Below are positions 1 through 64,000 of a stretch of DNA of 64,000 bases, in pieces (position 1 is the stretch's first letter; the number at the start of each line of letters is the position of its first letter). Both the position numbers and the translations under genes were made by a program. The DNA comes from Cystobasidium ongulense (Eukaryota > Basidiomycota > Cystobasidiomycetes > Cystobasidiales > Cystobasidiaceae): positions 496,001 through 560,000 of the forward strand of contig BQUP01000002.1 in the NCBI GenBank assembly GCA_022835595.1. Direction: 5' to 3'. The notes under the pieces were generated by a model. That model was not told the origin of the DNA, ran no database searches, and saw only the letters and a program-made list of their open reading frames with translations.

Positions 1-1451
1 GCAGAGGCTTTGAGTGACCCGGAGATTGCGGCATCGAAGCAAAGCCTGCCTAACGTCACACCGAACTCTGCAACAGCTTCAATGGATGTTAACATGGCTA
101 CCGAGAACGAAGACGGCTTCCTTACGACTACCACGCAAGCATTGGGGGAGGCAGTCGCTGGTTCGACACCTGCAGAAGCTCGGGGTGAAGAGATACTCGA
201 AATAGTCACAACTACTACATTGGAAGTGACGGAAATTTCAACACAGCAAACCGTGGAAGAAACGCAACCAGTTGAGTCAACTGGAGCGCAGGTGCTTCCT
301 GTAAAGACCACAGTCGCGTCATCATCTTCGTCAGATTCAGATGCGCCATCGGAACATGGTGTACGCGCTTCTTCTGCTCAAGCTGCAGTGGCGGAGCCCC
401 TAGTAGAACGCAATGCGTCTACGAGCGCGGCAGAATCCTCTTCATCTAGCTCCGAGAGTACTGGGTCCGCTGACACGGAATCGAGTGAGGAAAGCGATGA
501 CGCGGAAGGCGAAGTCTTCGTCGAGGACCCTGAAAAGCCTTTCAGCCTCACCGATTTGCTATCTTGGGCAGATAATCTGAAGGGTGAGCTATACTTGACC
601 TTGCGATGGTGACAGCTTACTGAGGCGGTATCTGCATACAGACGAAGAGAGGCCACATCTCATCACGAGCTTAGGCGCGAAGAAATTGTTCGAACAGATG
701 AAACTCAGCACAGACGGTGTATGTACCTCTCTTCTGTTGACAGGTTGGGATTTGGCTGATTACTGCGACTACTGCAAAATAGGCTTTGCCTCTTCTGCTG
801 GCTTGGAAGCTTGAGAGCCGTACTAAGGCAGAATGCGTAAAGGTCGATTTTGTTAGCCTCTTACGCGAGAACGAGTAGGTAGCATTCGCCCGCCAGACTG
901 CTTCTTCTTCGCTAACGGTTGTGCCTTTCAGAATTGACTCGCCGACAAAGTTAGCCACATACTTGACAGCTCTACAGACGACAACGCTAGCTATATCTTC
1001 ACACCTGCGATTCCCCTCTACATCGGGAGATGACACGGACAGCCAACCCGTGCGGACGTGGCGGATTCCGGAAGCGTATCGCTCTTTCTATGATTTCAGT
1101 TTTGATTATGCTCGTGAGACTATAGAATCAGAAAGCATAACACAAGATCAAGCCCGTAACCTCTGGTGGATAATCCTTGCACCATGTTTGAGTCGAGGAC
1201 AAGATATTGTGGACTTACTGGACAGCGGTGTTTGGAAGGGAGACATCACCAGAGAGGGGTGGCAAGGACTTCTTGACGCATGCGCCTCGGGAGATCGTCT
1301 GCTATCGAAGCATCATAGTGGAGATATTGCAAGTGGGCAAGACCTCGTTGCATCCTTTCGAACATGGTTGATGTGCAAAAAGGATAACTCTGCTGTGGCC
1401 GAGAATGGCGAAGAAGTGGTCCCTGCGACACAACCGTCAGCAGAAGCATAA
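1..1451 (+). CDS. DCN1-like cullin neddylation protein (5' end outside window)
   Basis: Four exons are supported: 1-583, 642-718, 783-874 and 932-1451. The joined second half reads through a PONY/DCUN1 domain: an LPLLLAWKLESRT stretch, the FYDFSFDYARE segment, then WKGDITREGWQGLLD, in the order seen in DCN1. This family binds cullins and the NEDD8 E2 Ubc12 and speeds cullin neddylation, so it controls SCF-type ubiquitin ligases. The first ~190 visible residues are disordered and rich in Ser, Thr and Glu; no start codon is visible, so the gene begins left of the window. The usual C-terminal DEFVEWA-type patch is weak (SFRTWLMCKK), so the protein may be a diverged paralogue. The family call rests on the exon-joined pattern; confidence is good for the fold and moderate for exact function. 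Confidence 0.65.
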
Positions 1452-1727
1452 AGTATCTGCAGACGATATGTCAGATTTAAGATCGGTCTCCGTACAAAGG
1501 GTTACAAGTTTGTGCTTCGCAAATCACAAGGGGAGAAGCCCGATGTGTCATTAGGATGCTTCTTTAAATGTAGAGCTGCTCTCGCCAATCTACCCGCAAT
1601 CAGATGCTACATGTATATATAATGGTCAATGTTCCTGAGCTAATGTTCAACACCACCCGAGTGTTATCATCAGACGACTGGCGGGCCTAATTCGTCCGAC
1701 CTCGGGTCCCGGTGTTCTCGATTCAAG
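1452..1727. other. Convergent 3' intergenic gap
   Basis: The DCN1-like gene and the F-box gene end tail to tail here. The stretch is AT-richer than its flanks and has no credible open frame. It probably carries both 3' UTRs. Confidence 0.4.
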
Positions 1728-4089
1728 TTATGAGCTTAAGTCCGCAACCTGAAACATCGATGAAGTGTCGCTGTCGGTTACTTCTGCCATTCCCTCTCCC
1801 TCGGCTTCGACTTCGTTCTCTTCATCGTCTTCTTCCAGGTTACTTGATGTTTCCACATCCTCCCATTCATCATTCGAACCTTCCGGGCTATACTGAGTCG
1901 TGAACATACTTGCACTCTCTTCTCTTTCAACTGTCTGAGCGTCATTGTAGAGCTTGGAAAAATCATAGCATAGGACAGCGTCATTAAGGAATACTCTATG
2001 CTGTGTGTCAAAGTCACGCATATCGTGTTTCTGAGAAGGAGACGATGGCGGCCAGGTGGGTCGGACATGAGCATTGCATAGTCGAGTGCCATCCAACTTG
2101 TACCAGGCGAGCTCGAAGTCTGAAGGATGGACATCTTCAAATCCAGGCGTATCCTCGAATTCTTGACGTGTTGAGCCTGTCAAATATATACAAGTGCTAT
2201 CCATCTCGACCCGGCTCTATTTGCAAAAGACGCGCAGAAGTTTAGTATACCACCTTCAGACTGTACCAGGCTGCACTTACTATACCATCAGCTCCTGTCG
2301 GCAAGCCCCCCGAAAGGATACGAATGTGAGGGGTCTGACCTTTGAAATCGTTGAAATTCACCCAGTCGCGCAATTCAAAGAGATAGACGACAGGGTAACA
2401 TGTTGACTGCGCGGAAATTGATGTAAGAAGAGACAGGACGAATTTGCAGGACTTGGATATCGTACCTGAGTAGTGAAGACCACTTATTACGAATATCAGA
2501 ATAGTCAGACAGACTCATATCGAGCTGCGAAAAAGACCACTCACCCCGATCATTCTCGACACAAAGATTTTCCACCATAACTTCGCCTGCATCTGATTCC
2601 AGACGCAATATGACCGAGTTCCTCGCCAGCACCTCCTGGTCGACACCTGTACCCGAAGTCTTCAGGATATCTCGATAGTTTCTGATCCACACAAGCTCAT
2701 TTGCATCTCCAGCAGCAAGAAGATGCCTTCCATCGAGGGAATGATGAACTGCAGTGAATCTCGTAGTCCATATCTCATGTTGATTATCGAAATCAGGTAC
2801 GAGAAGATCATGTTTGGACCCGGCCTTTCTATCGATGACAGAAAGTGTGGAACCAGCTAGAAAGAGAGACCACTGATCCAATTCAACATAGGATGGTTCA
2901 GGGTCGGTCACGAGATCAAAATCCCGTACGAGTCTACCTGCCGCGAGGTCGAAAATGTATGATTTGCCTTCTGTGCGAGATAGCGCATGTAGGTATGGGT
3001 AGCGTGCCTTGTATGACATCAATGGAGTAGGGGGGGATATACTGTGCTTGTGTGTTAGTTTGTAGCTATCTGGGAAAGCGGCAGTCAAGTCGGAGGCGGG
3101 CTCCAGCGCGTTAACTTCAATAGTGCGTCGGTCGATGTCTATATTAAGGCGAGCCAAGGTTCAACTTGGGCACATGGTTCTGTATAGGGCGTGCGCACAT
3201 ATGAGGTATCCATTGGAGTATTCGACATGAGTCCAGCCTCGAGTTTGCTTGAGCATCTCGTAAACTCCGCGCGGGGCCGGTGCTCTCTGTGCTCTGAAGA
3301 GAACGCCAGAGTCCATATTGCCTATAGGTATCACTGTAGGAAAGATACAATATTAGTAGGGCTTCAATCCATCATTGCCACCCTTCTTAAACTGAAGACT
3401 CATCCGCTTATAGTACTGCATAGCGCAGTAATAACATTAACGCACCTGGTGTACTGCCGAATACCGTTCGTGAATATGAGCAGATTTTGAACCTCCACAA
3501 ACCGGAATTTAGAGTGGCATAGGTAGGGCAAGATGCAGCTATGTAACGTGATGGTCTCCCATGTTTCCACGCTTTATCGACCAGTGTGCGTTTCCTCACT
3601 GCCGTGAGAGAAATGGCGTGAGCTATATGGCAGCATGCACTGCTTGTTGAAACAGCACTCACCAAACTCTCTCCAGGTCGTTATGTTGTCGTAGGCTGTT
3701 GATGAAGTCCTTTGATACTTGATAGCCTCTTGAAGGTGCCGCTCAACAGGCGCTATGTCATCGGTCTGCTCCAACTCATCCAGCGCAAAAGCAGGCAGTG
3801 ACTCGACAGTAACACCAGAATCTCCAGCTGTACACGGTGTCAAGACGTTTACATGTCGGATAGCAATTGCTTCATAGATGATTTGACTGCTCTCGTCGAT
3901 AAGCGCTTTGCAGGATGAAGAAGTCACGCTGACGCGACCAACTGTACGAGCATCTGTATAGCTGAGTATCTGGACTACAATCTCAGGTGGGAGCACCGAG
4001 AGGATATTGCGATGTTGCGAGGGCGTTTGCATCTCGTTGCGTGTTGACCAGATGGTGCAGAAGCAAGCAGGGCAAGTCGCCACCGGCAT
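1728..4089 (-). CDS. F-box protein with propeller-like C-terminal part
   Basis: The N-terminus (residues ~30-70) contains an F-box, with the typical LPPEIVVQILSYTDARTVGR segment followed by a cluster of small and hydrophobic residues. F-box proteins bind Skp1 and bring substrates to SCF ubiquitin ligases. Exon 1 ends at 3663 and joins in phase to an exon with VRKRTLVDKAWK, then through PIGNMDSGVLF to NGYLIYIDRRTIEV. The later part (about 3100-2450) has repeated short beta-like blocks such as SYIFDLAAGRLVRDFDL and HSLDGRHLLAAGDANELVWI. These resemble a degenerate WD-type propeller, as in many fungal F-box proteins. The C-terminus is strongly acidic. The join near 2400-2460 could not be fixed to one phase. 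Substrate unknown. It lies near DCN1-like, OTU1 and USP genes, which is probably chance. Confidence 0.7.
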
Positions 4090-4166
4090 TCAATTTGTAG
4101 GAAGCCAGAAGTTGTATCACAGAGTTGTAAGTATGATCTTCTTGTCAGGTCCTTCCTATTGTAATT

Positions 4167-5142
4167 CTATCTGACACTCTGCAACTTCAGGTACAAAACA
4201 GTAATGCCTTCATAGATTTCAGACTTCCACCCGTACAAGCTCGAAACAGCCTTCCCAATCTTTCCCTTTGGCACAACTTTCACCTTGAAGCCCATAGTTT
4301 CTGCTTGTTGAGTGAATGAAGTATATTGAGCATCATCGCGATGTTCATAAGCGATGTAGATATCCGGTGAATTGGTAATGTCAGATGTGCTCCTTGTACA
4401 GAGGCTAAGTATTGTCTGAAGAAGCGGCTTGACTAGCATAGGATCGTATACTGTAACCACTATGTTCTTAGACTTTTGGTCGCAAAGTCGTGCAGCATGC
4501 GGAAAGCAGGCTTACTGGAGTCTGAGCTGAAAATGAGATCATAGCGCTGTTCTTGCAGAATGGGTGTCCAGTCTTGGGCTTCAGTCATCCAGTCTAACGG
4601 TAGGCACTGTACAGCACCCGAGCCAGATATACTTGTGATTTGCTTCCTGTTTGATGAGATGTTGCTGCCTAAGACACCTTGGGTGAGGATGGGCAGATCT
4701 GTCGCCACAACGTCGTACCCTACTGCAGCAAGCAAGAGGGACGTGTATCCTGTAAGTGAATATGGGCCTGAGTGTTGAACTCTGTAGCAACGCTGAAAAG
4801 CTGTGCCATCATATGACATACCTATGCCGCTGCCGAGGTCTATAGCTTTTGGTTTGCCTGCATGTTTGGTTGCTGGCTTCTTTAGAGACAGCAAGTATGC
4901 AGCTAAGACCTGTCTGAGGGCGTCAGTTTGACAGATATACATGATACAAGCTATAAACGGACCTGACCACCCAGCCAGAGGGTGGTACCGGTTGTGGAGC
5001 CAGCCGTGTCGTCTTGCAACAATTCCAGCTTGATGCCTTGTTTTGGGACCGTCGGCAGGACCAGGTCGTGGCACAAGGTCTTCAGATGTTTTGTATCATA
5101 TGCAGGCAGGATCTGGCCATCTTTGAGGCCATCACGAGGCAT
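4167..5142 (-). CDS. Family-16 (METTL21/EFM-type) protein methyltransferase
   Basis: Exons join in phase as TTLWLGGQ/VLAAYLL, IDLGSGIG/YTSLLLAA and FSSDS/MVTVYDPMLVKPLL. The product is roughly 240 residues and has the seven-beta-strand SAM fold: motif I AIDLGSGIG, an acidic strand end at VVATDLP (SAM ribose contact) and the post-I segment LPLDWMTEAQDW. The DP-LVKPLLQTI segment after the SSDS motif is typical of Methyltransf_16 enzymes, which methylate lysines on proteins such as elongation factors, chaperones and VCP. The substrate cannot be told from sequence. The first ATG of the exon carrying the WLGG motif was taken as start. The gene runs divergently from the acyltransferase at 5428. Confidence 0.7.
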
Positions 5143-5427
5143 GCAGCAAGATTAGAAGATATCTGGGCGTGTATAACACGGATGTCGGTTCGAGCACAAG
5201 ATGCCGGGAAATGATCGAGGAAGAATATGGTGGCGAATAAGGCGTGCTTTGTCGATCACGTCTGCTTTGAAATGAACGATGGACATGAGTAATGGAGGTG
5301 AAAGCTGAAGAGAGAGCCGTGTTGACAGATGATTAGTGTCATTCGCTGCTGTCTCCTTCTCACCCCGCTTGCCCTGGTGTCGGCTTCCTGGGCTTCTCAC
5401 GCTTGAGCGCAAGAGACTCCCGCAAGC

Positions 5428-7370
5428 ATGTCGACTGCAAGAATTAGCCCGCTCCGCCTGGCCAGAGCTGCACGGCGGTCACTATCGACAACTGCAAAAG
5501 CTGGCAAGCCCAATGGACACACGGAAGCACGCAGCACGCAGTATGCTTCTACGACATCACCTGGACACGCCATCAACGCCGCCGGGTCCAGCTCGGCTGC
5601 TCATATCTCGAGTCATGGCTCCAATCCTGCTATGAGCTTCCCATGTCTGGACGCAAACGAGCGAAGAGCTCAGAGAATAGCTCAGGAGCGTGGTCTTGCT
5701 TTTGGAAGCGCACCAGCTTCGTCGAGACCATCTCCGTCAAATGGACAGTTTTCCGCCACAAATACTGCTACCTCTAGCTCTTCTATGTCTTCTACAAGAA
5801 ATGCCTATTCCTCTACCTCTCCATCTTACACAGCTCACAATGCAGAACAAGCCAAGACCGAGCAAGAGGTAGACGAGTCGGGTCCAGAACCCGCTTACAG
5901 CAAGGTCGTTTCAGGCTACAAGCTATATCACCACCCCAAACCTCTAGAGCTCGACTATGGGGGAACCTTGCCTCAATTCGACATAGCCTACGAAACATGG
6001 GGCACTCTCTCGCCGGCAAGAGATAACGTCATCTTGCTACATACCGGCTTATCAGCTTCTTCCCATGCTCATTCAACGCCTGAAAACCCATCAGAAGGTT
6101 GGTGGGAGAAGTTCATAGGTCCCGGCAAAGCTATCGACACAAACCGATTCTTTGTTGTATGTACGAATGTACTAGGTGGATGCTATGGCTCTACAGGGCC
6201 TTCGTCCATCGACCCATCGGATGGCAAAGCATACGCTACGAGATTCCCTATTCTATCGATATTCGATATGGTCAGAGCGCAGTTCCTCCTGCTGGAGTCG
6301 TTAGGAGTTGAGAACTTGTACGCAAGTGTCGGATCTAGTATGGGCGGACAACAGAGCGTCGCTGCGGCACATCTCTTCCCTGGTCGTGTCGGAAAGGTAG
6401 TCAGCATCAGCGGGAGTGCCAGAAGCAGTCCGTCAAGTATCGCTCTAAGATACGCTCAGCGGTCAGGTACGCCCCAACCTCAATCAATTTCATCAATGAT
6501 TTGGTAAAGTGTCACTGACTCAAGTCCCTACCCCGTTATTTAGTGCTGATGGCCGATCCAAACTGGAACCGCGGTTTCTACTATGATGGTCTGCCACCAC
6601 ACACCGGCATGAAGCTTGCTAGACGTGAGTGTTAAGCCTCTGCATATGGCACAGGTCAACGGTCTAACGCCTTCCCGCCTTTTCGGCATGTAGAAATCGC
6701 TACAATCACTTATCGCTCAGGTCCAGAGTGGGAACAACGTTTCGGTCGTCGCCGTCGTTCACCACTTCCCGTAGCGTCTTTCGCCACTCCATCATCCGAC
6801 ACTTCTCCTTCCGAAATTCAATACATTCCACCTGTCCTATGCCCCGATTTCCTAATCGAAACATATCTAGATCATCAAGGAGAAGCCTTCTGTCTCAAGT
6901 ATGACGCGAATTCTTTGATCTACATTTCTAAAGCTATGGACTTGTTCGATATGTCTATAGAAAGCTTACAAGAAATTGAAGAAGGCAGGAGGTTGAGAGC
7001 TGAAGGAAGATTGGATGCTGGTCAAAATAGCATCTTATGCGAAGTCACGCCAGGCTCCGCTGGTCAATCATCATCGAAGCCTAGAGAAAAGCACGCGTCT
7101 AGACATATTTCATCACTACCCTCTTCCCTAGCACCTCATTTCGACTCTCTCACGAAAGGACTAGTCAACCTTTCGAAAATCCCAACCCTCGTCATTGGAG
7201 TTCAGAGTGATGCTCTTTTCCCTTTTGTGCAACAGAGAGAACTAGCGGAAGCGCTAAGGCAGAATGGAAACAAGGATGTTGTTTATTATGAACTCGATAG
7301 TCCCATGGGACATGATAGTTTCCTGCTTGATGTGGCCAACGTCACAGCTGCCTTGAAGGGCTTCTTATAG
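5428..7370 (+). CDS. MET2/CysA-family acyltransferase, probably mitochondrial
   Basis: Three exons: 5428-6466, 6544-6624 and 6694-7370. The alpha/beta-hydrolase acyltransferase core shows the nucleophile elbow [10 protein letters not shown], the family segment [24 protein letters not shown], and a late Asp (GVQSDALFP) and His (MGHDSF) to complete the Ser-Asp-His triad. The family acylates homoserine (MET2) or serine (fungal CysA/Cys2 type) on the way to methionine or cysteine. The first ~25 residues, [17 protein letters not shown] and on, are rich in Arg, Ser and Ala and lack acids, as in a mitochondrial presequence. This favours the organellar serine acyltransferase branch over cytosolic MET2. 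About 120 disordered residues separate presequence and enzyme. Which substrate it uses is an inference. Confidence 0.8.
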
Positions 7371-7758
7371 GCGTGGTCCTCACAAATAATTAGGTTTCTT
7401 GAATCGCTTGGAACATATCGTTTGTTCTCATATTATTCTGTCTTTCCATAGTCAAGTCATTCGTAAGTAGTAGCAGTGTAGCACTGTAAAACATGATACT
7501 CAGCACAACAGAGTGATTCCAACGCCAGATGCCTTGAGACACTCACAGCGATGACTCTAACGTTTCACAGCGTTCATAATCGTCAAGAAATGCTTTCAAA
7601 GCTTTGGGGATTTACAACAAGACTGCCCATATTCACTATAGAAACAAAGAAAGCCAAGAGGGGGTATACTCGTTAGAAAGCCTACTGTAACCAACAGGAA
7701 TGAAAAGGACTAATAATATCAACCCGTGTAAACGTGGCGACAGGGACTATAAGTAAGA
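7371..7758. other. Convergent 3' intergenic gap
   Basis: Lies between the ends of the acyltransferase and MCM7 genes. It is AT-rich with short oligo-A and oligo-T runs suitable for polyadenylation of both messages. No credible gene. Confidence 0.4.
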
Positions 7759-10700
7759 CTAGAAGTCTTCCTCATTACCAGTGACGAATCTCAAGACAGT
7801 ACCATTCGCTTCCACCTGCCAAACATTAAGGTCTTCATATTCTTGAATACAAGCATCAAGTTGGTTCTCAGTGAAGCCTTTAGCGAAGACTCTTTCCCTA
7901 ATTTCTCTCATTTGTTGTTCGGCTTTGAAAGTATTTCTAGATTCATCTTCATCATCTGAGGCATCATCTTCATCCTCATCCAAGCTCATGCCAGCCTCTG
8001 CTTCTCTATCATCTTCATCCATTCTTGCAGGTCCCTTACCCATCTTTTTCCTAGCTGCTGCTTTCTTTGCTTTTGTAGCTTTCGATTGACGAGATGAACG
8101 CACAGATCTTCTTCCTGCACCAGAAGAAGCCATGTCTTTGATGATTCGATAAATTTTACTGACGTCTGTCCTATCGGCCTCTCTATCCTTTTCATCTTCG
8201 TCAAACAATGAAGATTTAGAAACTTCCATTAATCTAAGAGCTTCATCAACGTCTGGAATTTCAACTTGATCCGCAAAACGAAGTCTAGCTAAAGCTTGTG
8301 AAAGACGTAATACAGCCAAAAGGGTACGTGCAGAAGTATAAGTAAACTGCGAATTCTTTTCCTCATCTTCTTTGCTATTCTTTCGTAGTTGTACGTATGC
8401 TGAAACGACATAATTCGACACTTCTTTTGGTACGATAGGTCTTTTTCTTCGTGCTTCTGCGATATAGTGACGCATGAGAACGGGATCGATGGGATCATGT
8501 TGCAGGGGAGGGTGCTCGTTATGCATATGGACGTAGGTAACGTGCTGGGCGAGTCTCTCGTCATCATCCTTGTTTGGTGTATCTAGGATAAGGAAGAGGA
8601 CATCGAAACGTGACAGTAGAGCGGCGGGCAAGTTGATATTGTCGACAGGAGATATTTTAGGATTGTACCGCCCGTATAGAGGGTTTGCAGCTGCTAGAAT
8701 AGATGTTCTAGCATTGAGAGTAGTGGTAATACCAGCTTTCGAGATTGAGATAGTTTGTTGTTCCATAACTTCGTGAATTGCTGTTCTATCCGATTCGTCC
8801 ATCTTGTCGAATTCATCGATACATGCGATACCATTATCAGCGAGGACCAGAGCACCACCCTCTGAAACGATTATAAAATGCAGTCAGTTGGGGGCGGACC
8901 GAAATTACATTGACATGCTTTCAGACCACTCACCAAGAACCATCTCATCTGTGACAGGATCTCTCATGACAGCGGCTGTAAGACCGACGCCAGAAGAACC
9001 TCTACCAGTGGTATAAACACCCCTGGGCGCGACTTTCGCTATATACTTTAACAGTTGCGATTTGGCGACACCAGGATCACCCATCAAGCAGATGTTGATG
9101 TCACCTCTGATGGACATTCCATCTCCCATTTTCTTACTAACACCTCCAACGAGTAACAGAAGTAGAGCTTTCTTAACATCTTCATGACCGAAAATCTCAG
9201 GTGCGATAGAGGAAGCTAATTTGTTATAAACGTCGTGTCCATTTCGTAAGTCTGCAATCGCGGCATCTATTTCTGGTGTCATTTCCATCGTGCTGTATTG
9301 TTTCTTGAGTTGCTTGACACTTTGCGCTTCAAGATAGGTATCCGTCAAGAGACCCGCTTTCATCGCTTTGAAGGCAGAGTACGGAGTCGGGATGAAAATT
9401 CCTCCTACATCGACCACATCACCGGGACTAGCTGTTCGTGTCATGCCGCCATAGAGATGGACTGTCATTGAGCGGGGAATATGTCCAACAGGTACTTGAT
9501 CGGTCTGCGGAAAGACAAGGTTGGAAAACTATCAGCCGTCTGAATTCTCGGAGAATAGCGATATATTAAACGTCTGACGACTCACCATTTCCTGCATCTT
9601 GACCTCTTGGAAAGGTGTAAATTTACAGGCTCTGGTTTGTAAATGTAATTTGCCTCTGGTATTATTTTGTTTACAATCTTCAGAAACGCATTCACTTAGA
9701 GGTGTAATAGATTTCTTATCTACTTCTTGGAAAACTTCACATCCACAGGAATCACAAGAGAATGCTGAAACTTGTAATAACGGTTTCACTTCTGATACTC
9801 TTGTGACTATTCCTCTGACTGTGATCAATCTTCCTAAATGTTGTCCTTTCACTTCTCTTACTGCTAGTGGTTGTGAATTGCGTAGAGGTCGGAAGTATAG
9901 GTTACTGTAACAGGTCAATAACATAGGAGTCAGTATTGTCACTTCTTCCGAAGTCTATGACTGTCTTCGTTGGGGAGATGGCACTCACTATCGTCTCAAT
10001 AGCTCAGGTGGGAAAACAGCAGCTTCATTCTCCTCGTTGATCTGATTGCGTTCTCTTCTATGCGCCATAATGACATCGTGCACATCTGATTTGTATGAAA
10101 TGTCTTTTGAAGGCTCAGGAAGCAGCTTATCGACAGCTTCACTGAAGAGCTCTATGTAGCGGCGCGTGTTCTACCAAAGCGTTCAAGTAAGGTAGAGGTC
10201 ATAAGAACATGTCAACACCCAGCGATGATACTAAACCGTGACGACGGTTGAAAGCTCACCTGTATAATGTTCTGCACTAGCTGATAGCCTTCTTCCATCT
10301 GCATAAGCCGACGCCGAAGAAAGGTAAAGCGCACGTGTCAGAAACGCGCATCTGAGAACAGTGATTCCGCGTAGCTTCTCGCCGCGGTAAAACAAGAGGA
10401 CAGGCCATTCTCGCAGCACGACTGTATGATATACGCACATTCTTCACGTCCTCCAGGTCGACAATGAGCTTGGACTGGTCTCTGTTGGCGATGCGTTGCT
10501 ATATGGGGGAAGGTGCAGGAGGCGGGATGGATGGAAGGGCGCGTACAGAGAGAGCGCGAGCAAGTTAGCGCTATGTCGAGTGAAGGTACATAGGTCATAC
10601 GACGCACCATAGCATCTCTGTATTTGTATCCAGAAGGTCTCGCTGCTCTCCGGCGCTCTTCACCTTCGCCTTCGTCTGCATCAATGTCGAGATTGTACAG

Positions 10701-10895
10701 GTCCAACGCAGCGTCTTCCTCGAACCCTTCTTGCTCTTCAAAGTCATCATCTCCCTCTGCATCGGCAGCGACTCCATTCACAGCACCAGCTGCGGCGCCT
10801 CTGCGTTCGGGTTTGGCATTCTGTAGGAAGTCCTTGATCTGCTCTAGGGATGCGTCGTAGTCGAGCGGAAGGGCGACGACGGGCAGGGCAGCCAT
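7759..10895 (-). CDS. MCM7: DNA replication licensing factor MCM7
   Basis: MCM7 is one of the six subunits of the MCM2-7 replicative helicase. Visible landmarks in order are a short N-terminal [14 protein letters not shown]; a zinc-binding block with [10 protein letters not shown] and two later cysteines; the MCM7-type segment [19 protein letters not shown]; Walker [15 protein letters not shown]; the arginine/hairpin region [15 protein letters not shown]; Walker B CIDEFDKM; and the finger [15 protein letters not shown]. The C-terminal winged-helix part ends [12 protein letters not shown]. An acidic, Lys-rich linker, longer than usual by my reading, precedes the winged helix (about 7960-8120). 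At least five introns; firm ones are 8862-8933 and that joining VKMQEM to TDQVPVG. The ATG at 10895 fits the family N-terminus. Confidence 0.93.
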
Positions 10896-11348
10896 GCTTG
10901 CCTGTCCAGCTGTTCTACCTTACCGGCTGGTCGTATGTGTGTGTTGTATGTTGCTGCTTGTCTGACTTGCTTCGCTGCTGCTATCTGGCGCGTGAACTGA
11001 TGATGGTTTGAAAAGAAGAGAAGAGACGAGACGCGCCCAAAAGTGAAGCGGCAATGTTGACGTCCAGGTCCAAGCAGCAGCGGCAGCACGGGGTGCAGCA
11101 TGCATTGGATAGCAATGCAACACCCACTATCTGCTACCAACCTGCTGCTGCACTGCGCATGTATGCGATTCTGCGATATAGACGCGTCTCTGACTTTGGA
11201 AGGCTGCTGACTCAGCGTGGTCGGCCAGCTCTGACTAATCTACGGTACCATCAAATCGACATCCATCCTGACTTGAACATGCCACAACGCTTGCTCCTTC
11301 TCTCCGACCTTCCGCCTGAACGAATCAGCTCTCCCTTCTCTTCTCTCC
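10896..11348. promoter_or_regulatory. Divergent promoter region of MCM7 and the DUF924 gene
   Basis: About 450 bases between two divergently read start codons. Open frames here are short, overlap on both strands and look non-coding. No specific operator is recognised; MCM-type G1/S elements were not identified with confidence. Confidence 0.35.
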
Positions 11349-12261
11349 ATGCTTGCTGCCCGCTCACTCCTGCCCATCGCCCTACTATCCTCACGCTCGC
11401 TATCTTCCTCGGTCAGTCAATCCACGTGCCCGGCAGACCGACTCGTCATTCGCAACATGTCCTCGACTCCTACAGCAGCCTCGAAGCATGCCTCGATAAC
11501 ACACGAATGCTTGTCCGACCTATACAAATACTGGTTCGAACACGTTCCTGCGGACCCGATGCGGAAGGGAGTACAAGACGGTCAAGGCAGTCTAAAGATG
11601 CCCACTGAATCGCTCAAGCTCTGGTTCCAAGGTGGTGAAGCAGTTGACAAGTACTGCAAAGACAATTTCAAAGGCGCAGTAGAGCAAGCTATCCAAACGC
11701 CTGTTCAAGATCTAATAGCACTCGGAGCGAAAGATCCACAGGGAAAGGATGCTCTTGCTTTGATCCTCCTACTTGATCAGATGCCTAGAAACATATACAG
11801 AGGCAAAGAAGCAAAGATTGCTTATGAGAAATGTGATCCTAAAGCTCAAGAATTAGCTAAAGCCTTCACTAGCGATCCATACAATTTCGATTCAAGGGAG
11901 AAATGTCCAACCTGGTGGCACCAGTCGTTCATCTACATGCCTTGTAAGTTCTAAGTATATGCCGTATACCTCGTTTGTCTCCTTCCGCTACTTTGGATCA
12001 TGCTGAGACGAACTACCTCCTCCAGTCTTGCATTCTGAAAGACCAGAAATGCACGAATACATGCAGAAAAAGCTACAGGTAGGAATCAACAATTGCAGCT
12101 CAGAAGGAGAGAAAAAAGCCATATCACAAACAGCAGATTTCGAGGAGAAGCATTATAATGTCATTAAGAGATTTGGGAGATATCCTTCGAGAAATGAAGC
12201 TATGGAGAGGAAAAGCACACCTGAAGAGGTGGAATTCTTGAAAAATGGTGCAGGTTGGTAA
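11349..12261 (+). CDS. DUF924 family protein
   Basis: Two exons, 11349-11943 and 12026-12261, joining MPF/LHSERPEM in phase. The core carries the DUF924 hallmarks: YKYWFEHVPADP near the start, LWFQGGEAVDKYCKDNF, LILLLDQMPRNIYRG, YMPFLHSE and a final FGRYPSRNEAMERKSTPEE. These are conserved across bacteria and fungi, in a helical TPR-like fold of unknown biochemical role. The start is ambiguous. From 11349 the product has an N-terminal extension rich in Arg, Ser and Leu that could be a mitochondrial presequence; the later Met (IRNMSSTPTA) would give a short cytosolic form. Family call firm, function unknown. Confidence 0.8.
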
Positions 12262-12661
12262 AGGTAGCACATTGTCAAGGACTGACCAATACTTCCACTT
12301 CGCATTGCAAGTGGAGTTCTTTCCTCTGCATAATGCACCAATCTACCTATTAGAAAGTGCTGCATAGTCATCTTACTGTGCTGTTCCACTGCATGGCACG
12401 CAATCATAGTAGACTGACCAACTTCGAGCATCATTGTACATATACAAGAGATGCATTGCAAACATAGCCAAACTTTACAGACCGACACGGGATGTTTTAT
12501 TGTAAGGCCCTGAGATGTAAGCAAACGACATAGAGTAATTGTACAATGATCGTTATGAACTGAGGGAAGAACAACAGCACTGCAAGCTTTTAAGCTTTTC
12601 CTCGTCTTTATCTCCGTTTCTAATACCAAGTCTATACTTTGAGTGGAAGCTTCAAGTCTCA
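12262..12661. other. Convergent 3' intergenic gap
   Basis: About 400 bases between the tails of the DUF924 and KEX2 genes. AT-rich, no coding frame that looks like protein. Likely 3' UTRs. Confidence 0.4.
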
Positions 12662-15600
12662 TCATGGGCTCGCGTCCATGTGTGATCTCTGGATTCCGTC
12701 GCTTGCATCTATCAGTTTAGGCGTACTCGAGCGAGGTGCGCTGTCCTTCATATCATCATCGTCATCAATCTCGTTGCTATCCTTGAAGCCTCCTTCACGT
12801 CCATCTGTGGCTTCAGCATGCTCATCCTCATCTTCTAAGAATCCCGACATGTACGAATCGTCGACTATCGCTCCTCTTCTCGACAATGAATTTCTCCCTT
12901 CTTGATTGCGAACCAATCCTTTACCCTCTTCACCTTCTAGATCACTCTCATCTTCAGAAGAATCCTCCAGTGCAAATGCATCATATAATGCTCTCGATCT
13001 GGCTGGCCTAGCTCCCGTTCCACGCTCAAGGGCAGACATAGGGTGAGCATCGTCTTCATCTCTTCCGGACAGTAGACCATACCCGCCAAGTAGACCACCG
13101 AAAAGTCCTCCTCGACCGCCTCGTGGTCTGCCTCCCCCAGCCAGGCGAGCTTGTCTACGTCGATGGAGGAAGTACGCTCCTGCTCCTCCTAGGAATATGA
13201 TCACGCTTCCAAGAGCAAGGTAGAACCATGTCGAGTCTCCGACTAGCGATTTCCATGGGCCCAGGTAATAATCATCCTCAGCTTCCTCCTCGTCGTCAGA
13301 CTGCGCAGGCGCAGTAGGTATTGTTTCCTCGCTTGAAGACGTGGCAGTGGAGGCGCTAGTTTGCTGGGCTAGGTCTTCATCGAAAGGAAGGTCACTCTCG
13401 CCTGTAGCTTGTCCATGGTCGCCTGGTAAGTGCGCAGTAGGCTTCAAGAAGCTCTTGGTAGTAGGATGTAAAGGCTGCCCGTGGAACAGCGTAGTCGTTT
13501 CCGTCCAAGTCGATGATGCATCCGTGTGTGTAATAGTAGTAACACTTGCGTTGTTTTCAACTTTATGATGTGGAGGTGGTGGTAATATAATTTGATTATC
13601 GGTCTTCATCTTGTATGGTTTAGCAAGTGATGCAACTTTGGCTTGTCCCCATAACATCATAGACCAAGAGACAAAAGTCCCGTTCTTGCCATTTGTTTGT
13701 CTATCTCGCATAGTAAGTGTCCAATCGCCTATTGGATCCTCATCCCAGTGCTTGACACTCATGAAAGTCCAATCTGGGAATCCATCTTTATCATCATCGA
13801 ATCTTCTAGGTCGAGCCAGAATGCTTCGTATGCCATTCGGTGACTCGAGAATGACTTCCATGTTACCTCTTCGTTGATGCTCCGCACTCACAGTCACAGT
13901 AACGTGCTCCAGACTCTCAAAGTTCATGACATCGAGATCAGCACGCGATATTGTAACCTTCGAAGCAATGCCTTCTTTTGTCATTGACTTTTTCACTAAT
14001 TGAGTGGCCATTTCGAACCAAGCCTGAGGTTTCACAGGCTCGAAAGTTTTCGCGAGTTCGACAAGGCGGTATGCGTCCAGCTTGCCATACCCGTATTTGT
14101 GGTTATATGGCCGGCCAGCGTGTGTCACTTGCCAATCAGGATCTTTCAAGTTGACTGTTCAAGAAAGAATGTGAGTCGGAACAGAACTGACATAAAACAG
14201 GCAAACGAGGCCTGGCTCACCTTGGATGGCTGTCTGTACACACATGTGCTGCATATCCCGCCATGTCAGCTCTGGTCGAACTTCCAGAACGAGTGCGAAT
14301 ATGCCTGCTGCTATGGGTGCAGCGGCGGAGGTTCCTCCATGATGGTCGGTGCATTTGTTCTTGCCGACATCCGTTGTATGCTTCAGGAGAGGAACGTTCA
14401 GCAGTGCTCTTGACCTCATTATATGGATGGCTTACAATGTTGTCTCCTGACCCCGACGAGTACGTGACGACCATGTTCGCAGAGCATCCCTCGGAATAGT
14501 ATGGATGTAGACCTTTTCGATCAATTGCAGATATCGTTATGCTGAAAATACTATTGGTATAACCATCAAAGTTGCACTGGTCATCTACAGCTCCACCGTT
14601 GCCAGACGCAAAGACAAAGATTGATCCTTTGCCTCCTCGACCATTCTGGACCCCGTTCAACATTGATTTATAGATGAGAGGTGACGGAGCTTCCATGCTT
14701 CTTCCGTCATCGGGCGGTCCCCACGAGCAAGAGTATATGTCGTTATCTTGGTAACCGAAATTCAATGCTGATGCTTCATCCGCGTCTGAAATTGATGCGC
14801 TCAGAATGCGGATACCAGCGACTTTAGCATTGTATGCTACTCCTACGCCACAGACATCGTTCTTTGCGGCTGCAATCTCTCCAGCACATCTTGTACCATG
14901 CTGATCATCCGATAGGCGTGGTTTTGGCAAGTCTGTGTGATCATTGTAGTCCCAGCTCCCTTCAGCATACTGTATATCAACAAAATGCAGTCAGTATTGT
15001 ACGCGTAAATGAATGCGACTGTCCGAGAATATTCAGCGCTACGTACGAAATTATCCTTAAGATCACCGCTATACACTGTGGAACCAGATGGAATTCAGTA
15101 TCTTCCCGTTGAATGCAAGTTGTTCTAAGCTTACTGTCTAAGCCATCATCGACAATTGCCACTTTCACTCCAGCTCCGGTGATGCCCTGGTCCCAGACGC
15201 CAGTAACATTTATGCTGTTCTCCGGCATCTTGTCATTTGCAAGATGCCATTGTTTCGGCCATAGAGGGTCTGCTATCGAGAATCTTTCCGCTAAGTCCCT
15301 CAGCATTTGTGAAACTCCGCCTGTCGTGTCGCGTGGGTGTCTTATCCGAAAGGCTCTTTTCTCAAGAAGTTCTGTCGGTAGTTCTCTTTTGACACGCTTC
15401 TTTAAGACTTGCTTCTCTAATGAGACTATGTTATTGGGTGATATGCGCCTGGAATGAAGAATATGCCCCTCGGTGTTGTCTTGCTGGTCATGCGTTTGCT
15501 GCTGTGTCACTCCGTTAGACGTGTATTGCTGTATCCACTTCATGGGATTGGCATTATGCAGTGTATCTTGATTTACAGCCAGGCTATAGTACCTCTGCAT

Positions 15601-15966
15601 CACTCTATCTTGCCCTTCATGACTCGCGTCGCGCTTTTCCAGCTCAAAAGGCGCTCTCACGAGCCAGTGATCTCTAAGCTCTCCCACTTGCTCGACGAGC
15701 TCTGCGCCCAGCGTAGTAGCCAGCATTTGCGCTTCCAGTTCGTCTGATCCTTCAGACAGCTCCATCACATAGTAGCTGTGCGTGTCGTACGAACGCTTCG
15801 CTGGTTTCCGCACGCTTGCTTTTGAATTCTGAAGTTGGACTGCGGCATTGCTCGTGCCTGTCAAGCACAGTAGACACGCCGCGATAGCCAGCAGCACGAC
15901 AGCACGCCGCGACGACATAGCGAGTGGGCTACGCCGTGGCCTGCGCCGCCTAAGGATGTCCTGCAT
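12662..15966 (-). CDS. KEX2: Kexin, Golgi subtilisin-like proprotein convertase
   Basis: Kexin cuts secreted precursors after paired basic residues in the late Golgi. The product opens with a signal peptide ([13 protein letters not shown]), then a prodomain with a KKRVKR-type basic cluster for autocleavage. The catalytic domain shows Asp in VAIVDDGLD, His in [11 protein letters not shown], oxyanion Asn in FASGNGG and Ser in [14 protein letters not shown]/Homo B domain follows ([24 protein letters not shown]), then a Ser/Thr and acidic stalk. One membrane helix ([16 protein letters not shown]) and a cytosolic acidic tail of about 130 residues, likely for TGN retrieval, complete it. Several introns. 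Either the ATG at 15966 or the in-frame one at 15918 could be the start; both give a signal peptide. Confidence 0.92.
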
Positions 15967-16267
15967 GCTTGGAAAACGCAGTGCAGATGGGCGAGGAGAA
16001 GAGCTACGAAATCACATCTAATTCTCCATTTACTTGCCGTTTGTACGTGGCGAGGGCGCAGCTGGGGGCGACGGCTGATAGAGGGTGTGGGTATGTGATG
16101 CTGTGCATTGCTACAATTCTACTGCCTTGGATACAGTATGCATCTATACAGTATACTATTCACTACTTAGTTGAGATAACTGCTTTATGAGAACTTTGGA
16201 CTTCCGACAGGCACGCGTATCCTGGTCGCCACCTCAGCAAGATATACCTGTGCGAGGGCACATCAAA
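15967..16267. other. KEX2 upstream / OTU1 downstream gap
   Basis: About 300 bases holding the KEX2 promoter side and the OTU1 3' end; both genes read leftward. No gene seen. Confidence 0.35.
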
Positions 16268-18035
16268 TTAAAACTCGCCAAAGCTGGCATGACCAGTCTT
16301 TCTGGCGTGGGCTTGCGCCTCCTTCTCTCCTTTCAGTGCAGTCTTGCAGACTTCGCATCTCAAAGCGAAGCCTGCGGTATCGGTATAGTAATGTCTATCT
16401 CGGAGCTTGCGAGCCAATTCCGTAGCTGCAGCTAGCGCGAAGCCTTCTGTTGTCTTGTTGAAGATCGTCTGGTCAAACTCGAGAGAATAAGGGTATGTCT
16501 CGCCTCCAGTTGGCTCAAGCGGCGAGAATGTTACGGCATCATAGTGAATGCCGGAGTCTGCAAGAAATATTCGAAACATTAACAAGGGACGCAGTTTGGC
16601 TCTTGACTCGAGTTTGGTGCTTACAGATGAGTAAGACGTGGTTGTCGTAGTGATGCTCTTCCCCAAAGCCTGGAAAGCAGAATCAGCCGCTATCCCCTCT
16701 GTCACGGAGGGCAATGACGCATACGATCTGCTCTTCCAGTCTGCACATCTATGCTGATGATCTCAGTCTTGTACCTGTCTGAGATGATGGCTAGCTCAAT
16801 CGCGCCTGGGGTCATGTTTTCAATAAGACGTGCGAGTGGATCGCCAAAACAGTGTAAACTGCTACGTACCTCCCCATGTTTCTTTCCGAATTATCTTGTC
16901 GCAATACGTTGACGGCTTCATGCCCAGAACCGCGTCAGACCACGTGAAAGGGTCGGATCGGATTTTCTCAGCGACCGCTGTGCGAAAGTATCAGTCGGTG
17001 ATCTACAACGGTGCTGCAGAACAGCCACTGACTTTCCCGGAGCTCCTGAACGGTACCATATTTATCGTGCTCGAGCACGATAGACAAGGCTGTGAACATG
17101 CACGAACTAAGCTATTTGTTAGCACAGAAGTGGGAAAGGGCGCCAGACCCTGGAAGAACGAACAGACACACTTGTCATCCGGCACTACTCGCAGCACCAT
17201 CCAGCCACCGTCCACCTTGACATGCGCATCTTCAGAAGATGTAAGGCCTGGTTTGGCGCCTGAAGGCGCACTCGTCCCTACAGGAGGTGCAGACGGTTGT
17301 TGAGGACGTACATTTCTTCCTGGCTGCACGTTCTTATCGTTTTTATTTGCTTCCATTAGTGGCGCTTTCACTGGAAGCTTGCGGTTTGCAGCTGCAGTCG
17401 TTATTGTGCCCTCCGGCACTTCACTGTCCGTTCGGATTGCACCAGGCTTCGGAGTAGGCGACTTGGTTGAGGAAGCGGAAGGAGGTAATAAAGGTGCAGA
17501 GCTGGAGGAAATACCTGGAAGTGGCTTGGCTGGCGAACGAGGAGGAGACAATGTCTTTCCAATGGTGGATGTGGCGGCGGTTCCAGGCTGACCGCGCTGC
17601 ACAGTCAGAACTTCTCCGTTTGTCAAGCCCAGGGAAGCGACTGTAGCGGTCTTGTCTGAAGTTGTGTCCAGCATGCGGGGTGGATGCCCTGTCCGTACTT
17701 TTAGGTTCCCATCAAGTCAGCTTGACACTCGCGTCGTCATTCATAAACCAAGGTCGGAGTCGCGTACTTTGCTGCTCTTCGGGGGGTATGGATGTGACTG
17801 AGAATATCGAGGCTTGTAGTTCAAACAGAGACGCCTCTGGCGCGAGCTGCATGGCTATTGAAGCATAATTTAGCTGTCTATCCTGCGTGAGCTATGACTG
17901 CGGTGAAAGGCGGCTCACTGGTGACACCATCTGGGCCTCTGAACGAGCCAACATCAGAAATGATGCAATAAGCTTTTGAATCTGCATTGATGTCCTCCAA
18001 ATAGCCCACCTCAGCCTCAGAGTAACCAGTCCCAT
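16268..18035 (-). CDS. OTU1: OTU1 / YOD1-type deubiquitinase
   Basis: OTU1 works with the Cdc48/p97 ATPase to trim ubiquitin chains, including during ER-associated degradation. Splicing in phase gives a start MGLVTLRLRGPDGVTT, then a UBX-like domain (LFELQASIFSVTSI, RTGHPPRML, LTNGEVLTVQ) and a disordered Pro/Ser linker. The OTU domain has catalytic Asp-Cys in VPDDNSCMFTALSI, the wall TPGAIELAIISDRY, and catalytic His in LLIYSGIHYDAV. A C-terminal C2H2 finger (RCEVCKTAL, AHARKTGH) ends in FGEF, as in YOD1. The catalytic Cys appears only after removing an intron at about 17105-17172; unspliced, the frame gives a misleading KCVCSFFQ. At least six introns. The start is 191 bases from the USP48-like gene read the other way. 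Confidence 0.9.
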
Positions 18036-18226
18036 GTCGATGCTATTGGCAGAAAGGTGAAGCTGGAGCAAAAGGTGGTGGCCAAAAGGCACCGTACAGG
18101 CAGAGTAGCAGCAACAGCTTGACGGCACTCCACACATATCAGCGGCTGTTCTAGATGACACATAAGGTGTGTTGAAGATGACCTGAAGACTACAGCAAAG
18201 GCACCTGCTGGTATACTTGGGGAACC

Positions 18227-21200
18227 ATGCCTCCCAAGAAAAGCGCAGGCGAGTCTGCGGTGGTGGCCATCCTCAAAGAGGCCGTAGTACGCAACGCAAG
18301 TGAAATAAGCGACAGCACCCTTCGAAAGATATACAAACTCGAAGACGATGTTCCTCCAGTTAACAAAACTGGCTCATCGAATGGTGTACTAGACGCCTTT
18401 CTGACAAGACAGCCTATCCACACCTTCAAAGCGTGTGACAATGCGTGGAACACAGTGGAGAAGCAACGCGAAGCATTAGCTAGAGAAGCAGCTAGAACAG
18501 CTAAAACGAATCAGAATAAGAAAGTGAGACATGCTGCTGCTGAAGATGTAAATGGCCAGCCTGTTCTGGATCCAGTATGCAGCTACGCGCATTGCCGAGA
18601 CAATCCACGCTGTTTAAATTGGCTAGGTCAGAGCCAATGGGAGGATGGTGAGTGATGCTTTTGCTGGTAACTTGTCCTCACACCCTCTAAATATTCATAC
18701 ACATGTCTCTCTCTCTCATAGACAAAGCTTACGAAAGATTTACAAAACAGTGGGGACTGTCCGACGACCCCGTACTCGAAGGCAGAGACCCGACACTACC
18801 AGTCGGGCTCAAGGTAAGCAGCATCATCACATCCTCCCATTGATCTGGTTTCTCTAACATGCCTCTACCCTTATCTTAATGCAGAATCTCGGCGCGACTT
18901 GCTACGTCAATTCTTATCTCCAAGTCTGGTATCAAAACGAACCGTTCCGAAGAGCCGTATACGCCTGTGCACTGGATCCGAATAAGGATATTACAAAACA
19001 GCCTCTATACCATCTTCAAGTCACCTTCGCTGCCCTTCAGGAAGCACAACTGAAAGCTTTTAGTCCAATAGATTTGGTCAAAAGCTTAGATATTGACGCT
19101 ACAGACCAGCAAGACGCTCAGGAGTGGGTTCTAGGGGGTCTCACGACTATTAAAAGCTTGCAATAGCTGAGTATCATTGCTGACTACAGGTTTGCTAAAC
19201 TTCTGATGACTCTGCTCGAGAACGAATTTGCAAAGCAAGGCAATCCTGAGCTAAAGACCCTGATCGCGAGGCAGGTATGTGAGGCTTCTTCCAGGCCTCA
19301 GACTTGCGAGCAGACCAATCAGGCTGACTGAGGTACTCTCACGGACCTTCCTGGTTTCTTTCCTTTCTGTCATTCTGTCGATCAGTTCGAAGGTAAAATC
19401 AAGTACGGAACTCGCTGTAACACATGCAGGAACCGAAGCGAAAATACTTCTTCTTTCAAAGAACTTGAAATACCATTAAAAGTGAGCCTAAGACGTTGTA
19501 CTCATCAAATTACAATTACATTGTGTCTGAGGCGGGTACCCATCCCATCATTCAGAACGGGAAGAGTCTTCAACAACAGTTGCGGAAATCGCTCGAGGAG
19601 GAGGACCTCACTGATGACAATAGATATCGCTGTGACCATTGCAACAAACTACGCGATGCTCAGCGATATACGGAAATTGTTCAATTGCCCCCGGTACGTT
19701 CGGGCAAGGCTTGCTATACGATCACAAGTGTATTCGGTCACTAGCTTATTGATTATATCCCTCAGGTTTTGCACTTCTCTTTGATGCGTTTCGGCTACGA
19801 TTTCAAGGCAAATGAGAGAAAGAAATCATCTGCTTCCATTGAATTTCCCAAATCTCTGGACATGTCTGAATTCGTTACCGGTGGTGGAAGGCCTCAATGG
19901 TATGATCTTAGGGGAATTCTCATCCACAAAGGCACAAGCGCGCACCACGGACACTAGTGAGTCTTGCAGTCATCATATTAATGGATGCTCAGACTGAAAT
20001 ACTTCTGTGCATCGCCGCAGCGTCGCACAAATTTACGATGCCAAGTGAGTATATATTCTTTTATGACTAGCAAGGTATTAAGATTTCGCCTCCTTCGCCA
20101 ACAGTTTCAAAGAGTGGTATGTCTTCGATGACGAGACCGTCACACCGTTGCAGCTAGTCAAAACACCAGATCAAAAGCCCGAGAAAAGGGCCCGGACAGC
20201 AACGCCGCCCTCACCGGTGAAGAGTCAGCATCATAAGAAGAAGCCAAAGAAACACAATGGCGGCAGTGAATCTGCGATAGACCTGACATCGAGCGGTAGT
20301 GAAAGCGATGCACCGGTGAGGTCCGGGCCTTACAGATCGAGTCAGCTTGAAACACCAAAGCCGTGCGTCTCAACGTCAATATCAGGCACTAGAAAGCGCA
20401 AAATCCAAGATGACTCTGATATGGAGGAGAATCGTGTCGCGACAGATGAGTGAGTCGTCTTTGCAATCAAGTTGCAACCCGAAGAGCGCTCAATCTTACC
20501 ACTTACAGCCTCGTCAAGTCCAAAGATGCTTACATGCTGGTCTACGTACGTCGAGGCTCTGCGGTTGACATGGACATTGATGCGCCAGACGTTCCAGTCA
20601 TAGCCCAGCAAAAGCTTCTCGAAATCGACCGTGAATTGACTGCTCGGCAGGCCAAATTTGATGCCGATAAGAAGGAGTGCCAGAGGAAATTTTACACCTA
20701 CCGTGACGCAAAGAGAGAGGTGTTTCGCATATGGAACGAAAAATCCGACACGGAGCCTTGTGCATTAGTGGACAAGGACGCACTGCAGGCGTGGTTGACT
20801 GCCGAGGTAACACCTGCAAAGAAGGAGAGCAACGGAAAAATTAACGGGAAGGCCAATGGTGCATCTACTAAGAAAGGTAGAAAGGCTAGCACAGACGACT
20901 CGGAGAGCGATTGCGTAGAAGTCACATCAAAGCGCGTGACTACGCAGACACCGAAGCAGTCGACACCCGAGCGTCCGACATCGCAGAACAAAGGCAAACA
21001 GAAAATGATGGAAACCGACACAGATACAGATGAAGGATTGCCTGACTTGCCCAAACCGACATCGGAGCGGCGCAGTAGCCATGAGAAATCGCGGCTCCCG
21101 TCAGGACCCGCTGTTACGATAATTGGCGACAGTGGTCCGGGCCATATTGAAGAGAGTGTCGAAAAGAACCCCCCTAAAGTACTTGCCACAGGCACGACAA

Positions 21201-23172
21201 GGAAAACCCTCCGTCATGTCAGACAAATCAATTCTGAGAGGCTCCTTTGTCCTCATGGCAATGTAGACCCATCCATGGCCTCGCAGATGAAGCGAATTAG
21301 CCCGGCAGGCATAGCAGCCCTGGTAGCCGCCGATGTCGAGATCTCCCCGGAACTCATCACGCCTGACAATCTCTGTAGAAGCTGTATTTACGAACCTATT
21401 CAGAGTGAGTTGCGTGACCAGTCGTTTGATAAATCCGCAGCTGAACACCATTTCATTGTCCGCAGACCGGTCGTACATGGTGGAGCACAAGAAGCATGTA
21501 TTGAATTTCGATGGCCTCTCAACAGGTCAAAGCAACCCTTCCTGGGTGTCCAAGGCCTGGCTCGAGGATTGGAAGAGAGACAAGCCACATATGCATCAAG
21601 AAGGTTCAAGTGATGATCCGCCTCCGGATGACCCTGAGTATTTGCACAACACCCTATGCGAGCACGATGGTCTGGATCCCGATGAAAGTCGTCGTGTGAT
21701 GATTACCGGTCGTGTAAGCGAACGGAAGCGTGCACTCGGTATTCGGTGCTAACTTCATCGATGGACAGCAAACGCAACTCCTGCAAGAGTTGTTCCCAAT
21801 TTGGAGACCAGTCACACCAGAGACCGAAATCTGCGAAATTTGCAAGGAAAAGTACGATCAGCAAGTGCAACATTTGCACGCCCAAAAGAAGCTAGCAACT
21901 GCTGACAAGGTAGGAATGCGTCAGCTTCATGGATAGTGCGCATGCTGATCGTGTACACCCGGCTTGGAAATCAATATAGACCAACAAGCATTTGCGCCGA
22001 CTATGTGCTGCTACCGTGCTCGAACTAGTCCCGACTCGACAGGATGAAGAAATGTATGCCATTCCCAGAGGTAAGCATTTCGAGCCCGGCTCGACAACCA
22101 TCTTTGCTTTCGCTGATTCACAGCCCATGCCGACAGACTGGTTGTTACGATGGCGGGAATGGCTTAAGAAACCCACTGCCGTCGAAAGACCGCGTGCTAT
22201 CGACCTAAGGCCGTATCTATGCGAACATGCCGGCTTGACCTCGGACTTCAGCTATTACGATGACCGCAAGGCATTCGAAATCATCTCTGAAGATGAATGG
22301 CAAGCTCTGGTACAAACATATAGATCCAAGAGTGGCTTGCAAATACGAGTCAGGAACGCTTCGAAAGGTCGCATCGGGACGACCCCGTCCGTCTGCGAAG
22401 CCTGCCGGAACGAACGTTGCTTGGCTTTTGAAGAGATTGAGATCCAGCTAAAATATCTCACTGAGGACGATATGGATACCGAAACCGGCCTCCCCAAGAC
22501 ATCGTGTACGTCGAATCCAATGGTCGTATGCGTTACCGAGCTGATGTTCTCCTTCCAGTCAAAGTAGATGACAACGAAGATCGTGAACGAAGTCTCTCCC
22601 CAATGCGCACCTCCGTACAAGGTACCCGCCGCTCCACTCGAGCGCGTCGGCAGACAGGACAGGCGTTGCACGACTCCAAAAAGCCTCGACACCGGGCGCC
22701 TCAGACGATCGTAGTGCAAAAGCTAGAAACTCTGAAGGATATACGCATCCTAAACCAAGACCTCACCGGGGTACCTACGATTTACCAACGTTTTTTCTTC
22801 AAGAATCGGGAAATCGAAGATTCTGCCGAGACTGTTGAATCCATCGGTATCACGCAAGGCGAACCCTTGCAAGTTCTGCTCCTTGATATACCGGATGAGA
22901 AGGAAGTGGACGTTGCCTCATTCGACGATAATGTCGCAACGTCGAGCAAAAGTCGAACTACATCAAAAGAAAAGCCAAAAAGCAATGGACGGCCGGAAGG
23001 ATTTGGAGGAACTGCATTATCAGGCTTAGATTCTAGGTCAGATGACGCTAGGACGGCTAGGGAGCGCGAAGAAGCCGAAGCGTTGGCTGCTATATCTGGC
23101 CGATGTGGTGTCTGCACATTCCTAAACGATTCCAAAGCTAAAAAGTGTGATATGTGCGACAATAATTTGTGA
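18227..23172 (+). CDS. USP48-like ubiquitin-specific protease
   Basis: A large multi-exon deubiquitinase. The Cys box, LKNLGATCYVNSYLQVWYQN at about 18877-18936, closely matches the USP48 form with its VWF/VWY ending. Further on are a QDAQEW segment, zinc-type pairs CNTC and CDHC, and the His box (HHGH...VAQIYDAK, then WYVFDDETVTPL) spread over small exons near 19930-20140. The C-terminal half contains charged disordered linkers, a DUSP-like W-rich part (WLLRWREWLKK) and a ubiquitin-like region (22690-22890). It ends in a RanBP2-type zinc finger, CGVCTFLNDSKAKKCDMC. USP48 orthologues act in the nucleus on chromatin-linked ubiquitin; the role here is inferred. Intron positions are partly approximate. 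Confidence 0.85.
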
Positions 23173-23461
23173 AAAAGTAGTATGCTTTGCTTTCTTCCTG
23201 GCCAGGATTGCAAGTTGCTTGCTTCAAACAAGATCAATGAATGTCTCCTTCACATTGCATGAATGAGAAATTGTAGCAGGTAGTGAGAGTAGTTTTTCGT
23301 TCGATAATTGTTGTTGTACATACTTTAGCTTCACGACCGCAAAATCAAGGGCATTGACTGGTATGCCGAATATACTTACTACCGAAGGACTACCCAAATG
23401 ACATTGAACACAAAATTCCACCTAAGAATGCTACATGTACTTCTACCAAATCTGTCGATCT

Positions 23462-25033
23462 TCATGCTCGTGTCCGCACGGGTGTTCTCGTGCGTTTAAC
23501 CCTTTCTACCAATGATATTGGTGGTTCACTAAAATAGTCAAGAGCTATTGCTTTAGAAGATGGTGTTTCTGGTGGTGTAGGATACATCGCGGCGGCGGCG
23601 GAAGTCGAGATCTCACGCTTGACTGTCTTTGGTGACCTGGATTTCTTCGGCGTCGATGTATTGCTCGCGGATACTGACGGAGTGACTCGTTTCCGCTTTA
23701 CTGGCGTGGTGCTTCCGAATGTCGCCGTCTCTACTTCTTCAACCTTGACTTCGGTTTTGAGGAACATTGATTGTTCTTCAAGTTCTTTCTTTGCTAGAAG
23801 CTCGGCACCAGAGATTACTTCCATTGCAAGGAGTGGATCCTCAAAGTCAGAGAACGACTTCAAGTCGGCAGTGAATAGGATCTTGTAATAGCAATGTATC
23901 TAATCAGATTTTGGACAAACGGCGAGGCTGCGCATCCACGACACTCACCTGGTGCGCCCATCCTGCCTTCATTCCCCAAGCTTCCTGCAATTTCTCTCTT
24001 ATTTTCCCGTACATAGCCTTGCTAACAGTAGCATCTTTTGAACCTTTCAGACCATAGTCTCTAACTGCGATTTGATATACATGCGTATCAACAGGGACGA
24101 CATCTTCGAATCCTAGTCCGAATAGTAGGATGCAGTCTGCAACTTTGGGTCCAACTCCCGAAAAGGTCAATAGCACTTCTCTTGCTTCTGATTCTGACAA
24201 GCTTGAGACTGTCTCTAACCACTGTTCTGGGTCTTTATAGCCTGCCTCTTCTGCCATCGCACAAACCAAGGCTGCTGTTCTTGTAACGTATGCGTCTCTA
24301 TAGCCGAACCCAGCCGTCCGAAGCGAAGCAGTTACTTTGTCTCCAAGAAGCGATTCCGGTCTAGGGAAGGCGTATATATAGTCTTCTTCTGTTATGGTAG
24401 CTTGAGGATCCAGCTCAGCGGGACACGGTAATCGCTCGCCGTATAATTTCAATAAGCGTCTAAGCATGCCTTCAATTCTGCCGATGTTGTTATTGCTTGA
24501 GCAGATAAACTCAATCAAACACTCCCATGCGGGCTGTCTCAAGATTCGTATACCGCCAAATCTTGTGCCACCACTAGTCTTCTTGTCGAAGTTGGGATCT
24601 CGAGACGACCAGAATGAATATAGGCTGGGCAGGGAAACGTCTAGTACGAAATACTTGCGTAGAAAGTGGAGTGTTGTGTCATCCTGGAGGTCTTCAGCGT
24701 GCGCTCGTGCATGTTTGAGTGGAAATAGCGAGCGATAGTGAATTCCCTGGGCTGAGGGGCGGGCAACGAAAGCCGTCAGTTTCAACGTATCTGCTAGAGG
24801 GCGTGCTTGTCGGGCTCACAATCCTGCCGCAGCACTATCGTCCTGTCCTTGTGACCATAAGACCATTCATACAGTTCATTCTTGCTTTCTAGCTTCACTT
24901 CAGGCAGAGTCGCTCTCGCGTTGCCTTTACGCCAGAGGAAAGTCTGGCCGCACTTCAAGACGGCGGCGAGCGAGAGTTGCGCTGGCTCGAGTGGTAGAAA
25001 TCGCAAAGGCGACAGCAGCATAGCTGAGTGCAT
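23462..25033 (-). CDS. OGG1: 8-oxoguanine DNA glycosylase/lyase OGG1
   Basis: OGG1 removes oxidised guanine opposite cytosine. The product starts MHSAMLLSPLRFLPLEP and shows the OGG N-domain LKCGQTFLWRK, then SQGIHYRSLFP after an intron. The glycosylase core has FICSSNNNIGRI, the helix-hairpin-helix FSGVGPKVADCILL (the Lys is the Schiff-base nucleophile) and VPVDTHVYQIA (catalytic Asp), ending GWAHQ/ILFTADL. A C-terminal extension of about 110 residues follows. It carries Lys/Arg patches (PVKRKR, KKSRSPKTVKRE) that look like nuclear localisation signals. It lies about 275 bases from the mycosporine ATP-grasp gene and reads in the same direction. Confidence 0.92.
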
Positions 25034-25307
25034 CGTCTTGTAGCGGTCAAGTCACGTCGAGTCGAGTCAAGGGAAGCAAGCGGAGGACGACGCGAATGTG
25101 AAGAATACTTGCTCGATTACCATGCATGCGCGTAGAGCGAGTGGCGGAAGAGGGCAAAATGCAAAGTAGTCAGGAAGCAGTGCAGCATGTATTGCCCTGT
25201 ATCGAGTATCATCTTTATCACTGGCGTTCATTCTGTTACAAGTACATATCGAGTTGCATGACTAGGGGTATCTAGTGGCGTATGCATTGCATAGGATATC
25301 TAGATGT

Positions 25308-26930
25308 CTAGCACGAGAACAAGCGGCTAGTGCTGACGTTCACTCTGCTCCATCCTCTACCTTGCACATATACCAGTCTGCCCAAGAGCCACATCCACGT
25401 AAGATGTTGGAAAGCGAATGGGAAAGGGTCCGCTGGATCTAGCATGGGATCTTTTTCGGATCCGTTTATATAGCTGTCGATGATCTCTCCAAGAGATGAA
25501 CGGACAGGCGGTGATATTGTGACGGCTGGCACCGAGGTCGTCAGAGGATCTATGTCCATGGATGAAGTAAGGAGTGGATGTAGATTCAGACACCAGCTTT
25601 GAGGTAACAAGTAATTTGCCAGAGCTATAGGTAAAGCGTGGAAAATCCAAGAATAACGATCTTGTGAAATTTCATCCGCTACTATTAGACCATTTTCCTT
25701 CTTTCCGAAATATGAGGCTGCTGACTTTGTTGGATCATATGTCGAAAGTAGAACTATAGCAGTGTGAACTCTGGGATTGCATTCAATGGGATAGAGAATA
25801 CCATTTTTATCCACGATAAAGTCAAAGCTGAAATGTCCAGAAAGACAAACTTCATCTCCTTCTTCTCTAGTTTCTTGCTTGAGTGCCTTCTTCCACCTCA
25901 ATAGAAACTCTCGAGTCCATTCTTCAGCATCTTCAGCTATACTTTGAGAGAATGACGTCTTGCAGTCCATGTATCGCATAAGCATATCTGACGAAGGGCA
26001 GCATACGAAAGATTGCATTACCCCTTCGACAGCGTGGCAGTGAGTGCAGAATTCGAAGCCGGATATAAATTGTTGGAGAACATATGGTGACTCTTTCGAG
26101 ATGGCGCGGGGCATCTTGCTGAGATGGGCTCGTGTCTTGGTCTCCGTCTCGAAGGGAAGTTGGGTGAGATCAGATCGGCCTGTCAGGAAGAGACTTCCAG
26201 AGATCAGCTCGAAAGCTCCTTCCTAGCAAAACAGTAACTGGAACTGACCTTGGTCGTCAAGAGCTGTACACTTGACAATATACATCCTTCCCTGTCTTTC
26301 ATCACTATGCAAGAACTCCACCGCTTCTTCGATGTCCGTGACCAATTTACTTTCTGGAGTTTGGAAACCCAATTCTTGACACAATTGCCCAAACATATCT
26401 TTATCATGTAATCGTAAAGCTTCTTGTGGAGACTGGATGAAGAATTTGCAATCTTTGCCCATGGTTTTCTTTAGAGTTCTAGCAGTAAAAGCGTCATTCA
26501 TAGTGTTACCAGCAGAACTAGCAGGTATCCAAAGTCCAACATTTTCTTTCTTGATTATACTCCAGATTGCCAATTCATATGCTTCATGACCTTGTTTAGC
26601 AGGATCGGGCAGATTGTAGTAATTTGAGATGCATCTAGAAAAACGTGATGATGATAACCATCCCCATTCTTGTTCATCTGCTATAATCACTCTATAACCC
26701 GCCTTCCAGAATATCCTTGCTAGAATCAGTGATTTTGTTGTTCTTGCTCCTGTAATAAGTACTGTAGTGCTCTTGTTCTTGCTATCCGCAGGCTGTACTT
26801 TGCGGGCGTGTGCGAACCAGATGACGATGCTGAGCGTGAATGACAAGGGCGCGGTAACGAGCGAGAGCAGCAGGAGCAGAGAGGTAGTAAGCAAGGACTG
26901 AGAATACGAGGGCTTCACAGGAGCAGACAT
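25308..26930 (-). CDS. ATP-grasp ligase of mycosporine biosynthesis
   Basis: In known mycosporine pathways an ATP-grasp enzyme couples 4-deoxygadusol to an amino acid. This protein begins with a membrane-anchor-like hydrophobic stretch (residues ~14-42, LLLLLSLVTAPLSFTLSIVI). A pre-ATP-grasp fold follows (TTVLITGARTTKSLILARIF, YRVIIADEQEWG). The ATP-grasp part includes KLVTDIEEAVEFL, YIVKCTALDDQ, the hinge SPYVLQQFISGFEF, and the metal-binding end DFIVDKNGILYPIECNPRVH with its Glu and Asn. One intron joins DDQG/RSDLTQLPF. A Cys- and His-containing loop (CTHCHAVEG) is notable. The call depends on both fold and neighbours: the cyclase and methyltransferase of the same pathway are next in line. 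ATG at 26930 chosen because it precedes the anchor. Confidence 0.85.
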
Positions 26931-27400
26931 GGCTTCTCCATGCACAATGCCTGTTGTGGCAGCTCTTGCTCTTGATGCTTGCTTTGCTTTCAAGTTGTCA
27001 CGAAGAAGAAGACGATCACCGTCGGTGCCTCTCGATTCTTGTCTTCGTTCAACACATCGTACATTCAAAAACAAGCAACAGAAAGACGACCTATTCTCCC
27101 GTCAAACTGATCCTCTATACATTCGTGTGGCAGCGTTGCGAAAGTGTTCTGCAGCAGCGAAAAGATCCTGTCCGAAGAGCAGCAGGCACATTGAAAAGCA
27201 ACGTGTTACACCTTGCTCGACAGCAGAGTCGTGAGCATGCCAACTAAATGCATAAGAATATTGTCTACAAAGGTTTTATGTTATTTGTATGTCCCTGTTA
27301 AAGCATGTATAAGAGAACAATCATTGACACCCTGATTTTCAGTTTCGCATCATGATAAAAATCAATGATGTTAACCATCTTTCCCACTTGTCCCTTTTTT
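26931..27400. other. Gap between ATP-grasp and cyclase genes
   Basis: About 470 bases: 5' flank of the ATP-grasp gene and 3' UTR of the cyclase. A polypyrimidine run lies near 27391. Open frames on the plus strand are short and not protein-like. Confidence 0.35.
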
Positions 27401-29198
27401 TTAACATCCACATTCTACTGCCTCTACAGCCTTGCCGTTTACAGGCTTAGCAATCTTGCCATTGGACGAGAGTCCGGCGCCTGCACCCTCGACAGCGACC
27501 GACTTGTCATCGGTCTTGCCAACATGGGCAGTGCCATTGCTCTGGCTCTTTTGCTTGAGCATCTCTTCTGGCGATTGACCTAGATCACCAGCATCAACGT
27601 AGGCTTCAATACCTGCACCCTGTCTGGGGAACTTTTTAACGATCTCCTTGTGTGTCTTCAAGGCGGCGTATAGCTCGTCCATAGAGGCATCGTTGATGAA
27701 GTGAGGTGTGCCAATAGGCTTAGGGACGACAAAGCGTTGCTTGCCGTCTCGGGTCTGAAGGATAGCCTCGGTACCAGCGTCGAGGAGAGCATTGTCGAAG
27801 AGTTCGTGGTCAAGCGAGAGACCAACGCGAGACATGAGTCCGAGAATTTCGTCTGACGATCAGATGGTGGGTAAGCTTGGCTCGTCCACACGGGTTGAAT
27901 GTGAAGTGTACTCACCTCGCTCTTCCTCGGTAATGTAGCCACGAGTCCAGGCTAGGGTGGTCGAGTAGGCCATGTCAATGTTGATGGCATGTCCGTGGCG
28001 TAGCGGAATCTCAGGCTTGAGTTCAAGAGTAGGAGACCAGGTGTGGCCGAAGGCGATGACTCGGTCAAGGCCGATTTCGTGAAGGTTTGGTGTCTCGAGC
28101 TGCAAGTCGGATATATGTCAACTATTGGTCCTCAACGGAACACAAGGCAGCACAAATAAAAGGAAACATACCTCCAACATGACCTTGATACCTCTATGGC
28201 AGACCTCCTTGGCAGCGTCAACGATTTCCTGCTTTGTTCCATCTGCTCTACCGAAGCGAGTCTCGATGAAAGCTTCACCGTTCTTCTCCAACAACTTCCA
28301 AATTGTTATATCAGAAACAGAAGAAATCTTAACTAGCTCGGCAAAGCCATTTCTGACTTGACCTTCTGGTAGTGTGCGCAAGAAAGTGAAATCTAAGAAG
28401 GTCATGGCAGGTGCGTGGTATGCACCAAGACGGTTCTTTAGCTTGCCGTGATTGACGGCGACCTTGATAGAGACGGCAGCATCGATTAGGCCGATGACTG
28501 TTGTTGGGATACGGATAAAGTTGGAGTTTCGTCTGTATGATGCGCATGCGAAACCAACGACATCGGTGACCTGTAGGAGGGAAGGGCACGGAGTGTCAGT
28601 CAGTGTCTCGGAGGTGCTGTACGCCTGTACCCTCTGCTTCGGGCCGAAGAAAGCCTTGTCGGCACCAAATGCCGCAGCAGGCAGGGAAAGGATCACGTGA
28701 CTCACTAGACCTCCTCCGCAAGTCAGGACAGGCTCCTTTCGGATGAGTCCAAAGTCGGAGAATGCGTCTACGATTGAGAGCATGTTGTCCATGGTCTGCG
28801 AGGAAAGCGTCAGCTGTGAGATAATTGTGGAGAAGAAGATCACGCTGCGCACCTTGTGAATTTCGCCCCCTGGCATAACGTGGAGGGTCAAGGGAATGTC
28901 GTGGTGCTTGAAGTAGCCCTTCATCTGGTCGGCATAGGCATCGTGCACAATCTGGTCAGTGATGAGGAGACATCTGTTCCACTTCTTGTAGATGTCGGCG
29001 AGGTGGGTGTGCTTGACGTCAAAGATGTTGTCGACAAACTTGAAGCCTGCACGAAGGAGGGGAGAAGTGTCAGACGGTGGAGTAGAATGGAGGTATAAAG
29101 AGGGAAAGTCGACACTCACCATACTTCAACTCCTCGAAGCCGTCGACGGAGAAGCCATCCTCGAGGACGCCAACCTTTGCTTTCATGTCGGAAGCCAT
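27401..29198 (-). CDS. 2-demethyl-4-deoxygadusol synthase (sugar-phosphate cyclase)
   Basis: A member of the dehydroquinate-synthase-like cyclases, which form the six-ring core of mycosporines from sedoheptulose 7-phosphate (shikimate-linked origin is a competing route). Landmarks are [16 protein letters not shown]; the NAD-binding VLTCGGGLV and [25 protein letters not shown] with [17 protein letters not shown], the form typical of DDGS/EEVS rather than plain dehydroquinate synthase (SVGGKTGVN); FAELVKISS; and metal-ligand His in the [11 protein letters not shown] and IAFGHTWSP blocks. The tail is Gly/Lys-rich and ends in Cys-Gly-Cys. Five or so introns. The start is the ATG at 29198. DDGS is preferred to EEVS because the methyltransferase and ATP-grasp partners are adjacent. 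Confidence 0.88.
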
Positions 29199-30470
29199 GT
29201 TGAATGAATGTATGAAGGAGGGGTAGTAACTTGTTGAAGTTGATCTAGACGAGTGCTGATGTTTGTTGGATTGAGAAGAGAGAAGAAAAGAACTGAAGAA
29301 TGGAATTACTTCTCCTCGAGATCAAGGCAGCTCCTCTCCTACTAGTCACGTTCTTCGCCTCCTGGGCGATTGCAGATCAACGATCTCGAGAGCTGTGGTC
29401 ATTATGAGCAAGTGAGCGACCGTCCATACGCGCGGCAATCGGGTATTATTGTCTTGTCCTGTCTTTGTGCGCACCAAATTCATTATTATCATACAAGTTG
29501 GCTGCTCCATCCAATCTACGCGTCTCTTCCATCCAGCATCGCAGATCGCGAGCGACAGTTTGCCCGTCAGACGGATCGACGTTGGCCTCCAACCATTTCT
29601 ACCATTTTAAAGCGCAATCATTTACTCCACTTACTGCCGTTGTCAGCTCTGATCAGGAGCAATCAGTAGGAGATCCGGATCGTCCGTCTTTCGCCCGGTG
29701 CAGCTGTAGACGCGCTGAACGGGCCAGCATGATGACTGGTTACAACACACCAGGATACAGCCTGCTTTTCTCTTCTTTAACACTTGCAGAACCGGCACAA
29801 AAGTCCATCGACTGCAGACGTCTAACCTTTCCCTGCTGCGAGAATAGGAGATACGGTGACTATTCCTACGGAAAACCCTTCTGTTTCTCCCCATTTTGGT
29901 CATAAAGACTTGCGATGAAATAACCAAGATGTATTGCGATCAACATTCGCCTGCTTGCTGATGCTACCGCTACGAGGTCTTCTGTCACTCGATCTGTACA
30001 TCGTATAATTGCATTCGAGATCGAGCAATTCCAACATGGAAAATGCCCGTAACTTGATAGATTTATACTGAATCTACCCTTGACAGGGCGCAGACTTTGT
30101 GTACTTCGATGGCCGATAATTTAGCTGGTTTGATGGTGTAATGATCTGGGCTTGATTTCCATCCGGCTTCAGGGCAAAGAAGCTTCGGGTGCATCAAGTT
30201 CCCGACTTTGCCACGTAGTAATATGTATGATGCACAACATGGAGGGCGTGTCAGTAGCGATTCTAAGCGGGCGATTCGTCAAGTAACAAGCTCTATCATA
30301 GTCCATAGTTTATTGAGCTCTCCTGAAAGTGCCGTAAAACCTCCCAACCGCTTCTTTGCTTGCCTTTGTGCTTCTGGCGTGGCTGTAAAGCCGATCGACG
30401 CGCGCGCTCTCCAGTCCATCATTCAAGTGTATCTGCCTTGCGACAATACAAACGCAGTCAATACTCAAGC
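29199..30470. promoter_or_regulatory. Bidirectional promoter between the cyclase and O-methyltransferase genes
   Basis: About 1.27 kb separates the divergent starts of the two early mycosporine genes, the longest gene-free stretch in the cluster. The open frames inside are Ser/Cys-rich, overlap on both strands and lack family features, so I treat them as non-coding. The length suggests a shared regulatory region. I could not identify a specific light- or stress-response site. Confidence 0.45.
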
Positions 30471-31520
30471 ATGTCTGGATCATCGTCCTTGTCCGCCCTG
30501 GAGGCCTTGTGCGCTACCTGCTGCTTACTACATCTGATTGTCAGCTACTGAGATGGACCTTGCATTTGTTTTTCAGGTCCGCACATGACATCAACGAACG
30601 GCAACGAATGCTCCTCTCAAAGCTACAAGCAGAGAGCGATAAACTGTCACCATCAGCTCAAGCAGCTCTAAAAGAAGCTGTACAAGTAGCAGAAGGATTA
30701 GATTCGTATTTGGACAAGATTTCAACTTCACCACCTGAAATATTAAATGAAATGATCAAGAAGACTTATGAGACTGATTGGAAAAAGTTATATCAAGATG
30801 GGACTACCTCTATTCCTCTTATCAAGGAGATGTGTGCTGGTGGTTATGAAGCTGTTTTACTGAGGGAGTTTGCCACGATGGTAAAGGTGGGGTTCCTCAA
30901 ACTTCAAGTGCGGGGTGTACATGAACTCTAGCTGATTCGGTTTTAATCAGGCCAAACGAATTCTAGAGATAGGAGTCTTTACATCAACAACAACAGTAGC
31001 ACTCGCTTTATTACCATTCGTCGAGAAGATAGTAGCATGCGATATAGAACCCTACCTCGTAGAATTCGCAAAACCTTTTTACGAACAAGCAAAAGTTACA
31101 GATAAGATTGATTTTAGAATTGGAGATGCTATCAAAACATTGGAAGATATAGAATCAAAAGGTCAAGGGTTTGATTTGGTTTTTATCGATGCTGATAAAG
31201 GTGGTTATTGGAGATATTACGATAAGATCATGAGTAGCAAGGTTCTTTTGAATCCTGATGGAGTCATTATTGCCGTGAGTTTTTCCGCTGCCCTTCATTG
31301 TTATCTGTTCACTAACAAGCTTTTTACCTTCTGGTTGCTTCGGATCACACAGGATAACACTATCTACAAAGCTTCGACTTTTGTGCATCACGAAGCTTTC
31401 GCTGAAGGCGCAAAGGCACTCGGAGAGTTCAACAGGAAAGTAAAAGAGGATCCTAGGTCTGAGGTCGTTGTATTGCCTGCGCGTGACGGTATTAGTATCA
31501 TTAGAAGAGCCCAGCAATAA
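30471..31520 (+). CDS. O-methyltransferase of 4-deoxygadusol synthesis
   Basis: Four exons fit in phase: 30471-30508, 30577-30886, 30951-31274 and 31353-31520, giving about 280 residues, the usual size for this family. The class I SAM fold is plain: ILEIGVFTSTTTVALAL (motif I), VACDIEPYLVEFAK (acidic strand end), GFDLVFIDADKGGY (metal/catechol-type motif) and VIIADNTIYKAS. It groups by pattern with the mycosporine O-methyltransferases that convert 2-demethyl-4-deoxygadusol to 4-deoxygadusol. The ATG at 30471 gives the short first exon MSGSSSLSALEAL. It is divergent from the cyclase and in tandem with the A-T-R gene 330 bases downstream. Confidence 0.88.
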
Positions 31521-31850
31521 GCTGCAACCATGCAGATCGTCAGCGGTCCTCTCCGTAGTCTATCAGCTCCAATGCCAATACTATAGAAGAATAGAGCTTT
31601 TTCTTAATTGTATTATTAGAAAGTTAATCAATCAAGGGATGCGCTGCTCACTTTTCTCTGACTTCTTTGCTATCTTCAATTGCAGGCGGTCTCGGATCGC
31701 GATCGCCACACATGTGAACAGGCAGGTAGGTACCTCGGCCAGACTGTTGGAGATGAGGCTTCTTTACTTACACCACGACCATTATCACATTCGCTTACTG
31801 GCACTACCGACGACTGCACTATCGCTAACTGACAACGTGAACGCGTCAAG
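31521..31850. other. Gap between O-methyltransferase and A-T-R genes
   Basis: About 330 bases between two genes read in the same direction. No credible gene. It should hold the first gene's 3' UTR and the promoter of the second. Confidence 0.35.
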
Positions 31851-34800
31851 ATGGCCGACCTTTCATATCTCGTCATGACAGCCGCCGATGCAGCCTTGCA
31901 CAATACTTCGCATCCTCACGACATAGTCTCCTTGAACCAATTGCTGGAAGAGCGAAGCACGACTTGTCCCGATATCATCTGCGTGGGATTCACAGACAAG
32001 CAAGATGGCCTGCTCATTTGCAAGACCCTCAGTAGGTCTTCACAGGCAACGTGATCGGGCTTCTAGAACCAGAGATACTCAAGTTGACCACCATTCTCTG
32101 CTCTTTGCTTTATCACAAAACAGCATTCAAGCAATTGTACGATAAAGTATGCAAAACAGCCTACCTGTTGTGCAATGAGCCCGAATATGCCTTTCAAGCT
32201 CGAACTAAAAAACAAGAGACGCAAGATGAAAAGCATCATTTCACAGTTGGCTTGCTTGCACCAAGCTGTGAAGAGTTTTTAATCACACTATTCGCTCTGT
32301 TCAGGCTGGGATGGAGTGTTCTTCTTATTGCGTAAGTGCTCGTCTGTTCAACGGCATAGGCACGTCCTCCGAAGGATCGCAGCTGAAAATGGTTTCATAT
32401 CTCTTCAGACCGCAGAATACACCTGAGGATATCGCAGGGTTATGCAAGGCTACCAATGTATCACGTGTCTTATTTCACCCTAGCATGGGCAATGCAGCCA
32501 GTAAAGCGGAAGCGGTATCCCAAGGATCACTTGCCGTTACGCCTACGCTGGTATACTCTATTGAGAAGCACGATGTGCCTGGAAGTTACGAACAGACTCG
32601 TTCAGAGCTATGTCCGGAGGAGGAAAGCGAGACAGATTGCATTATCTTTCATTCTTCGGGGTCGTCAGGCACTCCAAAGGTTAGTGCCTTCCTCACAGAG
32701 TCATAATAAATTCTGACCGCGCATTTTGCTCATCTTTCATCTGCCATCCCTAGCCAATCCCTCAAAAGCATCGCATATGGACGAAAGCGGCATGCTGTAA
32801 ACCATGCTCTCCCTCTTTCACCACGACACCTCTTTTTCACGGTGGCATAAGTGATCTCCTCCGCGCAATGATGTCAAAATCGACATTGTACATGTTTCCT
32901 TCGACCATGCCTATAACAGCTTCAAACCTTCTGGAAGCATTCGAAGCCTGTCCTGAAAAACCGACAAGCTTTTTATCCGTTCCCTACATACTAGAGATGC
33001 TCGCTGATACTAAAGAAGGCATGCACAAGCTGGCGGAGTTTCAGCTGGTCAGTACCGGCGGGTCACCGCTGGCGCCTCACGTGGGAGACATGTTCGTAGA
33101 GAAGGGTGTGAAGCTTGTCAGTCGATACGGATCGAGCGAGTCAGGATGTAAGTCACTCTATGCGTCTTTCTCACTATCGCGACTCGTGTTGATCTCGATA
33201 TGCCCAATGCAACAGTCCTTATGACCTCTTTCCGCGATTTCGCGAATGATAGAGAATGGAACTATCTTCGACCTTCAGCTGGCAAAGAGTGGCTCGTATT
33301 TGAGGACCAAGGAGATGGGACAAATGAGCTGGTTGTACCAAAAGCATGGCCGACACGGGTACGTTTGCCTCGGCGTCCGCTGCGCATTGCACGTTTTCTT
33401 TAGCTCATGATTCGCCTCTTTTTCATATGCAGAACAAATCCAACAGGTCGGACGGGTCGTACGCAACTAGTGATCTGTTCCGTAGGCACTCTGCGATAGA
33501 TGATGCATGGATGCTTTGTGGGCGAAGTGACGATGTTATACTAATGGTAAGATAGCCTGCCGTAGTGCACATTGGATTGAAAGACTAATCACTACTTCCC
33601 TATAGAGCAATGGTGAAAAAGCAAGTCCAGCTCCCCTGGAAAGCGCCGTACGAAAGTCTCCTCTCGTCAAAGAAGCTCTCGTCTTCGGCGTCAACCGTTC
33701 CAGTCTGGGATTAGCCGTCATACCGACTAAGGAAGGAGTGAACTCTTCGGATCTTACTTCAGCTTTAAAAGAAGCCAACAAGATCGCTCCTGCGCATGCA
33801 CAGATTGCGCCTGAGCTAGTAGTCATTCTCACTATCGATGATACTTTTCCGAAAGCAAGTAAAGGAACAATGCAACGCGGCAAGGCTTATCAAGCGTATG
33901 CTAGCGCCATTGATCAGGCTTATAAGCGATACGAAGCATCTGATATGCATGATGGAACTTCGCTCAAATTGCAATTGGCACCTAGCGAGCTATTAGACTA
34001 TATACTGGACAAGCTAAGGGAAACGATGCAACAGCAGAATGTCGATGCCGACGATGACTTGTTCAACCTTGGTCTAACATCTACGCAAGCGCTTCGTGTG
34101 CGAAATGTGCTCAGAACGGTAAGTAGCGCAAGGCTGAGGTCTACTACCGGGAATCGGACTGACCCCAATCGACTTGCAGAAATTGGACCTCGGTACATCT
34201 GTAAATCTGCCTCCGAATATCGTTTACGAATGTTCTACAGCACGAAGGTCAGCTGGCATACTATCTTCCTGAAGACAGATCTATCTGATCTTCCCTCCTA
34301 TAGGTTGGCAGGCTACATATCCGATCGAACAGAAGGCCACCACGTTGAAAGTGAAGATCCCGACTTCAGGTTAATGGAGGAGCTACTGAATAGCGAGCTG
34401 ACTAAGTTCGAAGCTTTACCAAACAAACAAACAAATGGGCTCAATGAGAATTCGACACCGCGCACCTGTGTAGGTTGCGAGTTTCTCGCCAGCAACGCTT
34501 ATAGAGCTGACGAAAAACCTCTTGTAGATACTGACTGGAGGTACCGGATCTCTCGGTGCTCAACTCATCTCACAACTGATGAACCGAACAGATCAATGGA
34601 ACATCACGTGCCTAGTCAGAGCTGCTGATGACGAATCCGCTTGCGAGAGAGTGCTCAACAACCTTCGAACTCACCACGTCAACCTTGGCGAAGATCCTCT
34701 TTCTCGTCTGACATGCCTGGCTGCTAAACTCCCCGAGCCTTCATTAGGCCTACAAGCTAAGGCATACGACGACCTCGCTCATAAGGTGGATCTCGTGATT

Positions 34801-35769
34801 CATGCCGCCTGGCCGGTGCACTTCAGTGCCGGACTGCAGTCGTTCGTTCCTCATCTGCAAGGCCTCGGCAATCTAATCAGCCTGGCGAGAAGTAACGATG
34901 CAGATGTCTACTTCTGCTCCTCAACAGCGGCTGTACTGGGCGGAACGTCAAAGACTATAGAGGAAAGGATATATACCGATCCATCAGATGCAGTCGCTAT
35001 TGGTTACGCTAGATCGAAGTTCGTCGCCGAAAACATATGCGCTGCGGCAGCGAAAGCTGCTGGGAAGAGCAAGATTAGCGTTTTGCGGCTTGGACAGCTG
35101 AGCGGGGATACCGTACATGGTATTTGGAAGACGGAGGAAGGATGGCCGCAGTTGTTCGGCTCTGCTGGCCTTGTGGGATGTTTGCCGGAACTCAACGAAG
35201 TGGGTATCTTTCGCCTAGATAAGGAAACTTTCGGATGAAGTGCTGACCTCCTGGGGGAATAGACTCTGAATTGGCTACCCATGGACAAAGCTGCCAAGGC
35301 TATCGTGGACATCCTTACCAAAAAAGCTGGACAGAAGAGTCACAACTCGGCAGAAGTGTTTCATGTGACTTCCACTAGTCTTACGACTTCGTACAAGGAC
35401 GTCCTTGCTGTCTCAAAGACTGCAGGATTGCATTTCGATCTGGTCCCGCCTGCTCTGTGGCTTAAAAAGTTGGATGTTGCTCGAAATGACGGCAAGGAGC
35501 ATTCGTGTCTGAAGATGCTTCCTACGTGGGAGAGGAACGTACGTCTCGACTTTCAACACGTCTTTTGCGCCTTTTCAGCTGAAGCAGATTTTCAAATTCC
35601 TTAGTACGGAGGATCTCTCGATGCAGAACCACAGGCACCCGTCTTCGAAACCAAGAATGCTGAAAATTACACGCAAGCTCTGAATGAAGCAACAACAGGC
35701 TATTTGTTTGTCCGGATATTGCAATATTGGCAATCGCAGGGCTTGATCCAGCTTAGCCAGCCGAATTGA
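31851..35769 (+). CDS. Adenylation-thiolation-reductase (carboxylic acid reductase-like) enzyme
   Basis: An NRPS-like protein of about 1,050 residues with no condensation domain. The adenylation domain shows A3 IIFHSSGSSGTPK (32,640-32,680), A4 TTPLFHGGISDLL, A5 RYGSSESG, A7 YATSDLFRR, A8 CGRSDDVILM and A10 GTMQRGKA. The carrier domain has DLFNLGLTSTQALRVRN, with the phosphopantetheine Ser. The thioester reductase has LTGGTGSLGAQLI for NADPH and IGYARSKFVAENI with the Tyr-Lys pair. Such enzymes load an acid as a thioester and release it as aldehyde or alcohol. A4 has FHGG rather than the FD of alpha-amino-acid-activating domains. About nine introns. The position beside the mycosporine genes suggests it reduces the amino-acid carboxylate of a mycosporine; this is inference. 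Lys2 is unlikely because the body is short and the specificity region differs. Confidence 0.82.
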
Positions 35770-35876
35770 ACAGTACATGTTTAGTTGGAATTCACAGGCC
35801 GAAAGAGGGAAGCAGATCCCTTACACTGCCGGCTTCGTTGTATGGGCAATCCAGCATTCCATGCCAACCATAGGTA

Positions 35877-36185
35877 TTACCCGCCGGCGGGTTGCCGATG
35901 CACTTCCTCATCCGACAAACGGAAATCGAACACCTCGAAATGGGGAGGGGACTTACTGGTTTCCATATCTAATAGCAGCATCGAGGTGCCGTCATCCAGC
36001 TCGTATAGCTTCAGTACAGATGCTTTCGCATGTGTCAGGGGGCAATCTAGCTGATTGGCCGCTTCAGTGTCGGCTGCTATTGATTTGGAAGGCTTTGTCC
36101 GCTTGCCGGTGCCAAAGATGAGGATGGGCATATAGACTCCAAGCGCTATTTCGCGCCCATGTTCTCGCAAGTCATCTGCTCTCAA
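35877..36185 (-). pseudogene. Aldo-keto reductase remnant
   Basis: A 102-codon open frame whose two ends look like the two ends of an aldo-keto reductase. The N-terminal part, REIALGVYMPILIFGTG, matches KDLAPGVQMPIIGFG of the intact gene at 36549-37931. The C-terminal part, HFEVFDFRLSDEEV, matches NFEIFDFELADEDM. The ~200 residues carrying the barrel and catalytic tetrad are missing, replaced by about 50 unrelated residues. It lies just downstream of the intact copy on the same strand. It is best read as a decayed tandem duplicate. A short expressed protein cannot be ruled out, but it would lack reductase activity. Confidence 0.55.
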
Positions 36186-36548
36186 TATGAAAGAAGCGCG
36201 TTGATCAGCAAGCGGAAGGGCGTCACGTCAATGTTCGATCCTTGTTGAAGAGATGGCTCACGCGCTATCAGTGACACTGTGGTAGATAAATAAGGAGGGA
36301 TGGGATGTAAGTCCAGCGCGCTGTGGTCTGGTGTTCAAGTCAGCTATAACGAAAGTCATGTTCAAGTAAACCAGTAGACGATCGAAAGTGTATGCAAGGG
36401 AAGGACGCAAGTCCTGATCTGCTTGTGATTGCAAGATTCACTACCATGCCTAACGAATTGCCCTCTTCTGTATAAAGTTCTATCATTTTACTACCTGCAC
36501 TCGCACGAGCCTTGTGACAAGGACCCCTGCCACATGAAACGGCGGGAC

Positions 36549-37931
36549 TATTTTTCTAACTTCATCACTCGCAGTTCAAGTTCCAAGGTGCAACAGGTCC
36601 CGTTGGCGGGTCACCAGTGTCTTTTGCGTCTAGCTCAGCCATGTCCTCATCCGCAAGCTCAAAGTCGAAGATTTCGAAGTTACTCTTGATGCGAGAGGGT
36701 GTATCGGACTTGATCAGAGGAATGAACCTAGAGACGAGGAGAGACTATTAGCGTATGTTCGACAAGAGATACTGAAGCGGCGCTTACCCGTGCTGAAGAG
36801 ACCATCTAAGCAGGATCTGACCTGGATCTTTACTGTATTTCTGAGCCAGCTTTTGAACAGTTGGATCATCGTTCTTCTGTGCTCGAATAATAGGACAGAA
36901 TGCTGTAAGAACCAGACCAGCTTCCTTGGATGCTTTAATATGGCTGGCTGGCTGACACCAAGGATGAAGCTATGATTGTTCAGGAGAAAGAGCAGGAATT
37001 CAATCAGATCCTCCAACTTTTTGCCACCGCCCGGTGGATAAAAGATACAATGCAGACTCACCTCGATCTGGTTGCAGACGGGTTTGACTTTGCAGTATTC
37101 GAAGAGTTCTTTCAGATGGTCCTTTCCACTGCGAAGAGACCACGACATCGCTGTCATTAGGATACTATACTGGGTACAATGCCATTTGAAGAGAAGGTTG
37201 CTCACTAGTTGCTGACACCGATAGATTTGGTCTTCTTGTTCTCGAGCACTAGCAACGAGATGTCAGACAAGGCGCTACTTTCGACACTTCAACGATATAC
37301 AATCGAAACACACATTTCTCTAGCGCTTGCCACAAGACCTTTCGGCCTTTGGCACCAGCAGCGTTTTTCGGGGTGTGGACCAGGAAGAGGTCGACGTAGT
37401 CTGCGAGAAGGTGCAGTATATCAGCCTATTGAATCATGCATGCAGTACAGAAATGCAAGAACCAACCCAAGCCGAATGCTTCTACACCCTTGACGAGTGC
37501 GTCATAAGTCTCTTGAGGGTCCAGGCTCTCGGCAGGTCCTAGAATCTTTGTAGTGACAAAGAACTCGCTTCTGTCAATACCAGACTTGTTGATAGCATCT
37601 CCGACTTCTTTTCTGGAAATCAAGTAGGATATCCAACGCATCAGATACGTGTCGATCGGGCAATGCAGTGGTAGGCAACCTGAGGTATCTCTCACTCGTT
37701 GCCGTAGTAGATGGCAGAATCGAAATGGCGATAGCCGACCTTGATGGCTTCAGCGCACGACTTCTCGCACACTCCCTTGGGCGACTCCCCTGCAACGACG
37801 ACAGCAGCTCAGTCTGCCGCTGGATATACTGGCCTGTCGGGCATCACGCATCGCTCACAGACGCCAAAGCCGATGATGGGCATCTGCACGCCGGGTGCGA
37901 GGTCCTTCTTGTCTGTAGCTTTGAGAGCCAT
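36549..37931 (-). CDS. Aldo-keto reductase
   Basis: In-phase joining gives MPIIGFGVW/ESPKGVCEKS, YYGNE/KEVGDAINKSG, GVEAFG/DYVDLFLVHTP and VLENKKTKSIGVSN. The product is an (alpha/beta)8-barrel NADPH oxidoreductase with catalytic Asp and Tyr in HFDSAIYYGNE, Lys in FVTTKILGP and His in LFLVHTP, and an intact C-terminal segment NFEIFDFELADEDM. It resembles fungal aldehyde and xylose/glycerol-type reductases. It is read toward the A-T-R gene, so it may turn the aldehyde released there into an alcohol; this is inference from position only. Introns are many and short. Confidence 0.8.
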
Positions 37932-38136
37932 GCTTGCTACGTTTCAGTGATAATATAGAAAGCTTGTTGCTGATAAGACGTAAAGTGAATGCTGTAACGC
38001 GGGCACATCAACGATTCTCGCCGATCACGTATAGCCGACTAATACTTCGGAAGGTGAGAAAGGCAGGACTGCATTGCATTGAAGAAACATAGATCCAAGC
38101 TGCCATCTCCACCCAGACACGCCCATCGTCGTAGCT

Positions 38137-39230
38137 TTACCTCGCCATCCATCCACCATCGCAAACCAGCGTCTCGCCCGAGATGTAGTCACTGGCCGCA
38201 CTGGACAAGAAGACTGTCAATCCTTCAAAGTCTTCTGGCGAGCCCCATCTGTTTGCTGGGATTCTTTCCAAGATCTGACGTGACCGTGTTGGGTTGGCAA
38301 TGAGAGCTGCCGTATTGTCGGTAGCGATGTAGCCTAGATTGAGATGGGGATGTGCATTAGTGGAGACGGAAACAACTGAAATCTAAAGGAACGTAGAAGA
38401 AAGCTTACCAGGAGCGACAGCATTAACATTGATTCCTTTTGACACCCATTCATTCGATAAAGCTTTGGTAATCCCCATAACACCGTGTTTAGCGGCTGTA
38501 TAAGCAGGAACGGTAATACCACCTTGATAAGATAGGAGCGAAGCGACATTGATAATCTTGCCTCTTCCTCTTGGGTTTGAGTTTGATGATCCTTCAGGTT
38601 TAGCTTCTTCTCCTGATACTCCTCCTCTGGATTCTAACATATGTCGTCCTACATCTCGACTTAGCGTAAAGACGGCAGTCAAATTGACTTGAAGAACTTC
38701 ATCCCAATCTTCATCGAGGTACTTCTCAGCTGGGTTTCTGTGTTTCACAGTCAGACATTGACCACAATCAGCTTATTTCCTCTCGAAGCAAGGAGTAAAT
38801 GTACGAAATCTTACCTTCGAATAATACCACCGCAGTTGATGAGTATATCAATGGTCTCCCCCAATCCACCTTCAGATTCAGGTCCGACTATCTTCTTGGT
38901 CAAGGATTTGACAGCGCTCTTATCCGCCAGGTCGCATACAACAATCTCGGCTCTTCTTCCAAGTGCTCTAATAGCGTCACGTGTCTCCGTCATGGTTTCG
39001 TTGCGCTGGGCGAAAGAATAACGAGATGGGAGAGCGGGGAGCCGTCAGCCTTTTAGGACAGCCAGCTTCCCTGGATTGGAGTTACGACACTCACCTGAAC
39101 TAGAAGAACATCAGCACCTGCTTTTGCAACTGCTTCTGCCATTTTGGCACCAATGCCGCGAGAGGCGCCGGTACACAGAGCAGTTTTGCCCTGTAAGCCG
39201 AACAGGCTTTCGAGGTAGGCTGAGGACATG
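38137..39230 (-). CDS. Short-chain dehydrogenase (KduD/gluconate dehydrogenase-like)
   Basis: A classical SDR of about 290 residues. It starts [15 protein letters not shown] and has the cofactor motif [16 protein letters not shown] in place of the usual [13 protein letters not shown] with the catalytic Ser, and [11 protein letters not shown] with Tyr and Lys. It ends [14 protein letters not shown]. The overall pattern matches 2-deoxy-D-gluconate 3-dehydrogenase and gluconate 5-dehydrogenase types. Introns split the Rossmann half at VLLVQ and INCGGIIRR. It sits at the right edge of the mycosporine block, reading with the AKR and the next SDR; involvement in that pathway is possible but unproven. 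Confidence 0.78.
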
Positions 39231-39742
39231 TTGCGATGTGGGCTGAACACGGAAGTCGGTTGGACAGTAGGTACCGGAAACAGTGCAAGTACTAACTGAT
39301 TGAAACAGGGTAAAGGAATGATTCCTTCCACTCAGAACATACCAAATTCATATTGCTTGGACAGCCGCCGTGCAGAGAGTGATCGAAAGGCCGGAGCGGC
39401 AAGCAACGAGAAGGGCGGCTATGGAAAAAAGGTTATTCAAGTAGTGAACAAGGTGGTGAGCTGAAGAAACAGCATGCTAGTTTCTATGATGCCAATTTCG
39501 TATGTTCCCAACCAAGCTACAGAATGAAATGAAAAGTGGATGCGTTAAAGTAATGTCTATTTACACGGAGGATGCATTCTTCATCATTCAGTTCTGTCTA
39601 CAATTTGCTAGAATTTCTAGGGCGTCTAGCACCCTCTGCACCAACGCTGGTGACAAGAGCAAACAGCAGAAAGTCAGCATCCGCTCACGATACTAACGAT
39701 AAATGACATGCTCCGTTCGTGAGGAAAAAAAACGAAAGCTGC
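39231..39742. other. Gap between the two SDR genes
   Basis: About 510 bases between two same-direction genes. No credible gene; contains the promoter of the left SDR and the 3' flank of the right one. Confidence 0.35.
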
Positions 39743-40849
39743 TCACAGATAACCGGCAGTTTCCATACGATAAACGCCTTTATCATCCGGTATAAGCCAA
39801 GAAGTGAAATTTGTCTTTTCGTCGGTGTCGGTTATCGATCCTACGAATGCAGCTATGACATCTTCTAGTTTCGCATATCCCATCTTGGGATTTGGATGTA
39901 CGAAATCTGCTGTTAGGAGGGGTGTTTCTGGATGGAGAAAATGGGTAAAATAGAAGGTATAAGCCTCGACGATCCGGATACGTGGAAGGACCCATCGATC
40001 AGCAAGAACGGCTCGACTTACTGACAAAGTATGGTGCTACTGTTACCATTCTTATATCTATTGAGCGGGCTGTCTCTATGCATCCTTTCATTATACCCAG
40101 AATGCCACTATAGATCATCACGTGCGAAAAGAGCGGACTCGGTCAGTCAATTGGCGAGACATGGAGGGTGAGAAGGTGTGACTCACGCCTTAGCAGCACC
40201 ATACATGACTCCCATGGTGGCACCATAGAAGCTCGACATTGAGCCTGTAAAAGCCACTGCTCGCAAGCCAGGATCTTCTCTCTTATCGTTATAAAAGTAC
40301 CACAGTGCGATTCTCGTAGTGTAAAGGACGCCAGTTAGGTCAATATCCAGAGTCTTTAGATTAGGAGGCATAGGTTTATCTTGAGCAACACCAAATTCCT
40401 CTTCCATTCTCTGATCAAATCTTCCTATTTCACTAACTCCTGCATTTGGAAGTACTATATCTATATTCTTGAATGTCTTCATTCCTAGACTGAAGAGAGC
40501 GAGTTGTGAATCCCAAGATGTGACATCGCATACTGCTGTACATGCTTGGCTGTTGTCCATATCATGTCACATGAATGAGGTCCCACGATCATCGGTTTCG
40601 TTTCAATCAGCTTCTGGACTTGTAAACGTGATTTCAAACGTGAACCCACCTCCCAGCCTGCTCGACTTCCTTCTTTACGACCTGTAGACCCTTTTCATCC
40701 ACATCTCCCAGCACCAGCTTGGCACCATGCTTTGCAAAAGTGACAGCGCAGGCACGTCCAAAGCCTGAGCTTGCTCCAGTGATGAGGACGACTCTGCCTC
40801 GGAGGCGGTCGGCGTGCTTGAAGCAGTCTGCAGTGCTGATGGCGGGCAT
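39743..40849 (-). CDS. Short-chain dehydrogenase, 15-PGDH-like
   Basis: A classical SDR with VVLITGASSGFGRACAV, an acidic end of strand two (LVLGDVDEKG) that favours NAD over NADP, VLPNAGVSEIG, VAFTGSMSSFYG with the catalytic Ser, and MYGAAKA with Tyr and Lys. The insert EEFGVAQDKPMPP and long C-terminal half resemble fungal 15-hydroxyprostaglandin-dehydrogenase-like enzymes of unknown substrate. At least three introns. The ATG at 40849 is the first in frame before the Rossmann fold. Likely cytosolic. It may be the last gene of the mycosporine block or simply a neighbour. Confidence 0.75.
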
Positions 40850-42275
40850 GGTTGAGTGTGAAGGAAGGAAAGGTGGGATGCACGTCGCACTCAAAGTGAA
40901 GCTTGCTGCTGCCTGATGCCTCGACGACCTCGCTGCTACGCTCAAACCGGCTCACGAGGAAGCCGGCCGGCACAGTGTGGCGACCTTGCTGTGCACAAGG
41001 TAGCCGGACAAAAGCTGCAGAAGCAAGTGGAAGCAAAGAAGCAAGACTACTCTCAACAAGGGAGAATTAATGTAAACACCAGCATTGCTGATTTCCATTT
41101 CAACTTGGATTTCATCCTTGTTTTTACCAATTGTCCATTTCGACTTTTCCGGCCGATTATTGAAGGTAGGTGGGTGGAAATGTGGGACTAGTAGGTAGAC
41201 CTGTAGCAAAAAAGAAAACCATTCGTAGCTATAAAAGACAGCTATCACTAACAAAACAGTAAAACTCGAAGCCCCATTCTTTGAGTAATTTAAGAGAACG
41301 ATAGAAGAGGAAGAAAGAACTAGAACAAGCGGAGGGAATAGAATAGAATATTATCTTGTCTAGGTTTGCAAAGTATGTTGACTAACCCCAAAATGTTGGA
41401 ACTAGTCAATATAGTAATTTCGCTTTAAATGGAAACGAAAAGAGTGAAGAAGCGTAAATTGTGTCCAAAATTGTAATAGTGGAATAGAATAGATAGAGTA
41501 GGTAGAAATAGATAGATAGGTAGAAAGTAGCTCCGTTAGAATAAGCAGCGGTGAAGGAAACTACTGCCAATAATCGAGCCATCGAAATAGAAAGAACCGA
41601 AGAAAGCTATCACTCCCCCTCGCTCAATAGAAAAAATGGGAGACGAGAATGTAAGCTTCCTGCGGAATAGGTGTAATAGTAAATAGCATAGCTTAGCATA
41701 GCAATTCTTGATTTAGGAGCATGAAGACCGAAAGGAAGGAAAGCAGTAATTGTTATTACAGTATAGTCTGTTGTCTTGCTCGATGTTCCCATGAATTTAG
41801 ACATTTTTGTGCTCTTGTTGCATTCATTTTTGGGCAGATCTGTCACTGAAGTATAGCCCCAGAACCAGAGTGGAAATGAAGCGACGAATGGGTATGGGTA
41901 GGGCACACAGGCCTCTTCTCCGAATTTCGATAGTCGATTTGATGATAGTACAGCTAAACAGCTTGCTATTTTGCTGAAGTTTGCATTTGATTGTTTGTTC
42001 TTGCAGTGATTTTTATATATGTTTCTTTTGCTGGTTGAACGAGTTTCTGCACGTAAGCGAACGAAGAATTGCGATTAGAAATTGCGAATGGGTAGGTTTG
42101 GCTGATTGTTATTTCTCAAGATTTAGAGAGACTGATCCAGCTTTCAGACCTAGGGTATATAAAGAGCTTTAAAGGTTCCCCAATTCAATTGAAATTGAGG
42201 AAGGAAACTATTTGGTACCTTTTCCACCTTAAGCTGACTTGATTGATGATTGCCCGGAAAGGTTGTTGTAAGTGC
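40850..42275. other. Long intergenic region, no gene seen
   Basis: About 1.4 kb between the SDR start and the CCCH gene's 3' end. The part from 41,270 to 42,240 is AT-rich with short GATA/TAGA repeats near 41,470-41,530 and no protein-like frame. It holds the SDR promoter and probably a long 3' UTR of the CCCH gene, a feature that would suit a regulated message. Confidence 0.35.
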
Positions 42276-45200
42276 TCATTGTGGGCCAATATTGAAAGTA
42301 GGAATAGGTGCATCGGCAGCTTCAGCTTTCAAAGCAGCGAATAGAGATTTCTCAGAGCATAGCAGGTTTTTCTTGTCTGGGTTTGAATCTCGAGGGAAAG
42401 GTGAGAATTGTCCAAAGATATCATCGTCAATGTCATCATTGATTGAAAGATGAATCTTCTGCATCTACAAGAAGAGGGGAAAAAATCGCTTCAGCTGTTT
42501 TTCGATGTGTAGTGGCTTCTTCCAGAACGATCAGGTCGAAAGGAAAGGAGAGAATGACTCACATTTTTCCCGACATCAAAGGTATTATGATTATTCCAAA
42601 TGGAATATAGATTCTCTCCTTCCAAGCTTGAATCTATAGGAGTGGTTTTATGATTATTCAAACCATACATTCTAATTTTCGAAGGTGAAGAAACTGATCT
42701 TCTTCTAGTTTCAAGCATAGGTTGTAATCCTTCACCTTCGATCCTCTTATGACCAATAATATTTTCTTCATGATGATTGCTAACGAATTGATGTTTCTTG
42801 TATTCAGAATTAAGAGGAGTAGGAGAGTACGGAAATTTGTAATTATTATAAAAACTAGTACTACTACTATCATAAGGAGAAAGGGAAACACTATGTTCAC
42901 GATGATGATCTCTATCATTGAACTGATAATAATTATGATTGTTCGACATGGATCTCAATTCAATTAAACCATGAGCGAATTGACATTTTTCACCATATCT
43001 ACAATTTCCAATCTCGGACCAAGATTTACATAATTCCGTTTTATATAATTCTCCTTTTTTGTTATTTGGTGAAGGTCCTTGTGGTTGATGTACGAAAAAT
43101 CTTTGTTGATGGCAGTAGTGATTGTCGTAGTATTGTTGTTGTGAAGTGTTATAATCATTATGCGAGTGAGCATGTCTTGGTGGTGCGGAATAGGAACTGC
43201 CATGTTGATTGTAATGAGTGAACGGATACGGCGATGGAGGACCATATTTGGAGTACTCGAACGATGTCGCATGACCTTGAGCATGTTCCTCACTACTGTT
43301 CATTGGTAGTTGGGAAGAAATCGCCCTCCTCAACTTGTATCCAGCATGTGACGAGGAAGAAGCAGGAACAATACCAGATACAGAAGCTTGAAGTTGATGA
43401 TGATAAGAAGAAATAGCATATTCCTCAGTAGGGAGATGCATAGTGGAGTGATTGCCATATTCAACCTTGATAGGATCGTCAATTTCATCATCAAAATTGA
43501 AACTCAAAGCTGTGTGGTTTGATATCTTGTCTTTTTTGATAGGTGAAATAGGAGGAGAAGAAATAGACCAAATACTTTTATGTTGTGCGGTCTTATTCTT
43601 AGTACTTTCACTGCTTTTTTCGAGTGTTTCGAGTAGGATGTTGGATTTCTCCTGCTGTGCTGCTTCAATTGAGAGTGGTGATAATGGGGCGAAGGTTTTC
43701 CCTCTATGCGGGCCGAAGGAAGGTGTAGAACGAGTAAGCTGAAAGATCTCTTCTGCTTTTTGCTCTCCACAACCACATCTGCATATCGGGAATTCGTCCC
43801 CAAAAGTCGTTCTGTTTCTCTCTGAGTATATCGTGTTTTCATTTCCATTTTCAGGTATGAAGACTCCTTTAGCGTTGTTTGTCAGAGTATCCATTGATTT
43901 TGAGTTTACCAGGGAAGGAAAAGAAGACGAAGAAGATAAGAAAGGATAAGAAGCTTTCTTGGACAATTCCAATTTACTTTCGAATAATTCCAAAGCATTT
44001 GTGAAACTAGTAAAAGGAGTTTGAGGTAGTGGTGATATTCCACTAAAACCTTGTAATCGTTGACGAGAGTACGGAGTGATAGATTGTACTGTTTGCTTTC
44101 GAGAAGAATCACGCAAAGGAGGTGTCGGGAAGATGGAGAAAGAAGTGGTAGTAGCAGTAGTAACTGGTTCATCTATTAAACCTCTGATATTCTTCTCTAA
44201 CATTGAAAGTGGGAAATCATCTTCATTTGCATCATCATCATCTTTTTGTTCCTCAAGCATATCAATTCCATCCAACAAACTACTAATTGAAGAAGATACT
44301 TGTCTTGCTAATCTATCACTAACATGAAAACAAGGAAAACTTTCAGAAAGTAATAAATCTTTTTCACATGTTCCTTCTTCTTCTTGTTCTTGAACAAAAG
44401 GAGGAGATGAAGTGAAATGATGAGAGTGATGATGAAAGCAAACTGAAGAGCTAGAAGAAGCAGGTGAAATAGTAGGAGGACTACTCCTCGTTCTTGTTCT
44501 CGACGCGTCTTGTGCATCACCATATTCATCATTATCGTGAATGAAATGACGAGAGAAAGAATCGGTAGTAGGAGTAAACATGGAATCGTTCCGATTATTG
44601 TTATTGTAATCTTGATTGAAAAGAAGAGTACTGTCTTCAATTGCTGATGTATCATTTGTAGACATTGATGATGACGTGAAAGACGAAGTTGTAATGGAAG
44701 TAAAAGTTGAAGAATTTGAACAAGTTCGATTTCGACTGGAATAGAAAGAGTCTATGGAGAGAAGGAGGCGAGAAGAGAGAAGAGAAAGAAGGAAGAGAGA
44801 AGCGAAAAGAGAGAAGGAAGAAGACAGGAACCCGAAAGACACAAAGGTCAGAATCGTTCTCGCCATCAATGTGGTTTATCAAGGGAGAGAAGGACAAGGA
44901 GGAGGGAACTCACCTTCCCAACCAATATCACAACCAGAATCATCACACCCTCCATCTCTATCAGTCTCAGCTCCAATGATTTTTCCAACCTCCTTCTGGA
45001 CCTCTTTGACTTCTTTTGATGGCCCTACTGGTACTATTGGAGTAGTAGAGGAGGAAAGTTTCTTGCTGGTGTCTGGTACGCTAGAGACGATTGAACGATT
45101 TGATAATGAAATTGTCTTATTTGACGCAGTAGTGGTAGTAGTTGTTGTAGATAAAAGAGGATCTTCATAATTTAATAAATCCCTCTTCTTGACTGTTTCT

Positions 45201-45679
45201 TTCAGAGTGGTCTTTCCTGCACTTTTCTTCGACCTATTGAAAGGGACGATGCTGCTCGAATTACTACCATTTCCACTTCTTCCCTTTTCAAGTGCAGAAG
45301 TAGAGGTAGATTTCAAAGATGATGACGAATCAAGTGAAGAAGAACAAGTTGTGAGGATATTCTTCTTTGATCTAGGACTTTTTCTTTTTAGTTTTCTCAC
45401 AGGAGAAGGGGAATTTGGAGCTGAAGTAGGAGGGATAGCTCGATGATTGGACGATGCATTGTATCGCTTGTTGTTCCTTCTTGAAGGTGGATGGGGAGTG
45501 GTAGGTGTCTGTCTTTTCGGGGTGGATGGGATGATAGAGGGAGTGCCAGTTTGAAGATGCGTTTCATCGCGCTTTGGAGCGGATGAAGAGAGGAGTGATG
45601 AGGATGAGGGAGTGGTATGGCCCAGTTGAGCGTTGGGAGATGAACACGGAGGGAGTCTGACTTTGATGAGCGGTGCCAT
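42276..45679 (-). CDS. CCCH zinc-finger protein, tristetraprolin-like with one finger
   Basis: Three exons fit in phase. Exon 1, starting at the ATG at 45679 ([11 protein letters not shown]), ends GWE at about 44927. Exon 2 begins [10 protein letters not shown] after a CT-rich acceptor near 44760 and ends DVGKN at about 42563. Exon 3 starts [10 protein letters not shown] and stops at 42276. The finger, [14 protein letters not shown] followed by [11 protein letters not shown], is a C-x8-C-x5-C-x3-H match to the first finger of the TIS11/tristetraprolin family, with its KTEL lead-in. That family binds AU-rich RNA and promotes decay. The second finger found in that family is absent; the chain runs into His/Asn/Ser-rich disorder. 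The rest (over 900 residues) is low complexity with many Ser and His tracts. Confidence 0.78.
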
Positions 45680-47178
45680 GGTGTAGTCCAATGCCTGCTA
45701 GCAGATCAAAGAAGAGAAAGGCGCTTGGACCGTCAGCGCGTCGGAGACCTGTGGCGGAGCGAGGTGAGGGAAAAAAAAGAGACGAGGCCCGAGCTGGCTC
45801 ACCTCGTAGGCAGCGGAGGACAGCAGAGAGAGAGAGAGAGAGAGAGAGAGGATGGAGAGCAAGGCGAGGATAGTGTGGGTGTGCCTATCTTATGCCTGCA
45901 TCGACACACTCACACAGCCGTCGACCGTGTCCGGCGACTCTCTTCGAGTGATGGGCTGTCCGCCGGACTGACTGCAGTGGGTGAGGAGGATGGTGGATGA
46001 TGATAGAAGCGAGTGAGCGGGATGAATATGAGTGGATGAGAGTGGATGGAGTGAGGAGAAGAGAGACAAGAGAGGCCATCGACGATGCTCACCATCCTCT
46101 CTCTCTCTTCTCTCTTGCTCTCATCGATGCCCGCCACCACCACCATGCTCGAGCCTGTACTTCAGAGCATCTCGACCATGATCCACACCAAACACGCCGT
46201 CCATCCTGCATTGACCACTTTCACACTAGGCGTGATACACACCAAACATGGCCTGTCCTTGCTATCACCCGGACTAGTGTGTCCGGGTGTCGGGGCGCAG
46301 TGTTGACGGGGTGATGGACTGTCTGTCTGTCGATATGCATGTCTGATGGAGTAGGAGTTATGATGATGGACAGTGGATGAGGATGATGGTGATGGATGGC
46401 GATATCCAGTGTACATTCATCCTCGTCTCTCTCTCTCTCTCTCTCTCTAACCACCCTTCTCTCTCCCTCCACGCGCACCACATCCCTCCGCCATGTCGAC
46501 CAACCCCTCCACCGTGCTATGCTATGCTCGACGTCGAACACGTCGCGCAGAGGGCATGCGGTGAAAGATGATCTAGACTGTATTCTACTCTACTCCAGGC
46601 TGATGCGCGTCCTTGTGTTGTAACTTGCTTGCTTGTATCATCTCAACACCTCTTTACTTCCTCCACCTCGTCATCTTCCTCCACAGCGAACCGAACCGAG
46701 GGAGAGAGAGAGAGTCGGAGCGGGCAGACGGAGGACTTTGCGTCTTGACCTCGTAGACATGCGCAGTCGAGAGAGTCCAATAGAAGCTTATTCACTAGTC
46801 CACAACCTTGATTCCGTGACTATGTAGACACTCTCGATCCAGCACCTCATCATGTTCAGTGGAGGGGATCATAGCGTGCAGTAATGCAAGGCACTAGGTA
46901 GACACTACTGCACTCCCTCAAATATGAACAAGATACTCAATTACTACGAAGCAATGATAGACAATGCTACTTCCAACGCTCCATCGTATGAACTAGCACG
47001 AGTCCGATTCTTGCTTTCTATAGAGTGATTCGCGAAAACCTTGCAAAGGACTTGTTTGAGTTGTGCAGGCGGGGGTGAAAGTGAGGCAGGCTGTTAGAAT
47101 GAACAAGATAGATAGATAAAAGACAAGGAAGATGATCTCGTTCAGCATCGAAATTTCCTTATAATTCATGCCCCGAAG
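45680..47178. repeat. Intergenic region rich in GA/CT microsatellites
   Basis: About 1.5 kb upstream of the CCCH gene. It holds a (GA)n run at about 45825-45850, a (CT)n run at about 46427-46450, a shorter GA run near 46704, and many GATGG and CACCA words. Overlapping frames on both strands are artefacts of this simple sequence. It probably includes the CCCH promoter and 5' leader, with the 3' side of the JmjC gene at the right end. Confidence 0.6.
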
Positions 47179-49048
47179 TTAATTTGATCCAAGACTCACA
47201 GCAGGCGGATGAAGTAAGTTATACCGAATCATTGAATAAAACGTCTCCCACCTAGGAGAGAGGAAGAAAGAAGCAGGATCGAAAGAAAACCGAATGGGGA
47301 TAGTGTTAATAGTGGAAAGATTGGAAAGAAAAAAAAAGGGGCAATCAGTATTTTGACTTTTGTTCGAACAAAGTTGTCCTTTTGGACAACAGGTAGAAAA
47401 AGACGGGAAATAAAAAGTATGGTAGCTTACCCCCACCCGACGTTCTGAATCAAAACATCTTGAACGATTTCATCCCATTCCATATCTAAATCCATCTCGA
47501 CATCCAATTTCTTCCTTCTCACTAAAACATCTTTCACATCACTCAAAGCATCCTCCGTCTCTCTAACTGAGGTAATCATACATTCAAACATTTGTAATAA
47601 ATTAATAGAATTACACCAATTTCTATTCAAACTAATAACATAATCATCTATATTCTCAACGCAGTGATACCAATTTGACGGAACAAAGATAATCATTCCT
47701 TTATCTTGTATTATTTCTATTATTTCTACCTTGTCAAGTAATGGATATTTTGCTAGATCTACTTTTCCCGGTCTTATATCGTTATGTAATAATGATTCTG
47801 GATTGCTTGGATCGATTCGACAATTGGGAATACTTGAAGGTGGTATTAGATACCATTTCTTACGCCCTAAGAGATTAGCTGACCAGGAATATGAAGTATC
47901 TGACATGTTTTAAGGATTGGGATTTGGTCGTTTCATTGTGGTTCATTGTTTGTGCATTTGAGCACAAGGATTGAAGAGGTTTTGTCATTTCATCGTTCAT
48001 TGTTTGAGCAGAAGAAACAGAAGGAGTTGCCGTTCAGTGTCGTTGTTGATGAAAAGAAACAACGACGAGGCATATTGAAGGAGGTAACGGCAGTGTAGGC
48101 GAGAGGAGTTGGAACGAGTATTATAGAAGGACCAAAAAATTAGAAATACAATTTAGCGGAAATTCATAAAGAAACGAATAGGAAGCGCATTGTGGTGAAA
48201 ATGAAGAAGTTCAGTGGGAAAGAAAGAGAGAGAGAGATGAAGAAAGACAAGAAAAGGGAAATTAACTCACAGACATCTCGATGTAAAGGAGTAAAAGTAT
48301 CCCTAGTACCAAAATAAACAAAAGTGAAATCATCATTTGTATTATTTGAATAATAGTTATTCATCCAATCATTTTTGAAAATGTTTGGTGTTTTATAAAA
48401 CATGGCTCTTGGATTCTCTTCTTCTGTTCCTTCTTGTCTTGCAGTAGTATTATTCATGCTTAAAGATGCTTCAGTTTGGCTAGTGGGGTCATCGAAACTT
48501 GACATGCTCTCCATCTTCGTATCATATCCTCCCTCTCCGGCAATACGCGATTTGACTCTTTCTTCACGTACTTGTAAAGGTAAATGCCAATCTTTAATAT
48601 ATAATCCTTTACCTTTTCCATTCTTCCATAATCCAATAACCTCATTGAGAGTCATTTCCGTCATTTCACCTGCTCCATACTCCACTCCCTCTTCTTCTCC
48701 CTGTGTTCCATCTTCTTCCTGTACAGAAGACTCTTCTTCAATAGGACATAGTAAGACGTTAACCTTGAAATGTCCATAAAAAAGAGCTAGATAATCCCAA
48801 TTCGGTATTTCCTTTTCATCCCTCATCTCCTCCGTGTGATTTCCTTCAAGTATCTCATCTTTCTCCTTAGGATCTCCATCATTATCCGAAACGAGCGGTG
48901 ATGACGATATCCAATCATGCTGACAAGACCATTCATCCGTAGCTCCACTTATAATAAAAGGTAAGTTTGGAATAAAGAATTCATTCAATGCTCTTGTATA
49001 TAATAATTCAGAAGCTGGAATGATAGGAATCGTGAAATTGGAGGACAT
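47179..49048 (-). CDS. JMJD4-like JmjC oxygenase
   Basis: A Fe(II)/2-oxoglutarate JmjC enzyme. The N-terminus has LPFIISGATDEW, and the metal site His-x-Asp is in FTPLHRDV, which joins after an intron to SDTSYSWSANLLGRKKWYLIPP; the distal His is in SNWYHCVENID. The TPLHRDV and SYSWSAN-GRKKW pairing is characteristic of JMJD4, whose animal orthologue hydroxylates translation factor eRF1. The C-terminal helix segment WETFYSMIRYNLL is joined by one more intron. The stretch at about 48400-48720 is an insertion of acidic and Ser/Thr-rich residues between the first strand and the metal site. The 3' end is uncertain: a further donor lies at about 47200, so a small last exon may exist. Confidence 0.75.
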
Positions 49049-49746
49049 TTTATCCTTTTTAGATTTCTTTGCTTCAGGTTCAAAGAGTTTGAGGACAGAT
49101 GTATTCTTGATTATAGTCCTTGATTATGTGCATTAGTCTGTATAGAATTGGAGGTAGAAAGTGGTAGTAGGAGGTGCTACTGCCCGAATTTCAAGTCTTG
49201 TACAAGATCACGTCGACATAGTAGGGAGAACCTCAGCGTGAGAAGCCGACTAGCAGGTAGATGGAGAATGGCTAGCTCTTCATTGCACGATGGCTCTCTT
49301 GTCCAGCATTTGCACAGTATAGCAGCTCTTGTACGTCGCGGTGAAGAGTCAAGCTGCGATCAACCAAAGCGTCGTGCAAGAGACTGAGAAGCGTCTCCTC
49401 GACTCCCCTCCACACACATCAAGACACCATCCACCTATCTCGCAACTTTCCCTCTGCCGTGCAGCTGATCCCGTCTGCTCCCTTCGTCGTTCCTAACTCC
49501 CTGCACTGCGCTCCGCCTTGTTCTCGAAGCTCGCCAGTCTGGCACTTGTCAGCTTGCGTAGCACAACCTTTGTCTTTTAAAGTCTTCTGCTGGCTTAACG
49601 ACATTCAGCGCCTCTGCTCTCCTTCACACCCTCTTCACTCGCTCCCATTTTCCCTCTCGTCGTCAATTCACTTCGCGTGTCTGTCACCGTGGCAGCGGCG
49701 AGGTGTGCATAGATAGACAAGCAAGCACTTTCAGTCCGAGAACAGC
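49049..49746. promoter_or_regulatory. Divergent promoter of the JmjC and coiled-coil genes
   Basis: About 700 bases between divergent starts. The right half is CT-rich (49,390-49,680), as in promoters and leaders of highly read fungal genes. No convincing coding frame. Confidence 0.4.
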
Positions 49747-51609
49747 ATGGCTAGAAGCAGCCAGGATGCATCTGCACCAACCACGAGAAGGAAGACGACT
49801 CGTGTAGACGTAAAAGAACAAATCCTATGTTAGTCTATTCCACTCTTCCTCTTTCAGGTAATCAATACACCACAGTAACTGATTTCAGGTTTCGCCTCAA
49901 CAACTCGGTTTCTCATTCTCTCGCTTGTTCTGACCAGACGGAAATGCAAGACAATCAACCAGATCTAATGCTATGGACTCGCAACATGATTATCGCAGAA
50001 GTGAACGACCTGTTTCATTCGATTCTCGGGATGCAAGACATGGCAATGTACCGCGTTACTCCGATAGGGTCGTTCCATTGAAGAACGATCCTTCTTCTTA
50101 TCGCAATGCTAGAGGAAGAGATGGACAAGGTCATTCGACTAGCAAAAACCTTCAACCTCACGTCTCACTCTCGAACATGTTTGAGGAAAGTTTACCGCAT
50201 CAGGCTGCGCCACCTGCACATTCCACGAGCAACACGAACAAAGGTATATACGGTAAACCAGGAACAAGGCTACGCTCCCTCTCAGACACATCACTCTATT
50301 CCCGACCCGATCAAGGCGATTTCGAAATGGGCCCGACGACACAGAGGTCTCGATTTGACAAGGACGCAGGTGAAGAGTACGTCGATAAAGATGACTATCC
50401 TGAGACAGAGGACAAAACACTTCTCAACACTACCAAAAAGCAAACACGGAAAGATGGACAAATTGGATCATCGGATGATGATATTGGAAACGCTACTATT
50501 AGCTTGACTGAATTTGCGAGACTTGAAAAGCGCGCCCCCCTAAATCAGTGAGCCTCTTCTTGTTCATCTTTTGTATACGAGAATAGTATACATTGGCATA
50601 GACCAAGAAGGAGAAATCCACAAATGACTGACTCACCTGTATCTTCCCATACTCTTGATCTAGCGTTGAACTGAAAGAGGAAACTCTAGTAGAGCTCGCT
50701 GAGCCTCTTATTCAAGATGTGACACGTAAGTCATGGAAATCTAGATTCCCAGTGAATGGCGTGGAAAATTTTTACATTTGAGATTCCTCCTTCCTCGCCC
50801 CCCTAAATTACAGTCATTTACGAGAACGAATGGAATCAAGCTATAACAAATGAGGAAAAGTTGTATAAACAAACTGCAATGTCACTTGGTGCTTTATTGG
50901 ACGGTGAAATGATGCAAGCAGCCCATGGAATAAAGTACGTGATGTCTTCTTATTCCTCTATCTTTCATTTTACATTCTTAAAGAGGTCTGACATTCTTCC
51001 TCCCTTCTTCTTGTATCTCTTCCGCTCGATGATAATGAACTACAGGAAAGATGTAGAGAAATGCGCAAAAGTACGAAATGCAGTAAAGGATGCTATTGTT
51101 GCAGAAGCTTTAGCGGCCAAAACAGCCATGCTAGTCTTGATAGTAGGCCTCATTACAATTTTCAATGATACATTAAGAGCATTTCTGACTGCTTTAACAA
51201 ACTTGACAGGCAGAGCAGAAGAAACTTCTACTTGAGCTGAGACAGATAGAGGATCGAGTCTCCAAGCGCGATGAGAGCATCTTACAAGATCTTCGCAATA
51301 TCCGTAAGTCCTATACCAGCATTTAGAGCACACTGTAAGGTTCAGCACTATACTAACAAAAATACCTCTTGTTCCTTTCGAACGACGTGTGGCCTGTTTT
51401 GCAATTGATCAGATGAGAGATCACTCAACGAGCAAAAGAAAATAGAAGACGAGTACACCACAAAAGCAGATACATTAGAGGATAGAATCGAATCTATGAA
51501 GAATAAAGGAATTCAGAAGGATTTCGATAATTATGTCAATAAATTCATACAGGCTCGTCACTCGACATCAAACGGAAAGATTGAATCTACTGCACGAAGA
51601 AGGTCGTAG
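49747..51609 (+). CDS. Coiled-coil protein of unknown function
   Basis: I do not recognise this gene. A chain of about seven exons can be joined in phase: MARSSQDASAPTTRR...KEQIL/YGNARQSTRS, then a Ser/Arg-rich disordered part (49,950-50,545), ELKEETLVELAEPLIQDV, IYENEWNQAITNEEKLYKQ, KDVEKCAKVRNA, AEQKKLLLELRQIEDRV and LNEQKKIEDEYTTKADTL. It ends at a stop at 51607-51609. The last ~150 residues are charged heptad-like helices suitable for a dimeric coiled coil. The layout, a disordered basic head and coiled-coil tail of about 330 residues, would suit a structural chromosome, kinetochore or meiotic protein, but nothing specific is visible. Confidence 0.55.
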
Positions 51610-51981
51610 GAAGAAGCTTACGAAAGCATACCTTAAAAATCGGTTGCAAGGTATCCGAGGTTTAAAAAGGCACAAGTACCGGGGAAAAGAAAATGAGAAA
51701 TGCAATGGACAACAAACAAGGGAAATGAGAAATGCAATGAACAATAAAGAAGGGAATGGGTATGGCGGGCAGAGCAAAAGTTTTCCGTGCAGTGTAAAGA
51801 TCGCACGAAATTATGTTTCATCACTCAAAAAGCAAAAAAAAATAAGTAGATCAGTCAGTCGCAAAAGGGTCCGTTTCGTTACAAGAGTGTAAAACTTCGT
51901 TGTCGTCGTTAGATTGCTTTTCGATCTGCTGCCAATGTCTAAACTGCTTCCGCTGTAATCATACATCGTCCTAACTTTGGA
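51610..51981. other. Convergent 3' intergenic gap
   Basis: About 370 bases between gene tails, with purine-rich runs on the plus strand (51,660-51,850). The frame crossing it is Lys/Arg-rich simple sequence and is not credited as coding. Confidence 0.35.
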
Positions 51982-54540
51982 CTACCATCCTACTGTTCTA
52001 ATCGGGGCTTGCTGCGATGCACTACCGTGACTAATCATCGTCAAATCCCGCAGAGAAGCTGAGCCATTACCATTGATGTAATTACCCAGGTGGTCTGCAC
52101 CTGTTCCATTTCTATGTACCTTCTTTCCAGCTAGATCCAACTTGCGCATGACTGGTTGGAGAGTATTATATATCTCGCGTCTCTCGGATTCCAATTGCTC
52201 GACTCGATTTCGTAGATCTTCATTCTCTTGTCTGAGATGGTTCACTTCTCGCTCAAGTTCTGAACCATCCGAGTCAACCGCTTCGTCCATTGATGACAAT
52301 ACAGATTCGTACTTTGAAACTTGCGCACGTATCTTATCGAGCTGCGGAGCGCGGACAAGTCAAGATTAGACCGATTAATAGCTTGGCACATAAACAGGGA
52401 AAATGCGTTTTGAAAAGGAAAACACACCTCTTCCCGTAACATCAGACTTTCAGCGTGATACTTTGAAGCCCCACGTATAGACATGCTACCTGATTTTGTT
52501 CCAGTGACAGTTGATACACTCCTTCCATGTCCTAAGCTAGCTGCTCCAGAAATACCTCGTGGAGTAGCAGCCCGTTCAAGGTCGCCGACTAGCTGTTGAG
52601 ATGCAGAGTCCCATCTTCTGGGCATAGGCGCAGTGATAGGCGTATGCCTGCTTTCATTCTGATGCACTTGTTGCTGCTGTGACCAAGCGGCTGCCGGTCC
52701 AGACTCGAATTGTCTAACGTCACGCCCAGGTTGCTGTGGCTGTTGGACTGCTTGGTTTTGCCAGCTTGACGGCTGAGCCTTGCTGACTGGGAGGGGTCTG
52801 TCAAGGTTATCGACTGGACTCAGTGGAGAGCGTTGCCATCCTCCAGCCCTCGCATTTGGATTGTCGTTTAACGATCCTGAAGAACCAGTTGAGCCAATGT
52901 CGCTATCTTTCTCTCCCTGGAATTGACGCATTGGCTTGTACTTAGACCGGCTTGATACATCTTGCACATGTTGACTGTGTCGTATTGGGAAAGTGGTCTC
53001 CTCTCGTACACCGACATTTGAGACAGACTCTGAAGGCCGGATGCTGTTATCATCGTAGCTAGATTGAGCTGCAGGGTCGTTATAGCGATTGACTAAGCTG
53101 TCATCTCCTTCTTCGCGTCCGAACGATGAAGCACGAATGTAAGTGGGGCCCTTCTCCTCCCTGGTGACGCGAGACCTACGGGTGGTCGAAGTCCAGTTGT
53201 TGTTCTTTATAGCATCGGCGTTCGGTAGAACCCATACTTCGTTGCTTTCGCTGGCAGACCCATTCGCGGCAGAGCGATTGTCGCTGATTTGGACGCTGGA
53301 TGGCTGTAGCGGTTGTTGGGCATATTGCTCGGGGACTGAAGGTACCGGCGGAAGTGCTACAACTTCTTCATTCGTTCCGAAAGGAACTCTCACAGTCCAG
53401 CCACTGACCACGCGAACGGTCTGACTAGATGGACGTTCGGAAGCGTTGATCGGAGCGCTCACATGAGATGCGGCAGCGGAAGCAGAAACAGAAGCAGGCG
53501 CGACTGCCTGTGCTACCTGTGGTAGAAGTGGCATCGGTGCAATTGAAGCGGCTCGGACTGGACTGACAGCTTTAGGAGTAGAGGTACGCCAGCCTTGACT
53601 GACAGGAGCAGTTTCATGGGTCACCGGAGCTTCCAAAGAGGGCCCAGCTCGAGAGGCTTCACCGCGACCCTCTTCGCTCATAGGTAGAGGCGTTCCTGTA
53701 GCAGCGGTGATGGTATTTCCACTGACATTGCTTGAAGTAGCTTTCCAACCGCTGCTGCTACCTGTGACTATCTTTGATTGCTGTCTTTCCAAGTAATCAG
53801 AAAGAAGGTCTGGCACGGACTCTGTATGGCCTCGGACCTCAACCTTCTTTGCAGGCCAGCCATCTGGAGACAGAGGGCGCCCGTTCCTGTTATCATTGTA
53901 GCCGGAGTTGTTTGATTGTGATGGCGGGCCGATCCATGCATAGTTCGTGTCTGGTCTTGGGGGCAGAGCTGAAGAGGGACCTAAAGTGTGGCCTGAAGCG
54001 TGCACCGGTATGGAAGACCTAGGATTTGGCATATTGGAAGAGATGTGATTGGTTGGAGAAGGTGTCCAACCTTTGACTTGCTCCTTGGCTTTAGGCCACC
54101 CGTCTTCTCCTAGGCTTGAAGTAGCTTTGTTGAGGGCCGGACTTCTATGAGAATCGCTAGGAGTTCCACTTGAGCTGGAGCCGGAATCAGGATTTGAGCC
54201 TTGGCGACTGCTGTAAGCATTCAAATCCATAGCAAGAAGGATTATAGACTGATCAGCAATACTCTGTCAAATGTTTGATCCGTCGTTCAGACTTACCTGC
54301 CTGGAAGATCGTACGTCATAGTCGGACTATGCTTATAGACAGAGTCTTCGCCGTCCTGCATATCTGTGTTAGCGATGATTTAACATGAGTACTGTCGTGA
54401 CTACTCGGCAAACTCTGTGAAGAGACGGTCAGCTGTTTGACAGAAGTCGATCTTAGCCTTATAATGGCAGACTTACCCAGAAAGATAGGCCTGGCAGGTT
54501 GTCGGAGCGTGTGCTAGTCCTAGATGAATCCGAGAGATTC
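51982..54540 (-). CDS. Disordered tryptophan-repeat (GW-type) protein with coiled-coil tail
   Basis: I do not recognise an orthologue. A ~570-residue Ser/Pro/Gln/Asn-rich stretch is studded with isolated tryptophans, mostly after Gly or another small residue: DGWPKAK, VKGWTPS, YAWIGP, DGWPAKK, SGWKATS, QGWRTST, SGWTVRV, EVWVLP, NNWTST, GGWQRS, SSWQNQ, AAWSQQ, RRWDSA, and a terminal TVGW. An intron at about 52340-52428 joins LMLREE to LDKIRAQVSKY, giving a clear coiled coil to ELESERREIYNTL-type residues. Small 5' exons give SFW/DGEDSVYKHSPT/SSRQGSN; the true start was not found and may lie further upstream. Sparse W in disorder resembles GW proteins that dock on Argonaute, but that is inference. 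Confidence 0.6.
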
Positions 54541-54805
54541 CAAAATCGGCAAGGGGAACGCAATACCGGAGCAGCAGGAATACGCACGAGGTAACACGTT
54601 TACGCTTGCAGTTGGCGGGCTAGGAAGGAATGATGGTTGGTCTCTCCAGAAGCTGTAGTGATTTAGGTCAGAGTGACACTCATTTATCGACTGTTCCATG
54701 GCCCTGTGCCCACCTCGTACCCTGCTTCGTAAAGGTGCCGTTTAAACCAGCTTGACAAGAAGGCAAGTTAGTTTCACGTGGTCACCGTAAAAACAAAACA
54801 TTGCT

Positions 54806-55156
54806 TCACATACTTTCAGAGAGCCCTGATTCCGCAAGTAAAACCTCAGAAGGGATCTTAGCAGTCAGGGTATCCAGAAGCTCCTGCTGAGCGTCGTGTA
54901 TTTGCGTGACTGGGGTGCTGAGCCGGGAGTGGGGAAGTGGTGGCAGGTCGGGAGGTGGTGAATCGAATGGATCAAAGAGGCTACCTTCTGCAGTGTGAAA
55001 AGAGTGAGAGTTGGTTGTCGAGTACAGAGGCGTGCCGAACAGGTCGTCGCTGTGGCTGCTGTCGTCGAGGCCTTTGCTGCTTGTAGTCGCTACGATAAGT
55101 GCTCGTAGGTTTCTGCGGACGATGATGGATTGAAAGCAGGACAGCTCCGTGTTCAT
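54806..55156 (-). CDS. Short hypothetical protein or 5' exons of the GW-type gene
   Basis: An open frame with protein-like composition: LDDSSHSDDLFGTPLY, SLFDPFDSPPPDLPPLP and DAQQELLDTLTAKIPSEV, acidic and Pro-rich. Its apparent stop overlaps a good splice donor at about 54820, so it may continue leftward and be the first part of the GW-type gene, which lacks a start. I could not find an acceptor that keeps phase. An upstream frame, SRAASNLALAASNLQEEVRQD (55200-55316), may be a further exon. Function unknown. Confidence 0.3.
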   Translation of the reverse strand: MNTELSCFQSIIVRRNLRALIVATTSSKGLDDSSHSDDLFGTPLYSTTNSHSFHTAEGSLFDPFDSPPPDLPPLPHSRLSTPVTQIHDAQQELLDTLTAKIPSEVLLAESGLSESM

Positions 55157-55525
55157 GCTCTAGCACTGCAGAACATCGTGGTAATGGAAGGAGGTGCCAG
55201 ATAATGCCGTATCGAAGGTATCCGCTGGCCCGCCTGTCTTGTCGAACTTCCTCTTGCAAATTGGAAGCTGCAAGAGCCAGGTTGGATGCTGCGCGACTGG
55301 GCTGTCCACCTGACACGACAAGAGCGATCCTCCAGACCTCGAGAAGGCCTCACACAACCTACTACCATGCTACTTTGACCCTTTAGCGCTGTGACGCTGC
55401 TCGTTCTCCAGCCATTCTACTCTGGCCACTGGGACGGCGTAGCGCTTTACGCGCTCGTTTGCAAGTGGAAGCTATCCTACCAAACCCCAGGGCTCCGTGA
55501 AGCCTTCTCTGCGGAAAACAGCGTG

Positions 55526-57210
55526 ATGGCTACCTATTTGGAGGAGCTTCATGAGCTCTTTCCTAACGGTCTGCATGCCCGTTCGCCATCTAATGACCGG
55601 CATGACGGTAAGTTGGAAGCTCATGGATGGTCGATTCTCGGAGCAACGTAGCTGAACCACAGTAACATAGCCAATCTTCTGATACCGCTGTTCGATGAGT
55701 TTGAAGTTAAAGATGCTAGAGTAAGCATATGCTCGTCGAAGTGTGATCTCTAGACGTTCCAATCCAATTCTGACGACCTTCTTCCAAGTCACCAAAGAAT
55801 GTAGTGCAAGATTCTAGTGAAGCTCATGAACTCGTAGATGCTATTCTCTATCAGATTGATCCATCCCTCGTGTCGAAGGAGGCTGGCGCTCGTCTGTCTC
55901 CCGACACTTTGCCCGGCCTTTCTCAACAAGCTATCGAAGGCATGCAACCTTCCAGACCGATTATGGAGTCAGCTTTGCCTGCCACTAGACGAATAAGTTC
56001 TCACAGTAATGCCCTCCCAAATGCTCGTCAAGTCGAAAAGACGGAGGTTGAGCCTATCTCTCCAAGTACAAGAGCTTCACCGGAGCTATTGCATGGTCTA
56101 GCAGGAAAGGCCATTGCACGCAAGTATGACATCTACAACAACAATAAGGCCGAGTCAACCTTGACTCGTGTTCCAAATCCTGTCCTTGTACCTCGAAGAT
56201 CACCTTCAAGCCCTGGGAAAATGAAGTCCTCAAATACCTCGGAGCCTCCGTCACCTACTTCAACTGTGACCACCTCTGCCGAAGCAAGCCCGACTTACAC
56301 GAGATTTCTGAGCATTGCTGGACGCTCTTCCAGAGATCAGGCAGAAGCGGCAGCGGCACGCTCGAAAGCAGCTGCCGGTAGCAGCAGACCTCGCGTTACT
56401 TCAGAGCATCAGTCAAGTAGAACCAGTATCTTTAACAAGACAAGCATACGTCCATCTCTTCCACCAACACGCAATGGTGCGTCTTCGGAGTCGGATGGAT
56501 CCCCTCCTTCCACCCGCCAGACTAGCTATAGAGGTCATGCCCCTCCAGCCGCGACCAAGTATCGAGGGCCCTCACGAGCAGTCAATGGCCGAGTTTCTGA
56601 ACTTCCTACAGTCCATCGTTGGGACCTGGATGAAATAGAGAAACCTCGTAACTTTATACAAGGCCGATACATCTCGTCTGGCGAAATTATCGATCCTCTT
56701 GCCAATATGCGCAAGGCTGACTTCACCGGCTACCAAAATGGATGGAAGCCAGTATCGTCGAGAGGTGGTGGGAGACCGTCCGATGGCAATGTTTTGGGCG
56801 GCAGTCCCAGCCGACGCCAAAATAGCGGTTACAATGATGCGGAAGAAGAAGAGCGTGATGCAGGACCAGCACCCTTCCATTGGACTGGCGATGTTGATGT
56901 CGATGTGAGGGAAAGACACCTATATTGCAACACGAGCCTGGAAGCTAATTCTTTTGAATTTCAGCCTGGTAAGAGACGTTTCATAGGAAGAGGAGCTCTC
57001 GGATCTCGACCCGGTACTTTCAAGAGCCGCTCCGATGAACGATTTGCTGCGGCTACAGCAGCTATGAAGAGAGAAGAAGAGGCAGAATATGCAAATCAAG
57101 CTCCTGATCCTCTTGAGGACATGCACCCTGCTGCAGCATCGTGGGAAATGCAGCGACGGGGCATCCTAATGCGATCCGATAAGAGGATGCGCGTTCCTCA
57201 AGCTGCGTAG
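55526..57210 (+). CDS. Unrecognised protein with disordered middle and conserved-looking tail
   Basis: Exons join in phase as MATYLEELHELFPNG...NDRHD/ANLLIPLFDEFEVKDAR/SPKNVVQDSSEAHELVDAILYQI, then one long exon to 57210. The N-terminal ~90 residues look helical and folded. The middle is Ser/Pro-rich. The C-terminal third has ordered-looking blocks: LPTVHRWDLDEIEKPRNFI, GRYISSGEIIDPLANMRKA, NGWKPVSSRGG and RFIGRGALGSRPGTFKS. A likely 60-base intron (56905-56964, GTGAGG to TTTCAG) lies in the long exon and preserves frame either way. The ATG at 55526 is the first in the frame; an earlier exon cannot be excluded. No family recognised. Confidence 0.55.
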
Positions 57211-57845
57211 TCACGTCAGCCTTCCGAGAAGCCAGAATCGAAGTGCGTAATGAAGAAAAGCCTGTCGTGGTAATAAGTAATATTTATGACCGGATCTCGT
57301 ACGAATGCGTTGGGTCGATACGGTGTCGTGTAGCATTGATATGGAATAAAGTAGAGCTCGCGTGTTTTATGACTGTTGTGAGAGTCATGCTGCACAGTAC
57401 CATTACTTCTCTGACGCTGAAAAGTCGGCCTGCCTATGTCTAACAACCTGTCTTATGAGAAACACAGGAAATTGTCTCTCGCGTGCAGTCCATGATATAT
57501 ACACGCAATTCCGCATTTCTCGATCATTGTGGGATTGGCCAAGTGGTACGGCGTACGTAGCCTTCCTTTTGTTGCAACTTTAGTCTTCCCATTTGCTTAT
57601 CAGCACCTTCCTGTCTTGTAGGTCGCTCTCCGGAGGCGAAGATCGAGGGTTCAATGTAAGCTTGCCGCAGATTCCGTTCTTATCGCGACATCTTTGCTCA
57701 TCCGACGTCCCTTCTCAGCCCCTCATTCCACTTTGCGGTTACTTTTGCTCTCTTTGTTCTTTTATACGGTCAATACGATATGACTGTCTGAATAATGGCT
57801 ACTTCGTACACAATTCCTCTTTCGTGTATACCCCTTTTATTACTA
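57211..57845. other. Convergent 3' intergenic gap
   Basis: About 635 bases between two gene tails. Frames here are Cys/Ser/Leu-rich, short and overlapping; none looks real. T-rich stretches occur near 57560-57850. Confidence 0.35.
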
Positions 57846-58645
57846 TTACACCTGTCCGGTCCGAAGATCTTCATTCTCTAGCATCGTCTTCGCCGTTCCT
57901 ACCAAGGCCACTTTCAACAAAGTGTAGTTCAGATCAACGACAGGCACAGTAGGCAGCCCGACAACCATCTGCATAACACTATACTTCAGCCACTCTGACC
58001 AAGAGACGTCGGAGGCTGTGATTATGCCACAGCGAGCTATCGCCACTTGAACGACCTTTCTACCTCTCGTCCTTTCCAAGGCGAGAGCCGCTGACTCGCC
58101 AGCCCCTCGTACCTTTCTAAACTCGTCCATCATCCAGAGGTTCGCATCGGGGTCGCGAACCGTCATCGCACCAGACAGTAGAATGAACCGTAGTGGCATG
58201 TCTGGCGTATTGCTTGACAGTGAATTTAGCTCGCGACCGGCTAGCAATGCTGTGAGACCAGCTTCGACGTAGTCAATGCTGACTCTCCGCGTCAGCTGAG
58301 TATCGGCTCTTTGACTCGGTGTGATTCCAAGACACCTGCGAAGTAATGCATATCAGCTGTGGTGTCACAAAGCTCGCCACATCAGTCCATAACGCCAGTG
58401 AATTACCAGATGCAAGCGTCGACCCGCCCGACAGCTGAAACCACTGATGCAGGCCAGTTGAGCCAGTCTTTTTCGTCTGCTATAACAATTTCTTGCAACT
58501 TCGAGTGGCTCGTATCGAAGGACGAAGCCGACAGTGCCTTGCGCGTAACGCTGACAACTCTCGCTACATCTGGAGAGGCAAGGACCAAAGGTAGCAGCCG
58601 AGACCCAACAAAGCCGGTTGTTCCTGTGATGAGGATTGTAGTCAT
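57846..58645 (-). CDS. Atypical short-chain dehydrogenase (NAD(P)-binding, HTATIP2-like)
   Basis: The product opens MTTILITGTTGFVGSRLLP, a Rossmann fold with GxxGxxG, then ARVVSVTRKAL and LQEIVIADEKDW. After an intron it continues CLGITPSQRAD, RRVSIDYVEAGLTALL, and FILLSGAMTVRDPDANLW, ending near VALVGTAKTML. The layout matches atypical SDRs of the HTATIP2/NmrA-like type, often regulatory or of unknown substrate. The catalytic Tyr-Lys pair is not evident, which is normal for this subgroup. The gene is divergent from NTH1 with about 400 bases between starts. Confidence 0.65.
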
Positions 58646-59041
58646 AGAGATTGAAGCGAGCTCTCAGTGCAGTAGTGAGAGCTGAACGAGCGCGTCGAAA
58701 CGTTTCTATCCTCGTGGCCTGCAGGTGATCGTGTTCAGAATGGAAGATTGCAGCATTTGGATGCAGGCCTGTCAGGTGATTTGGGACCAATGAATCCATT
58801 TCCCTCCGTGATGCACTTAGTCGACGGGTGAAAGGTGCTCTTGTTCTCGTGGTTCTTGATGTGCTTCTCGACATTTATTATGCAAATCGCGATCACCTTT
58901 AGAGTACAGCATCTTCCTGGAGCAGCGCGGCTCTCTCCATGCGAAAGACGTCTGGACAGCTAGACGACTATCACCGCACCTCTGTGCTCCCTGCACCAGG
59001 CTTCTTGCTTATTGAAGGGACCTCACGTCTGTTATCCCGCC
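58646..59041. promoter_or_regulatory. Divergent promoter of the atypical SDR and NTH1
   Basis: About 400 bases between two divergent starts. A 169-codon minus-strand frame overlaps the SDR start in another frame but is Arg/Ser-rich and not protein-like. No specific element recognised. Confidence 0.35.
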
Positions 59042-60692
59042 ATGCCCAATCTGCGCACGCGTAAATCGACCGCGGATGCGCGAGTGACCTTGTTCACGCT
59101 GGCAGCGGACAATACGAGCGAAGGCAATGCGAGCTCTCCGATTGCGAGTAGTTCCACTCCGATTCCGCGCCTCCAGAGAAGTGCCTCCCGCAAGGTCAAG
59201 GCAGAAGATGAAGACTTCGAGATGCCCGCTGCAGCCATGCCGTCGAAGCAGCGCAAGAGATCAAGAACAAGTACGCTCAAGGACGAGTCTGACGAGGATA
59301 CAAAACCAGCGTTGAAGAAGAGTCCAGCAAAGGCGAGGCCTCCTAGCCCTACCAAACTACGCGCAAAGTTGCAGATAGCACATCCTGAACCTCCGCGGTG
59401 GCGAGAGACATATGAAATAGTAGGTCCATAGCTGCAGTATGCTTTAGAAGAGAAGAAGACCGCTGACGATCTTGTACAGATACGGAAACAGAGAGAAACT
59501 ATAGTGGCAGCAGTGGATTTAGTAAGGACATAGTAATCTTTTGCTCGAGAAATAATACTGGAGCTAACAAGTTCTTCGTATAGATGGGATGCGACGCTAT
59601 AGCTGGTAGTAATGAGATCAAACACGAGATACCTGCCAGAGTGGGTTTCAACTGAAAATCTACTCTAACAAAGCTGACGCGTCCTCTCAGGATCGTCGCC
59701 TCGCCAGCCTTATTTCCCTGATGCTCTCAAGTCAAACGAAAGATCCTGTCACTCATGAAGCCGTGATGAACCTGCGTCGAAATCTGAAAGGTGGCCTATC
59801 TCTGGAAAGTCTCTTAGATGCCTCTGATTCCGAGGTTCAGGTGTGTTAGGAAACCCCCCAGTCATTTGGCTTGTCGAATGACCGTTTTCTTCAGGCATGC
59901 ATAAACAAGGTCGGCTTCTGGCGGAGAAAAACAGAATACATTCGCAAAAGTGCAGAGATCTTGCGAGATAAAGTAGGTCGTAACATGCCGAGCACATACT
60001 GCGGATCGTTTACTATTTCTCTACAGTTCGAGGGTGATGTACCTAAAACAATAGAAGACCTGCTAATACTGCCTGGAGTCGGGCCAAAGATGGGGTTCCT
60101 TTGTTTGCAAGCTGCCTGGGGAATTCAAGTTGGCATAGGTGTCGATACGCATGTAAGTACTACAACTCCTCCCTTATGTACTAGGGTGTTTAAAAATGTA
60201 TATCATCAGGTCCATCGCATTACAAACCGTCTTGGGTGGCATCGCAAGGCTACAACTGAAGCAGAAGAGACGCGCGTCAACCTAGAGTCTTGGCTTCCGC
60301 AAGAGCTGCATAACAAAATCAACGTTATGCTGGTTGGATTTGGCCAGACCGTCTGTCTACCAATCAATCCCCGCTGTGATCTCTGTCATTTGGGACAAAT
60401 GGAGGACAGCCCATGTCCCTCAAAGCGCAAGGTTTTCGTAAAACAGGCAATGGCGAAGAAAGAAGAAGACGAGGCGCGCACGCATATATCGATAGGAGAA
60501 ATTGGTCTTCTAGCCGACACAGAGCTGGAAGTCGAAGAAAAGGAAGTTAAGCCAGTCATTGATGTTAAAGCCGAAAGTGTTCTTGGTCCCTTGAACAGTC
60601 AGCCAGCAGACTCAGACCCAAATGAGACCACCAATGCATCATTGTACTTCAATGCGATTGTCAAGAAGGAAGAAAATAGTCTAGCTTGGTAG
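59042..60692 (+). CDS. NTH1: Endonuclease III-like DNA glycosylase/lyase NTH1
   Basis: NTH1 removes oxidised pyrimidines and cuts abasic sites. The first ~115 residues are disordered and basic with nuclear-localisation-like patches (KQRKRSR, KKSPAKARPP). After introns the core reads RRLASLISLMLSSQTKD, VGFWRRKTEYIRKSAEILR, the helix-hairpin-helix LPGVGPKMGFLCL with the catalytic Lys, and GIGVDTHVHRITNRLGW with the catalytic Asp. The iron-sulphur loop starts C-x6-C-x2-C (CLPINPRCDLC). The fourth Cys is nine residues on, in EDSPCPS, where five is usual; the cluster is probably still formed. A C-terminal tail of about 80 acidic residues follows. The ATG at 59042 was chosen over upstream non-ATG codons. 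Confidence 0.93.
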
Positions 60693-60778
60693 GCTAACTA
60701 CAACTAATGTCTACTATGCTACACACACTACATGTTACCTATCAAAAGACTGGTTGTATTACATATATGGGCTTACGT
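60693..60778. other. Short convergent gap
   Basis: Under 100 bases between NTH1 and the Cys-rich membrane protein gene, read toward each other; their 3' UTRs probably overlap. Confidence 0.4.
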
Positions 60779-63700
60779 CTAAGTTGAAGGGCTACTTCCT
60801 GTTAATTTACTCAATGCTTTCCGCCTCTCTTGGAGCTCAATTTGCTTGCTAAAGTCAATCGTGCCGAAGCGCTTTCCGCCTGATGACGATGCAGCACTAC
60901 TGCCAGTGCTTGAGCCGGTAGAATCGCGAAGCAGGAGAGGTCTGAAAGGACTCTTAGGCACTTCTTGATTCGCCTGTGTTGGTCGGGCTGGCGGCCAATC
61001 GAAGCTGATATCTGACATGCCTGAATCGGAAGCCATTGTTCTCCTATCGCGCTCTTCAGGCCATAACCGGGATTCAGGTCCCCTTGGGAAGGAATATTTC
61101 GAAACAGTATCTGCGATGGACCGAGCGACTGGTGGCTTGTATAGATCGGGGTGTGCTGTGTAGGTCGCGGCGTGGTATGAAGGTGGTGTAGGCGACCTGG
61201 CAAGCTCGACGTTATTATATAAATGCACTGTCGTTGATTTTGCTGTTTCACTGTCGGAAGTATCGCTGACTCGTTTCTTGCCCCAGCGGAAGAAGCCGAA
61301 GAAGCCTCTCTTCTGTTGAAACCCTTTTGTCTTCTCCATGCGCTTCTTTATATTCCTCAATCTCCACAGCAAGAGTAGAAGCCCTAGTAGGATTACCACA
61401 CCGGCTGCAATCAGTGCATACACCCATGATGGCAGTTTCTTGCCTCCTTCTTTTGGAGTTTCGTCCAGAGTGGTCTTGCTCTGAATGACAGCGAGATCGC
61501 GAAGGCAGACTCCAAAGGGAGTCATGCTGTCACATTTCACCTGTACACATGCCCCTGATTTGAGCACGTTGTTGCCCGTGCATGACAAACACCTTCCGCT
61601 GCCTTTGGCTTGGCACGAGCCACACGAGACATCACACTTTGAACATGTTCCGCTTGCTTCGTCTAAATATTCGCCCGAGACACATGCGAGAACGCATGTA
61701 TTGCTGGAAGTCAATACTGGTCGTGTCGGCTTGCAGGAAGTACATTTGTCGGAGAAGTCGGAGCATGTGGCGCAATCTGGGTGGCACGATGTGCACGGTG
61801 ATGTTGTATTGGGCTGGAAGAATCCCGAAGGGCAGACCGATGCGGTGATGCAGGCACCGTTTACTGCTAATTGCCCGGCTGGACAAGTCAGACAGAACCC
61901 TGATGAGCCTTCGCATGATGCGCAGGACGATGAGCACGCTATACAAGGCAACATGTCAGTAAAAGCGAGATAGGCTGTCATCTTGGGTCTTACCTTGACA
62001 TGTGGCAACACCGCCGCTAGTTACAGCTAAGCTACCGGCAGGACACTTCTCTGCGCACTTATTGTTATCGAGAACCAACCCATCTAGGCATTTCGTGCAT
62101 TGTATGTCGCTGCGTTGTGATGAGATCGAAAAGTTGGGGGTTCTACCAGCTGTACATCCCGGTGGAAGAGCTGTATCCGCAAAGTATAAGCTATACTGGC
62201 CTAATTGAGAAAGCAAAGTCAGTCAACTTACGATCGCAGGTAGAAGTTGCCGAATTCAGTATCCAAGCAACAGCATTTGCACTATCGAATGCTGATCCAT
62301 CGCATATGCCTGTGCCAGAGTCGACTGATACGCAAGTATTCTCCAAGAGGCCACGTCCACTTGAGCATGACAAGCATTGATTCGCATCTGCACCAAAGCA
62401 GTCCTTACATGCCGCATTGCATGGTGTACAGGTCTGATCAGCAGGGTTCGACAGAAAAGTTCCGCTTGGGCACTGTGTGAAGGCTGAAGAGCCCGACGGA
62501 AGGAATTGTTGCGGTATGCACGTCTGAGGTTTGTCTTGAGAAGGTTGCAGATTAGGCTGGCATGTTGAGCATGTGCCTGTTGAAGCTGCACAAGCAGAGC
62601 AGCCAGATGCACAAGCTGCCAATGGATCCAATTCAGCAGAGTTTCGCACGTATCTTGTAGAGTTGTGTTTAGCTTACCTAGGCACTCGCCCTGGCTGCTG
62701 AGGTAGAACCCAGTACTGCATACACTGCATTGTCGCCCGCCATTGGCATCAGTCCAACCAGGGCTACACGCACAGTCCGAACTACCAGCAGAGCAGACTC
62801 CATTGAGACAATTGCAAGCTAGGTGAAAGTTGGCAAGTTAGTTATTGTACGGTTTTCCATACAGACGCGACTTGATACTCACATTCGGCTGCGGGCTTTG
62901 TTACCGCGGGAATGCACCTGCCTGTTCCTGTGATGCCCTCTTCGCATGTTCCGTTGTCACAGCTGGCACACGGCGTGCAACCGGATCCAAATCGTCCAGG
63001 TAGACATTGATCTACACACAGTGGTCAGCTTCGTACACGCATGTCGAGTCATAAAGCCACTTACTGCAAGTGTCACCCGTGAAGCCCTCGGAACATACGC
63101 ATTTGCCGCTTCGCGAGCAAATACCACCAGAGGAACACGCAGGTGCGCACGTGGCTGTGTGGAGGAGGGCATTAGTTCACCGAAGTGCTAAATCAAAGGC
63201 CTGGTTTAACCCTTGATGTACTCACAGCTTTGCATAGAAGTGACAGTCCAGGGACCTTTGGCGAGATTCATCGGCAACTCGTTCGTATCCGCTACGCTCG
63301 TCCAGAGTACCACTCGCTCCTTCTTATCACCTCTCGAAGTCGGCACTTCTGCGACTGCGAATATGTCGTTCGAAAGTATATAGCTCAGAGGGGTGAACGA
63401 AGACGTAGCGTTGGTGACGAAAGAGTCGTTGTATGCCAGCAAAGAGGAGCTACCGGTGAACATGGAGGAAGAGTAGACAAGCAAACCAGGTGCTTGGTTT
63501 ACTGTAATTGTGTTTGCCGTCGAGCTGGAAGACGGAGAGCCGGTGAAGCCTGTCCAGGGTTGGAGAGTGCTTGCGGAAGATAGCAAGAAGGGAGATAGCA
63601 ACGTAGCATTGTTGTCTGCTGTTGCCACTGACGCGGAGGAGTATGTTCCAGGGAGTAACAATACTGTTGATGGTAGAGTGCTGTTCGGGGTAGCAGGAAT

Positions 63701-63962
63701 CGATATTTGAACACCAGCTGGGATACGGTATAAGTGTATTAGCTATATATCAAACCCACGCTCCTTGCACGTACAGTCCTTGTTACACACCTTCGGTTCC
63801 AACTCTGCCTTCTATGCATCCGCCAGTCGGCGAGCAGATCAGATCAGCGAAGGTAGTCTGCGCTTGTGCGAGATTGGTAGTGTTCAAGGCTGCACATAAA
63901 GCGCACACCACTGTGCTCAGCGAGCTGAAGGGGTGACGCCGCTTCCTCTCACTAGATGGCAT
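60779..63962 (-). CDS. Cys-rich furin-repeat single-pass membrane protein
   Basis: A type I membrane protein of about 900 residues. It begins with a signal peptide (FSSLSTVVCALCAALNTTNLAQA, cut about here). A Ser/Thr-rich ectodomain with many potential N-glycosylation sites follows (63,200-63,700). Then come repeated C-x2-C-x3-C-x2-C modules of the furin-like/EGF-like growth-factor-receptor kind, such as CSSSCASCEGSSGFCLTC, CHPDCATCSDF and CDVSCGSCQAKGSGRC. One membrane helix (YALIAAGVVILLGLLLLLW) is followed by basic residues and a cytosolic tail of about 180 residues rich in Ser and Arg, with no kinase domain. Introns fall between modules. Such proteins occur in fungi with unknown roles, perhaps as wall or surface sensors. 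Confidence 0.8.
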
Positions 63963-64000
63963 CCTCTCTTCTCTTTTGTTGAATGGTGTGGTTTCCTGCA

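Follow-up and report, generated by a model that had tools for sequence, protein, structure and literature searches.

Fungal mycosporines include amino-alcohol types (glutaminol, glutamicol and serinol). In the literature found, as far as its available text goes, the reduction step behind these has no assigned gene. In the basidiomycete Cystobasidium ongulense, genes for mycosporine synthesis are adjoined by a carboxylic-acid-reductase-like (A-T-R) enzyme and three oxidoreductases, and the question is whether these neighbours belong to the pathway.

Gene content of the locus

The window (a 64,000 nt stretch of contig BQUP01000002.1) carries seven intact spliced gene models at 25308-40849, and a gene relic. 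Exon boundaries were predicted from GT-AG sites and codon usage rather than from transcripts, with two genes adjusted by eye. The features are:

25308..26930, minus strand: ATP-grasp ligase, 517 aa, 2 exons (NF005315/PRK06849)
27401..29198, minus strand: DDGS (2-desmethyl-4-deoxygadusol synthase), 465 aa, 6 exons (PF01761 and PF24621)
30471..31520, plus strand: O-methyltransferase (OMT), 286 aa, 4 exons (PF01596, 2.4e-38)
31851..35769, plus strand: A-T-R (carboxylic-acid-reductase-like) enzyme, 1056 aa, 12 exons (AMP-binding, AMP-binding_C_3, PP-binding, NAD_binding_4)
about 35900..36100, minus strand: decayed AKR copy (relic) with an in-frame stop, found by tblastn with the intact AKR
36565..37931, minus strand: aldo-keto reductase (AKR), 284 aa, 8 exons (PF00248, 1.4e-33)
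38137..39229, minus strand: SDR1, KduD-like short-chain dehydrogenase, 283 aa, 4 exons (TIGR01832)
39598..40849, minus strand: SDR2, classical short-chain dehydrogenase, 292 aa, 5 exons (PF00106, 1.5e-31)

The outer ends of the block, 25308 and 40849, are identical to those given in an earlier sequence-only reading of this DNA, which described seven genes lying side by side with no unrelated gene between them. The gene models and the Pfam and profile scans agree with that description: no other Pfam-recognisable gene was found between the seven, and nine further ORFs within or at the edges of the block had no Pfam match. The names given to the genes also hold, each being backed by profiles and, for the ATP-grasp ligase, which has no Pfam match, by NF005315/PRK06849 and homologues beside bacterial DDGS genes. 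The decayed second AKR copy, between the A-T-R gene and the intact AKR gene, had been overlooked. Across six of the proteins (ATP-grasp left out), 19 of 20 motif patterns are present; the single absentee is H.....GHTW in DDGS, an uncurated pattern of which the GHTW portion is present. Housekeeping-type genes flank the block on both sides. Its GC content (0.443-0.500 in 2-kb bins) lies inside the range of the window (0.383-0.517) and so gives no sign of recent foreign origin, and no repeats of at least 25 bp (14-base seed) were found in the region 22-44 kb.

The mycosporine core

Among the PDB matches listed, DDGS scored highest against chain 5tpr_A (479 bits), followed by 4p53_A (240 bits), with the other 14 chains at 113 bits or less, and the window protein is identical to Phaffia DDGS at 25 of the 30 positions of its published signature stretch. 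The OMT gene is divergent from DDGS, with 1272 bp between them. The ATP-grasp protein has a hydrophobic N-terminus (by eye) and matches the NF005315/PRK06849 profile at 5.3e-60 and 203 bits, below the curated cut-off of 406; profile and PDB-chain searches returned neither a Pfam nor a PDB match for it. The genes that mark a MYC cluster, a DDGS-type sugar phosphate cyclase with an adjoining O-methyltransferase and an adjoining ATP-grasp ligase, are all present, and their assignment as an intact, ordinary fungal mycosporine core is secure at the level of sequence. By homology, the core would convert sedoheptulose 7-phosphate to 4-deoxygadusol and then couple this to an amino acid or amino alcohol, like the homologous Phaffia genes.

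A DDGS search of genome contigs gave 57 loci, all bacterial (actinobacterial) and some ending at contig ends; a search of viral contigs gave no match. An ATP-grasp homologue lies within 5 kb of DDGS in all 57 loci and an OMT homologue in 54, and the order DDGS-OMT-ATPG on one strand is found in 54/57. This clustering of the trio, the 5tpr_A score and the signature stretch bear out the core that had been proposed from the sequence. In the available flanks, neither an AKR nor an SDR1 homologue occurs in any of the 57 loci, SDR2 has a match in one (28% identity) and A-T-R in three, all from Rhodococcoides, so the bacterial clusters lend little support to the added genes. The two of these three loci that were examined (L007 and L020) carry a carboxylic acid reductase (CAR) that, from its length and motifs, is of bacterial type. 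It ends some 3 kb short of DDGS, and in L020 an OYE-like gene and others separate the two (by eye). With 3/57 loci and these intervening genes, a bacterial link between CAR and DDGS was treated as coincidence.

The A-T-R enzyme and its possible substrates

The A-T-R gene follows OMT on the same strand after an interval of 330 bp. It encodes a complete enzyme, with the A domain first, then T and R, and with the tested motifs present. The thioester reductase profile TIGR01746 scores 180 bits (cut-off 213) and the amino acid adenylation profile TIGR01733 only 46.8 bits (cut-off 317.4). In the FD(V/A)S motif of amino-acid-activating adenylation domains, the aspartate binds the alpha-amino group of the substrate. 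This aspartate is present in all ten NRPS domains compared, which came from two bacterial genomes, were among their best-scoring and formed a set without a fungal amino-acid reductase; the window enzyme has FHGG in its place. Histidine is seen in both CARs and in one of two further domains scoring below the NRPS cut-off, shifted by one column in the alignment. Since the NRPS aspartate is missing, free glutamine is an unlikely substrate. The enzyme would instead activate a carboxylic acid without a free alpha-amino group and release it by NAD(P)H-dependent reduction, and candidates are mycosporine-glutamine or -glutamate, in which the amine is already N-linked, or an unrelated acid. A search with A-T-R returned 13 pattern matches, with no relative among them.

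The aldo-keto reductase and short-chain dehydrogenases

The AKR matches the DkgA profile (3.6e-59, 200 bits, below the cut-off of 425) and, in the PDB, the prostaglandin F synthase 1vbj_A (201 bits). It is a carbonyl reductase of generic type, and its closest matches are generic carbonyl reductases and 2,5-diketogluconate reductases. The relic at 35.90-36.10 kb is 55% identical to it over 29 aa (tblastn, E 2.4e-6) with a stop inside, alongside a second weak match (E 0.009), and has no Pfam match; such a decayed copy indicates that the AKR part of the locus is turning over. SDR1 scores 309.5 bits with TIGR01832 (kduD; cut-off 338.85) and 230.8 bits with 4z9y_A. As it falls below the curated cut-off, it is termed KduD-like only, not KduD (2-dehydro-3-deoxy-D-gluconate 5-dehydrogenase), and would by family be a dehydrogenase of the sugar-acid type. 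The best PDB match of SDR2 reaches just 91 bits. Chemically, the A-T-R enzyme combined with either the AKR or an SDR would suffice to reduce an acid to an alcohol.

Upstream sequences

Six upstream regions were compared, that of SDR2 being represented by its first 1000 bp. Eight eight-mers are shared by at least three of the six. In 50 plain shuffles the mean was 3.4 and the highest value 7, whereas 47 of 400 dinucleotide shuffles attained eight. Two nine-mers are shared (attained by 19/400), as is one 10-mer, AGCAAAGAAG, found upstream of DDGS/OMT, A-T-R and SDR2 (attained by 8/400). Shared words are thus somewhat more frequent than in shuffles. Among 300 sets of stretches drawn at random from the window, 75 also contained at least one such 10-mer, a number inflated where the stretches overlap; none of the words survives this control, and they were rejected as evidence.

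Do the neighbouring genes belong to the pathway?

The best explanation, which we consider probable, is that the intact core makes a mycosporine, that the adjoining oxidoreductases are unnecessary for the core chemistry, and that the A-T-R enzyme acts on either a mycosporine or an unrelated acid. In Phaffia rhodozyma the MYC cluster (DDGS-OMT-ATPG, 7873 bp; PMC10057719, PMC5103461) is described, in the available text of PMC10057719, as three genes only, and these are reported to be sufficient for mycosporine-glutaminol in S. cerevisiae, so a dedicated reductase would, on that account, be unnecessary for this product (PMC10057719). Counting against the best explanation, the product in yeast was identified by retention time and UV absorption spectrum only (PMC10057719), and the A-T-R gene is the immediate same-strand neighbour of OMT within a metabolic block bounded by housekeeping-type genes. 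The chance of an A-T-R gene falling in one of the two slots flanking the core is about 0.1%, which makes its placement unlikely by chance; this is a rough, after-the-fact estimate that uses other species' numbers, three NRPS-like clusters per genome (PMC10422843) and 6,251 genes (PMC12204325), taken from two Naganishia genomes. Fungal secondary-metabolite genes frequently cluster by function.

A stronger form of this explanation, overlapping with it, is that two separate units are adjacent by chance or through shared regulation, one being the core and the other a module for unrelated acid/aldehyde or sugar-acid chemistry, made up of A-T-R, AKR, KduD-like SDR and SDR2. The KduD-like nature of SDR1, the affinities of the AKR, the turnover of the AKR part and the failure of every shared promoter word in the window control all fit this arrangement, to which we give slightly less than an even chance; the direct contact of A-T-R with OMT and the compactness of a block with unrelated genes at both bounds speak against it. 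It is unlikely, by comparison, that reduction follows ligation, with the ATP-grasp enzyme joining glutamine or glutamate to 4-deoxygadusol, A-T-R adenylating the carboxylate of mycosporine-glutamine, loading it on the carrier and releasing an aldehyde, and the AKR (or an SDR) yielding mycosporine-glutaminol. The 330 bp spacing from OMT on the same strand, the motifs of A-T-R and AKR, and the absence of the NRPS aspartate from the A domain, in keeping with an N-substituted substrate, would suit such a route, and both mycosporine-glutamine and mycosporine-glutaminol are listed from fungi (PMC10384724; the latter likewise in PMC4665425), but the three Phaffia genes are reported to be enough in yeast, and the paper gives the Phaffia cluster no further genes. 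That the locus is the carboxylate-to-alcohol branch of fungal mycosporine biosynthesis, in which mycosporine-glutamine or -glutamate, not a free amino acid, is the substrate of A-T-R and the AKR completes the alcohol, is likewise doubtful in our view.

Very improbable is the literal form of the sequence-only reading, in which A-T-R reduces free glutamine towards glutaminol for the ATP-grasp enzyme to join to 4-deoxygadusol. The Phaffia ATP-grasp is stated to incorporate glutaminol, and the available text does not say where the glutaminol comes from (PMC10057719), but the FHGG motif and the low TIGR01733 score argue against free glutamine, and fungal amino-acid CARs fall in clades I and II, clade V being mainly basidiomycete, on a tree that does not include the window enzyme (PMC9605436). 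What stands of the original proposal is a mycosporine core adjoined by an A-T-R enzyme and three oxidoreductases; its other part, that the extra genes turn a carboxylate into glutaminol, is weakened by the Phaffia result, FHGG and the KduD-like SDR1. We regard the locus as a real cluster with an ordinary core and an interesting extension, whose putative role in the pathway is unproven. A reductase beside the core offers a cheap, direct test of the gap in amino-alcohol mycosporine biosynthesis, and the A-T-R enzyme is a possible part for the production of these UV filters in yeast.

Comparison with known systems

The A-T-R enzyme shares its layout (AMP-binding, carrier, NAD_binding_4) with the fungal carboxylate reductases, of which 84 in seven clades are described in the available text of PMC9605436, while its A-domain motif speaks against the amino-acid type among them. 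A further likeness is reported from ascomycetes, where NRPS-like clusters of Hypoxylaceae find their match in a cluster for mycosporine-like amino acids (PMC8403587). The bacterial clusters resemble the window in having the core trio side by side (all three in 54/57), but differ in flanks without an AKR or SDR1 match and in the bacterial type of the CAR where an A-T-R match was examined. Phaffia MYC has the same three core enzymes, of similar size (DDGS/OMT/ATPG 477/284/500 aa, against 465/286/517 in the window), and DDGS and OMT are also divergent there, with an intergenic region of 1568 bp compared with 1272 bp. The window genes have far fewer exons (6/4/2 against 14/7/6), and ATP-grasp lies on the DDGS side, with A-T-R following OMT in the place that ATPG occupies in Phaffia. 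Four oxidoreductase genes adjoin the core in the window, whereas the Phaffia paper, in its available text, describes only three cluster genes.

Gene content of the block

The window is intron-rich eukaryotic DNA with a GC content of 47.7%, and a tRNA search of it found none. Seven intact genes, predicted with a small splice-aware gene caller (the DDGS and A-T-R models being corrected by eye), fill positions 25308-40849, in agreement with the sequence-only reading, which had described a seven-gene block there. None of nine additional ORFs within or at the edges of the block had a Pfam match. The predicted genes, in order, with strand and distance to the next gene, are:

ATP-grasp (ATPG), minus strand; 470 bp
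2-desmethyl-4-deoxygadusol synthase (DDGS), minus strand; 1272 bp
O-methyltransferase (OMT), plus strand; 330 bp
carboxylic-acid-reductase-like enzyme (A-T-R), plus strand; 795 bp
aldo-keto reductase (AKR), minus strand; 205 bp
short-chain dehydrogenase SDR1, minus strand; 368 bp
short-chain dehydrogenase SDR2, minus strand

In the flanks, 134 ORF fragments passed a length and codon-usage filter, and 31 of these were scanned against Pfam. On the left were an MCM7 gene, a kexin-like protease, a DUSP-domain ORF (under cut-off) and an OGG1-like DNA glycosylase, and on the right a CCCH zinc-finger gene, a cupin/JmjC ORF and an HhH-GPD glycosylase. Glycosyltransferase, transporter and DNA-binding regulator families had no matches in the 31 of 134 fragments scanned, so no glucoside-making enzyme was seen among them. 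The OGG1-like 8-oxoguanine DNA glycosylase (23907-24815, minus strand) directly adjoins the ATP-grasp gene, and the second, HhH-GPD glycosylase ORF lies at 59850-60689; damage repair encoded beside a sunscreen cluster is perhaps coincidence. The long CCCH zinc-finger ORF (42494-44875, minus strand) falls in the 2-kb bin where GC content is lowest for the window (0.383). Between 42 and 46 kb the bins show a GC skew of 0.16-0.25, differing from the rest of the window.

The mycosporine core

Against solved chains, DDGS scored 479 bits with 5tpr, 240 with 4p53 and at most 113 with the 14 others listed, mostly dehydroquinate synthases. We take 5tpr to be DDGS from Anabaena and 4p53 to be the cyclase ValA (database titles, 3-dehydroquinate synthase and cyclase). 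OMT matched PF01596, while ATP-grasp had neither a Pfam nor a PDB match and scored 203 bits with the NF005315/PRK06849 profile, below the model cut-off of 406. Homologues within 5 kb of DDGS were found in 57 of 57 (ATP-grasp) and 54 of 57 (OMT) bacterial DDGS loci, some of which end at contig ends; the same-strand order is DDGS-OMT-ATPG in 54 and DDGS-ATPG in three. This clustering is independent support for the identity of the core, the predicted function of which is secure by homology. The mycosporine core of the sequence-only reading is borne out.

DDGS is also identical at 25 of 30 residues to a Phaffia DDGS stretch that, in the available text of PMC10057719, serves to separate that enzyme from dehydroquinate synthase. 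In the same source, the evidence that ties the Phaffia DDGS, OMT and ATPG genes to mycosporine-glutaminol comes from gene deletion, from expression in S. cerevisiae and from introduction of the genes into a non-producer. Its authors have ATP-grasp incorporating glutaminol and a gene outside the cluster performing glucosylation. Identification of the product relied on retention time and absorption spectra; the main text, as available, lacks the phrase 'mass spectrometry' and any explanation for the origin of glutaminol.

The A-T-R enzyme

The Pfam domains of A-T-R are, in order, AMP-binding, AMP-binding_C_3, carrier and NAD_binding_4, and the thioester reductase model TIGR01746 scored 180 bits (cut-off 213). 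The nearest solved reductase domains are 8aep, 4u7w (MxaA) and 8v1x. Motifs for ATP binding, the carrier serine and NAD(P) binding were found, as was a Y-x3-K pair. To probe the substrate pocket, the adenylation domain was aligned with a small set that had no fungal amino-acid reductase and comprised ten NRPS domains from two bacterial genomes (all above the TIGR01733 cut-off), two others below it, taken as acyl-CoA-synthetase-like, and two bacterial carboxylic acid reductases (CARs). At the FD(V/A)S-type position, where the NRPS Asp holds the alpha-amino group, all ten NRPS domains have Asp whereas A-T-R has FHGG. Both CARs have a His one column off that of A-T-R, as does one acyl-CoA-synthetase-like domain, the other having neither Asp nor His; when HMMER aligns A-T-R with a solved CAR, the His residues of the two fall in register. 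Because FHGG replaces the Asp, the substrate is more likely to be an acid that lacks a free alpha-amino group. Fungal CARs (84) have been placed in seven clades, among them I (proposed amino-acid reduction), II (L-aminoadipate reductases) and V (mainly basidiomycetes), according to the part of PMC9605436 available.

Linkage of the neighbouring genes

AKR is generic, closest to prostaglandin F synthases and DkgA-type reductases, and below the curated cut-off. SDR1 resembles KduD, with a profile score of 309.5 bits (cut-off 338.85) and 231 bits for the solved structure 4z9y, and SDR2 is a classical SDR without a close solved relative. The gap that separates A-T-R from the intact AKR holds a decayed AKR copy (35900-36100, minus strand; 55% identity over 29 residues, E 2.4e-6), with an additional, weak second match. 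The copy carries an internal stop: genes have been both gained and lost here.

From partial accounts of other species, three NRPS-like clusters in Naganishia kalamii (PMC10422843) and 6,251 genes in N. friedmannii (PMC12204325), the chance of an NRPS-like gene in two flanking slots is about 0.1%, a rough, after-the-fact figure. The adjacency of A-T-R to the core is suggestive; that of AKR and the SDRs is weak, since they belong to large families. Promoters share eight eight-mers, slightly more than shuffled sequence does (maximum seven in 50 plain shuffles; 47 of 400 dinucleotide shuffles reach eight), and these words were set aside as evidence because random window stretches share a 10-mer in 75 of 300 sets.

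The sequence-only reading had the extra genes reducing a carboxylate to the alcohol of a glutaminol-type mycosporine. These genes do stand beside the core, but their necessity is opposed by the sufficiency of three Phaffia genes in yeast (PMC10057719), and an ordinary mycosporine core that does not need its neighbours is the probable reading. Partly overlapping with this, the block may consist of two units, to which we give somewhat under an even chance. In its literal form, with A-T-R reducing free glutamine, the proposal is very improbable, FHGG standing in place of the NRPS Asp. Mycosporine-glutamine as substrate is unaffected by this motif, its nitrogen being already bonded, and action of A-T-R and AKR on a mycosporine carboxylate, though unlikely, is given some weight. 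We offer extension of the core by A-T-R and oxidoreductases as a testable hypothesis.

Comparison with known clusters

Among the 57 bacterial loci (some ending at contig ends), AKR and SDR1 had no matches, SDR2 one (28%) and A-T-R three, from two Rhodococcoides species (L007, L016 and L020). The matches in L007 (3615-7118) and L020 (3575-7090) have the length and aligned motifs of a bacterial CAR and end about 3 kb before DDGS. By eye, an OYE-like flavin enzyme adjoins the CAR of L020 upstream of DDGS-OMT-ATP-grasp, and D-Ala-D-Ala-ligase-like (13351-14472) and TauD-like (~14.4-15.3 kb) ORFs lie downstream. Among the publications listed, available in part and including few subscription papers, none describes an A-T-R gene in connection with a mycosporine cluster of basidiomycetes. 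Most Hypoxylaceae genomes have mycosporine-like amino acid cluster homologues among their NRPS-like clusters, the layout not being given in the available text (PMC8403587), and Phaffia, as described in PMC5103461, has an 8-kb cluster holding DDGS, OMT and ATPG.
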